A stretch of DNA of 45,055 nt from a virus: positions 1 through 45,055 of the IMG/VR virus record IMGVR_UViG_3300025818_000030; one strand, written 5' to 3'. This document shows positions 1 through 45,055 of the stretch, in pieces; within the stretch, counting starts at the first letter, position 1, and every line of letters begins with the position of its first letter. Made by a program: the position numbers and the translations under genes. Under the pieces are notes generated by a model. That model was not told the DNA's origin, ran no database searches, and worked only from the letters and a program-made list of their open reading frames with translations.

Positions 1-64
1 CCGCCATATTCATAAGTTGTAACCCTATTTGTAAAGCGGCGGATCGTTGAATGCGTCCAGACAT
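1..64 (-). CDS. hypothetical protein, N-terminal part only
   Basis: The first 21 codons of a minus-strand gene that runs off the left edge of the window. ATG at 64 is preceded by GGGAGTTTATT, a good ribosome binding site. The gene follows the stop codon of the next upstream gene by 12 bases, so the two probably share a transcript. The visible residues start MSGRIQRSAALQIGLQ. No family can be assigned from so short a piece. Confidence 0.6.
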   Translation of the reverse strand, partial: MSGRIQRSAALQIGLQLMNMA

Positions 65-76
65 AATAAACTCCCT

Positions 77-241
77 TTATTCGATCCACTGACCTTCGGG
101 GAAGGCGCTTTTGACTTGGTAACCGTACAGACGAAACATTTCATCGGCTTTGTCAAGGGCTTCGCTGGCCGAAGCCGCTTTGATGTAAACAGGCTCAACG
201 TATTCCATCGTTTCCCAAGAGCGCATCCAAATCTGAAACAT
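77..241 (-). CDS. hypothetical small protein (54 aa)
   Basis: Unrecognised 54-residue protein. A longer reading frame reaches base 283, but ATG at 241 is chosen because GGAG sits 6 bases before it and because the longer form would begin next to the promoter -10 box at 272-277. The protein is soluble and aromatic-rich at the N-terminus, with an alanine/glutamate helix in the middle and the C-terminal end EGQWIE. It lies directly downstream of a TTGACA/TATTAT promoter with 16-bp spacing, so it is likely an early gene. Confidence 0.7.
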   Translation of the reverse strand: MFQIWMRSWETMEYVEPVYIKAASASEALDKADEMFRLYGYQVKSAFPEGQWIE

Positions 242-271
242 TGTGTTCTCCTTCAACCAACTTACAAATAC

Positions 272-299
272 ATAATAGCACATTCTGGCTATATGTCAA
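272..299 (-). promoter_or_regulatory. sigma70-like promoter
   Basis: On the minus strand: TTGACA at 294-299, 16-bp spacer ending in TGC, TATTAT at 272-277. It reads into the 54-residue gene at 77-241. It belongs to a family of very similar promoters in this window. Confidence 0.8.
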
Positions 300-377
300 G
301 CACTTTTTTCAGAAAACCTACCGAATACCCAACCCAATATTGGGCACGACGAGGCAGAAATCCGACCAGTTTAATCA

Positions 378-590
378 TTACCAAATCCGCCCTTTAGTCT
401 GGATAACTTCGTAACCGTATTGGGATACGCAACCCATCGCTGCTTCGATATTTTCCATCATCGCTTTCTTGGTGCGGAAACCAGACTGCCAAGCACGGTA
501 GATTTTGCCATCGGGGGTCTTCACATCAGCACACCAAGGGCGTGAGGGGGTCCAACCATCCTTATAAACATTCACAACAGCTTTGGTCAT
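378..590 (-). CDS. hypothetical small protein (70 aa)
   Basis: Unrecognised 70-residue protein. ATG at 590 follows AGGAG with 7 bases between. It has a basic N-terminal half with several Trp and Tyr residues and a helical C-terminal half. It sits alone between two sigma70-like promoters, the upstream one being its own. Its length, isolation and promoter type are typical of small early phage proteins that act on the host, but nothing in the sequence proves a function. Confidence 0.75.
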   Translation of the reverse strand: MTKAVVNVYKDGWTPSRPWCADVKTPDGKIYRAWQSGFRTKKAMMENIEAAMGCVSQYGYEVIQTKGRIW

Positions 591-624
591 TTTAGAACTC
601 CTGTTTCTCTCAACTTGTATAAAC

Positions 625-652
625 AGTATAGCATATTCTCAGTATATGTCAA
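625..652 (-). promoter_or_regulatory. sigma70-like promoter
   Basis: Minus strand: TTGACA 647-652, 16-bp spacer ending TGC, TATACT 625-630. It drives the 70-residue gene at 378-590. Confidence 0.85.
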
Positions 653-728
653 GCATTTTTTTCGTAACTTTTTATAAATCTTTTGGTGGTATAATCTAGT
701 AGAATCGAAACGATAACTGGGAATCGTT

Positions 729-833
729 ATGAAGACAGTAAATGCCAAGCCTATCACAAAGCCTATTTTTTACACAAAAAAAGGGGAGCTTATACAAACC
801 CCCCTTCCTAAAACCATTGACCGTAGAGCCTAA
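729..833 (+). CDS. possible 34-aa plus-strand ORF
   Basis: A short plus-strand reading frame (ATG at 729, TAA at 831-833). A TATAAT with TG at the extended -10 position lies at 690-695, but there is no good -35. The start codon follows a small inverted repeat (AACGAT ... ATCGTT) that could hide it. It is basic (many Lys, Pro, Thr). It runs through the minus-strand terminator hairpin, which lowers confidence. It could be chance. Confidence 0.25.
   Translation: MKTVNAKPITKPIFYTKKGELIQTPLPKTIDRRA
776..806 (-). terminator. rho-independent terminator
   Basis: Minus strand: a GGGG ... CCCC stem (783-786 with 800-803) followed at once by seven T (782 down to 776). It lies about 25 bases after the stop of the phosphomannomutase-like gene and probably ends that transcript. 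Confidence 0.7.
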
Positions 834-1543
834 CGAGGTATCGAAGGCAATGTATTCAGTGCTTCTTCTGGACCGCTTACCTCAAAGCATGCCCCCAAAT
901 CTTTTTCCTCTATCTCTCTGGATAGATGGAAATCATTGCCGCCAGGTCGTATTCTGTCTCCAAAGAACATGATGAAGTCCTTTGGTAGTCGAGCCAAAAC
1001 CTGAGATTTGTTTTGTCCCTTGGCGCAGATATCAATACTGATTTCACCACCAATATGGAAGTCCAAATCAGGGAACATTTTTGATAAACGTTCTGCTATT
1101 TTAATGCGTTCTCCGCATTCTTCATCATATCTCGTGTAACTCTTTCTGTCAACGGGTGTTGCATTTCTCCCAACAACAGAGAAGTTTATCATGCCTGTTC
1201 TGTCTATGATGTGTCTGCCTTTACGAACAGGATAATCTGAATCTTCTAAGATTTTACCTAGTTCATATCGTAGTTCTTTGGGGAATGCTTTATCACTCTG
1301 AGAAACTAACTTTCCTTGCACCCAAAGCTCACATCCCATACAAACAAAAATACCAGAAAGGGATTTCTCCATTTCTGGCGTTAGTTGTTTCTTTTCTAAT
1401 AGGGTGTTATAGTCACTTCCTGTTACGAGATAAACTTCATCTGTTTCTCGTAGTTCCACGAGAGTATCAATCATTTCTTGAGAAATTGGTTGCTGTGGTT
1501 CGGTTATTGTTCCGTCAACATCAAATAGATATATCACTTGCAT
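830..1543 (-). CDS. phosphomannomutase-like HAD protein
   Basis: Similar to the eukaryotic-type (PMM1/PMM2) phosphomannomutase branch of the HAD superfamily, which interconverts mannose-6-P and mannose-1-P on the way to GDP-mannose. Visible motifs are DVDGT at residues 8-12 (catalytic Asp pair), a GSD segment near residue 43, GGEISID near 164-170, and FFGDRIRPGGND near 193-204 (the Mg-binding motif typical of this branch). At 237 residues it matches the usual 240-250. The start ATG at 1543 overlaps the end of the upstream small gene, so the two are co-translated. The likely role is sugar nucleotide supply or surface-glycan modification (inference). A generic HAD sugar phosphatase is the main alternative. 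Confidence 0.85.
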   Translation of the reverse strand: MQVIYLFDVDGTITEPQQPISQEMIDTLVELRETDEVYLVTGSDYNTLLEKKQLTPEMEKSLSGIFVCMGCELWVQGKLVSQSDKAFPKELRYELGKILEDSDYPVRKGRHIIDRTGMINFSVVGRNATPVDRKSYTRYDEECGERIKIAERLSKMFPDLDFHIGGEISIDICAKGQNKSQVLARLPKDFIMFFGDRIRPGGNDFHLSREIEEKDLGACFEVSGPEEALNTLPSIPR

Positions 1544-1716
1544 TTCTCACAATAGTCTTTGTATGTTCCGTCCGGTTGTTCTACAACTTTCCAACCAGAT
1601 TTTGTTACCGTGTCTACCATATTATTTAGACGGTCACGATAATCAAACTGTCCAAAGCCATCTTTTAGAACAGTTCCGCATTCATCACACATACAGTAAT
1701 ACGTTCGTTTAATCAT
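1534..1716 (-). CDS. small zinc-ribbon-like protein (60 aa)
   Basis: A 60-residue protein with two Cys pairs (CMCDEC near residues 8-13 and CEKC at 57-60), as expected of a small zinc ribbon. ATG at 1716 is preceded by AAGAGGAAAAA. A longer frame would start inside the tRNA-Leu gene and is rejected. Its 3' end overlaps the start of the phosphomannomutase-like gene by 10 bases. It lies just downstream of a run of tRNA genes, so it may be read from the same transcript. Function unknown. Confidence 0.75.
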   Translation of the reverse strand: MIKRTYYCMCDECGTVLKDGFGQFDYRDRLNNMVDTVTKSGWKVVEQPDGTYKDYCEKCK

Positions 1717-1734
1717 TTTTTCCTCTTGGGTTTT

Positions 1735-1818
1735 TGGTAGGCGCGGCGAGAATCGAACTCGCAAGCACTAGGCACTGAATTTTAAGTCCAGCGTGTTTAC
1801 CAATTTCACCACGCGCCC
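1735..1818 (-). tRNA. tRNA-Leu(UAA), class II
   Basis: Acceptor GGGCGCG/CGCGCCT, A73 and encoded CCA. The anticodon loop is CTTAAAA (UAA). It has a long variable region of 12 nt and the T-loop TTCGATT. This is a standard leucine tRNA. Confidence 0.95.
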
Positions 1819-1829
1819 TTATTAATATT

Positions 1830-1908
1830 TGGTGGGCAATCTCAGACTCGAACTGAGAAACAATTGATTTTGAGTCAATCGGGTATACCAAATTCCCTCC
1901 AATTGCCC
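1830..1908 (-). tRNA. tRNA-Leu(CAA)-like, short variable loop
   Basis: Acceptor GGGCAAT/ATTGCCC, A73, CCA encoded. Anticodon stem ATTGA/TCAAT around CTCAAAA gives CAA. The variable loop has only 5 nt, whereas leucine tRNAs normally carry a long arm. The D-arm has extra bases. It is separated by a single base from the next tRNA. Confidence 0.8.
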
Positions 1909-1909
1909 T

Positions 1910-1986
1910 TGGCGCTCCCGGCAGGACTCGAACCTGCAACCTACTGCTTAGAAGGCAGTTGCTCTATCCTGTTGAGCTACGGAAGC
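1910..1986 (-). tRNA. tRNA-Arg(UCU)
   Basis: Acceptor GCTTCCG/CGGGAGC, G73, encoded CCA. Anticodon stem ACTGC/GCAGT with loop CTTCTAA (UCU, reads AGA). Canonical D- and T-loops. Confidence 0.95.
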
Positions 1987-1991
1987 ATTAT

Positions 1992-2068
1992 TGGTAGGGG
2001 TAATCGGATTCGAACCGATACTTTCGGAATTTTAAGTTCCGTGCCTCTGCATGTTGGGCTATACCCCC
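1992..2068 (-). tRNA. tRNA-Leu(UAA)-like, class I shape
   Basis: Acceptor GGGGGTA/TACCCCT, A73, CCA encoded. Anticodon stem CGGAA/TTCCG around CTTAAAA gives UAA, duplicating the anticodon of the class II tRNA at 1735-1818. The variable loop is only 5 nt (AAAGT). The acceptor resembles glutamine tRNAs more than leucine tRNAs. Its charging specificity is therefore uncertain. Confidence 0.85.
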
Positions 2069-2072
2069 GTTA

Positions 2073-2231
2073 TTACTTGTCTATATCAAACTTCACCAAG
2101 GGCACAACATCATTACCCATCTGCCAGTTCAGTGATTGCCATGCATAGTCGCCAGAACTATCTTTCTGAAAACTAAAGGTTACACATCCACTTAGCATAA
2201 CTGCGGCACAAATCATAATCACATATTTCAT
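2073..2231 (-). CDS. small lipoprotein (52 aa)
   Basis: A 52-residue protein wedged between two tRNA genes. It starts MKYVIMICAAVMLSGC: a short positive end, a hydrophobic segment, and the lipobox LSGC with the acylated Cys at residue 16. The mature part is about 37 residues, with Trp and charged residues. It is predicted to be an outer- or inner-membrane lipoprotein. Known phage lipoproteins of this size include o-spanins and superinfection-exclusion proteins; neither can be chosen here because no partner gene is adjacent. The ribosome site is weak (AGAAG next to the ATG). Confidence 0.7.
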   Translation of the reverse strand: MKYVIMICAAVMLSGCVTFSFQKDSSGDYAWQSLNWQMGNDVVPLVKFDIDK

Positions 2232-2257
2232 CTTCTATACTCTTATAAGAGTTGCGT

Positions 2258-2336
2258 TGGTAGTCCTGGTCAGATTCGAACTGACACATAAGCTGGGTTT
2301 GAGCCAACCGCCTCTACCTAGTTGGGCTACAGGACC
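2258..2336 (-). tRNA. tRNA-Leu(CAA)-like, short variable loop
   Basis: Acceptor GGTCCTG/CAGGACT, A73, encoded CCA. Anticodon stem GTTGG/CCAGC, loop CTCAAAC (CAA). The variable loop is about 6 nt. Its D-arm is nearly the same as that of the Leu(UAG)-like tRNA at 6806-6883. Confidence 0.85.
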
Positions 2337-2344
2337 ATAATACT

Positions 2345-2373
2345 ATTATATCAATGATATGGGCTTTAGTCAA
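2345..2373 (-). promoter_or_regulatory. sigma70-like promoter for tRNA cluster
   Basis: Minus strand: TTGACT 2368-2373, 17-bp spacer, TATAAT 2345-2350. It reads directly into the tRNA at 2258-2336 and the genes beyond it. Confidence 0.8.
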
Positions 2374-2376
2374 GCA

Positions 2377-2493
2377 CTAAATTTTGTAGATGTTGTTCTT
2401 CATGTCATCTTCGTCAACTAACCGTATACTATCGACACTTGACAATCTAAGAAAGATATAAAAAAAGAAGCCGCCCAGTAATGCCCATTCCAT
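2377..2493 (-). CDS. tiny membrane protein (38 aa)
   Basis: A 38-residue protein that begins with a hydrophobic stretch (WALLGGFFFYIFL, residues 3-15) and ends in a charged tail (VDEDDMKNN). It is predicted to be a single-span membrane protein. ATG at 2493 overlaps the stop of the preceding small gene as TAATG and is preceded by AAGGCGG, so the pair is translationally coupled. Paired tiny membrane proteins in phages are often lysis or exclusion factors, but no family is recognised. Confidence 0.65.
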   Translation of the reverse strand: MEWALLGGFFFYIFLRLSSVDSIRLVDEDDMKNNIYKI

Positions 2494-2597
2494 TATAATA
2501 CCGCCTTAACAATAATATCATAAACAAAGAAACATATTATTGGTGTTAGAACAACGATAATGGCCTTTGCCGTAAACTCATATGGTTTGTCATCCAC
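2493..2597 (-). CDS. tiny membrane protein, GTG start (34 aa)
   Basis: A 34-residue protein with a polar N-terminus (DDKPYEFTAK) and one hydrophobic span (about residues 12-30). The likely start is GTG at 2597, inside the 3' end of the nuclease gene, with GGTGAG just upstream. Its stop overlaps the next ATG as TAATG. This overlap on both sides makes a genuine three-gene operon (nuclease, this gene, the 38-residue gene) more likely than chance. Function unknown. Confidence 0.6.
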   Translation of the reverse strand: MDDKPYEFTAKAIIVVLTPIICFFVYDIIVKAVL

Positions 2598-3012
2598 TCA
2601 ACTCACCCTTCTCTAAAAGAATTCTACGATTGTCCAAATGTTGTTGCTGTATCTCTTCTTTGGATTGACCATTGTATCTAACAGCTAGATTCTTCATTAT
2701 CATTATTTCGTTGAGGCTAGTCTCGCCACCGCCATATATTATTTCGCCGAGAATTCTGCCAAACTTACCAGCGTCATCAAGACTCGTTCTAACAATAACA
2801 TCAGAGCCAACTGGAATAGTATCTTTGACAAAATCCTTTGCCAACATCCCATAGACTTTTTCTTCCAAATCTCTGGTGCGGGATTCTGGTGCATCTATAC
2901 CTAAAAGACGAATACGTTTCTTTTTGAGCCATACATCAAAACCTAGATCAATATCTAAGTCAACTGTATCACCGTCAACGATGTGAACCACTTTTGCCCT
3001 GTATTCATACAT
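2590..3012 (-). CDS. staphylococcal nuclease-like (SNase) protein
   Basis: A thermonuclease/SNase-fold protein of 140 residues. Visible family motifs are VDGDT near residues 12-16, RIRLLGIDAPE near 33-43 (the conserved Arg and Asp of the active site), and GKFGRILGEI near 83-92. SNases are Ca-dependent enzymes that cleave DNA and RNA. There is no signal peptide, so it should act in the cytoplasm, perhaps in host DNA breakdown (inference). Its ATG overlaps the upstream stop as TAATG. The full domain is present. Confidence 0.9.
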   Translation of the reverse strand: MYEYRAKVVHIVDGDTVDLDIDLGFDVWLKKKRIRLLGIDAPESRTRDLEEKVYGMLAKDFVKDTIPVGSDVIVRTSLDDAGKFGRILGEIIYGGGETSLNEIMIMKNLAVRYNGQSKEEIQQQHLDNRRILLEKGELSG

Positions 3013-3239
3013 TAGAATATTTTCCTTGATTTATATGCTTCGATGAAACTCTCTTTATCAGACTGATGTTCAAATGAAAATAGCAAAACCTTTTCAGTTT
3101 GATTAATGCCTGTAGATTCATCTATATCACTCATATCTTCTAGAACAACTTCCCACATACCTTTCGCGTTATTGTCTAACCAATTCTCAAATACACGAGC
3201 CGCTTCATGAGTTTTTAGTTTTAGATAGTACATTTTCAT
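3012..3239 (-). CDS. hypothetical protein (75 aa)
   Basis: Unrecognised 75-residue protein, acidic in the middle with aromatic residues at both ends. Its first codons are ATG AAA ATG. There is no Shine-Dalgarno; instead an AATAAATA late-promoter motif ends 5 bases before the ATG. It overlaps the SNase gene by TAATG and leads that operon. Confidence 0.75.
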   Translation of the reverse strand: MKMYYLKLKTHEAARVFENWLDNNAKGMWEVVLEDMSDIDESTGINQTEKVLLFSFEHQSDKESFIEAYKSRKIF

Positions 3240-3244
3240 AATGG

Positions 3245-3252
3245 TATTTATT
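3245..3252 (-). promoter_or_regulatory. T4-type late promoter core
   Basis: AATAAATA on the minus strand, 5 bases before the ATG at 3239. With the T4 rule (start point about 5 bases after the core) the mRNA would begin at or next to the start codon. Confidence 0.55.
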
Positions 3253-3745
3253 TGTGGATAAATCTTACGGACGATATCAAATCATAATCATCCTTATACA
3301 TAACACGAATGAAATCATCGTTGTTTAATGAAATATGCCCAGCCGAACCATTGACCTTAACCGTAGTATCAATCCCTAAACCATAATGTACATCAATATC
3401 TTGTAAAATATTATCGCTATACCAAAAAAAATCTACCTTATCAAAATCTAAAAATCCGATAAAGTAATTTTGACTTTCATAATGTTCATCGGGTCTTGGT
3501 CTTCTATGACGCTTACAAAAATAGTTGGTTGCTGATAACCAACGTTCCGCTGGGTCACGCAATACAACAATATATCTATCTATGTCTAAATCTTCCGTTA
3601 TAAAGTTACTGCGATGCCAACCCAACGCTTTCCTAATACTAGAACTAGCATTCTTAGGAATCTGAACATAACATAGTTTCTTATCAGTGTTGTAAAAACA
3701 ATCACCTAATGGATGTGATCTTGGGTATTTTCCGGGATAGTTCAT
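3248..3745 (-). CDS. sulfotransferase-like protein
   Basis: A 165-residue protein resembling the small sulfotransferase families that use PAPS. IPKNASSS at residues 29-36 fits the 5'-phosphosulfate loop (as in PKxAxTS), and VVLRDPAERWLS at 60-71 fits the 3'-phosphate binding RDPxxR...S block. It lacks a membrane segment, so it would act in the cytoplasm on an unknown acceptor, possibly a glycan. A longer frame reaches into tRNA-Pro and is rejected. ATG at 3745 follows a CATAAATA late-promoter core by 5 bases and has no Shine-Dalgarno. At 165 residues it is short for the family. Confidence 0.7.
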   Translation of the reverse strand: MNYPGKYPRSHPLGDCFYNTDKKLCYVQIPKNASSSIRKALGWHRSNFITEDLDIDRYIVVLRDPAERWLSATNYFCKRHRRPRPDEHYESQNYFIGFLDFDKVDFFWYSDNILQDIDVHYGLGIDTTVKVNGSAGHISLNNDDFIRVMYKDDYDLISSVRFIHK

Positions 3746-3750
3746 GATGC

Positions 3751-3758
3751 TATTTATG
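3751..3758 (-). promoter_or_regulatory. T4-type late promoter core
   Basis: CATAAATA on the minus strand, 5 bases before ATG 3745 of the sulfotransferase-like gene. It lies between that gene and tRNA-Pro. Confidence 0.55.
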
Positions 3759-3764
3759 AAGAAT

Positions 3765-3841
3765 TGGTCGGAGATGAAGGATTCAAACCTTCGATCTCCC
3801 GGTCCCAAACCGGGCGCTTTATCAGACTAAGCTAATCTCCG
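3765..3841 (-). tRNA. tRNA-Pro(UGG)
   Basis: Acceptor CGGAGAT/ATCTCCG, A73, encoded CCA. Anticodon stem CCCGG/CCGGG with loop TTTGGGA (UGG). T-loop TTTGAAT. Confidence 0.95.
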
Positions 3842-3846
3842 AAAAA

Positions 3847-3931
3847 TGGTGGGCTTGGAGAGACTCGAACTCTCAAACCTCACGGCGCTGCCACCTAAAG
3901 ACAGTGTGTTTACCAATTTCACCACAAGCCC
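3847..3931 (-). tRNA. tRNA-Leu(UAG), class II
   Basis: Acceptor GGGCTTG/CAAGCCC, A73, CCA. Anticodon stem CTGTC/GGCAG with loop TTTAGGT (UAG). A normal long variable arm (CGCC GTGA GGTTT), as in bacterial leucine tRNAs. Confidence 0.95.
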
Positions 3932-3938
3932 ATAAAAA

Positions 3939-4013
3939 TGGTTGGAGCGAGGAATTACGATATCCTGACCTTTCGGATGTAAGCCGAATGCTCTGCCTCT
4001 GAGCTACGCTCCA
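3939..4013 (-). tRNA. tRNA-Val(UAC)
   Basis: Acceptor TGGAGCG/CGCTCCA, A73, encoded CCA. Anticodon stem TTCGG/CCGAA, loop CTTACAT (UAC). The T-loop ATCGTAA is unusual and one T-stem pair is a T-T mismatch. Confidence 0.9.
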
Positions 4014-4021
4014 ATAAACTT

Positions 4022-4050
4022 ATTATACTACACTTTCGTGCTAAATACAA
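4022..4050 (-). promoter_or_regulatory. sigma70-like promoter for tRNA cluster
   Basis: Minus strand: TTGTAT 4045-4050, 17-bp spacer, TATAAT 4022-4027. It reads into tRNA-Val, Leu and Pro. Its -35 region overlaps the plus-strand late promoter core of the HNH gene. Confidence 0.65.
4040..4047 (+). promoter_or_regulatory. T4-type late promoter core
   Basis: GCTAAATA on the plus strand, 68 bases upstream of the HNH endonuclease ATG. It matches the core in front of the gp25 gene (GTGCTAAATAC in both places). Confidence 0.55.
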
Positions 4051-4114
4051 GTGAAAAGGATGCGGGAACATCCTGATCACTCTAAACAAAGACAATCTAA
4101 CAAGGAGAAAGTCA

Positions 4115-4639
4115 ATGTCTGAAACTATTTATAAATGCCAAACCTGTGGCAAAGAATTCCAAAATCATCGTGCGCTAAACGCTCACCAAATCTCTCATAA
4201 AGATGGTCCACGCTATTCTGTAAAACGAGAACAAAAGAACCGAATAAATCCACGAACTTACGAATGTAAACAATGTGGCAAAGAAGCAATCTACGACAGT
4301 CGTAAGACTAACCAATACTGTAGTCAAGAATGTTCATCACAATCACAACGGGTACATCATGATCCAAATGAACGAAAACGAATTTTGAGAGCAAGAGCTA
4401 ATTCTCGTTTTATCAAGTATAAAATGAAAAAGAAAAATCAAACTCCACCAGATGCTGACCTTGACAAAATCAAAGAGATATACGAAAACTGCCCAGAAGG
4501 ACACCATGTAGACCATATAATCCCAATATCAAAAGGTGGATTACATCATCAAGATAATCTACAGTATCTAACTGCTGCGGATAATATCGCTAAAGGTAAT
4601 ATGATGCCCGATGAATGGGAAGAATATAAAAAGAAATAA
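4115..4639 (+). CDS. HNH homing endonuclease with zinc fingers
   Basis: A 174-residue free-standing HNH endonuclease inserted on the opposite strand between tRNA genes. It has a C2H2-like zinc finger at about residues 6-29 (CxxC ... H), a second four-Cys zinc module near 50-75 (CKQC ... CSQEC), a basic linker, and a C-terminal HNH domain at about 128-162 (HHVDHIIP ... NLQYLTAADN). Homing endonucleases of this kind cut related phage genomes and spread with their flanks. The ribosome site AAGGAG lies 7 bases before ATG. Its position among tRNA genes suggests it helps move or maintain the array (inference). Confidence 0.9.
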   Translation: MSETIYKCQTCGKEFQNHRALNAHQISHKDGPRYSVKREQKNRINPRTYECKQCGKEAIYDSRKTNQYCSQECSSQSQRVHHDPNERKRILRARANSRFIKYKMKKKNQTPPDADLDKIKEIYENCPEGHHVDHIIPISKGGLHHQDNLQYLTAADNIAKGNMMPDEWEEYKKK

Positions 4640-4644
4640 AAATT

Positions 4645-4800
4645 TGGTGGAGGATCGGGGAATCGAACCCCGGACTCAAGAATGCTCATTGAACCTTGAA
4701 GATTTCCCTTCGCAGTTCCCCAATGACGGGGCTATTTGCCCCGGAGACTTTTAGGAAGTCTCACATAAATCTTGTGTGTTCCCAACTATACCAATCCCCC
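4645..4800 (-). tRNA. tRNA-Ala(UGC) interrupted by an 81-nt insert
   Basis: Acceptor GGGGGAT/ATCCTCC contains the G3-U70 pair that marks alanine tRNAs. A73 and CCA are encoded, and the T-arm CGGGG/CCCCG has loop TTCGATT. The anticodon stem CAAGA/TCTTG is intact, but the loop is split: TTT at its 5' side, then an insert (4686-4766), then GCAT. Removing the insert gives the standard loop TTTGCAT, anticodon UGC. The exon length without the insert is 75 nt including CCA. Confidence 0.85.
4686..4766 (-). other. candidate miniature tRNA intron 1 (81 nt)
   Basis: The insert lies between tRNA positions 34 and 35. Order on the RNA: ATGT; hairpin 1 GAGACTT/AAGTCTC with a 5-nt loop; hairpin 2 CGGGGC/GCCCCG with loop AAATA; then TCATT pairing with AATGA at the very 3' end. 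This last stem encloses GGGGAAC ... GTTC and an inner GAAGG/TCTTC stem capped by GAAA. The related insert in the neighbouring tRNA keeps hairpin 1 and the enclosed core almost unchanged but has a quite different hairpin 2. It is too short for known group I or II introns. Confidence 0.75.
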
Positions 4801-4808
4801 AAAAAGAA

Positions 4809-4968
4809 TGGTGCCCGCACGAGGACTCGAACCCCGAACCTACGCATTACCTCTTGAACTTTGAAGATTTCCCTTCGCCGTTCCCCAGAACTGGATATTT
4901 TCATATCCAGGAGACTTTTATGGAAGTCTCGCAGAAGTGCGTTGCGCTACCAGTTGTGCCATACGGGC
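4809..4968 (-). tRNA. tRNA-Thr(UGU) interrupted by an 84-nt insert
   Basis: Acceptor GCCCGTA/TGCGGGC, A73, encoded CCA, T-arm CGGGG/CCTCG with loop TTCGAGT. The anticodon stem ACGCA/TGCGT is intact. The loop is CTT, then an insert at 4851-4934, then GTAA. Joining gives CTTGTAA, anticodon UGU. It stands directly upstream of the interrupted tRNA-Ala and shares its promoter at 4986-5014. If the insert boundary were one base earlier the anticodon would be GGU, but that tRNA is already present at 5212-5286. Confidence 0.85.
4851..4934 (-). other. candidate miniature tRNA intron 2 (84 nt)
   Basis: Homologous to the insert at 4686-4766 and in the same place (34/35). Order: CTGC; hairpin 1 GAGACTT/AAGTCTC with loop CCATAA; hairpin 2 CTGGATAT/ATATCCAG capped by a GAAA tetraloop (no sequence likeness to hairpin 2 of the other insert, yet also perfectly paired); then TTCT pairing with AGAG near the 3' end around the conserved core GGGGAAC, GAAGG-GAAA-TCTTC, GTTC. 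Conserved primary sequence in the core and conserved pairing elsewhere point to a functional RNA. Confidence 0.75.
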
Positions 4969-4985
4969 GTTATTCTGTAATAACT

Positions 4986-5014
4986 ATTATACTTATACTT
5001 CTAAACGCAGTCAA
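4986..5014 (-). promoter_or_regulatory. sigma70-like promoter for interrupted tRNAs
   Basis: Minus strand: TTGACT 5009-5014, 17-bp spacer, TATAAT 4986-4991, just upstream of tRNA-Thr(UGU) and tRNA-Ala(UGC). The -35 overlaps the last codons of the small membrane protein gene. Confidence 0.8.
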
Positions 5015-5166
5015 TCTTTTTTATTATTATGTAGATCGAAAAGTGTTTTGACTTTTTCTTTTAACGAATCGATATCGGCTTTCATTCGTGCGAGGACGAT
5101 TACGAGTCCGACGAATGATACTAGTACGGGCCAGTAGATGGCGACAAGCTCGTTAAAGTTTTCCAT
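5011..5166 (-). CDS. small membrane protein with coiled-coil tail (51 aa)
   Basis: A 51-residue protein: short acidic N-terminus (MENFNEL), one hydrophobic span at about residues 8-26, then a charged, heptad-like helix rich in Lys, Asp and Leu to the end. It should sit in the inner membrane with its helical tail in the cytoplasm or periplasm. A small holin-like or i-spanin-like role would fit the shape, but no family is recognised. There is no Shine-Dalgarno; a GTAAATA late-promoter core ends 5 bases before the ATG. Confidence 0.7.
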   Translation of the reverse strand: MENFNELVAIYWPVLVSFVGLVIVLARMKADIDSLKEKVKTLFDLHNNKKD

Positions 5167-5171
5167 GCATA

Positions 5172-5178
5172 TATTTAC
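5172..5178 (-). promoter_or_regulatory. T4-type late promoter core
   Basis: GTAAATA on the minus strand, 5 bases before ATG 5166 of the small membrane protein. Confidence 0.5.
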
Positions 5179-5211
5179 TGGAACTTTATTACAGATTATG
5201 TATGGATACTA

Positions 5212-5286
5212 TGGTGCCCACAGTTAGGATTGAACTAACGGCTTCCTTCTTACCAAGAAGGTACTCTACCACTGAGTTATGTGGGC
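5212..5286 (-). tRNA. tRNA-Thr(GGU)
   Basis: Acceptor GCCCACA/TGTGGGC, A73, encoded CCA. Anticodon stem CCTTC/GAAGG, loop TTGGTAA (GGU). T-loop TTCAATC. Confidence 0.95.
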
Positions 5287-5293
5287 GTGAAAA

Positions 5294-5368
5294 TGGAGCG
5301 GATAGTGAGAATCGAACTCACATTTACAGTTTGGAAGACTGTAGTAATAGCCATTATACGATACCCGC
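5294..5368 (-). tRNA. tRNA-Gly(UCC)
   Basis: Acceptor GCGGGTA/TATCCGC, U73 as expected for glycine, encoded CCA. Anticodon stem ACAGT/ACTGT, loop CTTCCAA (UCC). Confidence 0.95.
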
Positions 5369-5376
5369 ATTATTTC

Positions 5377-5568
5377 TTAATCTACGATGAATCCAGAATC
5401 TTCCAAGTCTTCCCGTAGGACGAAATCGTTATCCACAGTTCTTACTTCGCCTTTTAGAATATCATTGACGAGTGTATTGATTTCGGACTGTGAAAGATTT
5501 GTATGTTTTTGAAAAATTTTCGTAGTTTGTGCTTTCGTGGGGTTTCCACGATACCCTATAATATTCAT
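5377..5568 (-). CDS. hypothetical small protein (63 aa)
   Basis: Unrecognised 63-residue protein with a basic N-terminal half (IGYRGNPTKAQTTK) and an acidic C-terminal half. It starts at ATG 5568 behind AGGGAGAACATAA, a clear ribosome site. Unlike its neighbours it has a normal Shine-Dalgarno leader. It lies upstream of tRNA-Gly and tRNA-Thr and may share a transcript with them. Confidence 0.7.
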   Translation of the reverse strand: MNIIGYRGNPTKAQTTKIFQKHTNLSQSEINTLVNDILKGEVRTVDNDFVLREDLEDSGFIVD

Positions 5569-5599
5569 TTATGTTCTCCCTCTTAGAGTTTACGTACTC

Positions 5600-6703
5600 T
5601 TATTTATTTTTAAAATCCATAGTGATTTGGTTTGGTCTAAAATATTCCAAAGTATCTATGTCGATGTAGAATGGGAACTTAGCTGGTAACAACCTGTTTA
5701 TAAAACCATCACTTTCAACGATACTCGGGAATAATGTTCTTATTGTGTCCATGGATGAGTAGTAGTTCACCAAGCATTCTATTTTGTCATTATTGATTAG
5801 ATCAATAAGCATTGCTTTGTCTTTTTTATTGCACCATATTCTACCTGATGCCTTTGACATATTGTTTTTTCCTGTTATGTCATTTGGTACAGGTGTTCTT
5901 CCCATAGCATTACAAAGATCGACGTATTCTTGCCCTTTATAGTTACCGGAAGAATATACGATTTTGGATTTATCATTAATAAAGTTTCTAAACTGTCTGG
6001 CATTTTTTACAAATGATTTGATATTCAATGGATGTAGCCAGAAGAAAACTGATTTTGGCAAACCGATATGATCGAATATAGTATTATCTAATACCGAAAC
6101 ATACCATTTGTTTCCTTGATTTATTAGTGTTGGCTTTTCTTTGCCGATTAGATTACAATCAGTCTGGCGATTTATACCATCATAGTATTCAAAGTTCATA
6201 CTATGTGGTCGCACGAAAGTATAACCACCTCTTACATCAAAGAACCAGTTTGGATTTTTGTACAGATGATTGATGAAATCGAAACCACTACGAATAGCTA
6301 CCGATTTTATATTATGCTCTTCCAAAAATGGGAACGCACCAACGATATACTCTTGGTCACAACTTTCAGAAATAACTTTATTATCCGACGCCATCATAGT
6401 AATCGTTTCATCTACGCAGATATTGTGCTGCATGGATTTTGTCAAAATAGTATGACTATCGGAACCACCAGTGTAATGTAACCTAATATGATCGTGAGTT
6501 TCACGAAGATACTTTAGGAAATCTACCTCGTAGTCTTTGTTATCGTCAAAGGACGCATCTTGTAAAGACTCTTCGTATAGTTCATGGTGTGTTTCGAAAG
6601 AACAATGCATGCCCGTTTCTTGTGACTCAAGTTCAGCTTTCCATTTGTTATCAAACTTCTTATCGCCGACTTGCCACCAAAATAGTTCTGTTGTATATTC
6701 CAT
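5600..6703 (-). CDS. PP-loop ATPase / asparagine-synthetase-like protein
   Basis: A 367-residue protein with the PP-loop pyrophosphatase signature TGGSDS at residues 78-83 (SGGxDS in the family), preceded by a hydrophobic strand (HIRLHY) as in the asparagine synthetase C-terminal domain, ExsB and related ATP-adenylating enzymes. It has no N-terminal Cys-glutaminase domain. The reaction is probably adenylation of a carboxylate or carbonyl followed by amine or thiol attack; the substrate is unknown. The frame extends upstream through two tRNA genes, but ATG at 6703, which follows an AATAAATA core by 5 bases, is the sensible start. A second PP-loop protein lies at 14289-15398. Confidence 0.7.
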   Translation of the reverse strand: MEYTTELFWWQVGDKKFDNKWKAELESQETGMHCSFETHHELYEESLQDASFDDNKDYEVDFLKYLRETHDHIRLHYTGGSDSHTILTKSMQHNICVDETITMMASDNKVISESCDQEYIVGAFPFLEEHNIKSVAIRSGFDFINHLYKNPNWFFDVRGGYTFVRPHSMNFEYYDGINRQTDCNLIGKEKPTLINQGNKWYVSVLDNTIFDHIGLPKSVFFWLHPLNIKSFVKNARQFRNFINDKSKIVYSSGNYKGQEYVDLCNAMGRTPVPNDITGKNNMSKASGRIWCNKKDKAMLIDLINNDKIECLVNYYSSMDTIRTLFPSIVESDGFINRLLPAKFPFYIDIDTLEYFRPNQITMDFKNK

Positions 6704-6708
6704 AATAT

Positions 6709-6716
6709 TATTTATT
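6709..6716 (-). promoter_or_regulatory. T4-type late promoter core
   Basis: AATAAATA on the minus strand, 5 bases before ATG 6703 of the PP-loop gene and directly after tRNA-fMet. Confidence 0.55.
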
Positions 6717-6721
6717 GTTGT

Positions 6722-6798
6722 TGGTAGCGGGTGAGGGATTTGAACCCCCGATCTTCTGGGTATGAACCAGACGAGATAGACCACTTCTCCAACCCGCA
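6722..6798 (-). tRNA. initiator tRNA-fMet(CAU)
   Basis: 77 nt. Acceptor TGCGGGT/ACCCGCT leaves positions 1 and 72 unpaired (U-U), the hallmark that lets formyltransferase recognise initiators (C-A in E. coli). A73, encoded CCA. The D-arm GGAG...CTC, the loop TTCATAC and the variable segment AGATCG closely follow the E. coli initiator. Anticodon stem TCTGG/CCAGA keeps two of the three G-C pairs usual in initiators. Confidence 0.85.
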
Positions 6799-6805
6799 TT
6801 AATAT

Positions 6806-6883
6806 TGGTACTCCTGGAGGGATTAGAACCCCCAACGCACAGTGTCTAAGACTGTCGCCTCTACCTAGTTGGGCTACAGGAGC
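6806..6883 (-). tRNA. tRNA-Leu(UAG)-like, class I shape
   Basis: Acceptor GCTCCTG/CAGGAGT, A73, CCA encoded. Anticodon stem ACAGT/ACTGT, loop CTTAGAC (UAG). The variable loop is 5 nt. It duplicates the anticodon of the class II tRNA at 3847-3931. The T-loop is TTCTAAT. Confidence 0.85.
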
Positions 6884-7079
6884 ATAAAAACTTATAAGAG
6901 TCTCGTCCCTACCGCTATTAGGGTTCTCTCTATCATCAGCGACAGCACTATAAAGAACTTTTCGTACACCAAGCATCCAAGGGGTGATATCTCACTGCCG
7001 ACTCCACATAAGTTGCGGTGCTTATGCTTCATAGTCTCTCACCTATACTGCTCACTTGGAACGATATACAGTTAGTTCA
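6884..7079 (-). ncRNA. candidate structured non-coding RNA (~195 nt)
   Basis: This stretch has no credible ORF but has its own promoter (7086-7114). The predicted RNA begins near 7079 and runs into tRNA-Leu. It can form several stems: GCATAAG with CTTATGT, AAGCAT with ATGCTT, CCCTA with TAGGG, and an imperfect GTTCT/AGAAC helix. The RNA holds one CTGATGA, as in hammerhead ribozymes, but the rest of that core is not evident. No known family is recognised. Confidence 0.5.
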
Positions 7080-7085
7080 AATACT

Positions 7086-7114
7086 ATTATACCACGAGTA
7101 TCGTAGTTTGTCAA
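7086..7114 (-). promoter_or_regulatory. sigma70-like promoter for ncRNA and tRNAs
   Basis: Minus strand: TTGACA 7109-7114, 17-bp spacer, TATAAT 7086-7091. It begins right after the 3' end of the serine tRNA cluster and reads into the gene-free stretch and tRNA-Leu(UAG)/tRNA-fMet. Confidence 0.8.
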
Positions 7115-7115
7115 A

Positions 7116-7207
7116 TGGCGGTCACGGCTGGATTCGAACCAGCGGAGGACGCAATGCCTCACACGCTTTCCAAGCGAGCGCAATAAGCCAGACTCTGCCA
7201 CGTGACC
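7116..7207 (-). tRNA. tRNA-Ser(GGA)
   Basis: Acceptor GGTCACG/CGTGACC, G73, encoded CCA. Loop TTGGAAA (GGA). Long variable arm. The T-arm GCTGG/CCAGC is shared with the next tRNA. Confidence 0.93.
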
Positions 7208-7215
7208 TTGAATTT

Positions 7216-7307
7216 TGGCGGATACGGCTGGATTTGAACCAGCGGTGGACGCAATGCCACACTTTCTTAGCAGGAAAGCACAATAAGCCAGACTCTGACA
7301 CGTATCC
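7216..7307 (-). tRNA. tRNA-Ser(GCU)
   Basis: Acceptor GGATACG/CGTATCC, G73, CCA. Anticodon stem CTTTC/GAAAG, loop CTGCTAA (GCU). Long variable arm. A tandem duplicate-like relative of the flanking serine tRNAs. Confidence 0.95.
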
Positions 7308-7313
7308 TTGAAA

Positions 7314-7405
7314 TGGCAGCAAGGGTGGGATTCGAACCCACGGTGGACGCAATGCCACGGCAGTTTTCAAGACTGCTGTAATAAACCAGACTCTACCACC
7401 TTGCT
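7314..7405 (-). tRNA. tRNA-Ser(UGA)
   Basis: Acceptor AGCAAGG/CCTTGCT, G73, CCA. Anticodon stem GCAGT/ACTGC, loop CTTGAAA (UGA). Long variable arm. Third of three serine tRNAs in a row, together reading all six serine codons. Confidence 0.95.
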
Positions 7406-7412
7406 ATAAAAT

Positions 7413-7488
7413 TGGTAGTCCTGGACGGTTCTGCCCCGCCGACCTCACAATCTGTCGTGCAGAGCCGCTACACTATGCCCACCGTAAA
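7413..7488 (-). tRNA. degenerate tRNA, His-like anticodon region
   Basis: The 3' half looks like a tRNA (T-stem GGCGG/CCGTC, CAGGACT, A73, CCA), but its T-loop is GGCAGAA. The 5' half (GGTGGGCATAGTG ...) resembles a histidine tRNA with GATTGTGAG around a GUG anticodon, yet the acceptor halves do not pair and the anticodon stem is broken. It looks like a chimeric or decayed tRNA at the 3' end of the next gene. Confidence 0.4.
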
Positions 7489-8376
7489 CTATTTTTGTTC
7501 GTGTCGGAGAAAAGCCTTAGTCATTGGGTTGGAATTCCACCATTTATCGACTTTGCCTGTCTCTCTAAATTCCTTCAAGCATCTGAATAGATTTCTATTA
7601 TCTTGTGCGGATGTATATGTCTGGTGATAGTCTCTGACGTATGAGAAATCATAATTACCAGAATCTGTATTGTTGATTATTTCTTCGAATTTATCAATAA
7701 AATCATCCTCAACAATATCCTTTATACATATGTCGTAGCAATGCTTTGGCATTTCGCAACTATAGTTGAATTCATTGACATCGATTTCTTCAAGGCAAGT
7801 GACTAGTCTGAGATCAAATACCTCTCTGTTCATTTTTAGTGTGTACAACACTTCGTACTCATTGATTGGTCCGTTCCCAGCACAAATCTTTTTCCAGTTA
7901 TGGACTAACCATTCCGTTGCTGCTTCTTCATCTTTTTGGAGAGCATTCATAATATCATCATCATGTTTCGCAGCGAGAATTACGCTTGAGTTCCATTTAG
8001 TAAACAGGTTTAGCATACCGAACTTATAAATGTCTTCATCGTTGTTGTGATGCAGATTGATAATCACAGGGTCATCATCGAACCTATGGATTGCTTGTAC
8101 TGCGTATGCCGCCCGTTGTGTGTAATTGTTGCCATCGGCGACACTCCACGCATGAATGACGTTTTCCGTAGGTTTGTTTTTTATGATCCATATCATACCA
8201 CGCATAAGGTTCATATGCGTTAGTCTCTTGGCGTGGTTATGAGCATGTGTCTGCGATTTATTCAATGGATCATTTGTGATTTTACCAAATTGATCTAAGT
8301 CGCTACGGCAAATTAACCAGTTGATGTATGTTCCCATGTATCCAGCGGGAAACAATAGATATATATTTTTTCTCAT
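7489..8376 (-). CDS. uncharacterised phage protein (295 aa)
   Basis: Not recognised with confidence. The N-terminus, YLLFPAGYMGTYINWLI (residues 6-22), has the position and look of a strand-loop-helix nucleotide-binding start such as the sulfotransferase PSB loop, though the usual Lys is missing. The rest is alpha/beta-like, with many Trp, His and Asp residues. It has no signal peptide or membrane span. ATG 8376 follows a GTAAATA core by 4 bases with no Shine-Dalgarno. Like the other cargo genes of the array it is a single gene framed by tRNAs, and its stop lies 1-2 bases from a tRNA-like remnant. Confidence 0.75.
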   Translation of the reverse strand: MRKNIYLLFPAGYMGTYINWLICRSDLDQFGKITNDPLNKSQTHAHNHAKRLTHMNLMRGMIWIIKNKPTENVIHAWSVADGNNYTQRAAYAVQAIHRFDDDPVIINLHHNNDEDIYKFGMLNLFTKWNSSVILAAKHDDDIMNALQKDEEAATEWLVHNWKKICAGNGPINEYEVLYTLKMNREVFDLRLVTCLEEIDVNEFNYSCEMPKHCYDICIKDIVEDDFIDKFEEIINNTDSGNYDFSYVRDYHQTYTSAQDNRNLFRCLKEFRETGKVDKWWNSNPMTKAFLRHEQK

Positions 8377-8380
8377 ACTG

Positions 8381-8387
8381 TATTTAC
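8381..8387 (-). promoter_or_regulatory. T4-type late promoter core
   Basis: GTAAATA on the minus strand, 4 bases before ATG 8376. Confidence 0.5.
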
Positions 8388-8413
8388 GGAGTTGACCATC
8401 CCTCCCAAAATTT

Positions 8414-8489
8414 TGGCTGGTCCACTAGGACTCGAACCTAGAACCTTCTGAATCAAAATCAGATGATCTACCAGTTGATCTATGGACCA
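8414..8489 (-). tRNA. tRNA-Gln(UUG)
   Basis: Acceptor TGGTCCA/TGGACCA, G73, encoded CCA. Anticodon stem TCTGA/TCAGA, loop TTTTGAT (UUG). Confidence 0.95.
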
Positions 8490-8499
8490 ATAATAAAAC

Positions 8500-8557
8500 A
8501 GGATGCGTTTACTAGTCAGATTAGAAGTCTGGTGTAAATGTTTGCTGTTAGCATCCT
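8500..8557 (-). tRNA. armless tRNA-like remnant, Arg(UCU)-like loop
   Basis: 58 nt. Perfect 7-bp acceptor-like stem AGGATGC/GCATCCT. Inside it are a TTTAC/GTAAA helix and a hairpin CAGA/TCTG with loop CTTCTAA, a perfect UCU anticodon loop. There is no D-arm, T-arm or CCA. It lies between two normal tRNAs. Confidence 0.4.
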
Positions 8558-8562
8558 AAACT

Positions 8563-8635
8563 TGGTAGCGAGTATGGGTTTCGAACCCACTAGGCCATCC
8601 GTATGAAGGATAGTTCCGTGCCAAACGGCCTCGCT
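8563..8635 (-). tRNA. tRNA with CAU anticodon (Met or Ile2)
   Basis: Acceptor AGCGAGG/ACTCGCT (one mismatch at 7:66), A73, encoded CCA. Anticodon stem TATCC/GGATG with a terminal wobble, loop TTCATAC (CAU). Very short D-loop. It is not the initiator (1:72 is paired). A lysidine-modified Ile(AUA) tRNA is possible. Confidence 0.85.
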
Positions 8636-8853
8636 AGAAACTTGGTGAGGAATGTTGCCGCTTCAATGAGACAATGCTCTCCACGCCACCACTTACTGTT
8701 ACCATGTCCTCCCCAGGCAGTACAGTCATAGCTCATACCTAAATGAGTAGCTAGGTCAGCAGCCCATGTATATTCACTAAAACGTTTAGGAGTACAGTCG
8801 TCTAGTTCGTTACCATAGGTAAAACTATCGCGGCCAGATATTAATATTGTCAT
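8590..8853 (-). pseudogene. SGNH-hydrolase N-terminal fragment
   Basis: An 87-residue frame whose first part looks like the start of an SGNH/GDSL-type protein: ILISGRDSFTYGNEL (block I, normally GDS) and a GGHGNSKWW segment (block III-like Gly and Asn). A complete SGNH protein needs about 200 residues or more. Here the last 15 codons lie inside the tRNA at 8563-8635 and the catalytic Asp-x-x-His block is absent. The reading frame looks cut by the arrival of the tRNA genes. A complete SGNH gene stands on the other strand at 9018-9839. Confidence 0.55.
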
Positions 8854-8881
8854 TGATTATGTAACCATTATATGCTACTAT

Positions 8882-8889
8882 TATAAATA
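8882..8889 (+). promoter_or_regulatory. T4-type late promoter core
   Basis: TATAAATA, the exact T4 late consensus, on the plus strand 15 bases before ATG 8905. It would drive the plus-strand island that includes the SGNH hydrolase. Confidence 0.6.
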
Positions 8890-8904
8890 TTTAGTGGAGT
8901 TAAG

Positions 8905-9028
8905 ATGAACCTTAAAATTCTCAATGAAGTAGAACACATGTTACAAACAAGCCCACAGGCTAACATGGCATCATATTGACAGTTATGCAGACGTATTGAA
9001 AGCAACATGGAAAGCAGATGCTAATTGA
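8905..9028 (+). pseudogene. frameshifted small gene
   Basis: ATG at 8905 follows GGAG by 5 bases and opens MNLKILNEVEHMLQTSPQAN, but the frame ends at TGA 8977-8979. In another frame the coding look resumes at about 8965 (IDSYADVLKATWKADAN, stop at 9026-9028). Together they would make a coherent protein of about 40 residues, so a single indel near 8965 is the likely cause. Its 3' end overlaps the SGNH start. Confidence 0.45.
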
Positions 9029-9839
9029 AGATTTAGATTACTTTAAACGGACAAAAAACTATACAGGCAAGTATAGTGGAATGGATCACCCAGATCATTG
9101 TATAGACAAAGAATGGTTCGAAAATTATCCGGTACAGGACTTTGATTATCAGTTTAACAGTTGGGGATTTAGAGGACCAGAATACGATCAGTATATTGGC
9201 AAAACAGTTAATATATGCCTAGGAGATAGTTTTACAATAAATCTTGGTGGTCCTATAGAACATAGTTGGCCAAGTTTGTTACAAGAAAAGTTTGATATAC
9301 CATGCTTAAATTTAGGTATGAATGGTGCTGGTAACGATGCTATACGCTTAGTTTGCGAAAGAGCCTCTAAAATGTTTGATGTACAAAATACATTTGTTCT
9401 TTACAGTTATCTGCACAGACGTTTAGTAAATGGAGTGTTTACAAGTAGGTCTTACGATCATTTAGATAATGTTGAATATTTTAAACAGCAAGTAATACCT
9501 GATTGTATATACCAATTTTTACCCGCCTGGAGTTATACGTTAGAAGAACAGGAGTATTTGTATGATATGACTAAGCCATACATTCATGAAACTTTTTGGA
9601 GAGAAGGCATACAAAGATCATTGGTGTCAGAGGATGTGTATAATAATCTTAAAGGCGATGACTGGACCACATATAAAAAATTTATTGATGGAGCACAACC
9701 TCATATGGATATCACTTCAGAAGAATTTAGGCTACCATTAAAATATATATTTAGTACCAACAGAGACGGTCATCATATGAGCTTAGAGAGCAACCAGAAA
9801 CTAGTAGAAAGTTTAATAGAACAATGGAAACAATCCTAG
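9018..9839 (+). CDS. SGNH/GDSL-type hydrolase
   Basis: A 273-residue protein of the SGNH hydrolase superfamily (esterases and acyl/acetyl hydrolases, some acting on surface polysaccharides). Block I is GDSFT at residues 69-73 (nucleophile Ser71). A block III-like GAGND lies at 103-107. The C-terminal Asp-x-x-His dyad is probably in RDGHHMS near residue 255. There is no signal peptide. It stands on the strand opposite to its neighbours, between two broken genes, and is visibly AT-richer (many ATA, AGA and TTA codons) than the flanking cargo genes, which suggests recent arrival. ATG 9018 has only a weak purine-rich site (GGAAAGC). Confidence 0.75.
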   Translation: MLIEDLDYFKRTKNYTGKYSGMDHPDHCIDKEWFENYPVQDFDYQFNSWGFRGPEYDQYIGKTVNICLGDSFTINLGGPIEHSWPSLLQEKFDIPCLNLGMNGAGNDAIRLVCERASKMFDVQNTFVLYSYLHRRLVNGVFTSRSYDHLDNVEYFKQQVIPDCIYQFLPAWSYTLEEQEYLYDMTKPYIHETFWREGIQRSLVSEDVYNNLKGDDWTTYKKFIDGAQPHMDITSEEFRLPLKYIFSTNRDGHHMSLESNQKLVESLIEQWKQS

Positions 9840-9961
9840 CACTAGTAGCAGGAACTCTTTACGGACTTGCGATTGGTATTATACCCAGTGCAGGCGCTAC
9901 TACTGGTTTGGTTGCACTGTTGTTTTACGATAGGGTGGAGCGACCACCTTGTAGTTTGTAG
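9824..9961 (+). pseudogene. TctA-transporter-like N-terminal fragment
   Basis: A 45-residue frame overlapping the end of the SGNH gene. METILALVAGTLYGLAIGI followed by IPSAGATTGLVALLFYD resembles the first membrane span and the GxxPGxGxT signature of TctA, the large membrane subunit of tripartite tricarboxylate transporters (about 500 residues). Only the beginning is present. The likeness stops near 9935, where the sequence TGGAGCGAC matches the 3' end of the nearby tRNA-Cys. Whether the short peptide is made is unknown. Confidence 0.4.
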
Positions 9962-10029
9962 AAACAAAAGATTGTTATTCTAGTGTTATTACGGGGAACG
10001 ACTCCCATCTACACACTCTATCGTAAACT

Positions 10030-10107
10030 TGGAGCGACAGACCAGACTTGCACTGGAATACTGCGGTTTTGCAGACCACCGGACTAACTATTTCTCACCA
10101 CTGCCGC
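10030..10107 (-). tRNA. tRNA-Cys(GCA)
   Basis: Acceptor GCGGCAG/CTGTCGC, U73 as in cysteine tRNAs, encoded CCA. Anticodon stem GTGGT/ACCGC, loop CTGCAAA (GCA). The T-loop TGCAAGT is non-standard. Confidence 0.85.
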
Positions 10108-10273
10108 ATTAAACTAATATAGACCTACTCAAGTAACTAACTGTTTCGGTCTATCAACTCCGTGTTTCCCCTATCCCACTTTCTTGGCTACTTGGTTTGC
10201 TACTAAGTTAGTTAGACTGTTTGCTACTGCGTTGACCTCAATGGGAGCCTCTAGGGTACTTTACGAGTTAAAA
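10108..10273 (-). ncRNA. candidate pseudoknotted non-coding RNA
   Basis: A 166-nt gene-free stretch between tRNA-Phe and tRNA-Cys. Hairpin ATAGACC/GGTCTAT (10148-10154 with 10119-10125) has in its loop GTTAGTTA (10134-10141 on the minus strand), which pairs perfectly with TAACTAAC 5' of it (10207-10214). The two helices form a pseudoknot. The motif AGTAGCAAAC occurs twice upstream. No known family recognised; it could be a part of a larger RNA that includes the tRNAs. Confidence 0.4.
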
Positions 10274-10349
10274 TGGTGCCGCCCCTTGGTACTGCCCCAA
10301 GATATCTGGGTCTTCAATCCAGCGCATGAACTTCCATTGCTAGAGCGGC
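10274..10349 (-). tRNA. tRNA-Phe(GAA)
   Basis: Acceptor GCCGCTC/GGGCGGC, A73, encoded CCA. Anticodon stem CTGGA/CCCAG (one A-C mismatch at 31:39), loop TTGAAGA (GAA). T-stem CTTGG/CCAAG is perfect but its loop is GGCAGTA instead of TTCGAAT. Confidence 0.8.
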
Positions 10350-10355
10350 GTTGTT

Positions 10356-10451
10356 TGGTACTCCTGACGGGATTCGAACCCGTACTACACTATCATCTAC
10401 AGTCATTTAACCGCTTATAAGGCGGGTGGTCTACCATTAACCTACAGGAGC
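10356..10451 (-). tRNA. tRNA-Ile(UAU) with long variable arm
   Basis: Acceptor GCTCCTG/CAGGAGT, A73, CCA. Loop CTTATAA (UAU). T-arm ACGGG/CCCGT. The variable region is about 26 nt and contains a small stem ACTGT/ATAGT, which is not normal for isoleucine tRNAs. 96 nt in all. Confidence 0.8.
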
Positions 10452-10460
10452 AAGAAACTT

Positions 10461-10535
10461 TGGAGCGGATGGAGAGAATCGAACTCTCGTATCTGACATG
10501 GCAAGCCAGCGCATTAGCCACTATGCTACACCCGC
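10461..10535 (-). tRNA. tRNA-Gly(GCC)
   Basis: Acceptor GCGGGTG/CATCCGC, U73, encoded CCA. Anticodon stem CTGGC/GTCAG, loop TTGCCAT (GCC). Confidence 0.93.
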
Positions 10536-10543
10536 ATTTGATT

Positions 10544-10618
10544 TGGTAGCCCGTAGGGTAATCGAAACCCTATTTCCAGAATGAAAATCTGGCGTCCTAG
10601 CCGTTAGACGAACGGGCC
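10544..10618 (-). tRNA. tRNA-Glu(UUC)
   Basis: Acceptor GGCCCGT/ACGGGCT, A73, CCA. Anticodon stem CCAGA/TCTGG, loop TTTTCAT (UUC). Confidence 0.95.
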
Positions 10619-10623
10619 ATTGT

Positions 10624-10697
10624 TTGCAAAGGTGCAAGGAATCGAACCCTGATCTGTGGAGTTGGAAGCCACCGTGTTACCATTACACTACACCGAT
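10624..10697 (-). tRNA. tRNA-Trp(CCA) or Gly(UCC), damaged acceptor
   Basis: D-, anticodon- and T-arms are present (T-loop TTCGATT). The best stem GTGGC/TCCAC gives loop TTCCAAC, anticodon CCA; a shift of one base would give UCC. The acceptor pairs only at four of seven positions and CCA is replaced by CAA. G73 favours Trp. Probably decaying. Confidence 0.55.
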
Positions 10698-10699
10698 AT

Positions 10700-10730
10700 A
10701 AAAAAGAGTGGCCTTATTCACGCTAGGCCA
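10700..10730 (-). terminator. rho-independent terminator-like hairpin
   Basis: Minus strand: TGGCCT/AGGCCA stem, then CTC and six T, about 40 bases downstream of tRNA-Tyr. It would separate that tRNA from the next ones. Confidence 0.5.
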
Positions 10731-10766
10731 AGCGCCGACCTACCCATTGGGTGATCTTGCTAGAAA

Positions 10767-10852
10767 TGGTGGGAAAGGTAGGAATCGAACCTACATAGTC
10801 TTAGACGAGGGTTTTACAGACCCGTGATTTCACCACACTTACCATCTTTCCC
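10767..10852 (-). tRNA. tRNA-Tyr(GUA)
   Basis: Acceptor GGGAAAG/CTTTCCC, A73, encoded CCA. Stem GGGT/ACCC, loop CTGTAAA (GUA). Long variable arm as expected for bacterial tyrosine tRNA. Confidence 0.95.
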
Positions 10853-11319
10853 GTTATTGGCTTTGCGGGGTGTTCATCTAAGACCGTCTACTTGTGTGTA
10901 TGCATCCACACTTTCGACACCCATCTCGCTTCACATCCTAATAAAGAAGCCGCTTTATCACCTCGGAGCTACCGGGGATTGTTAAGCTACCGCAAACTAT
11001 AAGAGGGGAGCGTAATCGCTACAACCCTAAATGCGAGTGGCCTCCGGCGTGTAGCGAACACACAGTCACCGAGATTACGGCAACTACCACTCTGTTCTTG
11101 AAACTTATGAGTCTTTTGTTTGCTGTCTTACGTGGCCCGATTGAACGGGGTCTGTTACCCCACGGCAACTTTGAGTGGACTCAAACTCAACCTCTATGAG
11201 ACTTGCGTCCTACTTTGTCTTTCAAACGATCCTGTAGGAACTAGCTGGGTCAGTGTCTACCGTTTCTGCCATACTAGTCTGAGCGCCGATCTTATCCGTA
11301 AAGGTTTGAAACGCTATAT
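10853..11319 (-). ncRNA. candidate large structured non-coding RNA
   Basis: 467 bases with no credible gene on either strand, clearly GC-richer than the coding DNA around it, lying between tRNA-Asn and tRNA-Tyr. On the minus strand many stems are visible: TTTCAAAC with GTTTGAAA closing a 5' domain, TTGAGT/ACTCAA, CGTGG/CCACG with an inner GGG/CCC hairpin, GTGT/ACAC capped by GTTCGCT, and ATAAAG/CTTTAT. Size, location among phage tRNAs and structure recall GOLLD RNAs, but I cannot confirm membership. Confidence 0.5.
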
Positions 11320-11397
11320 TGGCTCCCAGTGTTGGACTCGAACCAACCTCATTTCCGATTAACAGTCGGACGCGCTCGCCTGGAGTGCTAACTGGGA
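11320..11397 (-). tRNA. tRNA-Asn(GUU)
   Basis: Acceptor TCCCAGT/ACTGGGA, G73, encoded CCA. Anticodon stem TCCGA/TCGGA, loop CTGTTAA (GUU). Its first 10 bases are also the last codons and stop (TAG) of the upstream gene. Confidence 0.95.
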
Positions 11398-12440
11398 TTA
11401 AACAGTGTATCAACTAAATCAATAATTTCTTGTTCTGCTTTTTCAACATGACTAAGAAATGTATTATGGTTATGTTCTGCGATGTCCGACATATCATTAT
11501 CAAACATGCTATCAACTATGTTCAGCATATAATTTGCTTCTTCTACATTGTAGAACATTAGTGGTCGTGAGTGATATGTTTCATACCCCATGCTCTGCAA
11601 TCTTGAAAAATCATCATTATGAACAAAAGATATGAAAGGATGTTTCATTAACAATGGTTTATATGTTTTCTCTGATAACAAATACGGAATGTTTGGGTGT
11701 GTTTCGCTAACCAGACTAAACTTCGTGCGATTGAATAATTCAATATCAAATGGAAATCCATCGCAATGCAAGGATGATTTCTGAATTTGAATTTTGACGT
11801 TATCCAACGCTTTTACGCTGTACGGTATAAAGTCACTAATGTATTCTTCGTGTGTCATAATGTCACTAACAAGATCATAACAATCATGAATCATCTGATC
11901 ATTCATGTATAGTGACCATATGAACTTGTCTAACATTTTTGATTTGTAAAGATGTGCCAACACCGAAAGTCTATATACCTTATGTGGCTTTCCAACGAAA
12001 AATAAACCTTTATCGCCAACATTTGACCTATTGATGTCACTTAATTTATATTGTTTCAGAAACATCCTGTATACAAAGCAAGGCCACCAATCCACAAACC
12101 GAACATTTTGGTGTGTTTGTAGATTTTGTAATTTGGTTTCTATATTGTGTATATGCACAATATGTTCTGCTGGAACGTTTAGTTGCTCCACCAATGGAGA
12201 TAATTTTCTATTGACGCCGATTTCTAGGTGATCTGAAAAAATAAATCTTACATTTTTTGTTTTGTGTAGATTATTCAAAAATACTATGTCATCCATAGTT
12301 CTAACTCTGGATAGCTCAACAATAATGTTATCAGAATTTTCAGAGAAGAACTCAGAATAAATTTCGAATAACGAAAAATATGGCGATCTATTGTCCGTTG
12401 GTTTTGGATTAGGAATGAATAAGCTATAATCTTGAAACAT
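11388..12440 (-). CDS. glycosyltransferase-like protein (350 aa)
   Basis: A 350-residue protein whose C-terminal half carries a block (about residues 240-275) with SETHPNIPYLLSEKTYKPLL followed by MKHPFI. This is like the donor-binding region of fucosyltransferase/exostosin-type GT-B enzymes, where SEK..KP....PF is conserved. The N-terminal half would then be the acceptor domain. It probably modifies a phage or host glycan (inference). The gene is preceded by an exact TATAAATA late core, 4 bases before its ATG, with no Shine-Dalgarno, and its stop codon lies inside tRNA-Asn. Confidence 0.65.
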   Translation of the reverse strand: MFQDYSLFIPNPKPTDNRSPYFSLFEIYSEFFSENSDNIIVELSRVRTMDDIVFLNNLHKTKNVRFIFSDHLEIGVNRKLSPLVEQLNVPAEHIVHIHNIETKLQNLQTHQNVRFVDWWPCFVYRMFLKQYKLSDINRSNVGDKGLFFVGKPHKVYRLSVLAHLYKSKMLDKFIWSLYMNDQMIHDCYDLVSDIMTHEEYISDFIPYSVKALDNVKIQIQKSSLHCDGFPFDIELFNRTKFSLVSETHPNIPYLLSEKTYKPLLMKHPFISFVHNDDFSRLQSMGYETYHSRPLMFYNVEEANYMLNIVDSMFDNDMSDIAEHNHNTFLSHVEKAEQEIIDLVDTLFNPS

Positions 12441-12444
12441 AAAG

Positions 12445-12452
12445 TATTTATA
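12445..12452 (-). promoter_or_regulatory. T4-type late promoter core
   Basis: TATAAATA on the minus strand, exact T4 consensus, 4 bases before ATG 12440. Confidence 0.65.
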
Positions 12453-12497
12453 GCCAAAATCTCTGCGACTTACACTTTGAAAGCTGCGCCTAGTATA

Positions 12498-12591
12498 TGT
12501 ATTTTGTCATGATGGTAGGATTTGAACCTACGATCTTCGGTCTCCAAGGCCGACGGTCACTCCAGACTGACCCGCACCCTGACAAAATACA
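12498..12591 (-). tRNA. tRNA-Pro(UGG)-like with extended acceptor stem
   Basis: A cloverleaf with D-stem GGTC/GACC, anticodon loop CTTGGAG (UGG) on stem TCGGC/ACCGA (one mismatch), and T-arm GTAGG/CCTAC with loop TTCAAAT. The acceptor does not end at 7 bp: TGTATTTTGTCA and TGACAAAATACA extend it by a perfect 12-bp helix (12498-12509 with 12580-12591). No CCA is encoded. It may be a tRNA-like structure rather than a working tRNA. Confidence 0.5.
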
Positions 12592-12748
12592 CATTGTCTT
12601 TCACATATTGGCAATCCACGCTACGCGCTTCGAACCTCCGCTCCACAAGACTAGTATCACTACATTACATAGCGGCTATTTCTAGTTTCGCTGGCCTTCC
12701 CATATATCTGTGTAGTTCGTTCTCTACACTCCGGTCTTGACCATTTCT
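12592..12748 (-). ncRNA. candidate non-coding RNA upstream of tRNA-Pro-like element
   Basis: About 157 bases without a gene between a sigma70-like promoter (12755-12782) and the tRNA-Pro-like cloverleaf. The RNA would start near 12748. Hairpins GGTC-AA-GACC and GTGTAG/CTACAC are visible at its 5' end, and GAGGTTCGAAGC looks like an isolated T-loop. The transcript may end with the cloverleaf. Confidence 0.35.
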
Positions 12749-12754
12749 TCTTAG

Positions 12755-12782
12755 AGTATAACACAGTTATTTCATATGTTAA
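12755..12782 (-). promoter_or_regulatory. sigma70-like promoter
   Basis: Minus strand: TTAACA 12777-12782, 16-bp spacer, TATACT 12755-12760. It reads into the gene-free stretch and the tRNA-Pro-like element. Confidence 0.7.
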
Positions 12783-12822
12783 CTCTTTTTTTAAACTTTT
12801 TTCTTCTTCCTACCTACAAACT

Positions 12823-12857
12823 AAAAAACCCCCTAAACTTTTTGAGTTTAGAGGGTT
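12823..12857 (-). terminator. rho-independent terminator
   Basis: Minus strand: AACCCTCTAAACT pairs with AGTTTAGGGGGTT (12 of 13 positions) around a CAAAA loop, followed by TTTTTT. It ends the transcript of the 75-residue gene at 12886-13113. Confidence 0.9.
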
Positions 12858-12885
12858 CGTAAAACTTTCGTTTTTTATTAGGAGT

Positions 12886-13113
12886 TTAGCTTACACTATC
12901 TCCTTGAACCCTCTTGTCTGGATCATTATAAAACCACTCATTGCGTAGTTGTGATCCGGGCATGACTGTGGATGCACTAATGGCGTTACCACATACGAGT
13001 GCTGTATGTTTCTCTTGTATCGATAACGTTTGTCTTGTAATAGTTTGCATCATTAGTCCTATAAATCTGTTTCGTGAGGTTCGCGTACTCACCCGGCCAC
13101 TCTCGTCCGACAT
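12886..13113 (-). CDS. hypothetical protein (75 aa)
   Basis: Unrecognised 75-residue basic protein, rich in Ser, Arg and Thr at its N-terminus (SGRVSTRTSRNRF). ATG 13113 follows AACAAGAA, a weak ribosome site. Both a late core (TATAAATA, 13126-13133) and a sigma70-like promoter (13135-13163) lie just upstream, and a strong terminator follows 28 bases after its stop, so it is an independent transcription unit. Confidence 0.65.
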   Translation of the reverse strand: MSDESGRVSTRTSRNRFIGLMMQTITRQTLSIQEKHTALVCGNAISASTVMPGSQLRNEWFYNDPDKRVQGDSVS

Positions 13114-13125
13114 TTCTTGTTACTG

Positions 13126-13133
13126 TATTTATA
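13126..13133 (-). promoter_or_regulatory. T4-type late promoter core
   Basis: TATAAATA on the minus strand, 12 bases before ATG 13113. It lies 1 base downstream of the -10 of an overlapping sigma70-like promoter. Confidence 0.55.
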
Positions 13134-13134
13134 C

Positions 13135-13163
13135 ATTATACTCGCATATAATCTAAAAGTCAA
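13135..13163 (-). promoter_or_regulatory. sigma70-like promoter
   Basis: Minus strand: TTGACT 13158-13163, 17-bp spacer, TATAAT 13135-13140. Its -35 overlaps the last codons of the radical SAM gene. It drives the 75-residue gene. Confidence 0.75.
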
Positions 13164-14292
13164 CAGTTTTTTCCATTTTTTTAAACTTTTTAAAATCATA
13201 GAAATAGCTATGAAAATCTTCTCCATTGACACCCTTGGTGGCATCTAACTTGCTTTGAAAATGTATAAACTCATTGTATAATATAGTATCAAACTCAGAG
13301 TTTGTCAAGCTTTTTATGATAGTTTCCAGAACATTTTTTGTATTGTGCTTCTGGTGTTCGGGTATATCCGATACCCATACCTTTTCTATAGCTTTCTCCA
13401 TGCTCTCTATGATGCTAGGACGAAGCTCCAAAGGGACTACTGGTTCTTTAAGATGCGGTTGAAACGCTGACCCAAATGTAACTATTTCGGGCCAATCATC
13501 AGAGAGCCATTCTACCAGTTCTCCGACGAAAGGAAAGTTATATACGCTGGTGGTAATATTGACACGGGTGTTTATGTTATCAGAATTTAATAGTCTGAGG
13601 TAGTTCTCTCTGACTCTATCCCAAACTGTTCCGATTCGAATATATTCTGCTACACTACCGTATGCGTCCAGAGATACAACTACTGTCAGTTCCCCTTTAT
13701 AATTGTCTATGAAATCCCAATCTACCATGCTCCCATTCGTGAACATTGTTAGTTTTGCAGTAATATCTTCATTTTCACACCACTTGAGGAATTCTAAACA
13801 GTTCTTATCGTAGAACGGTTCGCCGCCTAGTAGTACAATATCTTTTAGTCTGTCTTTGATTACGTTTAGAAAGTCAAAGTTTTCATATCTTTCAGATACG
13901 ATATCTTTGGTGCCGAATGCCTGTTTGTAATAGCTACTTACTCTGCTACTTGCTTCGGGCCAACAGGTTTGACACGCAAAGTTACAAGTATTACCTGGTC
14001 TAATCTCTAGTGTGATATCTTCGGGACCGTAATGAGAATATGCAGACTCTGCATTTAGGCGCATACTATCTGTGCGCCCTGTTTCTTCTGCCACCTTGCA
14101 TTTGATGCAACCTTTGGGGAATTCACCATGAGCAAGAGATATATCCATATCGTCTACTTCTGGATAAGCATGCCATTCATCAAGTCTGGTATTTTCTACG
14201 GTATGCTCCCATTCTGGTTTAAATGCACAACACGGTTTGATAAGTTTGTCATAACTTAATGCTAGACCATTTCTAACAAATCTACATTTCAT
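13153..14292 (-). CDS. radical SAM protein
   Basis: A 379-residue radical SAM enzyme. The iron-sulfur motif is C103-x3-C107-x2-C110 and the SAM-binding GGEP lies at 156-159. An N-terminal cysteine group (CC at 21-22, C62, C65) looks like a SPASM/twitch-type auxiliary cluster site placed before the barrel, an arrangement seen in uncharacterised viral and bacterial radical SAM proteins. It would generate a 5'-deoxyadenosyl radical to modify an unknown substrate. Its ATG overlaps the stop of the asparagine-synthetase-like gene as ATGA, so both are made together and probably act in one pathway. Confidence 0.85.
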   Translation of the reverse strand: MKCRFVRNGLALSYDKLIKPCCAFKPEWEHTVENTRLDEWHAYPEVDDMDISLAHGEFPKGCIKCKVAEETGRTDSMRLNAESAYSHYGPEDITLEIRPGNTCNFACQTCWPEASSRVSSYYKQAFGTKDIVSERYENFDFLNVIKDRLKDIVLLGGEPFYDKNCLEFLKWCENEDITAKLTMFTNGSMVDWDFIDNYKGELTVVVSLDAYGSVAEYIRIGTVWDRVRENYLRLLNSDNINTRVNITTSVYNFPFVGELVEWLSDDWPEIVTFGSAFQPHLKEPVVPLELRPSIIESMEKAIEKVWVSDIPEHQKHNTKNVLETIIKSLTNSEFDTILYNEFIHFQSKLDATKGVNGEDFHSYFYDFKKFKKMEKTVDF

Positions 14293-15398
14293 GTATTTTC
14301 CAAACAGTTAATATTTTTCTGGTTACTCAACACACGCAATTTCGTTTTGTCTAGTTTTTTGATTAATTCTTTATTGATCCAAGCGTCTCTCGCCTGTGCC
14401 ACGATAAGTTCTTTACTACCGGATAATACAAGTGATAGTATATCAATATTTTTACAAGGAGTAAATGTTATCGTGTTTTCCAGATGCCAATGTTGGTGAT
14501 CGTTTATGTTTATATTCAAAATTTCATCGTCGTATATTTCTTCTAGGTTTTTAAACGTATCAAATATGTTCTGCTTCTTCATAAAATATGTATAGTGGTA
14601 ATCGTCTGGTTGTAATATATCCGCGAATGTCAGCCCAAGGCTATGCAGTTTCATCGATAATGTGTTCGGACCCCGTAACATATTTTCGTCACCATTACCG
14701 CCAGTAATTAAGACACACGGTTCTTCCCATAGGTGGATTTGTGTATATCCCCAATATCGTTTAATGGCATATTGATTTCTTTTGTAGAATGGGGTAAGTT
14801 TCATATATTCATAATCAACTAACTCATAGTCTTTCGTAAAATGATCTAAGTACGCCCACATTGTGGTAGTATCAATCCCACCAGATAAAAAAATCTTTAA
14901 CGGTAACTCATTATGAGAAAGGAAATTTTCAAAACTAGACATTAGTATGTCGTGAATTTTGTCTACTATTTGTGTATCTGATATATTTTCATCCACAGTT
15001 GAAAACGGATTAAACCAAGAACGTTCAACGTTCATATCCTTATCAACTGTCAACAAGCAATCTGCCCATATCTGTTCGGTTCCTCCATGCAAGTTGGTAA
15101 TCCCGATATTATTAATCCACAGTGGATAACCCCTGTTCATATCATGTAAAATACGGACGATTTCATCAGTACATACAAACGCAGTGAAGTTTCCACGAAT
15201 ATTCGGCGCATCCGATGTAATACATTTTTCTGCTACCGTACACAAGGGGATATTATCGGCATACCCTTTTATAATAACAGTTGTGTTACCAAACACCATC
15301 GTGTGCCATCCGTCATCAGTGGACAGGTGCAGCCCGTTTGGTAACACGATATTGTTGAGAAAATGTGGAGATTGTGTGTTGGATAGATTAAAAAACAT
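14289..15398 (-). CDS. asparagine-synthetase-like protein without catalytic Cys2
   Basis: A 369-residue protein with the two-domain plan of glutamine-dependent asparagine synthetases. Residues 1-130 resemble the Ntn-type glutaminase domain (GNFTAF near 69-74). The C-terminal synthetase domain has the PP-loop SGGIDTT at 172-178 and GGNGDENML at 233-241. The nucleophile Cys2 is missing (second residue is Phe), so glutaminase activity is unlikely. Relatives without Cys2 include beta-lactam synthetase and lasso-peptide cyclases, which use the adenylating half for ring closure. The mRNA may be leaderless: the promoter -10 ends 6 bases before the ATG. It is coupled to the radical SAM gene. Confidence 0.8.
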   Translation of the reverse strand: MFFNLSNTQSPHFLNNIVLPNGLHLSTDDGWHTMVFGNTTVIIKGYADNIPLCTVAEKCITSDAPNIRGNFTAFVCTDEIVRILHDMNRGYPLWINNIGITNLHGGTEQIWADCLLTVDKDMNVERSWFNPFSTVDENISDTQIVDKIHDILMSSFENFLSHNELPLKIFLSGGIDTTTMWAYLDHFTKDYELVDYEYMKLTPFYKRNQYAIKRYWGYTQIHLWEEPCVLITGGNGDENMLRGPNTLSMKLHSLGLTFADILQPDDYHYTYFMKKQNIFDTFKNLEEIYDDEILNININDHQHWHLENTITFTPCKNIDILSLVLSGSKELIVAQARDAWINKELIKKLDKTKLRVLSNQKNINCLENT

Positions 15399-15404
15399 AC
15401 AGAT

Positions 15405-15434
15405 ATTTTACCTTTATTTTGATAGCAATGTCAA
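15405..15434 (-). promoter_or_regulatory. sigma70-like promoter
   Basis: Minus strand: TTGACA 15429-15434, 18-bp spacer, TAAAAT 15405-15410. The ATG at 15398 is 6 bases from the -10, where transcription should start. Confidence 0.6.
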
Positions 15435-15474
15435 TATATACTTATTCGGGGGTTACACCTGATATATAATATAT

Positions 15475-15954
15475 ATGATGGATATAACACTAGCAAAAAC
15501 TATTTCTACGATAGATACAGTAATTCGTCATCCTGGTATGTCATTTGATCAAAACTATCATTTTACTAAGTGGTATTATGCTGGAAGTAGAGGAATCCAG
15601 GACGAGAATGTTATCGGCGATTGGTCAAGTGATTATAATGTGAATGACTATTCAGACGTATTTATCGACTGGATTAAAGATTATTCATATAACACTGTTA
15701 CTGGAATTGACAACTTTATCCCCACATTCAGTAACGGAACTACACAGGCATTTGATAGTTTTTATATGGCTCATCATAGTAAGCGATTTCGTATATTCCC
15801 GGAAGAGTATTACTATCATTACGTTCAGCTAGACAACTGTATGGATTATGCTGAAAGAACTGGTCAATACAGCAAATATAATATCCAATCATCAAGGTAT
15901 AACCTTGGTATTTTGTATCAAAATGATGGATGGATATCTAGGCTACTAATATAG
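15475..15954 (+). CDS. uncharacterised protein (159 aa)
   Basis: A 159-residue plus-strand protein, divergent from the asparagine-synthetase-like gene. It is rich in Tyr, Asp and Ser. The segment FSNGTTQAFDSFY near residues 85-97 recalls the start of fold-type I PLP aminotransferases (NGTTQAI-like), but the protein is far too short for a whole enzyme and no Lys signature is seen. There is no clear Shine-Dalgarno; a TATAAT lies at 15465-15470. Composition resembles the other cargo genes. Confidence 0.6.
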   Translation: MMDITLAKTISTIDTVIRHPGMSFDQNYHFTKWYYAGSRGIQDENVIGDWSSDYNVNDYSDVFIDWIKDYSYNTVTGIDNFIPTFSNGTTQAFDSFYMAHHSKRFRIFPEEYYYHYVQLDNCMDYAERTGQYSKYNIQSSRYNLGILYQNDGWISRLLI

Positions 15955-15966
15955 TATTCGCAAAAT

Positions 15967-16299
15967 TCACAGGTTCTTGTCAATAATCCAATCCACTTCG
16001 TGCCAGTTAGTTTTTTCGTCCATCATTTCAACTTTATCACCGTGCAGTTCTTGTAACTGCGCCCAAATGTGAGCGTTGTTCATGCGAAGGCAATATGCTT
16101 CTTTGTGGCATCGATACACAGAACCAGACGAACCAATGAAGTCATAGTGGTGTTCGCCTTCTTCAACCTTTGTAATGCCACTGTTCATCTTCCAACTGTC
16201 TCCACCAAGGTATCCACCAGACCATCCAGCCAGAACACGATAATGTGGGTCATCACCTTTGATTTTGATAACTACCCAGTTGTCAGGATTATAAGTCAT
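15967..16299 (-). CDS. hypothetical protein (110 aa)
   Basis: Unrecognised 110-residue protein with many Trp, Gly and His residues, as in a small beta-rich domain (KIKGDDPHYRVLAGWSGGYL). Its ATG overlaps the kinase stop as ATGA, so it is the last gene of the RNA-repair operon's kinase unit. No membrane segment or known motif. Confidence 0.75.
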   Translation of the reverse strand: MTYNPDNWVVIKIKGDDPHYRVLAGWSGGYLGGDSWKMNSGITKVEEGEHHYDFIGSSGSVYRCHKEAYCLRMNNAHIWAQLQELHGDKVEMMDEKTNWHEVDWIIDKNL

Positions 16300-16760
16300 T
16301 TCACCACCACGATTTCATCAAAGCCTTCGCTCTTATCAGGCATTTCCAAACTATTCACCATATTGGCAAGAATATTCTTTGGAATGGTTTTACCAGGACG
16401 AGAGTTCAAACGGCGTTCCCATTCCTTCTTATCAGGAGTTGGAAATACCACTGCAACCTTGCGATAACCATCAGGAATCCGCATCAACTTACCTTTGCGA
16501 GACTTAATAGTAAGATTAGTCTGATCCCAATAGATATCATCATTCATCGCAATAGCATCAATTAACAGAATGTCCATATTAGATGTGGCGTTCTTAATCT
16601 CGTCCTTAAAGACATCATTGTAAGTCTTACCAAAGGTCTTTGCAGCCGCTTCAATGTAGTTATCAGTGCTTAACACAGATGCATTAGACAAGTCTTGCTT
16701 GGCAAGCCAAGTAGACTTACCAGAAGCAGGAACACCGATTAGCATATAAAGAGTGGGCAT
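16296..16760 (-). CDS. P-loop polynucleotide 5'-kinase-like protein
   Basis: A 154-residue P-loop kinase like the 5'-kinase domain of T4 Pnkp. Walker A is GVPASGKST at residues 9-17. The DN pair in LSTDNY and the C-terminal ERRLNSRPGKTIP region (lid arginines) fit this family. No phosphatase domain is attached. Such kinases add phosphate to 5'-OH ends of broken RNA before ligation. ATG 16760 is preferred to 16775 because GGAG lies 6 bases before it. It stands just downstream of the RNA ligase gene and has its own strong promoter. Confidence 0.8.
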   Translation of the reverse strand: MPTLYMLIGVPASGKSTWLAKQDLSNASVLSTDNYIEAAAKTFGKTYNDVFKDEIKNATSNMDILLIDAIAMNDDIYWDQTNLTIKSRKGKLMRIPDGYRKVAVVFPTPDKKEWERRLNSRPGKTIPKNILANMVNSLEMPDKSEGFDEIVVVK

Positions 16761-16782
16761 ATCTTTCTCCATCATTTAACTT

Positions 16783-16810
16783 ATTATAGCATACTCTTGC
16801 TATATGTCAA
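16783..16810 (-). promoter_or_regulatory. sigma70-like promoter (consensus)
   Basis: Minus strand: TTGACA 16805-16810, 16-bp spacer ending TGC, TATAAT 16783-16788. Both boxes match consensus. It drives the kinase gene. Confidence 0.9.
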
Positions 16811-16811
16811 G

Positions 16812-16946
16812 TTATTCCATCAAATCCTTTAAAACTTTTTTCAATCGTTGGACAAAACCATACCAGCCAGGAGTGAAAACAGTTTTGGTTCCACCATTGA
16901 AGAAACCAGGTTCTGGCTTTCGTGATGTTTCAATCAAGTATTTCAT
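16812..16946 (-). CDS. small basic protein (44 aa)
   Basis: A 44-residue protein with Lys, Gly and aromatic residues (EPGFFNGGTKTVFTPGWYGF, then a basic helix). Its ATG overlaps the RNA ligase stop as ATGA, so it is co-translated with the ligase. It could bind RNA, but nothing proves this. Confidence 0.65.
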   Translation of the reverse strand: MKYLIETSRKPEPGFFNGGTKTVFTPGWYGFVQRLKKVLKDLME

Positions 16947-18169
16947 TCTTCATACTCCACTTCTTCAAAACGGATGTTGTTAAACAATGGACGAATCTTG
17001 TCCAACTTGGTTCCAGTACCAAGGTTGTTCTGGATGAAGTTGATAACCAAGTCACGAACATTCATCCCATCATATGCTTTAAATGCTACGCTGTGTAATC
17101 CAAAAGGAAGTTCACGAACCATTTCAGTTGCAAACATCTTCTTCTTATCACGATCTGCATCTTCAAACATTTCAAAATCTGGACGAGTCAAGTGACCAAA
17201 CATAGATAAGTTTCCATCGTCCAAGAACGACTTTGCATCAGCTACGAAAGCTTCAACCAAATCAATCTTTTCATTGACTTCTTTCCACAAATCAACCTCA
17301 AACGCTTCTACACGCTTGCGATCTTCTTCCTGTAAGAACGACTTCAAATCGTCAACATTCTCGTCAAGGATCAACGCCCACACATTCTTTTCCTGTGCGA
17401 TTGCTTCCTTTGCCTTGTGTAACTTCAAATAGTCTTCTGCCTTCACCTTAACCATGTGACCATCATCAAAGCGAACCACAAAACCTTCCACGCCAACCAA
17501 GCCACGAACATAATCCATGAAGTCAGCATCCAACTTGGAGTCGTGAACCTTCACAACAGGCACAAACCCCAAAGCAGCATCGCACATACGCTTGTAATCC
17601 CAATATTCACCAGTTGCGTTATCACGCATAGCCAGCAAAACCAAGTTATCTTCTGCGTAATCAATAACGATGCGGTTCTTACGAGAACACCACTCAAAGA
17701 TAGGAGTTACACCATGCTCAATCGCTGCCATAGCAAAAGCACGATAGTTCTGGTTCTCAGCAACGAAATCGTTCACAGGACCAGCAACATCAGTTGCACC
17801 CATTTTGGTGTGCCATTCAATGTCGCCATCACGCAAGAAAGGAGTGATCATTGATCCGTCCAACTTCTCAAGGATTACGTGAGGCTTGTCTAAATCAATG
17901 TTGTGCAGTTGAGTTTCGTCACGCTCGTTCACATTGAAGAACTTGTGAAACTTACGAGCAGCAACATAGCCATCCTTATCAAAAGTCAAGCCACGGCACT
18001 CACGACGAATATCCCAACCATCTTCGTCATCAGCGAAGGTGTCGGGAGTCTGAACCACATAGTTGATAACAGTAAAGCCATCACGCTCTGCCACGACAAA
18101 CTCCTTGCGTCCCTCAACGTGAGGAAGCACATCGTCAATGTGAGTAATGTGTGGAAACTTGTAGTTCAT
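16943..18169 (-). CDS. rnlA: T4 Rnl1-family RNA ligase
   Basis: A 408-residue ATP-dependent RNA ligase of the T4 Rnl1 type (T4: 374 residues). Nucleotidyl-transferase motif I is KLDGS with Lys102 (T4: KEDGS, Lys99), preceded by ECRGLTFD near 57-64. Downstream are FEWCSRKNRIVIDY (motif III region), VEGFVVRF (motif IV) and MVKVKAEDYLKLH (motif V). These enzymes seal 3'-OH/5'-P RNA ends, classically tRNAs cut in the anticodon loop by host defence nucleases. With the neighbouring kinase it forms an RNA healing and sealing pair. It is read from the promoter at 18195-18222. Confidence 0.92.
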   Translation of the reverse strand: MNYKFPHITHIDDVLPHVEGRKEFVVAERDGFTVINYVVQTPDTFADDEDGWDIRRECRGLTFDKDGYVAARKFHKFFNVNERDETQLHNIDLDKPHVILEKLDGSMITPFLRDGDIEWHTKMGATDVAGPVNDFVAENQNYRAFAMAAIEHGVTPIFEWCSRKNRIVIDYAEDNLVLLAMRDNATGEYWDYKRMCDAALGFVPVVKVHDSKLDADFMDYVRGLVGVEGFVVRFDDGHMVKVKAEDYLKLHKAKEAIAQEKNVWALILDENVDDLKSFLQEEDRKRVEAFEVDLWKEVNEKIDLVEAFVADAKSFLDDGNLSMFGHLTRPDFEMFEDADRDKKKMFATEMVRELPFGLHSVAFKAYDGMNVRDLVINFIQNNLGTGTKLDKIRPLFNNIRFEEVEYEE

Positions 18170-18194
18170 AACAACCTCTTTTTCAGTATGTCTT

Positions 18195-18222
18195 ATTATA
18201 GCATAACTGCGGTGTTTGTCAA
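18195..18222 (-). promoter_or_regulatory. sigma70-like promoter (consensus)
   Basis: Minus strand: TTGACA 18217-18222, 16-bp spacer ending TGC, TATAAT 18195-18200. It drives the RNA ligase gene. It overlaps the 3' end of the restriction-enzyme-like gene. Confidence 0.9.
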
Positions 18223-18857
18223 GTGTTTTTGAATCCTACCCAATGTTCTGGGCTAACAAGAACAATATCTTCTTTAAGAATAACCCATCCTTCTCGTAAT
18301 TTCTTTTTACCAGAACTTCTTAGAGAGCACGATGGTGTTGTTTTTGACCCAACACTCCCAGAACTAGGCACTCCCCAATCATCTTCAACTAAGGAATTGG
18401 TATATGTAACTCCTATAACTTGCGGAATATTGTCAAAAAAGTTCCAAATAACATTAAGTACTTTTGTTGTTTGGCGATGATGTGCAGATGCGTTGGTGTC
18501 AATCTTTTCTCTCGCTAATAATGCTTTTACATCAAATCCCCCCGGTCCCAAGTAATTTTCTGTTGTCGGATTATCTATCCAAGGCTGGGCTTCTGGAATA
18601 TTTGGAAGAATGTCCGGGTATCCATCGCCACAGGGATTTTCGACTAGGGTTTCATTAGTGGCACACATATACGAGGCAAATGACTCAGCTATACCGCCCG
18701 ATTGATTGCGAACTGGTATGTGATTCCACGGATGAAATTTAGAAATTTTAGCATATTCGTCCACCATCAATTTATTCCATCCATTTACGGTATTATATAT
18801 GGCATCCCTCGTTGTATCGTCCAATGAACAGTTTTGATTTAATTTATATGTTAGCAT
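18219..18857 (-). CDS. putative type II restriction endonuclease-like protein
   Basis: A 212-residue protein placed back to back with a DNA methyltransferase. It has a possible PD-(D/E)xK nuclease core: Pro81-Asp82 in GDGYPDI and, 26 residues on, Asp109-Val-Lys111 in GGFDVKA. An upstream Glu (ESF, near 58-60) could complete the metal site. The length fits type II restriction enzymes. The family is assigned from motif spacing and context, not from clear homology. It starts at ATG 18857 behind AGGAAAA. It may cut host or rival DNA, with the methylase protecting the phage (inference). Confidence 0.6.
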   Translation of the reverse strand: MLTYKLNQNCSLDDTTRDAIYNTVNGWNKLMVDEYAKISKFHPWNHIPVRNQSGGIAESFASYMCATNETLVENPCGDGYPDILPNIPEAQPWIDNPTTENYLGPGGFDVKALLAREKIDTNASAHHRQTTKVLNVIWNFFDNIPQVIGVTYTNSLVEDDWGVPSSGSVGSKTTPSCSLRSSGKKKLREGWVILKEDIVLVSPEHWVGFKNT

Positions 18858-18878
18858 TTATATTTTCCTATTTTTGAG

Positions 18879-18908
18879 TTGACATCCGTTTGTGTTTATT
18901 GATATAAT
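18879..18908 (+). promoter_or_regulatory. sigma70-like promoter
   Basis: Plus strand: TTGACA 18879-18884, 18-bp spacer, TATAAT 18903-18908, in the divergent gap. Transcription should start near 18915, downstream of the first in-frame ATG (18909). This selects the second ATG for the methylase. Confidence 0.8.
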
Positions 18909-18935
18909 ATGTCATTATACAAGGAATGCTATTTT

Positions 18936-19820
18936 ATGTCAAGTAAAAACTACGAATTAGTAACATCTGACAGTTTATCATACTTAGAACAAATGAATGA
19001 CCAATCAATTGATTGCGTAATGACTGATCCGCCGTATGGTATTGACCAAATGGATGGTTCGTGGGATGATGAAAAGATTTCCAAGTCCAAAGACAAAGCA
19101 AAGGTTGTTGGTAATATTCCTGTCGGGATGAAATTTGATCCAGAAACATCTAAGAAACTGGTTGAGTTTCTAACTCCCATTACACAAGAGTTATATCGTG
19201 TGTTGAAACCGGGCGGATTTTGTCTTATGTTTAGCCAATCCAGAAGTTCCCATAGAGTTGGATGCATGCTTGAGGACTGCGGTTTTGAGTTGCGTGACCA
19301 GTTGATTTGGGACTATGGTGCTGGTCAAGGTAAAGCACAGGATATGAGTAATTTTATTAAGAAGAATAATGAACTTACACAAAACGAGAAAGAAACGTAT
19401 TTGCGGAAACTTGAAGGAAAAAAGACTCCGCAACTTACTCCAACATTCGAAACTATTTGGTTAGCTCAAAAACCAAAAGATGGAAAGTTTTGGGAAAATT
19501 ACATCACGCACGGTGTGGGGTTGATTAATGTATTTGGAACACCATCAACAGTGAAGTTTGAGTATAAAAAACCTGCGAAAGATGAAAGAAAAGATACAGC
19601 AAATCATCCAACGCAAAAGCCAGTTGCACTAATGGAAGAGTTAGTCCAAGTATTCACCAAAGAAGATGATGTAATCTTAGACTGCTTCAACGGTAGTGGA
19701 ACAACTGGCGTTGCGGCTATTCGTAATAGCAGACAATATATCGGTATTGATAAGTCAGAAGATTATATAGAAGCGACAAAGATCAGACTTGAAAAAACAC
19801 CGCTGTCATTATTCTTTTAA
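18936..19820 (+). CDS. DNA (adenine/cytosine-N4) methyltransferase, DPPY type
   Basis: A 294-residue amino-methyltransferase. Catalytic motif IV is DPPY at 31-34, near the N-terminus, and the SAM-binding motif FNGSGTTG lies at 251-258. This order (IV before I) is the beta class. The target-recognition part is in the middle. ATG 18936 is used because AAGGA precedes it and the promoter starts RNA after ATG 18909. The divergent neighbour is a putative restriction enzyme, so the pair may be a phage-borne restriction-modification system. It ends convergently with the next minus-strand gene, overlapping it by 4 bases. Confidence 0.9.
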   Translation: MSSKNYELVTSDSLSYLEQMNDQSIDCVMTDPPYGIDQMDGSWDDEKISKSKDKAKVVGNIPVGMKFDPETSKKLVEFLTPITQELYRVLKPGGFCLMFSQSRSSHRVGCMLEDCGFELRDQLIWDYGAGQGKAQDMSNFIKKNNELTQNEKETYLRKLEGKKTPQLTPTFETIWLAQKPKDGKFWENYITHGVGLINVFGTPSTVKFEYKKPAKDERKDTANHPTQKPVALMEELVQVFTKEDDVILDCFNGSGTTGVAAIRNSRQYIGIDKSEDYIEATKIRLEKTPLSLFF

Positions 19821-20029
19821 TGCATACGATAATTCAAGACTAAGACTACATCACCGCCACCGTTTCTCTTGGAGATAGTGAACATTGCAGTAAAGTCAAA
19901 CAATGCGAGATTTTCTGCTTCTTCTTCGCTGTATCCAGCCTCAAAGTAATCTGATGCCAGTTCATCAAGAAACTGAACACGAGCCAGAATATCTTCGTCT
20001 TCAAAGTAGGCTACTGTTGGGTTATACAT
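19817..20029 (-). CDS. hypothetical protein (70 aa)
   Basis: Unrecognised acidic protein (EDEDILARVQFLDEL, EEEAENLALFDF). A start at 20044 is possible, but ATG 20029 is better placed behind GGAG (which is inside the stop region of the preceding gene). It probably adopts a helical fold. It overlaps the methylase 3' end. Confidence 0.7.
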   Translation of the reverse strand: MYNPTVAYFEDEDILARVQFLDELASDYFEAGYSEEEAENLALFDFTAMFTISKRNGGGDVVLVLNYRMH

Positions 20030-20033
20030 TTTA

Positions 20034-20309
20034 TTATGCTCCATTTGGTAGACCGCTTATCAAATCATTCGCCAAAGCATAGAGAAAATCTGGTTCTTCT
20101 TCGAAGACTTCACGGGCACTGCGCCCGTCCAACCTATCAAATGCCGAAATAACATTCTCGTTATTACCGTCTGGTTCAATAGGTAGGACAAGATGAAGAA
20201 TTCGGTTACTAATAAGGTGGTTACAATAAACACGTGGATCAGTTAGAACTGCATCCACAACAGAAATTTTCTCGTTATACTCGTCAAACGTAATGATACG
20301 GTGTAACAT
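20034..20309 (-). CDS. hypothetical protein (91 aa)
   Basis: Unrecognised 91-residue protein, mixed charge, no membrane segment. There is no Shine-Dalgarno; a GTAAATA core lies 5 bases before ATG 20309. Probably also reached from the metallophosphatase transcript. Its stop overlaps the ribosome site of the following gene. Confidence 0.7.
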   Translation of the reverse strand: MLHRIITFDEYNEKISVVDAVLTDPRVYCNHLISNRILHLVLPIEPDGNNENVISAFDRLDGRSAREVFEEEPDFLYALANDLISGLPNGA

Positions 20310-20314
20310 AATAC

Positions 20315-20321
20315 TATTTAC
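20315..20321 (-). promoter_or_regulatory. T4-type late promoter core
   Basis: GTAAATA on the minus strand, 5 bases before ATG 20309. Confidence 0.45.
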
Positions 20322-20325
20322 CCTT

Positions 20326-21036
20326 CTAAAAGATTACATCAACTGACGACAACTTGCCGCCCTTACCAGCACCAGTATCTACGAACACTGCCTTACCACC
20401 TTGCGAACCAACTTTAGTCAGTACATCGTCGCCAACAACTTCGTGACCGACGAACACAGTGTGACCAGCAGGGATATCATCAACCCAATCGTGGATGCGA
20501 ATGGGCATCCCATCATCCTTGAAACCATCAACCTGACCGTAGAACGCCCGACTAACAGCCTTACCCTTACCCTTCTTATCCTTGAACAGAACAACCTTAT
20601 CGTCCAGCATAACAGGGTGGAAGGAACCGTGGGCGAAGGTGAAATCACCCATCGTCGCCCACACAGGGAAGTCAGGAGCCATCTTGTGGAACATAGCCTT
20701 GATGGTATCGCCGCCGGGAGCAGCATCCAACTGAGCCAGAGTCAGGTCCAAACCGTGGGCGATCTTGACGCCATTACCGTTCAAGTGCCGCCACAACTTG
20801 TCATCGTGGTTGCCCATAACAAGGCTAACAGCACCAACGGAAGCCGCCGTCAGAACGAAACCCAGCACCTTATCGGAAGAGGGACCACGATCAGTCAGGT
20901 CACCCAACAGAATGGGATGCAGATTCTTATCACGTGCATCGTTTAGTATATCCATCAGCATATCGAACTCACCGTGGATATCACCGATAACACGGAAGCC
21001 CTTGAAATCTGCCTTGATTCTGTCAAAGTCAAACAT
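20326..21036 (-). CDS. calcineurin-like metallophosphoesterase
   Basis: A 236-residue protein phosphatase-like metallophosphoesterase with all key blocks: GDIHG at 18-22, GDLTDRG at 45-51, GNHD at 75-78, and late hist-containing blocks FAHGSFH and VFVGHEV. It is close in size and order to phage lambda serine/threonine phosphatase and to diadenosine tetraphosphatases; substrate not decidable. ATG 21036 is chosen (GGAG 6 bases before) over 21051. GC content is higher than in the cargo genes. It follows a consensus promoter. Confidence 0.9.
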   Translation of the reverse strand: MFDFDRIKADFKGFRVIGDIHGEFDMLMDILNDARDKNLHPILLGDLTDRGPSSDKVLGFVLTAASVGAVSLVMGNHDDKLWRHLNGNGVKIAHGLDLTLAQLDAAPGGDTIKAMFHKMAPDFPVWATMGDFTFAHGSFHPVMLDDKVVLFKDKKGKGKAVSRAFYGQVDGFKDDGMPIRIHDWVDDIPAGHTVFVGHEVVGDDVLTKVGSQGGKAVFVDTGAGKGGKLSSVDVIF

Positions 21037-21059
21037 TCTTTTCTCCATCAACTATAATC

Positions 21060-21087
21060 ATTATAGTATGGTTTGGGCATATGTCAA
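21060..21087 (-). promoter_or_regulatory. sigma70-like promoter (consensus)
   Basis: Minus strand: TTGACA 21082-21087, 16-bp spacer, TATAAT 21060-21065. It drives the metallophosphatase gene. Confidence 0.9.
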
Positions 21088-21092
21088 GTGTT

Positions 21093-21680
21093 TTATTCGT
21101 CTTCTTCTTCGTACAATGATTCTTCCCACTCTTTCATATCGGGAATATCATCGAAGGGAAACTCTTCTACCAAACGGATAGGATAATACCGAAACTCTTC
21201 GTTTGGCGTAAAATCTGGATCAGCGAACCGTCCATCAGCGTGGGATGCTTTTTGGAACCCACGATAGACTTCCAGCATCTTCGTGTCCAAGTTGACCAGA
21301 TATCCCCATTCACAGAACAGACTATCTCTGGCGAATGGGTTTGAGTTGATCATAATGCCAGCTTCAATGTTCTTTACAAGATCACCCTGTGCGTCCCGTA
21401 GCAACTGATACCAAGTTACTTCGGTGCTTCCACCGACATTTCCATCGTAATACTCTTTGTATTTCTCAATGTAGTCTTCTGTGACGGGTGTTGAGTCGTC
21501 ATCAACAAAGAACATATCCCGTACTTTTTGTTTCAGATCATCTTCTGAAAAGTTCTTGGTGAGATAGCCAATCTGCTCAACAATCTCTGCGCCAAGACCA
21601 GAAGGATAGCTATCATAATGGTTGTATGAGCATTTGACTTCACCATCAACAACGAAACCGCATAGACCACGAGTACCCAT
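21093..21680 (-). CDS. hypothetical protein (195 aa)
   Basis: Unrecognised 195-residue acidic protein that starts MGTRGLCGFVVDGEVKCSYNHYDSYPSGLG. This opening recurs in uncharacterised phage proteins; the near-N-terminal Cys and Gly-rich start recall Ntn hydrolases, but Cys is not at position 2. The tail is strongly acidic (YEEEDE). It starts right after the stop of the 39-residue membrane protein and ends next to the next promoter. Confidence 0.75.
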   Translation of the reverse strand: MGTRGLCGFVVDGEVKCSYNHYDSYPSGLGAEIVEQIGYLTKNFSEDDLKQKVRDMFFVDDDSTPVTEDYIEKYKEYYDGNVGGSTEVTWYQLLRDAQGDLVKNIEAGIMINSNPFARDSLFCEWGYLVNLDTKMLEVYRGFQKASHADGRFADPDFTPNEEFRYYPIRLVEEFPFDDIPDMKEWEESLYEEEDE

Positions 21681-21681
21681 T

Positions 21682-21801
21682 TTACTTGTCCTTATCCAAA
21701 AAGTGGTCGCTAACTTTGACCACGAAAACTGTTAGGTAAGCCGCAACAACGCTGCATACAACAAATCCGGTAAGCATTAGAATAATATGCGAAGTAGGCA
21801 T
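21682..21801 (-). CDS. tiny membrane protein (39 aa)
   Basis: A 39-residue protein that is almost entirely one hydrophobic span (residues 6-28) with a short charged tail (SDHFLDKDK). ATG 21801 overlaps the SprT gene stop as TAATG, and its stop is directly followed by the next ATG. Tight packing on both sides supports a real gene. Function unknown. Confidence 0.65.
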   Translation of the reverse strand: MPTSHIILMLTGFVVCSVVAAYLTVFVVKVSDHFLDKDK

Positions 21802-22145
21802 TAGTAGCACCTTTTCAACAAGAGGTTATTTTCTTCAAACTTTTCACGGAAAGAGTAGAACAGTTCATTATGGTTTCCGCTATCGCCCACCATAAACTGA
21901 TAAAGATGGACCATTTCGTGCGCCAAAACCGATAGGAAATGATTCTTGTCACGAAACTTATTGGTGAGTGAAATAAAGGTTTTCATGTTGCCATCTTCAT
22001 CGATTCCGTAGTGACCGCCCTCGCCCCAAATACCTTGGCGGCGACGGATTTCAACGTATGGCTTTTCCAGTTCGCCATCAAAAAGCATTTCATTTAGTTT
22101 ATTGAACCAAATCTTTGCTTGATGGGCAGAAGGATGAAAGGACAT
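21801..22145 (-). CDS. SprT-like zinc metalloprotease
   Basis: A 114-residue protein with the zinc protease motif HEMVH at 76-80 in a helix (SVLAHEMVHLYQ), as in the SprT/Spartan family. The usual family length is 150 or more, so this is a minimal version. A third metal ligand may be His92. Spartan proteases digest proteins crosslinked to DNA; the phage protein's target is unknown. It is the second gene after a sigma70-like promoter. Confidence 0.8.
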   Translation of the reverse strand: MSFHPSAHQAKIWFNKLNEMLFDGELEKPYVEIRRRQGIWGEGGHYGIDEDGNMKTFISLTNKFRDKNHFLSVLAHEMVHLYQFMVGDSGNHNELFYSFREKFEENNLLLKRCY

Positions 22146-22289
22146 TTATATTTTACCTCGGCAAGCGTTTTTGGAAGCCTTTGCTTTCTTATTAGAAAAC
22201 ACGGCGTGACCACGATTGAACATATGAACCACCGCCATATTGCGGGGTTTACGCTGCTCACGAACCTTGAATTTAACACTTTTAGCCAT
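22146..22289 (-). CDS. small basic protein (47 aa)
   Basis: A 47-residue, very basic protein (16 Lys/Arg/His in a run rich in Asn and Val). ATG 22289 follows GGAGAGAG. The stop is next to the SprT start. It may bind nucleic acid. First gene behind the promoter at 22313-22340. Confidence 0.7.
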   Translation of the reverse strand: MAKSVKFKVREQRKPRNMAVVHMFNRGHAVFSNKKAKASKNACRGKI

Positions 22290-22312
22290 AATCTCTCTCC
22301 ACTGTTATTTAC

Positions 22313-22340
22313 AGTATAGCAGATTAAATGGATATGTCAA
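22313..22340 (-). promoter_or_regulatory. sigma70-like promoter
   Basis: Minus strand: TTGACA 22335-22340, 16-bp spacer ending TGC, TATACT 22313-22318. It drives the small basic gene, SprT and the genes beyond. Confidence 0.88.
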
Positions 22341-22582
22341 GTCTTTTTTGCAGCTTTTTTTCGTGTGGCGGGAACTTTTTTATCGGTTTCAGCGAAATAA
22401 TGGTCGCCTTTTTTGGTCACTTTGATAAGGTCACCGTCTTCGTTGCGAATAAGGGAAATAACTTCTTCTTTCCCAATCCACCGATTTAGGAATCTTGGAA
22501 TCTCGAAAGGGTCAATATCCTTTTTAGCTTTTGCTGTTGTTTTCTTTACAGGTGCTTTTTTTGGTGCTGCTTTACGAGGCAT
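22337..22582 (-). CDS. lysine/alanine-rich, histone-H1-like tailed protein
   Basis: An 81-residue protein with a central folded part (about 24-65) and two tails of Lys, Ala, Pro and Thr (PRKAAPKKAPVKK at the start, RKKAAKKT at the end). Such tails occur in histone H1 and in bacterial Hc1/AlgP-like proteins and bind DNA or RNA without sequence choice. It might compact DNA or alter host chromatin (inference). It is read from 22959-22986. Its last codon overlaps the next promoter's -35. Confidence 0.7.
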   Translation of the reverse strand: MPRKAAPKKAPVKKTTAKAKKDIDPFEIPRFLNRWIGKEEVISLIRNEDGDLIKVTKKGDHYFAETDKKVPATRKKAAKKT

Positions 22583-22600
22583 TTGTTTCTCGTTTGTTCA

Positions 22601-22789
22601 TTACGCACCCACCTGATTGGCCCACGCCTGTTCGTCAGCCCAATCTTCCAGTTGATTGAGGTAATCGTTGATATCCTTCAACGGAACATCAGCGATGTTG
22701 TCGGCATCAGCCACCGTCAGCATATAGCCGGACAGGTTGGCGGGGATTTCTTCGTAAGAAGCGAAGTTGTATTTTTTGCTAATAGCCAT
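22601..22789 (-). CDS. hypothetical small protein (62 aa)
   Basis: Unrecognised 62-residue acidic protein, helical, Trp-containing end (LEDWADEQAWANQVGA). Its ATG overlaps the stop of the preceding gene as TAATG. Part of the operon from 22959-22986. Confidence 0.75.
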   Translation of the reverse strand: MAISKKYNFASYEEIPANLSGYMLTVADADNIADVPLKDINDYLNQLEDWADEQAWANQVGA

Positions 22790-22932
22790 TAGTCAATCCT
22801 TTCCATTTTCTCACGAGCCAAATCTTCTGCCATCGCTTCGGCAATCTTCATCGGAGTACCGTCTTCCAGCAGTTCATCGAGAAACTGCTCATAGAGGTTT
22901 TCCAACAGTGCTTCGTTTGCGTTATGCGACAT
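22789..22932 (-). CDS. hypothetical small acidic protein (47 aa)
   Basis: A 47-residue acidic helical protein (LLENLYEQFLDELLEDG). ATG 22932 is behind AAAGGAG with 7 bases between. First gene of the operon behind the promoter at 22959-22986. Its 3' end overlaps the next gene by TAATG. Function unknown. Confidence 0.7.
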   Translation of the reverse strand: MSHNANEALLENLYEQFLDELLEDGTPMKIAEAMAEDLAREKMERID

Positions 22933-22958
22933 ACTTTTCTCCTTTATCCTATGTTTCT

Positions 22959-22986
22959 AGTATAACATAAAATGGGGGTTTGTCAA
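22959..22986 (-). promoter_or_regulatory. sigma70-like promoter
   Basis: Minus strand: TTGACA 22981-22986, 16-bp spacer, TATACT 22959-22964. It marks the switch point between leftward early-type and rightward late genes. Confidence 0.85.
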
Positions 22987-22989
22987 GTG

Positions 22990-22997
22990 CTAAATAC
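22990..22997 (+). promoter_or_regulatory. T4-type late promoter core
   Basis: CTAAATAC on the plus strand, 17 bases before the gp25 ATG. It begins 4 bases from the divergent early promoter. Confidence 0.6.
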
Positions 22998-23014
22998 GAT
23001 ATAGGAGAAAAAAT

Positions 23015-23398
23015 ATGGCTTTTTATAGAGGTTATAACACAGTCGACGTGACATTTGGTAGCACCAGACTTGAAGATATTGAACTAATCAAGCGTGATTT
23101 ACTCAACCATTTTCATATTCGTAAGGGTGAAAAACTTATGCATCCTGATTTTGGAACGATTATCTGGGATCATCTGTATGATCCACTTACAGAAGATGTG
23201 AAACAGGCTATTGTTGATGATGTAACCAATATAGTCAATAACGATCCACGAACAAATGTCGCAAATGTTGTCCTTACTGAATATGAACTTGGTATTCAGG
23301 TTGAAGTTGATTTGGTTTACCGTGAGTTTGATCTTTCTGAACAACTACTCTTAGAGTTCAACGGAGATACAAACACCGTAACCACTGCCAGATTATAA
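23015..23398 (+). CDS. 25: baseplate wedge protein gp25-like
   Basis: A 127-residue protein of the T4 gp25 / phage lysozyme-like baseplate family (T4 gp25: 132 residues). The conserved middle is present: RKGEKLMHPDFGTIIWDHLYDPL (residues about 37-59, reading in two parts), followed by the alternating strands that end the family. In T4 it binds the sheath start and joins wedge to hub. GGAG lies 8 bases before ATG. Next comes gp6, the order seen in T4-like phages. Confidence 0.92.
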   Translation: MAFYRGYNTVDVTFGSTRLEDIELIKRDLLNHFHIRKGEKLMHPDFGTIIWDHLYDPLTEDVKQAIVDDVTNIVNNDPRTNVANVVLTEYELGIQVEVDLVYREFDLSEQLLLEFNGDTNTVTTARL

Positions 23399-23419
23399 TA
23401 TATGGATATAACCATAATA

Positions 23420-23428
23420 CATAAATAC
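23420..23428 (+). promoter_or_regulatory. T4-type late promoter core
   Basis: CATAAATAC on the plus strand, 22 bases before ATG 23451 of the gp6-like gene. Confidence 0.7.
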
Positions 23429-23450
23429 AATAAATGTAAAGGCTTTATAA

Positions 23451-26400
23451 ATGGGTTCAACGTCAACAAGAAATTTCTCTCTATTTGTCACTTCTGATTG
23501 GAAGCGCGTATACGAAACATTTCGTGAAGCTGACTTCCAATCGTATGACTATGAAACCCTTCGTAAAACGATGATTGACTATCTTCGCATTTACTACCCC
23601 GAAGATTTTAACGATTTTATTGAGAGTTCAGAATATATTGCCTTGATTGATTTGATTGCTTTCTTGGGTCAGTCTCTTGCTTTCCGCACAGACCTAAATG
23701 CCCGTGAAAACTTCTTGGAGACGGCAGAGCGTAGAGATTCAGTTCTCCGCATTGCTCGTATGCTTTCTTACTATCCAAAGCGTAACCAGACAGCACGTGG
23801 TTTTCTAAAAATCCAATCTATCACTACAACCGAGAATGTATTTGATAGTAATGGTTTCAACCTTGCCGATACACCAATCATTTGGAATGATAATACCAAT
23901 AGCGATTTCTTGGAACAGTTTACCATTGTTATGAATGCTGCTCTACAGAGTTCACAACGCTTTGGTAAGCCAGCTTATAAATCTGAAATCAATGGTATCA
24001 AGGTAGAAGAATACCAAATGAACCTTGTTCCAGATACGGTCCCTATATATTCATTTACAACTACTGTGAATGGGTTAAGTATGGACTTTGAGTTAGTGAA
24101 TGGAACATTTTCTGGTCAGAGTTATGTCTATGAGAACCCACCTGTTCCGGGTAATGCTTTCAATATGATTTACCGTAATGATGGTCGTGGTAACGGTTCT
24201 GTGAATAGTGGTTTCTTCATTTACTTCAAGCAAGGAACAGTTCAACAATCAGACTTTACGATTGACGAGAGCATTGAAAACCGTGTAGTAAACTTGAATG
24301 TGGATAATATTGATAACAACGATATTTGGCTTTACAAGCTTGACTCTAACGGTGATGTTGTAACACAATGGACAAAAGTTCCCGCCGTTTCTGGTACAAA
24401 CGTTATCTATAATGACTTGGCAGTTGATACTCGCACACTTTATGCTGTAAACTCCCGTACAAACGACCAAGTTGATTTAGCATTCGGTGATGGTGTTTTC
24501 TCCGATATTCCCGTTGGTGATTTCCGTGTTATCTATCGCACAGGCAATGCGTTGGAGTATAAGATTACCCCCGAAGATTTACAGAATGTTGTGGTTGATA
24601 TTCCTTATTTGAGCAGATACAACAAGCTTGAAACACTTACATTAGAGCTATCACTTGAGTCAACCGTTTCAAACGCCAGTGCTAGAGAAAATCTAAACAG
24701 CATCAAGGCAAAGGCTCCATTGAGTTATTATTCACAAAACCGTATGGTAAACGGTGAAGACTACAATGCCTTCCCACTAACCAAGTTCAATGATATTCTA
24801 AAAGTGAAATCGGTGAACCGTACAAGTTCCGGTATTTCCCGTTATCTGGATGTGCGTGATACAACAGGTAAGTATAGTTCAACAAATATCTTTGCTGACG
24901 ATGGATTATTCTACGAAGAAGAAAGTTCTGGAACATTTACTTTTGAGTTTACAAACGATAACGATATTCTAAATGTTATTATCAATCAGGTTGAACCAAT
25001 CATTGATTCAAAAGCAAGTCTCCATTACTATTATAAGAACTATACCAACTATGACCTTACTGTGAATGGTGTCCAGTGGCTACAGCTTACAACTGGAACA
25101 AACCTAGCCACTGGCTACTTCACTAATAGCAATGGTGATCCGCAGACTATTGGTAGTTATGTTACATCCAACTTGAAATATCTAAAAACCAATACATTGG
25201 TGAAGTTTGTAGCACCGACAGGTTTCTATTTCAAAGAAGATGGAAGTCTTGCTGCTGGAACATCTGGTGATCCTGGTACAAGCGATTTCATTTGGACAGC
25301 TATTACAAGCGTTATTGATGATGGTGCTAACCAAGGTGCTGGTGCCCTTAATGATGGTTCCGGTCCTGTTTCATTGAATGAAATCGTTCCAACTGGTGCT
25401 ATTGCTACAGAAGTTGTTGTTCCATTTACAACAGATTTACCAACCGCATTAGAGAATGATATTATTACCCGTGTAAAACTATTCAAAGAGTTTGGTTTGC
25501 GTTTTGATCAAGATAGCCAAGAATGGATTGTTATTGAAGATGTTGATTTGGATAAGTCAGATACATTCAATCTTGAGTTCACCGGCAACACAAATGCCGC
25601 AGGACTTGATAACTCTTGGTTCATTCTATTCGAGACAGACGGTGAAACATATACCGTGAAGTATCGTACACTTGATTATTTCTTTGAAAGTACATTACAG
25701 ACACGTTTCTACTTTGAGCCTGGTCTAAAAATCTTTGACCCACGAACAGGTCAAACCATCAAAGATAACATTCGTATCCTAAAAGTCAATCCGCAACCAG
25801 ATAGCAACGAAGCGTTCACAACTCCTTATAACCTATCCATTTACGATAACGTTCAAGAAGCAGATGGCTATGTAGATTCTACTAAAGTGAAAGTAACATT
25901 TCCTGACCGTGATGATGACGGTGTTCCAGATAATCCAGAAGTTTTCGACATCATCGTTGCACCGACTATTAATTCGACACAGAAGTTAGCGTTCTTCGGA
26001 AGAATATTGGATAGTGATAACTTTGAGCGTTGGAAACCGATATCCACGACTACAGTGAATGTTGATTATACAACCGAAACACAAATCAACGCTAACCTAA
26101 CACTTTATAATGATGGGCAGATTTTCTACGCAACGACTGATGAAAAGTTCTTTGTATTGGATATCAACTCTGCTGGAACTCGTAGCATTTCAGAATCTAC
26201 TGATTATCGTTCCCGTGTTGGTAGAGATTTATTGAACTTCCAATATACACATAACTCACCAAATGATCGTCGTATTGACCCATCACCAGCAAACTTCATG
26301 GATATGTTCTTGCTAACCAGAGCATATGATGAGGATTATCGTAACTATATTAGCGATACAACAAATACAGTCACTGAACCTACTAAACCAACAAGCTTTG

Positions 26401-26942
26401 AACTACGAAACAGCTTTGGCGGATTGGAAGCATTTAAAACAGTTAGTGATACACTTATTTTCAACAGTGTAAAATACAAGCCGCTGTTTGGTGATAAAGC
26501 GGATAGTTCATTACAAGCATCTTTCAAGGTTATTAAGAATAACCCTACGTTGAAGACAGATTCTGAAATCAAGGTCCGTATTGTTGAATCAATCAATGAG
26601 TTCTTTGCTGTAGAAAACTGGGATTTCGGTGATACATTCTATTTCTCTGAACTTGCTGGTTATCTACACCAAGAACTAGTTCCAGATATTGAAACTATTC
26701 TAATCGTTCCTAAATCTGGCGACCAAGTATTCGGTTCATTATTCCAGATTACAGCACAGCGAGATGAAATATTCATCTCAGCCGCAACGGTGAATGATGT
26801 AGAAGTTATTGATGCTATTACCGCAAACCGTCTAAAAGCATCTGGTAACGTGGTTACATCAAGCACAAGTTCTGATACTATTACAAGTTCATTTAGTTCT
26901 GCGGTGACTATTGTGGATACCAATGTTGGTAGTACTAGCTAA
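23451..26942 (+). CDS. 6: baseplate wedge protein gp6-like, enlarged
   Basis: A 1163-residue protein whose first part matches T4 gp6, the dimeric wedge protein that closes the inner ring of the baseplate: YYPEDFNDFIESSEY, then AFLGQSLAFRTDLNAREN, then SVLRIARMLSYYPKR (residues about 50-110). T4 gp6 has about 660 residues, so this one is nearly twice as long. The extra length seems to be in the middle (about residues 430-950: beta-rich, Thr/Asn/Asp-rich). The end (ENWDFGDTFYFSEL ... HQELVP) fits the gp6 C-terminal part. No Shine-Dalgarno as strong as in gp25; AAAGG lies about 10 bases upstream. Confidence 0.85.
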   Translation: MGSTSTRNFSLFVTSDWKRVYETFREADFQSYDYETLRKTMIDYLRIYYPEDFNDFIESSEYIALIDLIAFLGQSLAFRTDLNARENFLETAERRDSVLRIARMLSYYPKRNQTARGFLKIQSITTTENVFDSNGFNLADTPIIWNDNTNSDFLEQFTIVMNAALQSSQRFGKPAYKSEINGIKVEEYQMNLVPDTVPIYSFTTTVNGLSMDFELVNGTFSGQSYVYENPPVPGNAFNMIYRNDGRGNGSVNSGFFIYFKQGTVQQSDFTIDESIENRVVNLNVDNIDNNDIWLYKLDSNGDVVTQWTKVPAVSGTNVIYNDLAVDTRTLYAVNSRTNDQVDLAFGDGVFSDIPVGDFRVIYRTGNALEYKITPEDLQNVVVDIPYLSRYNKLETLTLELSLESTVSNASARENLNSIKAKAPLSYYSQNRMVNGEDYNAFPLTKFNDILKVKSVNRTSSGISRYLDVRDTTGKYSSTNIFADDGLFYEEESSGTFTFEFTNDNDILNVIINQVEPIIDSKASLHYYYKNYTNYDLTVNGVQWLQLTTGTNLATGYFTNSNGDPQTIGSYVTSNLKYLKTNTLVKFVAPTGFYFKEDGSLAAGTSGDPGTSDFIWTAITSVIDDGANQGAGALNDGSGPVSLNEIVPTGAIATEVVVPFTTDLPTALENDIITRVKLFKEFGLRFDQDSQEWIVIEDVDLDKSDTFNLEFTGNTNAAGLDNSWFILFETDGETYTVKYRTLDYFFESTLQTRFYFEPGLKIFDPRTGQTIKDNIRILKVNPQPDSNEAFTTPYNLSIYDNVQEADGYVDSTKVKVTFPDRDDDGVPDNPEVFDIIVAPTINSTQKLAFFGRILDSDNFERWKPISTTTVNVDYTTETQINANLTLYNDGQIFYATTDEKFFVLDINSAGTRSISESTDYRSRVGRDLLNFQYTHNSPNDRRIDPSPANFMDMFLLTRAYDEDYRNYISDTTNTVTEPTKPTSFELRNSFGGLEAFKTVSDTLIFNSVKYKPLFGDKADSSLQASFKVIKNNPTLKTDSEIKVRIVESINEFFAVENWDFGDTFYFSELAGYLHQELVPDIETILIVPKSGDQVFGSLFQITAQRDEIFISAATVNDVEVIDAITANRLKASGNVVTSSTSSDTITSSFSSAVTIVDTNVGSTS

Positions 26943-26972
26943 TATTGATTATATACGCATATTATATATGTT

Positions 26973-26980
26973 GATAAATA
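26973..26980 (+). promoter_or_regulatory. T4-type late promoter core
   Basis: GATAAATA on the plus strand, 24 bases before ATG 27005 of the giant structural gene. Confidence 0.65.
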
Positions 26981-27004
26981 TTCAATAAAAGAGAGTATTC
27001 AAAA

Positions 27005-30000
27005 ATGGCATTACGTAAAACTATTGGTCTATTACCTGAAATTTTCAGAACAGATAGAAACGAAAAGTTTCTTAATGCGACTATTGACCAACTAGTAACA
27101 CCAGCATTACAGAAAAAAATCAATGCCTATGTTGGTCGTAAGTTTGCTCCATCATACTCTGCTGGTGACCAATATGTTGTAGAACCATCTACTACTCGCC
27201 AGAACTATCAGTTAGAACCAGGTATCGTATATACCCACCGCCAAGAAGTTGGAGGTCAAGCAACAGATCGTATTGAATATCTATCAAACTACGTTGATAT
27301 GCTTAACCGTGTTAATGTTCTCGGCGGAAATATCGATAACCATGATAGGATATTTGAGAATGAATATTACACTTGGTCTTCATTCTTTGACTTTGATAAG
27401 TTCGTAAACTTCTCCCAGTATTACTGGTTAGCAAATGGTCCTGACCCAGTTCAGGTATTCAACTCTATTATTGATATGGAAGCGGATTACGAGGTAACTC
27501 GTGTTGATAATGAAAGTGCTTATTTCATCAACGCAAGAAACTCTGTGAATAATCCAACCATCACATTAGCAAGAGGTGGAACATATAACTTTGAGGTTGG
27601 GCAACAAGGTTTCCCATTCTGGATTCAAACTGAACCAGGCTTATCTGGAACCAAGGCAATCCAAGACAATATTTCCACACGTGATATTCTTGGTGTTGTG
27701 AATAACGGTGATGACCAAGGTGTTGTAACATTCAATGTGCCTACTGCGGATGCACAAAACTTTTGGATTGGCATGACTAAAGTTGACGATGTAGATTATG
27801 CTACCCGTCTTACATATAGCGAAATAAACAACCAACAGTTCAGTGCCTTTATCGCAGCGAACCCAGATGGTTTTGATGGTATTACCGATATTAGAAATAT
27901 AGACAATGCTACATTAGTATTCTATAATGAAGATGCAAATGAATCTGAAGAAAACTGGGAATCTGGTGGACTATTTGACGCTGATGAAACAGGGTTTGAT
28001 AACGATGCTTATCCGTTTGACCCAACAACGTATATTCCAGCGGACGAAAGATATGATATCTATAGAATCAATATTGATACCAATAGTGAACGCAGAGACA
28101 GATTCAACAATATGCCTGATAGCGACGTTGACCTTGCTTATTATGGTGCCTTCGTAGATATTGAAAATAAAGTTATTGATAATACCATTTCTATTGATGG
28201 TGTTACTGGTTCCGATTTGGTTGGTAAGACTATAGTATTCGTTACCCCAACTACTGATGATACATTATGGATTGCCGAAGGCGCTTTTGATGAAGGTGTT
28301 GGCGGCTACGACACAGAAAACTTTGGTATGGACGGTGAAAGTTATACTGCCGTTGCTACTAATGAGCGTTACAATGTGTGGACCATAACTAGCAAAACTG
28401 TAGATGGTGTTGATAGATTTTCATTATCAAGTAATACCGCACTAATCCGTGTGAACGAAAAAGTTTCTATTACCGAAGGTGATGATCATATCGGCAAAGA
28501 GTTCTATAAAAAGGATGAATATCTATTCCTAGTTCCAACAAACTTCTTCCCACTAAACGATGGTGTTATTCAGTTAACGTATCTAAAGAATATTCCGCAG
28601 AATCAAAAAATCCTTGTTGCTCGTGGTGAAGAGTTTGGTAACCTTGAGTTCTGGAAGAACGCACTTGATAAACTAGAAAAAGTTCCAGTTATCACTGCAC
28701 CACTAACAAGATACTTCTATCAGGATGGTATTGATTCGGAGCGGTTCGGTATTATTGATATTGTAGAAGCTGGCGAAGTTCCCGTTCTTGACGTTGAAAA
28801 CGATATTATTGGGCAGAACGAATACATTAGCTTGAACAAAGTTGAGTTTACAAACGGAATGAAAGTTTCGTTTGATACCAACAATGTTGTTTCTGAGTAT
28901 TATGCTGGCAGAGACTTCTATGTTGAAGGTGTTGGGCAACCTGATGGTATCAGCCTAACCCCCGTTGATGAGCTTATCGTTCCTGAAACTTATGTTGATA
29001 CTGAAGAAGAGGGTTTCGATGTAAACGACTTTGACACAACCGGATATGCTGGTTCAATCAGTGCCCCGTTATCACCAGATTATTTCACAATCAACCGTTC
29101 TTCTAAAGACCGCAATGCATGGTCCAGAGCAAACCGTTGGGTTCATATTGATGTCATTGAGAAGACAGCAGAATATAACGATTTCAGTTCTGTATTGGAC
29201 CAGAATAGCAGAGCAAATCGTCCAATCATTGAGTTCGAACCAAACCTACAGCTATACAAATATGGACGAGTATTCAAGCAAGTTGTGACCTGTTTTGATA
29301 GCACACAGATAGACGCATTATCAAATGTTGAGGGTAAGGCTGGTTACTTCGTTGATGGTATTCCGCTTCTAAACGGGGTTACTGTTATTTGGGCGGCAGA
29401 CGAAGACCCAATCGTGCGTTCCAAGATTTACGAAGTATCCATTATTGACCCAGATGATGACGGCAACGAACAAATCCATATGACCGAAGTTGCTGATGCT
29501 GAAGTAAATGATACTATCATCGTTACTAACGGTTCTACCAGACAGGGTACGATGTTACATTATGACGGCGATGGATGGGTTGAATCACAACAAAAAACAC
29601 AACTAAACCAAGAACCATACTTTGATATCTTTGATACAGATGGAAACAGTTTCAGCGATGATAGCATCTATTTCGGTACAGGTTTCACAGGAACAAAACT
29701 ATTCAGTTATCAGCGCCAATCTTCAGCAGTAGAAGACAGTGTGCTTGGTTTCGGTCTAAGCTATAAAAACTTTGAGAATGTTGGTGATATCATTTTTGAG
29801 AACAACTATGTTCGTGATAAGTTTACCTATTCACCAAATGATATTATTGTAAAAAAACCTATCAATGACGGTTTCGTTCATCGTATTATTGACCGCAATA
29901 CTGTTGAAATCAAAAACGATTGGAACAAAGTAAATAGAAATACTCGCCAATATCAGATTGCGGAGTATTCAGTAACTGATGACGAACTACAAGTATTCCA

Positions 30001-33000
30001 ATCACCAATCGCGCCTAAAAGTGATGAACTGGAAACAGTAAACCTATTCGTTTATAAGAATAGTACACTTCTAAAGCGCGATACTACACAGAATATTACT
30101 AACTTTGTAGATACAGATTATACTACACTATCACAGGATGGAAACTTCTACATCATCCTTGATGAGCCAGCGGCAGTTGGCGACCAGATTACTATTCGTG
30201 TATACGCCGATGATGTTGGTGACTTTGGGTTCTATGAAATTCCACAGAACCTAGAGAACAACGCTAAGAATGAAGACTTTACAACACTTACACTTGGGCA
30301 GATTAGGAACCACATTACACAAACCTCGCAAAACTCAAGTGTATTCTTTGGTGATAGTCCTGGTCGCAGTAACCTTCGTGATGTAACAAACCTAAAAGAC
30401 TTTGCTGGAACTATTCTACAGCACAGTGCTGGTGCCCATTTCGGTGCGTTCTTACTAAGCGATGAAAACATCAACTTTAAACACAACGAAAAGCATGTTC
30501 ATAATGCTAACGCCGTTATCAGTATTGATTATGCCCAGCGTGAATACAGCAAGTTTAAGCAAAAGTTCTATGATGCTATAAGCACACTTGACCTAAACTT
30601 TGATGATATCCCAGGATGTGTGGATGCTGTTATCAACGAACTAAAGATTGGTAAGAGTGAAACATTCCCATTCTTCTACAGTGATATGATTGGTTATGGT
30701 GAAGACAATACCACAACCACATATACAATCACTAACCCAGAGATTAGAACATATGATTACGGAACATATTTTGATAATAGCGTTCCAAGTAATCGTTCTG
30801 TGCTTGTATATCTAAATGGAACACAACTATACCTAACAACCGATTACACCTTTGACCAAGACGGTGCTATCATTACATTCACCGATGATACCACACTAAG
30901 CATTGGTGATACATTACAGATTGTTGATTACAATAATACCGATGGTTCATTCATTCCACCTACTCCAACAAAGATGGGTATGTATCCAAAGTTCCGTCCA
31001 GAGATTTACACAGACAATACATTTAGAACACCACAGACAGTTATTCAGGGTCATGATGGTTCTATCTTCGTAGCGTTTGGTGATAGTCGTGACCAAGTTA
31101 TTTTAGAACTAGAAAAACGTATCTACAATAACATCAAAACAACTTACACAACCGATGTGTTTGATATTCATAATCTTGTAGGTGGTAAGTTCCGCACAAC
31201 TGATTATACACGAGCAGAGATTGATGATATTCTAAGCGTGAACTTTCTTCGTTGGGCAGTTCTAAACAAAGTTGATTATGCTGACCAGACAGGATATGAT
31301 ATCCAAGACAAGTTCACATGGAACTGGTCAAACTTTACCGATAAAGTTGACGGGGAACTTCTACCAGGTCATTGGCGTGGTGTTTATCGTTATTTCTACG
31401 ATACAGACCGTCCACATACACACCCTTGGGAAATGCTCGGTCTAAGCGAAAAGCCATTATGGTGGGATGACCGTTATGGTGCTGCCCCATACACAAAAGG
31501 TAACGAAGTGCTATGGGAAAACTTGCGTGACGGTAAACTATTCCAAGATGCTGCTGGTGAAGATTACACAATCTTGGAAAACTATAAGCGTCCAAACCTA
31601 ATGAGCATCATTCCAGTTGATGTGAACGGTAGATTGGTTGACCCACTTGTTTCCGTAGTTGCGGCATATAATACCACATATACACAAGAACCATATAGTT
31701 TTGGTGATGTTGGTCCAGCAGAAAGTGCTTGGAGAAGAAGCAGTGAATATCCATTTGCTTTGATGAGACTTGCCGCTCTAACGAACCCAAGTAAGTTCTT
31801 GCTAACACGCTTTGATACTGATAATATTATTCGCAATACAACGCTTGACCAGATTGTTAATAAAACAACCCTAAAGCGTATCAAGCCACAGAATATGATT
31901 ATTCACGGAACACTTGATGATGATGGTAATGTAAATCGTGTGAATGGTATTTCACAAATCATTAGTGATTATGCCCGTCACCGTAACGTTGATTTACATA
32001 ATATCCAAGAGGTATTGGAAGCCCTTGTTCTAAAACTAGTTTATCGTGTTGGTGGTTATACCGACAAACGTTTCCTAAAAGTGCTTGCGGAACAGGTATC
32101 GCCAACATCCACGAACAAAGGTATCTTCATTCCAGACGATGATTTCGAGATTGAGCTAACCAAATCCAATCCTATTACCAGTGTTACACTAAGTGGTGTT
32201 ATTGTTACCAAAACAAACAGTGGTTGGACAGTTCGTGGCTACGATTATGAGAAACCATACTTTGATATCATCCCAAGCGAGATTACACAAAACCGTTATA
32301 CCATTTCTGGCGGGGATGCTAATGGCGTTGTATATAGAGATTTCAAGAACGAAGTTCTTCGTATTCCATATAATACAGAGTTCACTAACCCACAGCAGGT
32401 AGTTGATTTCTTTGTTTCTTATCAACGTTATCTACGACTACAGGGATTTGTATTCGATGAAGTACTTGAAGACGAGGTTGGATCGCTAACCAAAGATTGG
32501 ATTCTTTCTGCGAAAGAGTTTCTATTCTGGCAGTCACAAGGCTGGAATGTTGGTTCAACAATTGTGCTGAACCCCGTAGCAATTAGTGTGAAGTTTGAAC
32601 TATTTGGAACAACACCTGATGACCTTGGTGGCGAAGGACTAAACTATAAAGTTCTAAACCAAAACCTAAAACCAATCCGTTATAATCAGCTTGAAGTAAA
32701 GCGTGTTGATAACCTATTCACCGTAACATCAAGTGAGGACGCTGGTCCTATCTTTATGATTGAAATCAATCCAGTTCAGTATGAACACACCATCGTATTC
32801 AACAATATAACCGTGTTCAATGATGTTCTTTACCAGCCACAGCTTGGTTCCCGTCAGTATCGTCTAAAACTTATCGGTACGAAAACTGCTGGATGGGATG
32901 GTTCATTCCAAGCACCCGGTTATGTATTCAACAATGATGTTACCGCAACGTGGCAACCTGGACGAGATTACAAGAAGGGTGACTTTGTTATCTTCCGTAA

Positions 33001-36000
33001 GAAAACTTATGTATGTGTGAAAGACCAAGATGCGCTACAGGTATTTGACCATGAATACTGGACACACACCGATAATATTAAGCTAGGTCTTCGTCCAAAC
33101 TTGGATACCCTATCTAACAGCTTCACAACCTTCTATGATATGGACACACAAAATAACGAGAGTGAGTTTGATAGATTCGGTAAAGGTCTAATCGGTTATC
33201 AGAAGCGTGATTACCTAGAAAACCTAGAACTTGACGATGTATCACAGGTGAAGTTCTATCAGGGAATGATTCGTCAGAAAGGTACAAGTTCTGCTATCAA
33301 TAAACTTATTCGTGCCCAGTTGGATAACCAAGATAGCGATATCAACTTCTTTGAAGAATGGGCATTCCGTATTGGTGAGTATGGTGCGATTGACGCTAAC
33401 CAGATAATCGAAGTAGAGCTAAACGAAAATCAGTTCAAGTCTAACCCAGAACTCATTGAGTTCCTAAACAACGGTGAAGATAGACCGCAACACATTTCAT
33501 ACATTCAAGATGATCTATTCAAGACGCCAAATGAATATACCAAGAATATCTTTACTAACCGTTCTGGTGGTTCTAATACTAAACTAGATATTACTTCCGC
33601 TGGTTTCCCAAGACTTGATGATGTTAGCGTAACGCTATTTGATATCAATAACATTTCATCATTGAACCAGTACATCAACAATGTGGGTAGCGGATATACT
33701 ATCTGGACCGCTAAAAACCTAGCAAGTGTTTGGGATGTATTCAGAGTATCCGAAACATTCGTGAAGGTAACAGAAGTCGTTGATAAACTTGACGATGAAG
33801 TGGTTGTTCGCACAGATAGAAACCATGACTTAGAAGTAAATGACTTTGTTGCTATTCGTGGAACAGAAACTATCCTTGACGGCTTCTATAAAGTTCTATA
33901 CATCGTTTCTAATGTGGAGTTCATTGTTTCCCTAGAACAAAATGAACTTAGTGAAACAGACCTTGATGGACTATTACTAAAACTAGAAAGCATTCGTTAT
34001 AGCGAACCAAAAGATATTGCTGGTTTCAATCCTCTACTTGGTTGGCAGGATGCCGAAAAAACATGGTTGGAAAATAATGCCGATGGTAAATGGGAAGTTC
34101 TAAAGAAACAATCACCTTGGGACTTTGGTACAAATGTTGCTTATAGTGCCGTTGCTGGTGATGATAATCTTGGTACTTGCTTCAGTGCTTCAGAAAGAAA
34201 TCTATGGGCAGTTGCGGGTATTCCAAATAACGGCACAGGTAAAGTTATCTCATATGTAAAAACTGTATCAAACGATTTCAGTGAAAACGCAATCTTTGAC
34301 CCAAGTGATGTATCTCAAATCAGCGGGTTTGGTACAAGCGTGAGTGCTGGTAACAGTGATTACTTTGCGGTTGGCGCACCAACGGCTAATGGAACCCGTG
34401 GTTATGTATTCATTTATAAACGCACACAGGCAAGCACATTCGCAGTACATCAAATCCTAAGAGCAAGTGATGCAGCAGTTGGCGACCTATTCGGCACAAG
34501 CGTTTCACTAAGTGACGATGAAAAATGGTTGTATGTAGGTGCCCCGGGAGCAAGTAAAATCTATGCATACGCATTTGATGAAATCTCATCATCCAATGAA
34601 GCAGTTGTTACTGAAGAAGGTGACGGTATCAAGACCAGTTCAACACTATTCTGGTTCCCAGAAACCATTGATAATATTCAGGTGATTGACGACGATGGTC
34701 GTATCTATGTTCCGTATGTTGATTACACCCTAAGTGGTAATGTTGTAAACTTCACGTTTACACTTAACTCTTTAAAAGATTATGTTATTCGTCGTGTATC
34801 TCTATATAGAAATATTGATACAATCGTGCGTGATGCGAACCCAGAAGACACCGCAGCAGATAATCTAGGTCAAACCATAGAAACAACCAGTGATGGTAAA
34901 GTTATTGTTTCTGGTGCGCCAAACCGCCGTTATGTTGGTAGTGATAGCACAGTAGTTACTGGCGCTGGTGCCGCATATGTATTTGAGAGAACAGAAGAAG
35001 TATTCAACGGTGATGGAACAACAACCACATTCACGCCAACAGGCACACTATGCCCACAAAGACTACTAAATGTGTATCTAAACAATGATCTAAAACTATA
35101 TACAGTGAACCTTGCTCTACCGGGAAGCGATAGTCAGTTCGGTGATTATACCATTAGTGGTAATAGTATCGTATTTCGTGATGCTCCAAGCAGTGATGAA
35201 CTTGTGAAGATTGAGGTGAATGATTTCATTCAGGTTCAGCGTTTGGATGCGCCTGACCCAGCAGACAGTGATTTATTTGGTAATGATATCACAATCAATG
35301 AAGACGCAAACTGGATTGCTGTTGGTGCCCCTGGTGAAGATGCTAACAATACAAACACAGGTTCTGTATATGTTTATGCGGAACAGTCCCGCCGTTATGG
35401 AACGATTACTGGTGAAACAGACCCAACAATCGTGAGTGGTGATAAGTTCCGTATCAATGATGTAGTTGTTTCTCTAACTGGAACAGACCTTGATACAGTG
35501 TTGGCGGATATTGACGGTTTGAGTATTTCTGGTGTATCAACATCAGGTGATGATTCCCTAACGATTGATAGTGAAAGTGTAATCACAGGAAATAAACTCC
35601 GTGTCATGCCGCTTTCTGGTGACACCTATAAGAACCTTGGATTAGAACCTTATGCTATGGTTCAGCGCATTGACCATCCACAGGCATATGAGAATGAAAA
35701 CTTTGGTCTTGCTGTTGATATTGACCGTTCAGGTAACTTCTTGGTAGTCGGTTCTAATCGTGCTTCCACAATCAACACCCTTCGTTTTGATGTTGACGAG
35801 GACGATATTGAGACAACAGTATTTGATAGCAATAGCACTAAGTTCTATGACCGTGAAAACCAAAGCGGTGCCGTATATGTATATGACCTATTAGAAAGTT
35901 GGAATGAAAGTGTTACAGACCCAGCACAGTTTGGCTACATTCAGCAACTACAGTCCGATACGATTGAGCAGTTTGACGAGTTTGGTTCCAGTGTGAATAT

Positions 36001-39000
36001 CCGTTCTGGTAAGATTGTTGTTGGTTCTCCAAAATACGATAAGTCAAGTAGCATTGAGAACAGCGGTATTCTTTATGAATATAACAACCCATCCGAGGAA
36101 AAGGGTTGGATAACACTACGTGAAGAAGATGATAAAGTAGATGTGGAACTACTAAACAAAGTATTCATATATAATCGTCGTAAGAATGAAATCGTAGAAT
36201 ATATGGATTGGATTGACCCAATCAAGGGTAAAGTAAGCGGTCTTGCCCAGCAAGAACTATCATATATCGTTGAGCGTGACCCTGCTAACTACAATGTAAA
36301 TACCAATCAAAAGAATACATTGACTACCCAAAGTCATTGGGGTGAAAAACAGGTTGGGCAACTATGGTGGGATGTATCCACTGTTCGCTATATTGATTAT
36401 GAACAAGGCGAACTATCATATCGCTCTCAGCAATGGGGTGCGAAGTTCCCAGGTTCAAGCATTGATGTATATGAATGGGTAGAAAGTAATAATCCACCAA
36501 GTTCATATTCTGGCGAAGGCACACCAAAATACATAGATAATAGCAGTTATGTTGAGGTTCAGACATACAATATCAATACTGATACAGTAACATCCAAATA
36601 CTACTTCTGGGTGAAAGACCTTACCGAAGCACCAAATCTTGGATTCAGAAAACTTGGTTCATCAACGGTTGCCCGTATTATTGATAATCCAAAAACCTAT
36701 GGTCTAAAATACCTAAGTGTTATTAAGGACAATGCTATCATTGCTTATAATATTGCTGGTGATTTGGAAGACCGCGATACAATCCTTCACATCAACTATG
36801 ATGTTATCAAGAACAGCAATGTTCTACATAGTGAATATCAGTTGGTAGCAGAAGGTGACCCACAAAGTATTATCAATGATAAGATTTACAATAAGTTCGT
36901 GGATAGTTTATCTGGAACAAACGCACAGGGTGATGCTGTTCCACAACGCACATTAAGCACAGCCGAAAGATATGGTGTTCTATATCGTCCAAGACAGACA
37001 ATGTTTGTTGATAAAGATACAGCGGTAGAACTATTCGTAACATTCTGTAACGAAGTATTTGCGAAGTATCAAGTCGCTAATCAGTTCGACTTAGGAACTA
37101 TTTCAAGTGCTGAACCTATTCCTGGCGAACAAAGCGGCGAATGGGACGAAAGTGTTAACACATATGCAGAATTAACATATATAAACGCACTCGTATTCTC
37201 TACTGGATATAAGGTTCTTGTGTTACAGAATGAAACAGTAGAAAATCTATGGACTATCTATACACTCCAAGAAGATAACACTTGGATACTAACTAGAGTC
37301 CAAGCGTATGATACTAACAACTACTGGGAAAGAACAACTTGGTACGCCGATGGATTTACAGAAAATACTGTTGTTACATATGCTGTCGAGACAGAGCCAG
37401 ACCTAGAAACGATACGCTCAACGCTTACAAATGGTGATTTGGTAAAAATTAAGAGTAATGACGAAGGTGTTGCTAGTATTGTTCAGCTTCAGGACGATGG
37501 TACTTTCTTAGAAGTTGTTGTGGAAAACGCGACCATTAAGCTAAAGCGTTCATTATTCGATAACAGTGTAGAAGCAACTGGTTTTGATAATGCTGGTTTT
37601 GATAATGGGCTATTTGAAAAACGCCCAGTTACCGAGATTCGCAAGATTATTGACGCAGTAAAGAATGATATTTTTGTTGAAGACATTCGTTCAGAATGGA
37701 ACCGTCTATGGTTTACCATGATTGAATATATTCTAACAGAACAACCATATGCTGATTGGCTATTCAAAACATCATTCATCAAGGTTGTTCAGAAACTTCG
37801 TGGTCTAGACCAATATCCAAACTACCAGCGTGATAACCAAGATTACATTCGTGATTATATCAATGAAGCGAAACCATATCGTACCAACATCCGTGAGTAC
37901 ATTCTACAGTACACCAAGGATGATCCTTGGGATGGTGATGTAACTGACTTTGACGTTCATAGTTACTATGACACGGATCGTGATTATTATCGTAAGCCAT
38001 CTGGTGAAAAATCAGGTGACGCCGCACTATGGCTACAAGGACTAAACTCACCTTGGGGTAACAACTATACCTATGAACTTGGTTCAGTAAGTATTATCAA
38101 CAGCGGTTCTGGTTATCTTATTCCACCAGTTATCACAGTTGTTGGCGGCGGCGGAACAGGTGCTACCGTAGAAGCAAAAACAAACGGCGACAGAATCTTG
38201 AGCGTAACAGTTACCAATCCTGGCTCTGGCTACGTTACCACGCCAACATTCACTATTGAGGGTGTTGGTTCTGGTCTAGAGATTTATCCTAACCTAATCA
38301 ATGGTAAGGTTCGTGAGTTTGACCAAACACTCAAGTTTGACCGTATCACATATAGCTCAACAGTTATTGAGTGGACGGCAAATACTTCTTATGATGTAAA
38401 TGATATCGTTTCATATAACGGTGAAGCATATATCGTTGATACAGCATTTACGAGTGGTTCCACATTTGATGCTGCTAATATGAGCATCTATGCCGATGAA
38501 AACTTTGATAATAACGCTGATCGTATCCAAGCATATTACAAACCAACCGAAGGAATGATTGGTAAGGATATTACACAACTACAGTTTGGAACAGATTATC
38601 CTGGTGTTCGTGTATACGGACCAGACTTCTCAGCTAACCCTGGTTTTGATGTTGGTGCGTTTGATGTTGACCCATATGATTCATTTGAGATTGACGAAAA
38701 TGGTATCACTATTATCAGTGGATCAAGCGCCCTTGATACAATCATTCGTTCAAACTACACAGATGCGGCGCTAGGAACAGCACCGGAAGATATCAATGTT
38801 GCGGGTGGTGACTTCGTAGATACATATAACTCACACGCACCAGAAGAGTTCGTTCCTGGTATTATCTTTGATACACTTGACTTGAAAGTGTATTCACTAC
38901 CTGGTCAGGATGGTGCGTATGACGGCAACGCAGCACGTATCTATACCAACTTTGTTACAGCAGATGGTTCCACAGCCGCATATTCATATCGTGGTGGTTC

Positions 39001-40630
39001 CAGTGTATTGGAAGATGTTGATAGAGTATTCGTATGGACTACTACTGGTGGGGCACTATATGAAGGAACAGATTTCACGATTAACTATACATCTGGTATC
39101 GTTACCTTTACAACACCACCCGCAGCCGATGATTTGATTTACTTCTATTCATATAGCACAACGGGCGAAAAACTAGTTGCTGAGAAATCATTCACTGGTG
39201 ACGGAACAGAAGATACATTCACATTTACGATTGATTCAACTATCGTTCAGCAAGCATATGTTCTTGTTGATGGTGTAGAAAGTGCTAACCCAACAACCAC
39301 ACTATCCAGTGATACACAGGTTGATATCACCCTATCATCTGCCCCAGCAGATGGTGCCCATGTTCATATTATGCTTTATAATGTTGACCCAGCAGAGCGT
39401 GTTGCTTATTCTGCGGTTACAGAACAGACAGAAACCAGTGATGGTTCAACACGAGTTATTACCCTTGATGATACTATTCGTTACGCTGGTCCATTTGGCG
39501 CAAACATTATTGTTGAGGTAAATGGTTCAAGATTGCGTCCACCAAACGTTGCTTACTATCAGGGTGATGGTGATACAACTACCTTCTATGCGCCTACTTC
39601 TGCTGGTGAAACTGGTGCAAGTGTAGCCAACAGTGATATCTTTATCGGATGGATTGACTATGACGATAGAACATTAGTTACACCTCTAACAAATAAGACA
39701 GCGGGAACAGATTATGTGGTAAACCCATATGATGGTAGTTCTGTTCGCTCAATCACATTTATCGGTGATGATTCATCATTGGCTACACCATCAAATAAAG
39801 ACACTGTGATATTTGGTATTACAACTGATGCTGAATATACCGTAAGTAGCGATGGTAATACACTAACTATTGACCCAAGTGTTTCTCTAAGTCCTGGTGA
39901 TACAATCCGTATTATTGGTTTCTCAAACCACGACATGCAGCGTATTCAGACAAATGTATTCGTTGGAACAGGCGATACAACACCTGGACAACGCTTCACA
40001 CTTGACCGTTCAGTAACAAATAGCGATTATCTATGGGTAACTGTTGATGGAACAAAACTACACAGCGCAGTTGATTACACCGTTTCTGGTAATACCATTC
40101 TTATTGCCGATACAACGGTTCTAACTGGTTCTAGTGTGGTTGTTGTTTCTGGTATTAGTGAAAATATTGCCCAGCCAAGTAGTGGTTTCCGTATCTTCAA
40201 GGATATGCTAAACGATTACAACTATTATCGTATTGCGGTTGATAACAGCACAACCTTGGCTCAAGACCTTGATTTCGGTGATGATACGATTTATGTAACT
40301 GATGCTAGTGTTCTTGCTGAACCAAACATTGCATCTGGTGTACCTGGTTTCGTAATGATTGATAAAGAACGTATCACATATTGGGAAAAAGACGATACCG
40401 CAAATACTTTGACCCGTATTCGTCGTGGCACAAGCGGTACTGGCGCAAAGGTACATAATGCTGGTGTAAACGTAATAGATGTCTCGGGTCAGAAAATCCC
40501 AGGTGATACGCATACGAAGACTTGGTATACTCTTGGAACCAATAAAGCAACGGACGGTAAAGGTCTACAAAACAGCGACACCGTTCCAGCAAAATACCTC
40601 GTAGAGAAAAGAACATTACTAGATATATAA
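27005..40630 (+). CDS. giant virion protein (4541 aa) with FG-GAP propeller
   Basis: A single uninterrupted 13.6-kb gene in the place where T4 has gene 7, making it a probable baseplate-attached fibre or wedge extension. The N-terminus (about 1-150) looks like a folded baseplate-type domain. Residues about 1979-2020 and 3785-3830 resemble carbohydrate-binding CBM5/12-type modules (W...G..Y..GD.V...). Residues about 2375-3030 hold seven FG-GAP-like repeats (DLFGxSVS...VGAP...GxVYVY), a likely beta-propeller, with other domains inserted between blades. Near 3699-3757 is a GSGY-rich repeat. Small fibre modules (GDGTTTTF ... DYT.SG..I.F) recur at about 2669, 4066, 4184 and elsewhere. GAGAG lies before the ATG. 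Confidence 0.9.
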   Translation: MALRKTIGLLPEIFRTDRNEKFLNATIDQLVTPALQKKINAYVGRKFAPSYSAGDQYVVEPSTTRQNYQLEPGIVYTHRQEVGGQATDRIEYLSNYVDMLNRVNVLGGNIDNHDRIFENEYYTWSSFFDFDKFVNFSQYYWLANGPDPVQVFNSIIDMEADYEVTRVDNESAYFINARNSVNNPTITLARGGTYNFEVGQQGFPFWIQTEPGLSGTKAIQDNISTRDILGVVNNGDDQGVVTFNVPTADAQNFWIGMTKVDDVDYATRLTYSEINNQQFSAFIAANPDGFDGITDIRNIDNATLVFYNEDANESEENWESGGLFDADETGFDNDAYPFDPTTYIPADERYDIYRINIDTNSERRDRFNNMPDSDVDLAYYGAFVDIENKVIDNTISIDGVTGSDLVGKTIVFVTPTTDDTLWIAEGAFDEGVGGYDTENFGMDGESYTAVATNERYNVWTITSKTVDGVDRFSLSSNTALIRVNEKVSITEGDDHIGKEFYKKDEYLFLVPTNFFPLNDGVIQLTYLKNIPQNQKILVARGEEFGNLEFWKNALDKLEKVPVITAPLTRYFYQDGIDSERFGIIDIVEAGEVPVLDVENDIIGQNEYISLNKVEFTNGMKVSFDTNNVVSEYYAGRDFYVEGVGQPDGISLTPVDELIVPETYVDTEEEGFDVNDFDTTGYAGSISAPLSPDYFTINRSSKDRNAWSRANRWVHIDVIEKTAEYNDFSSVLDQNSRANRPIIEFEPNLQLYKYGRVFKQVVTCFDSTQIDALSNVEGKAGYFVDGIPLLNGVTVIWAADEDPIVRSKIYEVSIIDPDDDGNEQIHMTEVADAEVNDTIIVTNGSTRQGTMLHYDGDGWVESQQKTQLNQEPYFDIFDTDGNSFSDDSIYFGTGFTGTKLFSYQRQSSAVEDSVLGFGLSYKNFENVGDIIFENNYVRDKFTYSPNDIIVKKPINDGFVHRIIDRNTVEIKNDWNKVNRNTRQYQIAEYSVTDDELQVFQSPIAPKSDELETVNLFVYKNSTLLKRDTTQNITNFVDTDYTTLSQDGNFYIILDEPAAVGDQITIRVYADDVGDFGFYEIPQNLENNAKNEDFTTLTLGQIRNHITQTSQNSSVFFGDSPGRSNLRDVTNLKDFAGTILQHSAGAHFGAFLLSDENINFKHNEKHVHNANAVISIDYAQREYSKFKQKFYDAISTLDLNFDDIPGCVDAVINELKIGKSETFPFFYSDMIGYGEDNTTTTYTITNPEIRTYDYGTYFDNSVPSNRSVLVYLNGTQLYLTTDYTFDQDGAIITFTDDTTLSIGDTLQIVDYNNTDGSFIPPTPTKMGMYPKFRPEIYTDNTFRTPQTVIQGHDGSIFVAFGDSRDQVILELEKRIYNNIKTTYTTDVFDIHNLVGGKFRTTDYTRAEIDDILSVNFLRWAVLNKVDYADQTGYDIQDKFTWNWSNFTDKVDGELLPGHWRGVYRYFYDTDRPHTHPWEMLGLSEKPLWWDDRYGAAPYTKGNEVLWENLRDGKLFQDAAGEDYTILENYKRPNLMSIIPVDVNGRLVDPLVSVVAAYNTTYTQEPYSFGDVGPAESAWRRSSEYPFALMRLAALTNPSKFLLTRFDTDNIIRNTTLDQIVNKTTLKRIKPQNMIIHGTLDDDGNVNRVNGISQIISDYARHRNVDLHNIQEVLEALVLKLVYRVGGYTDKRFLKVLAEQVSPTSTNKGIFIPDDDFEIELTKSNPITSVTLSGVIVTKTNSGWTVRGYDYEKPYFDIIPSEITQNRYTISGGDANGVVYRDFKNEVLRIPYNTEFTNPQQVVDFFVSYQRYLRLQGFVFDEVLEDEVGSLTKDWILSAKEFLFWQSQGWNVGSTIVLNPVAISVKFELFGTTPDDLGGEGLNYKVLNQNLKPIRYNQLEVKRVDNLFTVTSSEDAGPIFMIEINPVQYEHTIVFNNITVFNDVLYQPQLGSRQYRLKLIGTKTAGWDGSFQAPGYVFNNDVTATWQPGRDYKKGDFVIFRKKTYVCVKDQDALQVFDHEYWTHTDNIKLGLRPNLDTLSNSFTTFYDMDTQNNESEFDRFGKGLIGYQKRDYLENLELDDVSQVKFYQGMIRQKGTSSAINKLIRAQLDNQDSDINFFEEWAFRIGEYGAIDANQIIEVELNENQFKSNPELIEFLNNGEDRPQHISYIQDDLFKTPNEYTKNIFTNRSGGSNTKLDITSAGFPRLDDVSVTLFDINNISSLNQYINNVGSGYTIWTAKNLASVWDVFRVSETFVKVTEVVDKLDDEVVVRTDRNHDLEVNDFVAIRGTETILDGFYKVLYIVSNVEFIVSLEQNELSETDLDGLLLKLESIRYSEPKDIAGFNPLLGWQDAEKTWLENNADGKWEVLKKQSPWDFGTNVAYSAVAGDDNLGTCFSASERNLWAVAGIPNNGTGKVISYVKTVSNDFSENAIFDPSDVSQISGFGTSVSAGNSDYFAVGAPTANGTRGYVFIYKRTQASTFAVHQILRASDAAVGDLFGTSVSLSDDEKWLYVGAPGASKIYAYAFDEISSSNEAVVTEEGDGIKTSSTLFWFPETIDNIQVIDDDGRIYVPYVDYTLSGNVVNFTFTLNSLKDYVIRRVSLYRNIDTIVRDANPEDTAADNLGQTIETTSDGKVIVSGAPNRRYVGSDSTVVTGAGAAYVFERTEEVFNGDGTTTTFTPTGTLCPQRLLNVYLNNDLKLYTVNLALPGSDSQFGDYTISGNSIVFRDAPSSDELVKIEVNDFIQVQRLDAPDPADSDLFGNDITINEDANWIAVGAPGEDANNTNTGSVYVYAEQSRRYGTITGETDPTIVSGDKFRINDVVVSLTGTDLDTVLADIDGLSISGVSTSGDDSLTIDSESVITGNKLRVMPLSGDTYKNLGLEPYAMVQRIDHPQAYENENFGLAVDIDRSGNFLVVGSNRASTINTLRFDVDEDDIETTVFDSNSTKFYDRENQSGAVYVYDLLESWNESVTDPAQFGYIQQLQSDTIEQFDEFGSSVNIRSGKIVVGSPKYDKSSSIENSGILYEYNNPSEEKGWITLREEDDKVDVELLNKVFIYNRRKNEIVEYMDWIDPIKGKVSGLAQQELSYIVERDPANYNVNTNQKNTLTTQSHWGEKQVGQLWWDVSTVRYIDYEQGELSYRSQQWGAKFPGSSIDVYEWVESNNPPSSYSGEGTPKYIDNSSYVEVQTYNINTDTVTSKYYFWVKDLTEAPNLGFRKLGSSTVARIIDNPKTYGLKYLSVIKDNAIIAYNIAGDLEDRDTILHINYDVIKNSNVLHSEYQLVAEGDPQSIINDKIYNKFVDSLSGTNAQGDAVPQRTLSTAERYGVLYRPRQTMFVDKDTAVELFVTFCNEVFAKYQVANQFDLGTISSAEPIPGEQSGEWDESVNTYAELTYINALVFSTGYKVLVLQNETVENLWTIYTLQEDNTWILTRVQAYDTNNYWERTTWYADGFTENTVVTYAVETEPDLETIRSTLTNGDLVKIKSNDEGVASIVQLQDDGTFLEVVVENATIKLKRSLFDNSVEATGFDNAGFDNGLFEKRPVTEIRKIIDAVKNDIFVEDIRSEWNRLWFTMIEYILTEQPYADWLFKTSFIKVVQKLRGLDQYPNYQRDNQDYIRDYINEAKPYRTNIREYILQYTKDDPWDGDVTDFDVHSYYDTDRDYYRKPSGEKSGDAALWLQGLNSPWGNNYTYELGSVSIINSGSGYLIPPVITVVGGGGTGATVEAKTNGDRILSVTVTNPGSGYVTTPTFTIEGVGSGLEIYPNLINGKVREFDQTLKFDRITYSSTVIEWTANTSYDVNDIVSYNGEAYIVDTAFTSGSTFDAANMSIYADENFDNNADRIQAYYKPTEGMIGKDITQLQFGTDYPGVRVYGPDFSANPGFDVGAFDVDPYDSFEIDENGITIISGSSALDTIIRSNYTDAALGTAPEDINVAGGDFVDTYNSHAPEEFVPGIIFDTLDLKVYSLPGQDGAYDGNAARIYTNFVTADGSTAAYSYRGGSSVLEDVDRVFVWTTTGGALYEGTDFTINYTSGIVTFTTPPAADDLIYFYSYSTTGEKLVAEKSFTGDGTEDTFTFTIDSTIVQQAYVLVDGVESANPTTTLSSDTQVDITLSSAPADGAHVHIMLYNVDPAERVAYSAVTEQTETSDGSTRVITLDDTIRYAGPFGANIIVEVNGSRLRPPNVAYYQGDGDTTTFYAPTSAGETGASVANSDIFIGWIDYDDRTLVTPLTNKTAGTDYVVNPYDGSSVRSITFIGDDSSLATPSNKDTVIFGITTDAEYTVSSDGNTLTIDPSVSLSPGDTIRIIGFSNHDMQRIQTNVFVGTGDTTPGQRFTLDRSVTNSDYLWVTVDGTKLHSAVDYTVSGNTILIADTTVLTGSSVVVVSGISENIAQPSSGFRIFKDMLNDYNYYRIAVDNSTTLAQDLDFGDDTIYVTDASVLAEPNIASGVPGFVMIDKERITYWEKDDTANTLTRIRRGTSGTGAKVHNAGVNVIDVSGQKIPGDTHTKTWYTLGTNKATDGKGLQNSDTVPAKYLVEKRTLLDI
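34120..36085 (+). repeat. seven FG-GAP-like propeller repeats in the giant gene
   Basis: Seven coding repeats start near 34120, 34310, 34475, 34855, 35265, 35690 and 35970. Each has F/LG.S/T-V/I then four to six residues, a hydrophobic strand, V-G-A/S-P/N, and G-x-V/A-Y-V-Y. The spacing is uneven because short domains are inserted after blades 3, 4 and 5. Confidence 0.75.
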
Positions 40631-40638
40631 TATAAATA
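40631..40638 (+). promoter_or_regulatory. T4-type late promoter core
   Basis: TATAAATA on the plus strand, exact T4 consensus, immediately after the giant gene stop and 19 bases before ATG 40658. Confidence 0.75.
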
Positions 40639-40657
40639 CATAAAAGGATTTCGTATT

Positions 40658-41317
40658 ATGGATGAAAACACAGAAAAGGGCAACTTGGAAGAAGTTCGCA
40701 AGGAAGAAAAAGTGAATGAAAACGGTGGTATTATGGCTGAAGGTCATATTCGTATCTTTGATCCAGAATCCGGTGAAGAGTTCGTAAATCAACGCAACGC
40801 TATCCACTTTGAGAACTTCTCTGAAGCACTTGCTCTTTCTATTGGTAATAAAACAACAGGTTTTATTCACGAAATGGCTTTTGGTAATGGTGGTACATCA
40901 GTTGACCCAACTGGTGTTATTACCTATCTACCAGCAAACAGCAGTGGTGTAAATGCCGCCCTGTATAACCAAACATATTATAAGGTGGTTGATGATAACT
41001 CAGCCCTAAACACCAACTCAACGTCAAACAAGATTGAAGTACGACATACCGCTGGACAGGTTTATACCGATATCGTTATTACTTGTTTGCTTGATTACGG
41101 TGAGCCAAGCGGTCAACAGGCATTTGATAATACCGAAAACTTTGATGGAACTTATGTTTTTGACGAACTTGGACTAAAATCTTGGGCTGGAACTGTTAAT
41201 ACTGGTAAACTTCTTACACATGTTGTTTTCCACCCAGTTCAGAAATCATTAAACCGTCTTATTCAGATTGACTACACCGTGAGGGTACAAACTTTGACTA
41301 ACTTGAGTTCAATCTAA
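40658..41317 (+). CDS. virion structural protein (219 aa)
   Basis: A 219-residue late protein. A charged N-terminal helix (about 25 residues, Lys/Glu-rich) is followed by a beta-rich part (GHIRIFDPESGEEFVNQRNAIHF ... DIVITCLLDYGEP ... THVVFHPVQKSLNR). Its place between the giant fibre gene and a fibre gene, and its size, suggest a tail-fibre connector or baseplate adaptor; no T4 equivalent is certain. An in-frame later ATG exists (40733), but AAAGG precedes the first. Confidence 0.75.
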   Translation: MDENTEKGNLEEVRKEEKVNENGGIMAEGHIRIFDPESGEEFVNQRNAIHFENFSEALALSIGNKTTGFIHEMAFGNGGTSVDPTGVITYLPANSSGVNAALYNQTYYKVVDDNSALNTNSTSNKIEVRHTAGQVYTDIVITCLLDYGEPSGQQAFDNTENFDGTYVFDELGLKSWAGTVNTGKLLTHVVFHPVQKSLNRLIQIDYTVRVQTLTNLSSI

Positions 41318-41348
41318 GAAAGGAATATGTATATATATTATCGTTTTG

Positions 41349-41356
41349 CATAAATA
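41349..41356 (+). promoter_or_regulatory. T4-type late promoter core
   Basis: CATAAATA on the plus strand, 24 bases before ATG 41381. Confidence 0.7.
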
Positions 41357-41380
41357 ATATAAACGTGGAGATTATAAACA

Positions 41381-42706
41381 ATGAGTTATACCGTTAATAA
41401 AACATCTGGTGCAGTACTAACAACAATCGCAGACGGCACCATTGATACAACAACCGACCTTACCCTAATCGGTAAGAACTATGCTGGGTATGGTGAAATC
41501 CTAAACGAAGATTTCGTCAAACTACTAGAAAACTTTGCTAATAGTTCAGCACCATCAGCGCCTATTGCTGGTCAGCTTTTCTGGAATACATCATCTAACT
41601 TGATGCAAGTATATACAGGCACCGCTTGGAAGACTATTTCATCTTCCACCGCGAGTGCTTCACAGCCATCTAATGCTGTTACTGGTGACCTATGGTGGGA
41701 TACAACCAACTCACAGTTGAAAGTATATAACGGAACATCATTTACACTTATTGGCCCAGCCTTCACAACTGGTACAGGTCAGTCTGGTCCAGTTATTGAT
41801 ACAGTAACCGATTCACTTGGTTCCGACCACGTTGTTGTGAAAATGTATGTTTCTGATGCGATTGTTGGTATTGTTTCTAAGGATGCACAGTTCACTCCAC
41901 AGACTGCTATTTCTGGTTTCGCAACAATCTCCCCTGGTTATAACCTATCCACCACAGTTTCTGGTGCAAAATATAACGGTGAGTCAGATGATGCATCTAC
42001 GCTATCTGGTCTAACATCCACGCAGTTCTTACGCAGTGATGCAACTGACACCACATCCGGTGCCCTAACAATCGCTAATGATACGGGTATTACTGTCGGG
42101 TCAGACTCAGACTTCACAGTTTCCGTATCTGGTTCTGATGTAACTTTACGCAACACAACATCAGATGGTGATATCAACTTCAACGTCAATGACGGTGGTT
42201 CAAACACAAAGGTTATGTACATTGACGGTGCTACATCACACGTTCTTCCTGGTACAACAACCACACATAACCTTGGTTCCGCTTCCCTAGTATGGGCGAA
42301 TGTTTATGCAACAACCTTCAACGGTACATCAACCCAAGCACAATACGCTGACGTTGCGGAAAACTTCGCAGCAGACGCAACTTATGAACCTGGTACAATC
42401 GTTGCTCTTGGTGGTGTTGAAGAAATCACCAAAGCTGGCGAACTAGACGAAAATGTATTTGGCGTTGTTTCCACAGCCCCAGCCCACTTGATGAACGCTG
42501 GACTAGAAGGTGGTACGCCAGTTGCCCTAACAGGTCGTTGCCCGGTTCGTATTGTTGGTTCAGTAAAGAAAGGTGACCGTTTGGTTTCTGCTGGTGATGG
42601 ACTTGCCCGTGCTGCTCTTCCTGGCGAAGCAACAGCATTCAATACTATTGGTCGTGCCTTAGAAGACGGTCAAGAAATTATTGAAGCATTCGTTACCGTC
42701 AACTAA
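41381..42706 (+). CDS. tail fibre protein (441 aa)
   Basis: A 441-residue fibre protein. The N-terminal part has two repeats of PxxGQLFWNTS / TGDLWWDTTNSQLKVYNGTSFTL, a beta-motif common in phage fibres and marine virion proteins. The middle is a low-complexity Ser/Thr/Asp/Gly shaft (about 180-300). The C-terminal region, YADVAENF followed by YEPGTIVALGG and VFGVVSTAPAHLMN, is like the conserved fibre tip or chaperone-like domain in many aquatic phages. Clear ribosome site GGAG. Likely adsorption protein. Confidence 0.85.
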   Translation: MSYTVNKTSGAVLTTIADGTIDTTTDLTLIGKNYAGYGEILNEDFVKLLENFANSSAPSAPIAGQLFWNTSSNLMQVYTGTAWKTISSSTASASQPSNAVTGDLWWDTTNSQLKVYNGTSFTLIGPAFTTGTGQSGPVIDTVTDSLGSDHVVVKMYVSDAIVGIVSKDAQFTPQTAISGFATISPGYNLSTTVSGAKYNGESDDASTLSGLTSTQFLRSDATDTTSGALTIANDTGITVGSDSDFTVSVSGSDVTLRNTTSDGDINFNVNDGGSNTKVMYIDGATSHVLPGTTTTHNLGSASLVWANVYATTFNGTSTQAQYADVAENFAADATYEPGTIVALGGVEEITKAGELDENVFGVVSTAPAHLMNAGLEGGTPVALTGRCPVRIVGSVKKGDRLVSAGDGLARAALPGEATAFNTIGRALEDGQEIIEAFVTVN

Positions 42707-42713
42707 CTAAATA
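42707..42713 (+). promoter_or_regulatory. T4-type late promoter core
   Basis: CTAAATA on the plus strand, overlapping the fibre gene's stop and 7 bases before the HNH fragment ATG. Confidence 0.45.
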
Positions 42714-42720
42714 AAAGAAA

Positions 42721-42855
42721 ATGGAAACTGGTATTGCTCACCATGTTGATCACATAGTTCCTTTATGCGGCGAAAATGTATCTGGTCTACATGTTCCGTG
42801 TAACTTACAAATTTTAACAGCCTCAGAAAATTTGACTAAATATAATAAATACTAA
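42721..42855 (+). pseudogene. HNH endonuclease C-terminal fragment (44 aa)
   Basis: A 44-residue frame that begins [15 protein letters not shown] and ends [17 protein letters not shown]. These are the hallmark blocks of an HNH endonuclease (DHIVPL, then VxGLHVPxNLQILTxxEN), but the zinc-binding or recognition N-terminal part is missing. An in-frame stop lies 3 codons before the ATG, so it is not a mis-called start. It is most likely the last piece of a homing endonuclease gene lost by deletion between two late genes. Confidence 0.75.
42844..42851 (+). promoter_or_regulatory. T4-type late promoter core
   Basis: AATAAATA on the plus strand, inside the last codons of the HNH fragment and 24 bases before ATG 42876. 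Confidence 0.65.
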
Positions 42856-42875
42856 CATATAGGAGAAATAATAAC

Positions 42876-43805
42876 ATGGCATATCAAACCGGAGATATCA
42901 TTCTGGACAGCCATTACAATACATTCGCAACCGATGTGAATAATGTATGGGGAACGGGAACAGGTGATACAGGATACGGGCAATCAACCACATTGTCCAC
43001 CGTTTCAGATGGAACAACCATCACAGCAACACAGTGGTCAAACCTATTAAACCGTATTAGTTCAAGCGCAAGCCATCAGGGTTCAAGCATCACTGCTATC
43101 ACGAACCCAAGTACCAGCGATCCTATTGAAGCATTCACCGCATTATCTGGTAATATTTCAACAATCCAAGCAAACCGCACCAATGCCGCTAGTTGGTCAG
43201 GAAGTTCCAATAGTACAGGTATCAACAACACCGACTGGACTGCCTCACTTACCATTACAAATACATTGACATTTGCTGGTGGTAACGAAGCAAGATGGTT
43301 CTTTAATGCCGGTGGTCGTATTCAAATTTATTCCTCACATGGTGGCGGTAATGCAAAAGACAATGAATGGAATGACCTTTGCTCAAAAGCTGGATCATAC
43401 TATATCAATTCAACTACCGGCGGTAAATCTGGTGGTTCTGGTTCTCCTAGTATAAACTTAACATCAACGGGTTATTATCAACTTACAAACCTATCCTATA
43501 CCACAATGTTTCGGCAATATGCGGATACATCCCCATACACATCAAACTACATTACATATAACGTACAGATGAACGCAGATGATGCTACTGATGGTTTGGG
43601 TAACAACGGTACTATTATGACTATTCAGGTTATTCTTACAGACGCAGCCGCTGATCAAACTTTTGATAAGTCAGTATATACCGTCCAAGATAACGTAACT
43701 GCTCAAACCACAGTTACATTTAACTATGACCCACCCTCAACAACTTATCTATCTAATACTTGGGGCACACCTACTTGGGGAACCGCATCAGTAAGTGCTT
43801 CTTAA
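42876..43805 (+). CDS. virion/tail fibre-like protein (309 aa)
   Basis: A 309-residue late protein that begins MAYQTGDIILDSHYNTFATDVNNVWGTG (an opening common in structural proteins of marine phages), followed by a Ser/Thr/Asn/Gly-rich beta region and a short C-terminal repeat (NTWGTPTWGTASVSAS). It is probably a fibre tip or decoration protein. It has a strong ribosome site (AGGAG) and its own late promoter. Confidence 0.75.
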   Translation: MAYQTGDIILDSHYNTFATDVNNVWGTGTGDTGYGQSTTLSTVSDGTTITATQWSNLLNRISSSASHQGSSITAITNPSTSDPIEAFTALSGNISTIQANRTNAASWSGSSNSTGINNTDWTASLTITNTLTFAGGNEARWFFNAGGRIQIYSSHGGGNAKDNEWNDLCSKAGSYYINSTTGGKSGGSGSPSINLTSTGYYQLTNLSYTTMFRQYADTSPYTSNYITYNVQMNADDATDGLGNNGTIMTIQVILTDAAADQTFDKSVYTVQDNVTAQTTVTFNYDPPSTTYLSNTWGTPTWGTASVSAS

Positions 43806-43810
43806 TAATA

Positions 43811-43840
43811 TTGACTCCATATCCATTATCCTGTTATAAT
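43811..43840 (+). promoter_or_regulatory. sigma70-like promoter
   Basis: Plus strand: TTGACT 43811-43816, 18-bp spacer, TATAAT 43835-43840. ATG 43846 follows only 5 bases after the -10. Confidence 0.7.
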
Positions 43841-43845
43841 GGCGC

Positions 43846-44175
43846 ATGAGCAACTTAGAACAAACCGCAAAAACGCTTCTGGACCATAATGTTCAGAAGC
43901 GTAATGCTGCTGAGAAAGCAGAACAATCATTGACGCTTGCCTATAATGGTGGGTTATTCAAAGTCACGCCATTTCTTATTGATCATACATCTTTATTCAG
44001 AGATGGGTTTGAATATCATTATCTCAAAGATGAATACGATAATCCCGTCCGTTTCACAATGGACGAATGGTTTGAATTTCATAACATGGCAAAGCAAAAG
44101 TACCAAGAAGTAATGAACGATTGGTACAACGAATACGAGGAACTAAAGCGTACTAGGAAACCAGAGCAACTATGA
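43846..44175 (+). CDS. hypothetical protein (109 aa)
   Basis: Unrecognised 109-residue, charged, helix-rich protein with several Tyr and Phe residues in the middle (FEYHYLKDEY). The -10 of a sigma70-like promoter ends 5 bases before its ATG, so the mRNA would have no leader. No Shine-Dalgarno is present. Its 3' end overlaps the next gene by ATGA. Confidence 0.75.
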   Translation: MSNLEQTAKTLLDHNVQKRNAAEKAEQSLTLAYNGGLFKVTPFLIDHTSLFRDGFEYHYLKDEYDNPVRFTMDEWFEFHNMAKQKYQEVMNDWYNEYEELKRTRKPEQL

Positions 44176-44411
44176 TTTACTATATTGAGATAACAGTTAT
44201 TGAGGAAGAACCAATCCAACTGGAACTATTTGATGATTTACAAGGCGAACCATACACTATTTTTCTACCCGCAGATAATGAAAACGATATCCATCATCAT
44301 TTCCAACAGGTTCATAAACGGGACGATATACAATATAAGATTTTGAGGACATTTGATACATGGGAACAAGCAGAGGTTGCCTTATCTTTGCCTATAATAA
44401 CGAAACAATAG
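44172..44411 (+). CDS. hypothetical protein (79 aa)
   Basis: Unrecognised 79-residue acidic protein (EEEPIQLELFDDLQGEP) with a His-rich middle (DIHHHFQQVH). Its ATG overlaps the upstream stop as ATGA. Its 3' end overlaps the following glycosyltransferase-like gene by 52 bases in another frame, an unusually long overlap. Confidence 0.7.
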   Translation: MIYYIEITVIEEEPIQLELFDDLQGEPYTIFLPADNENDIHHHFQQVHKRDDIQYKILRTFDTWEQAEVALSLPIITKQ

Positions 44412-45055
44412 ACTACGAAAAGATTGCGTTACTAAACGCCAAACTTATTCGTAAGCATCTTGGCGTTGATACTACTATCGTAACTGGCAACAAGGAAACA
44501 CAAAACACCAGAGCGTTTCGTTACCATGACAATGAAATAGAAACTGTTGCGTGGCATAACACAGACCGTATGACGGCGTATGACCAATCGCCCTATGACG
44601 AAACAATCTTGCTGGATGCTGATTACCTTATCCTATCCGACAATCTAAACAACTTCTGGGGAAACCATAGTGATTTCCTATGCCCGAATACCGTATACGA
44701 TGTAACGGGAACTAATAGTTTCCACAGCGACAAGAATATGTCCAAGACGAGTTTCCCCATGCGATGGGCAACCTGTATCTATTTTAGAAAGACACCATTT
44801 GCTAAATCTGTTTTTGATATGATGGAACAGATTAGGGACAACTACAGTTATTATTCAGCACTATTCGGTTTTCGTGCGGATACATACCGTAATGACTTTG
44901 CGTTGAGTATAGCCCTACAAATCCTATCTGGATATACCGACAGAAACAATCATTTCCATTTTCCACTTGCGTCAGTAAGCACTTACGAAACTATAAAAAG
45001 TGTTAGACAAGACGGGACTTTTGTGATACAATATAATCACGGTGAGTCTAAGGCT
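44360..45055 (+). CDS. glycosyltransferase-like protein, 3' end outside window
   Basis: At least 232 codons, open to the right edge of the window. It has a Rossmann-type start (GCLIFAYNN), AKLIRKHLG, and ETILLDADYLIL with DAD at residues 86-88, the metal-binding DxD motif of GT-A glycosyltransferases. Proteins of this type are frequent in T4-like aquatic phages and are thought to modify DNA, virion or host glycans. ATG 44360 has GAGG 11 bases upstream. A later start is possible, given the 52-base overlap with the previous gene. Confidence 0.8.
   Translation, partial: MGTSRGCLIFAYNNETIDYEKIALLNAKLIRKHLGVDTTIVTGNKETQNTRAFRYHDNEIETVAWHNTDRMTAYDQSPYDETILLDADYLILSDNLNNFWGNHSDFLCPNTVYDVTGTNSFHSDKNMSKTSFPMRWATCIYFRKTPFAKSVFDMMEQIRDNYSYYSALFGFRADTYRNDFALSIALQILSGYTDRNNHFHFPLASVSTYETIKSVRQDGTFVIQYNHGESKA

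Follow-up and report, generated by a model that had tools for sequence, protein, structure and literature searches.

Bacterial tRNA-Leu(UAA) and some other bacterial tRNA genes are interrupted by group I introns at the bond between nucleotides 34 and 35, with a U at the 5' splice site. Group I introns in tRNAs are about 200 nt or longer, contain a P3-P8 core, and end in G. The phage inserts described here share the bond and the U, but they are only 80-84 nt, are coreless, and do not match the Rfam model RF00028. The tRNA introns of archaea and eukaryotes, which depend on a bulge-helix-bulge and TSEN/EndA, are also small, lie in the anticodon loop, and have exons that are joined by a ligase. 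However, the phage inserts are at another position, have no bulge-helix-bulge, and come from phages with no EndA-type protein. A third point of comparison is the repair of tRNA-Lys by Pnkp and Rnl1 in phage T4, in which a host nuclease nicks the anticodon without any RNA being removed (PMC3400036). Both phages considered here encode a kinase, a phosphatase and an Rnl1-type ligase that could join breaks in an anticodon loop, although in our reading a structured insert would have to be removed.

The one published precedent that we found for unclassified inserts in giant-phage tRNAs is in the Lak megaphages (Devoto et al. 2019, PMC6784885). Like the inserts described here, those of the Lak phages are short, lie in the anticodon loop, belong to no Rfam class, and are of unproven splicing. 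In contrast to ours, the Lak inserts that we read are located about two nucleotides later (near 36/37), consist of a hairpin and a tRNA-like minihelix, and end with the boundary AGC/AA. We found no Lak-type minihelix near 36/37 in the 80-84 nt inserts. In Lak-C1 and Lak-A1 (L133 3064-3223; L135 8338-8524 and 16004-16168), the common plan is a short hairpin, ATTAAACT, and the tRNA-like minihelix. Most of these end in AGC before AA, and they are possibly a second family.

Minihelix or hairpin inserts are also present in the anticodon loops of tRNAs from the jumbo phages Atu_ph07, Salicola phage SCTP-2 and an IMG/VR phage (G016). These differ from the 80-84 nt family in length (32-48 nt) and position (35/36, or 34/35 in tRNA-Leu(UAA)), and are unrelated to it in sequence and fold. 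The tRNA-Leu(UAA) genes of two jumbo phages have hairpin inserts of 34 nt (IMG/VR 3300023235_000008, L132 17510-17625) and 32 nt (L286 9684-9799) at bond 34/35; the sequences differ and the stem is kept. Inserts of approximately 45-48 nt near 35/36 are found in tRNA-Asn(GUU) and tRNA-Lys(UUU) (L304, L305 and L307; Atu_ph07 323905-324023 and 68159-68280, SCTP-2 298729-298847). Most of these are minihelix-like, with a T-arm-like hairpin, and end in AAAAG or AACAG before UAA.

The DNA analysed here (the window) is a phage fragment of 45,055 nt and makes up an entire IMG/VR record. The phage is kin to Agrobacterium phage Atu_ph07 and Sinorhizobium phage Phosso, and the window has an array of more than 20 tRNA genes on the minus strand. 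Two neighbouring genes on this strand, tRNA-Thr(UGU) (4809-4968) and tRNA-Ala(UGC) (4645-4800), are each split after U34. The 5' exon of tRNA-Thr (nucleotides 1-34; 4935-4968) ends in C32-U33-U34, and its 3' exon (nucleotide 35 to CCA; 4809-4850) follows an 84-nt insert (4851-4934). Similarly, the 5' exon of tRNA-Ala (nucleotides 1-34; 4767-4800) ends in U32-U33-U34, and an insert of 81 nt (4686-4766) separates it from the 3' exon (nucleotide 35 to CCA; 4645-4685). In both genes the acceptor, D, anticodon and T stems are complete, CCA is encoded, and only the anticodon loop is split. The G3:U70 identity pair in the acceptor stem of the Ala gene was read directly.

The Rfam tRNA model spans both loci with the inserts in place (Ala, 4648-4800, 43.5 bits, E 6e-8; Thr, 4812-4968, 43.2 bits, E 7e-8). 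ARAGORN in its default no-intron mode detected neither split gene; its intron mode recovered tRNA-Thr(tgt) with an 84-nt intron and misparsed the Ala gene. The joined exons align without gaps, at 78-80% identity overall, to uninterrupted phage tRNAs. The joined Thr exons match tRNA-Thr of Vibrio phage phi-ST2 at 61 of 76 positions and the joined Ala exons match a Synechococcus phage tRNA at 60 of 75, both end to end. The joined exons of a homologous tRNA-Val from a sister phage (below) match an uninterrupted phage tRNA at 59 of 76 positions without gaps, and an alignment of the Ala exons to a Bacillus phage tRNA-Ala(tgc) has small gaps (58/76). Thus, removal of the insert yields a canonical tRNA that is collinear with uninterrupted homologues, which is the general criterion for a tRNA intron. 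There is no second tRNA-Ala or tRNA-Thr(UGU) gene in the window.

The inserts have a common plan, seen in four of four copies (two of them from the sister phage): a leader NUGN, hairpin 1 (GAG...CUC), hairpin 2, a linker, and a longer, irregular hairpin 3. Hairpin 2 begins on the base next to hairpin 1. Hairpin 3 consists of a basal stem, a G-rich bulge, an inner stem, an internal loop NGN/AAR, and a GAAGG/YCUUC stem that is usually closed by a GAAA loop, and the 3' splice site is the end of the 3' strand of its basal stem. In the Thr insert (covariance model R1, 98 bits), the leader is CUGC (4931-4934) and is followed by hairpin 1, GAGACUU-CCAUAA-AAGUCUC (4911-4930), hairpin 2, CUGGAUAU-GAAA-AUAUCCAG (4891-4910), and hairpin 3 (4851-4890), with basal UUCU/AGAG, a GGG bulge, GAAC/GUUC, and GAAGG-GAAA-UCUUC. 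In the Ala insert (R1, 104 bits), the leader is AUGU (4763-4766), hairpin 1 is GAGACUU-CCUAA-AAGUCUC (4744-4762), and hairpin 2 is CGGGGC-AAAUA-GCCCCG (4727-4743). Its hairpin 3 (4686-4726) contains UCAUU/AAUGA, a GGG bulge, GAACU/GGUUC, a GC/AA loop, and GAAGG-GAAA-UCUUC. All of these elements are on the minus strand. There is no protein gene inside the inserts. The conserved unpaired residues are NUGNGAG, the GG bulge and the NGN/AAR loop; the 5' start is NUGN and the 3' ends are GAG, UGA, AUC or UGA.

Pairing is better conserved than sequence in several of these elements. Hairpin 2 is 8, 6, 7 and 7 bp in the four inserts, with different sequences and perfect pairing each time. Its own arms are 100% paired, vs 60% after exchange between copies, and the probability of an equally long hairpin in same-base shuffles is 5.5e-5 (Thr) and 3.7e-4 (Ala). 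The arms of the hairpin 3 basal stem are likewise 100% paired, vs 70% when swapped between copies, and hairpin 1 is altered in sequence in the Leu insert of the sister phage with its pairs retained. The innermost GAAGG/YCUUC stem has no covariation at all and is therefore no proof of the fold. Folding energies are well below those of dinucleotide shuffles for Thr (z -3.3), Ala (z -3.7) and Val (z -3.4); the Leu insert folds little better than its own shuffles (z -1.6). The initial annotation, made from sequence alone, had described two adjacent tRNA genes split at 34/35 by structured inserts of 81 and 84 nt, and the Rfam model, the exon alignments and the folding of the inserts bear this out; we assign 84 nt to Thr and 81 nt to Ala. 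Its claims that hairpin 2 is unrelated in sequence yet perfectly paired, and that the 3'-terminal stem covaries, also held, the former now for all four copies and the latter for the hairpin 3 basal stem. The proposed shared core GGGGAAC...GTTC failed as an invariant, since the Val homologue has GGTATAC...GTTA.

The leader could pair with the first nucleotides of the 3' exon, much like P10 in group I introns. On direct reading, the Ala leader could pair with GCAU of its 3' exon (4/4), and the Thr leader could form three of four pairs with nucleotides 35-38; with Val (4/4) and Leu (2/4), the count is 13 of 16. Swapped controls reach 34 of 48 in the same hand count, barely lower, so the pairing is only suggestive: it remains possible and is without statistical support.

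We searched for relatives in viral contigs and genome contigs (pattern and protein scans) and in phages (blastn). A DNA pattern scan of the viral contigs gave 65 stretches, one of which was real: a tRNA-Leu(UAG) with an 82-nt insert (R1, 99 bits) in the 230-kb record IMGVR_UViG_3300023235_000008. The covariance model R1, built from the Thr, Ala and Leu inserts, found a fourth member on the same contig, a tRNA-Val(UAC) with an 80-nt insert (65 bits, E 1e-13). The insert is at position 34/35 in all four tRNAs. This contig belongs to a relative of the window phage (the sister phage), with the same gene order and with long shared genes that are mostly 58-83% identical in protein sequence. We saw no second intact Val or Leu(UAG) gene in the sister phage, whose record is a fragment. 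In the window phage, the genes for Val(UAC) and Leu(UAG) are not interrupted, and their anticodon loops (CTTACAT and TTTAGGT) are exactly those that insert removal would give in the sister-phage genes; the two phages therefore present filled and empty sites. The Ala insert is 81% identical to the sister phage's Val insert and 78% identical to the adjacent Thr insert. Because the Ala insert is nearer to a Val insert in another phage than to its own neighbour, insert movement from one kind of tRNA to another is probable. In this view, the element would be one that moves between tRNAs, with close copies occupying different tRNAs in two related phages.

We found no further members in the viral contigs, genome contigs or phage collection; the remaining matches were coding sequence or chance. 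R1 had no match in three Lak genomes (Lak-A1, A2 and C1) or in Phosso, Atu_ph07, SCTP-2, B23 and RaK2, and none in 38 related records, although 14 of the 17 of these that were scanned with the tRNA model showed no tRNA. With only four members from two related phages, sequence conservation partly reflects recent ancestry. Our sample is further limited in that both phage records are fragments and there are no RNA data. The position of the inserts, their boundaries, their shared fold, their homologues in other tRNAs and the empty-site counterparts are nonetheless established.

The inserts fit no known RNA family or intron class among those tested. No Rfam family was found at the inserts, even at E 5, and there was no covariance-model match to known self-cleaving ribozymes (hammerhead, HDV, twister, pistol and others) up to E 5. 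A group II intron was rejected because the inserts have no GUGYG/AY-type ends, are 80-84 nt, and have no Rfam match. Hairpin 3 resembles group II domain V (GAAC..GUUC and a GAAA loop), but the other domains are missing. By eye, NUGNGAG suggested a hammerhead, a reading rejected because one core base is missing, as is the GAAA that should follow the second stem. A weak tmRNA match at the tRNA-Ala locus (23.9 bits, cut-off 47) was set aside, since the D-arm, the anticodon stem and the Thr partner are normal.

Based on these results, we conclude that the inserts, placed between nucleotides 34 and 35 of jumbo-phage tRNAs, are likely introns of a new and very small class (80-84 nt) that are removed from precursor RNA. 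Excision is inferred, in the absence of RNA data. It is the most economical reading because a paired insert persists at a single bond in four different tRNAs whose bodies are otherwise intact, and sister genes exist without one. The suggestion in the initial annotation of a very small new class of tRNA intron is thus supported by identical-site homologues, empty sites, covariation and the absence of an Rfam match, although this does not demonstrate removal, and we found no support for self-splicing in particular. That annotation had proposed a covariance-model search, which we ran with R1 on phage records and which added one member (the Val insert of the sister phage). It also held that the idea would be refuted if the element occurred outside tRNAs as an ordinary repeat; no such occurrence was found, and four of four copies are in tRNAs.

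How the inserts would be removed is less certain. We favor a cut-and-ligate route over self-splicing, but at slightly less than even odds; the route is inferred and the nuclease is not identified. The insert is inferred to fold as three adjacent hairpins behind the 4-nt leader, and this fold, together with the intact anticodon stem, would keep the splice sites U34 and N35 close. A nuclease that recognizes the fold, encoded by the phage or by its host, would cut the RNA on the 3' side of U34 and on the 5' side of N35. The resulting cyclic-phosphate and 5'-OH ends would be healed and sealed by the phosphatase, kinase and Rnl1-type ligase that the phage encodes, so that the exons are joined.

The window encodes candidates for the healing and sealing steps, all on the minus strand. 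The candidate exon joiner is a T4 Rnl1-like RNA ligase (16943-18169; PF09511, E 5e-32; T4 RNA ligase 1 in the PDB, E 7e-29) that is 60% identical to its counterpart in the sister phage. A polynucleotide-kinase-like AAA_33 protein (16296-16775; 61% identity in the sister phage) is the candidate 5'-OH kinase, and a Pnkp-type metallophosphatase (20326-21051; PF00149) is the candidate remover of 2',3'-phosphate. The best solved relative of the phosphatase is 4j6o_A (E 1.6e-20), deposited as a metallophosphoesterase, which we take to be the phosphatase domain of bacterial Pnkp. The Pnkp-like PHROG 8238 matches the phosphatase, kinase and ligase in separate parts, and the three proteins are conserved in both phages. 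No splicing endonuclease was identified in either phage, and PADLOC found no anticodon-nuclease-type defence protein among ten window proteins. RNA ligases are present also in jumbo phages in which no such inserts were seen, so the ligase is not a specific partner. The inserts of 32-48 nt in other jumbo phages are too small for ribozymes and therefore hint at general protein machinery.

Several other genes lie near these or the tRNAs. Overlapping the kinase gene is one for a 110-aa unknown protein (15967-16299) that has few relatives in phages and is 74% identical in the sister phage, above the conservation of the kinase and ligase. The interrupted tRNA-Leu of the sister phage is preceded, at a distance of about 500 nt, by the gene for a ligase/nucleotidyltransferase-like protein (L132 12652-13305; weak PF01068). 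A C2H2+HNH endonuclease gene on the plus strand of the window (4115-4639) is directed towards the tRNA-Ala gene and stops 6 nt short of it. This could be a free-standing homing endonuclease; as a homing partner of the introns it was rejected, as no such gene lies beside the sister phage's inserts; no counterpart of it was found in that phage. Elsewhere in the window, a Type II restriction-enzyme-like gene (PADLOC, E 3e-23) adjoins a divergent N6/N4 DNA methylase (18219-18857 and 18909-19820), possibly a phage-borne restriction-modification pair. A single ORF of 4,541 aa (27005-40630) is 66-70% identical in the sister phage.

The main rival for the mode of removal is that the insert, at about 80 nt, is itself a ribozyme, self-splicing or self-cleaving, and needs no protein to leave the precursor. 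We lean against this, although it ranks second among the routes. In its favor are the compact conserved fold, the conserved unpaired residues, the absence of an internal protein gene and the apparent mobility between tRNAs. Also in its favor, a probable HDV-like ribozyme (theta-type) lies immediately 3' of tRNA-Ala in the sister phage, and ribozyme-based tRNA processing may thus exist in the lineage. That match (L132 15658-15725; RF02682, 41.5 bits, cut-off 44, E 1e-5) lies after tRNA-Ala and before the intron-bearing tRNA-Val, and resembles the tRNA-linked theta ribozymes (PMC10879173). Against a ribozyme, the inserts have no Rfam ribozyme or intron match, no group I core and no terminal G, and to our knowledge there is no natural self-splicing RNA of about 80 nt. 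A bolder form of the idea, an autocatalytic intron of 80-84 nt that represents a new ribozyme class moving between giant-phage tRNA genes, is no more than a possibility. Degenerate or minimal group I introns are a narrower version that we consider virtually ruled out. The U before the 5' splice site and a leader that might act like P10 would fit, and bacterial tRNA-Leu(UAA) group I introns occupy the identical 34/35 site. However, 80-84 nt is too short for P3-P8, RF00028 is not matched at the inserts, and the terminal G is not constant (the last bases are G in Thr, A in Ala, C in Leu and A in Val). The model itself performed as it should: it detected a genuine group I intron of 213 nt at another locus of the sister phage (102789-103001, 105.8 bits).

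Two further readings fit less well. Introns of the archaeal or eukaryal type, cut by a splicing endonuclease at a bulge-helix-bulge, would agree with the small size and the anticodon-loop location, but we regard them as highly improbable. The position is 34/35 and not 37/38, the predicted folds have no 3-4-3 bulge-helix-bulge at the sites, and neither phage has a PF01974 protein. A search for PF01974 found none in the window, the sister phage or the other insert-bearing phages and did detect the archaeal controls; a host enzyme is not excluded. Alternatively, and as the chief sceptical view, the inserts might be retained, and the genes might be decaying or might make misfolded or decoy tRNAs that, for example, bind or block host anticodon nucleases. 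In favor of this, no spliced RNA has been seen (there being no RNA data), both phages have an RNA-repair kit, and anticodon-loop changes that counter the anticodon nucleases of the host are known from phage tRNAs (PMC10264068). We nevertheless think that retention is unlikely. The exons preserve full tRNA structure as well as the identity pairs and encode CCA, the same bond is split in four different tRNAs, and the joined exons are gapless relative to uninterrupted phage tRNAs. In addition, neither phage showed a second, intact gene for the tRNAs that are interrupted in it (Ala and Thr(UGU) in the window, Val and Leu(UAG) in the sister phage). Removal of the inserts therefore remains our preferred reading.

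If this reading is correct, there are functional phage tRNAs that standard finders miss without an intron mode, since ARAGORN at its default settings missed both genes here. Moreover, if a conserved insert of 80 nt is excised, it would be either the smallest natural self-splicing RNA or the substrate of a phage-encoded protein pathway for tRNA splicing in bacteria.
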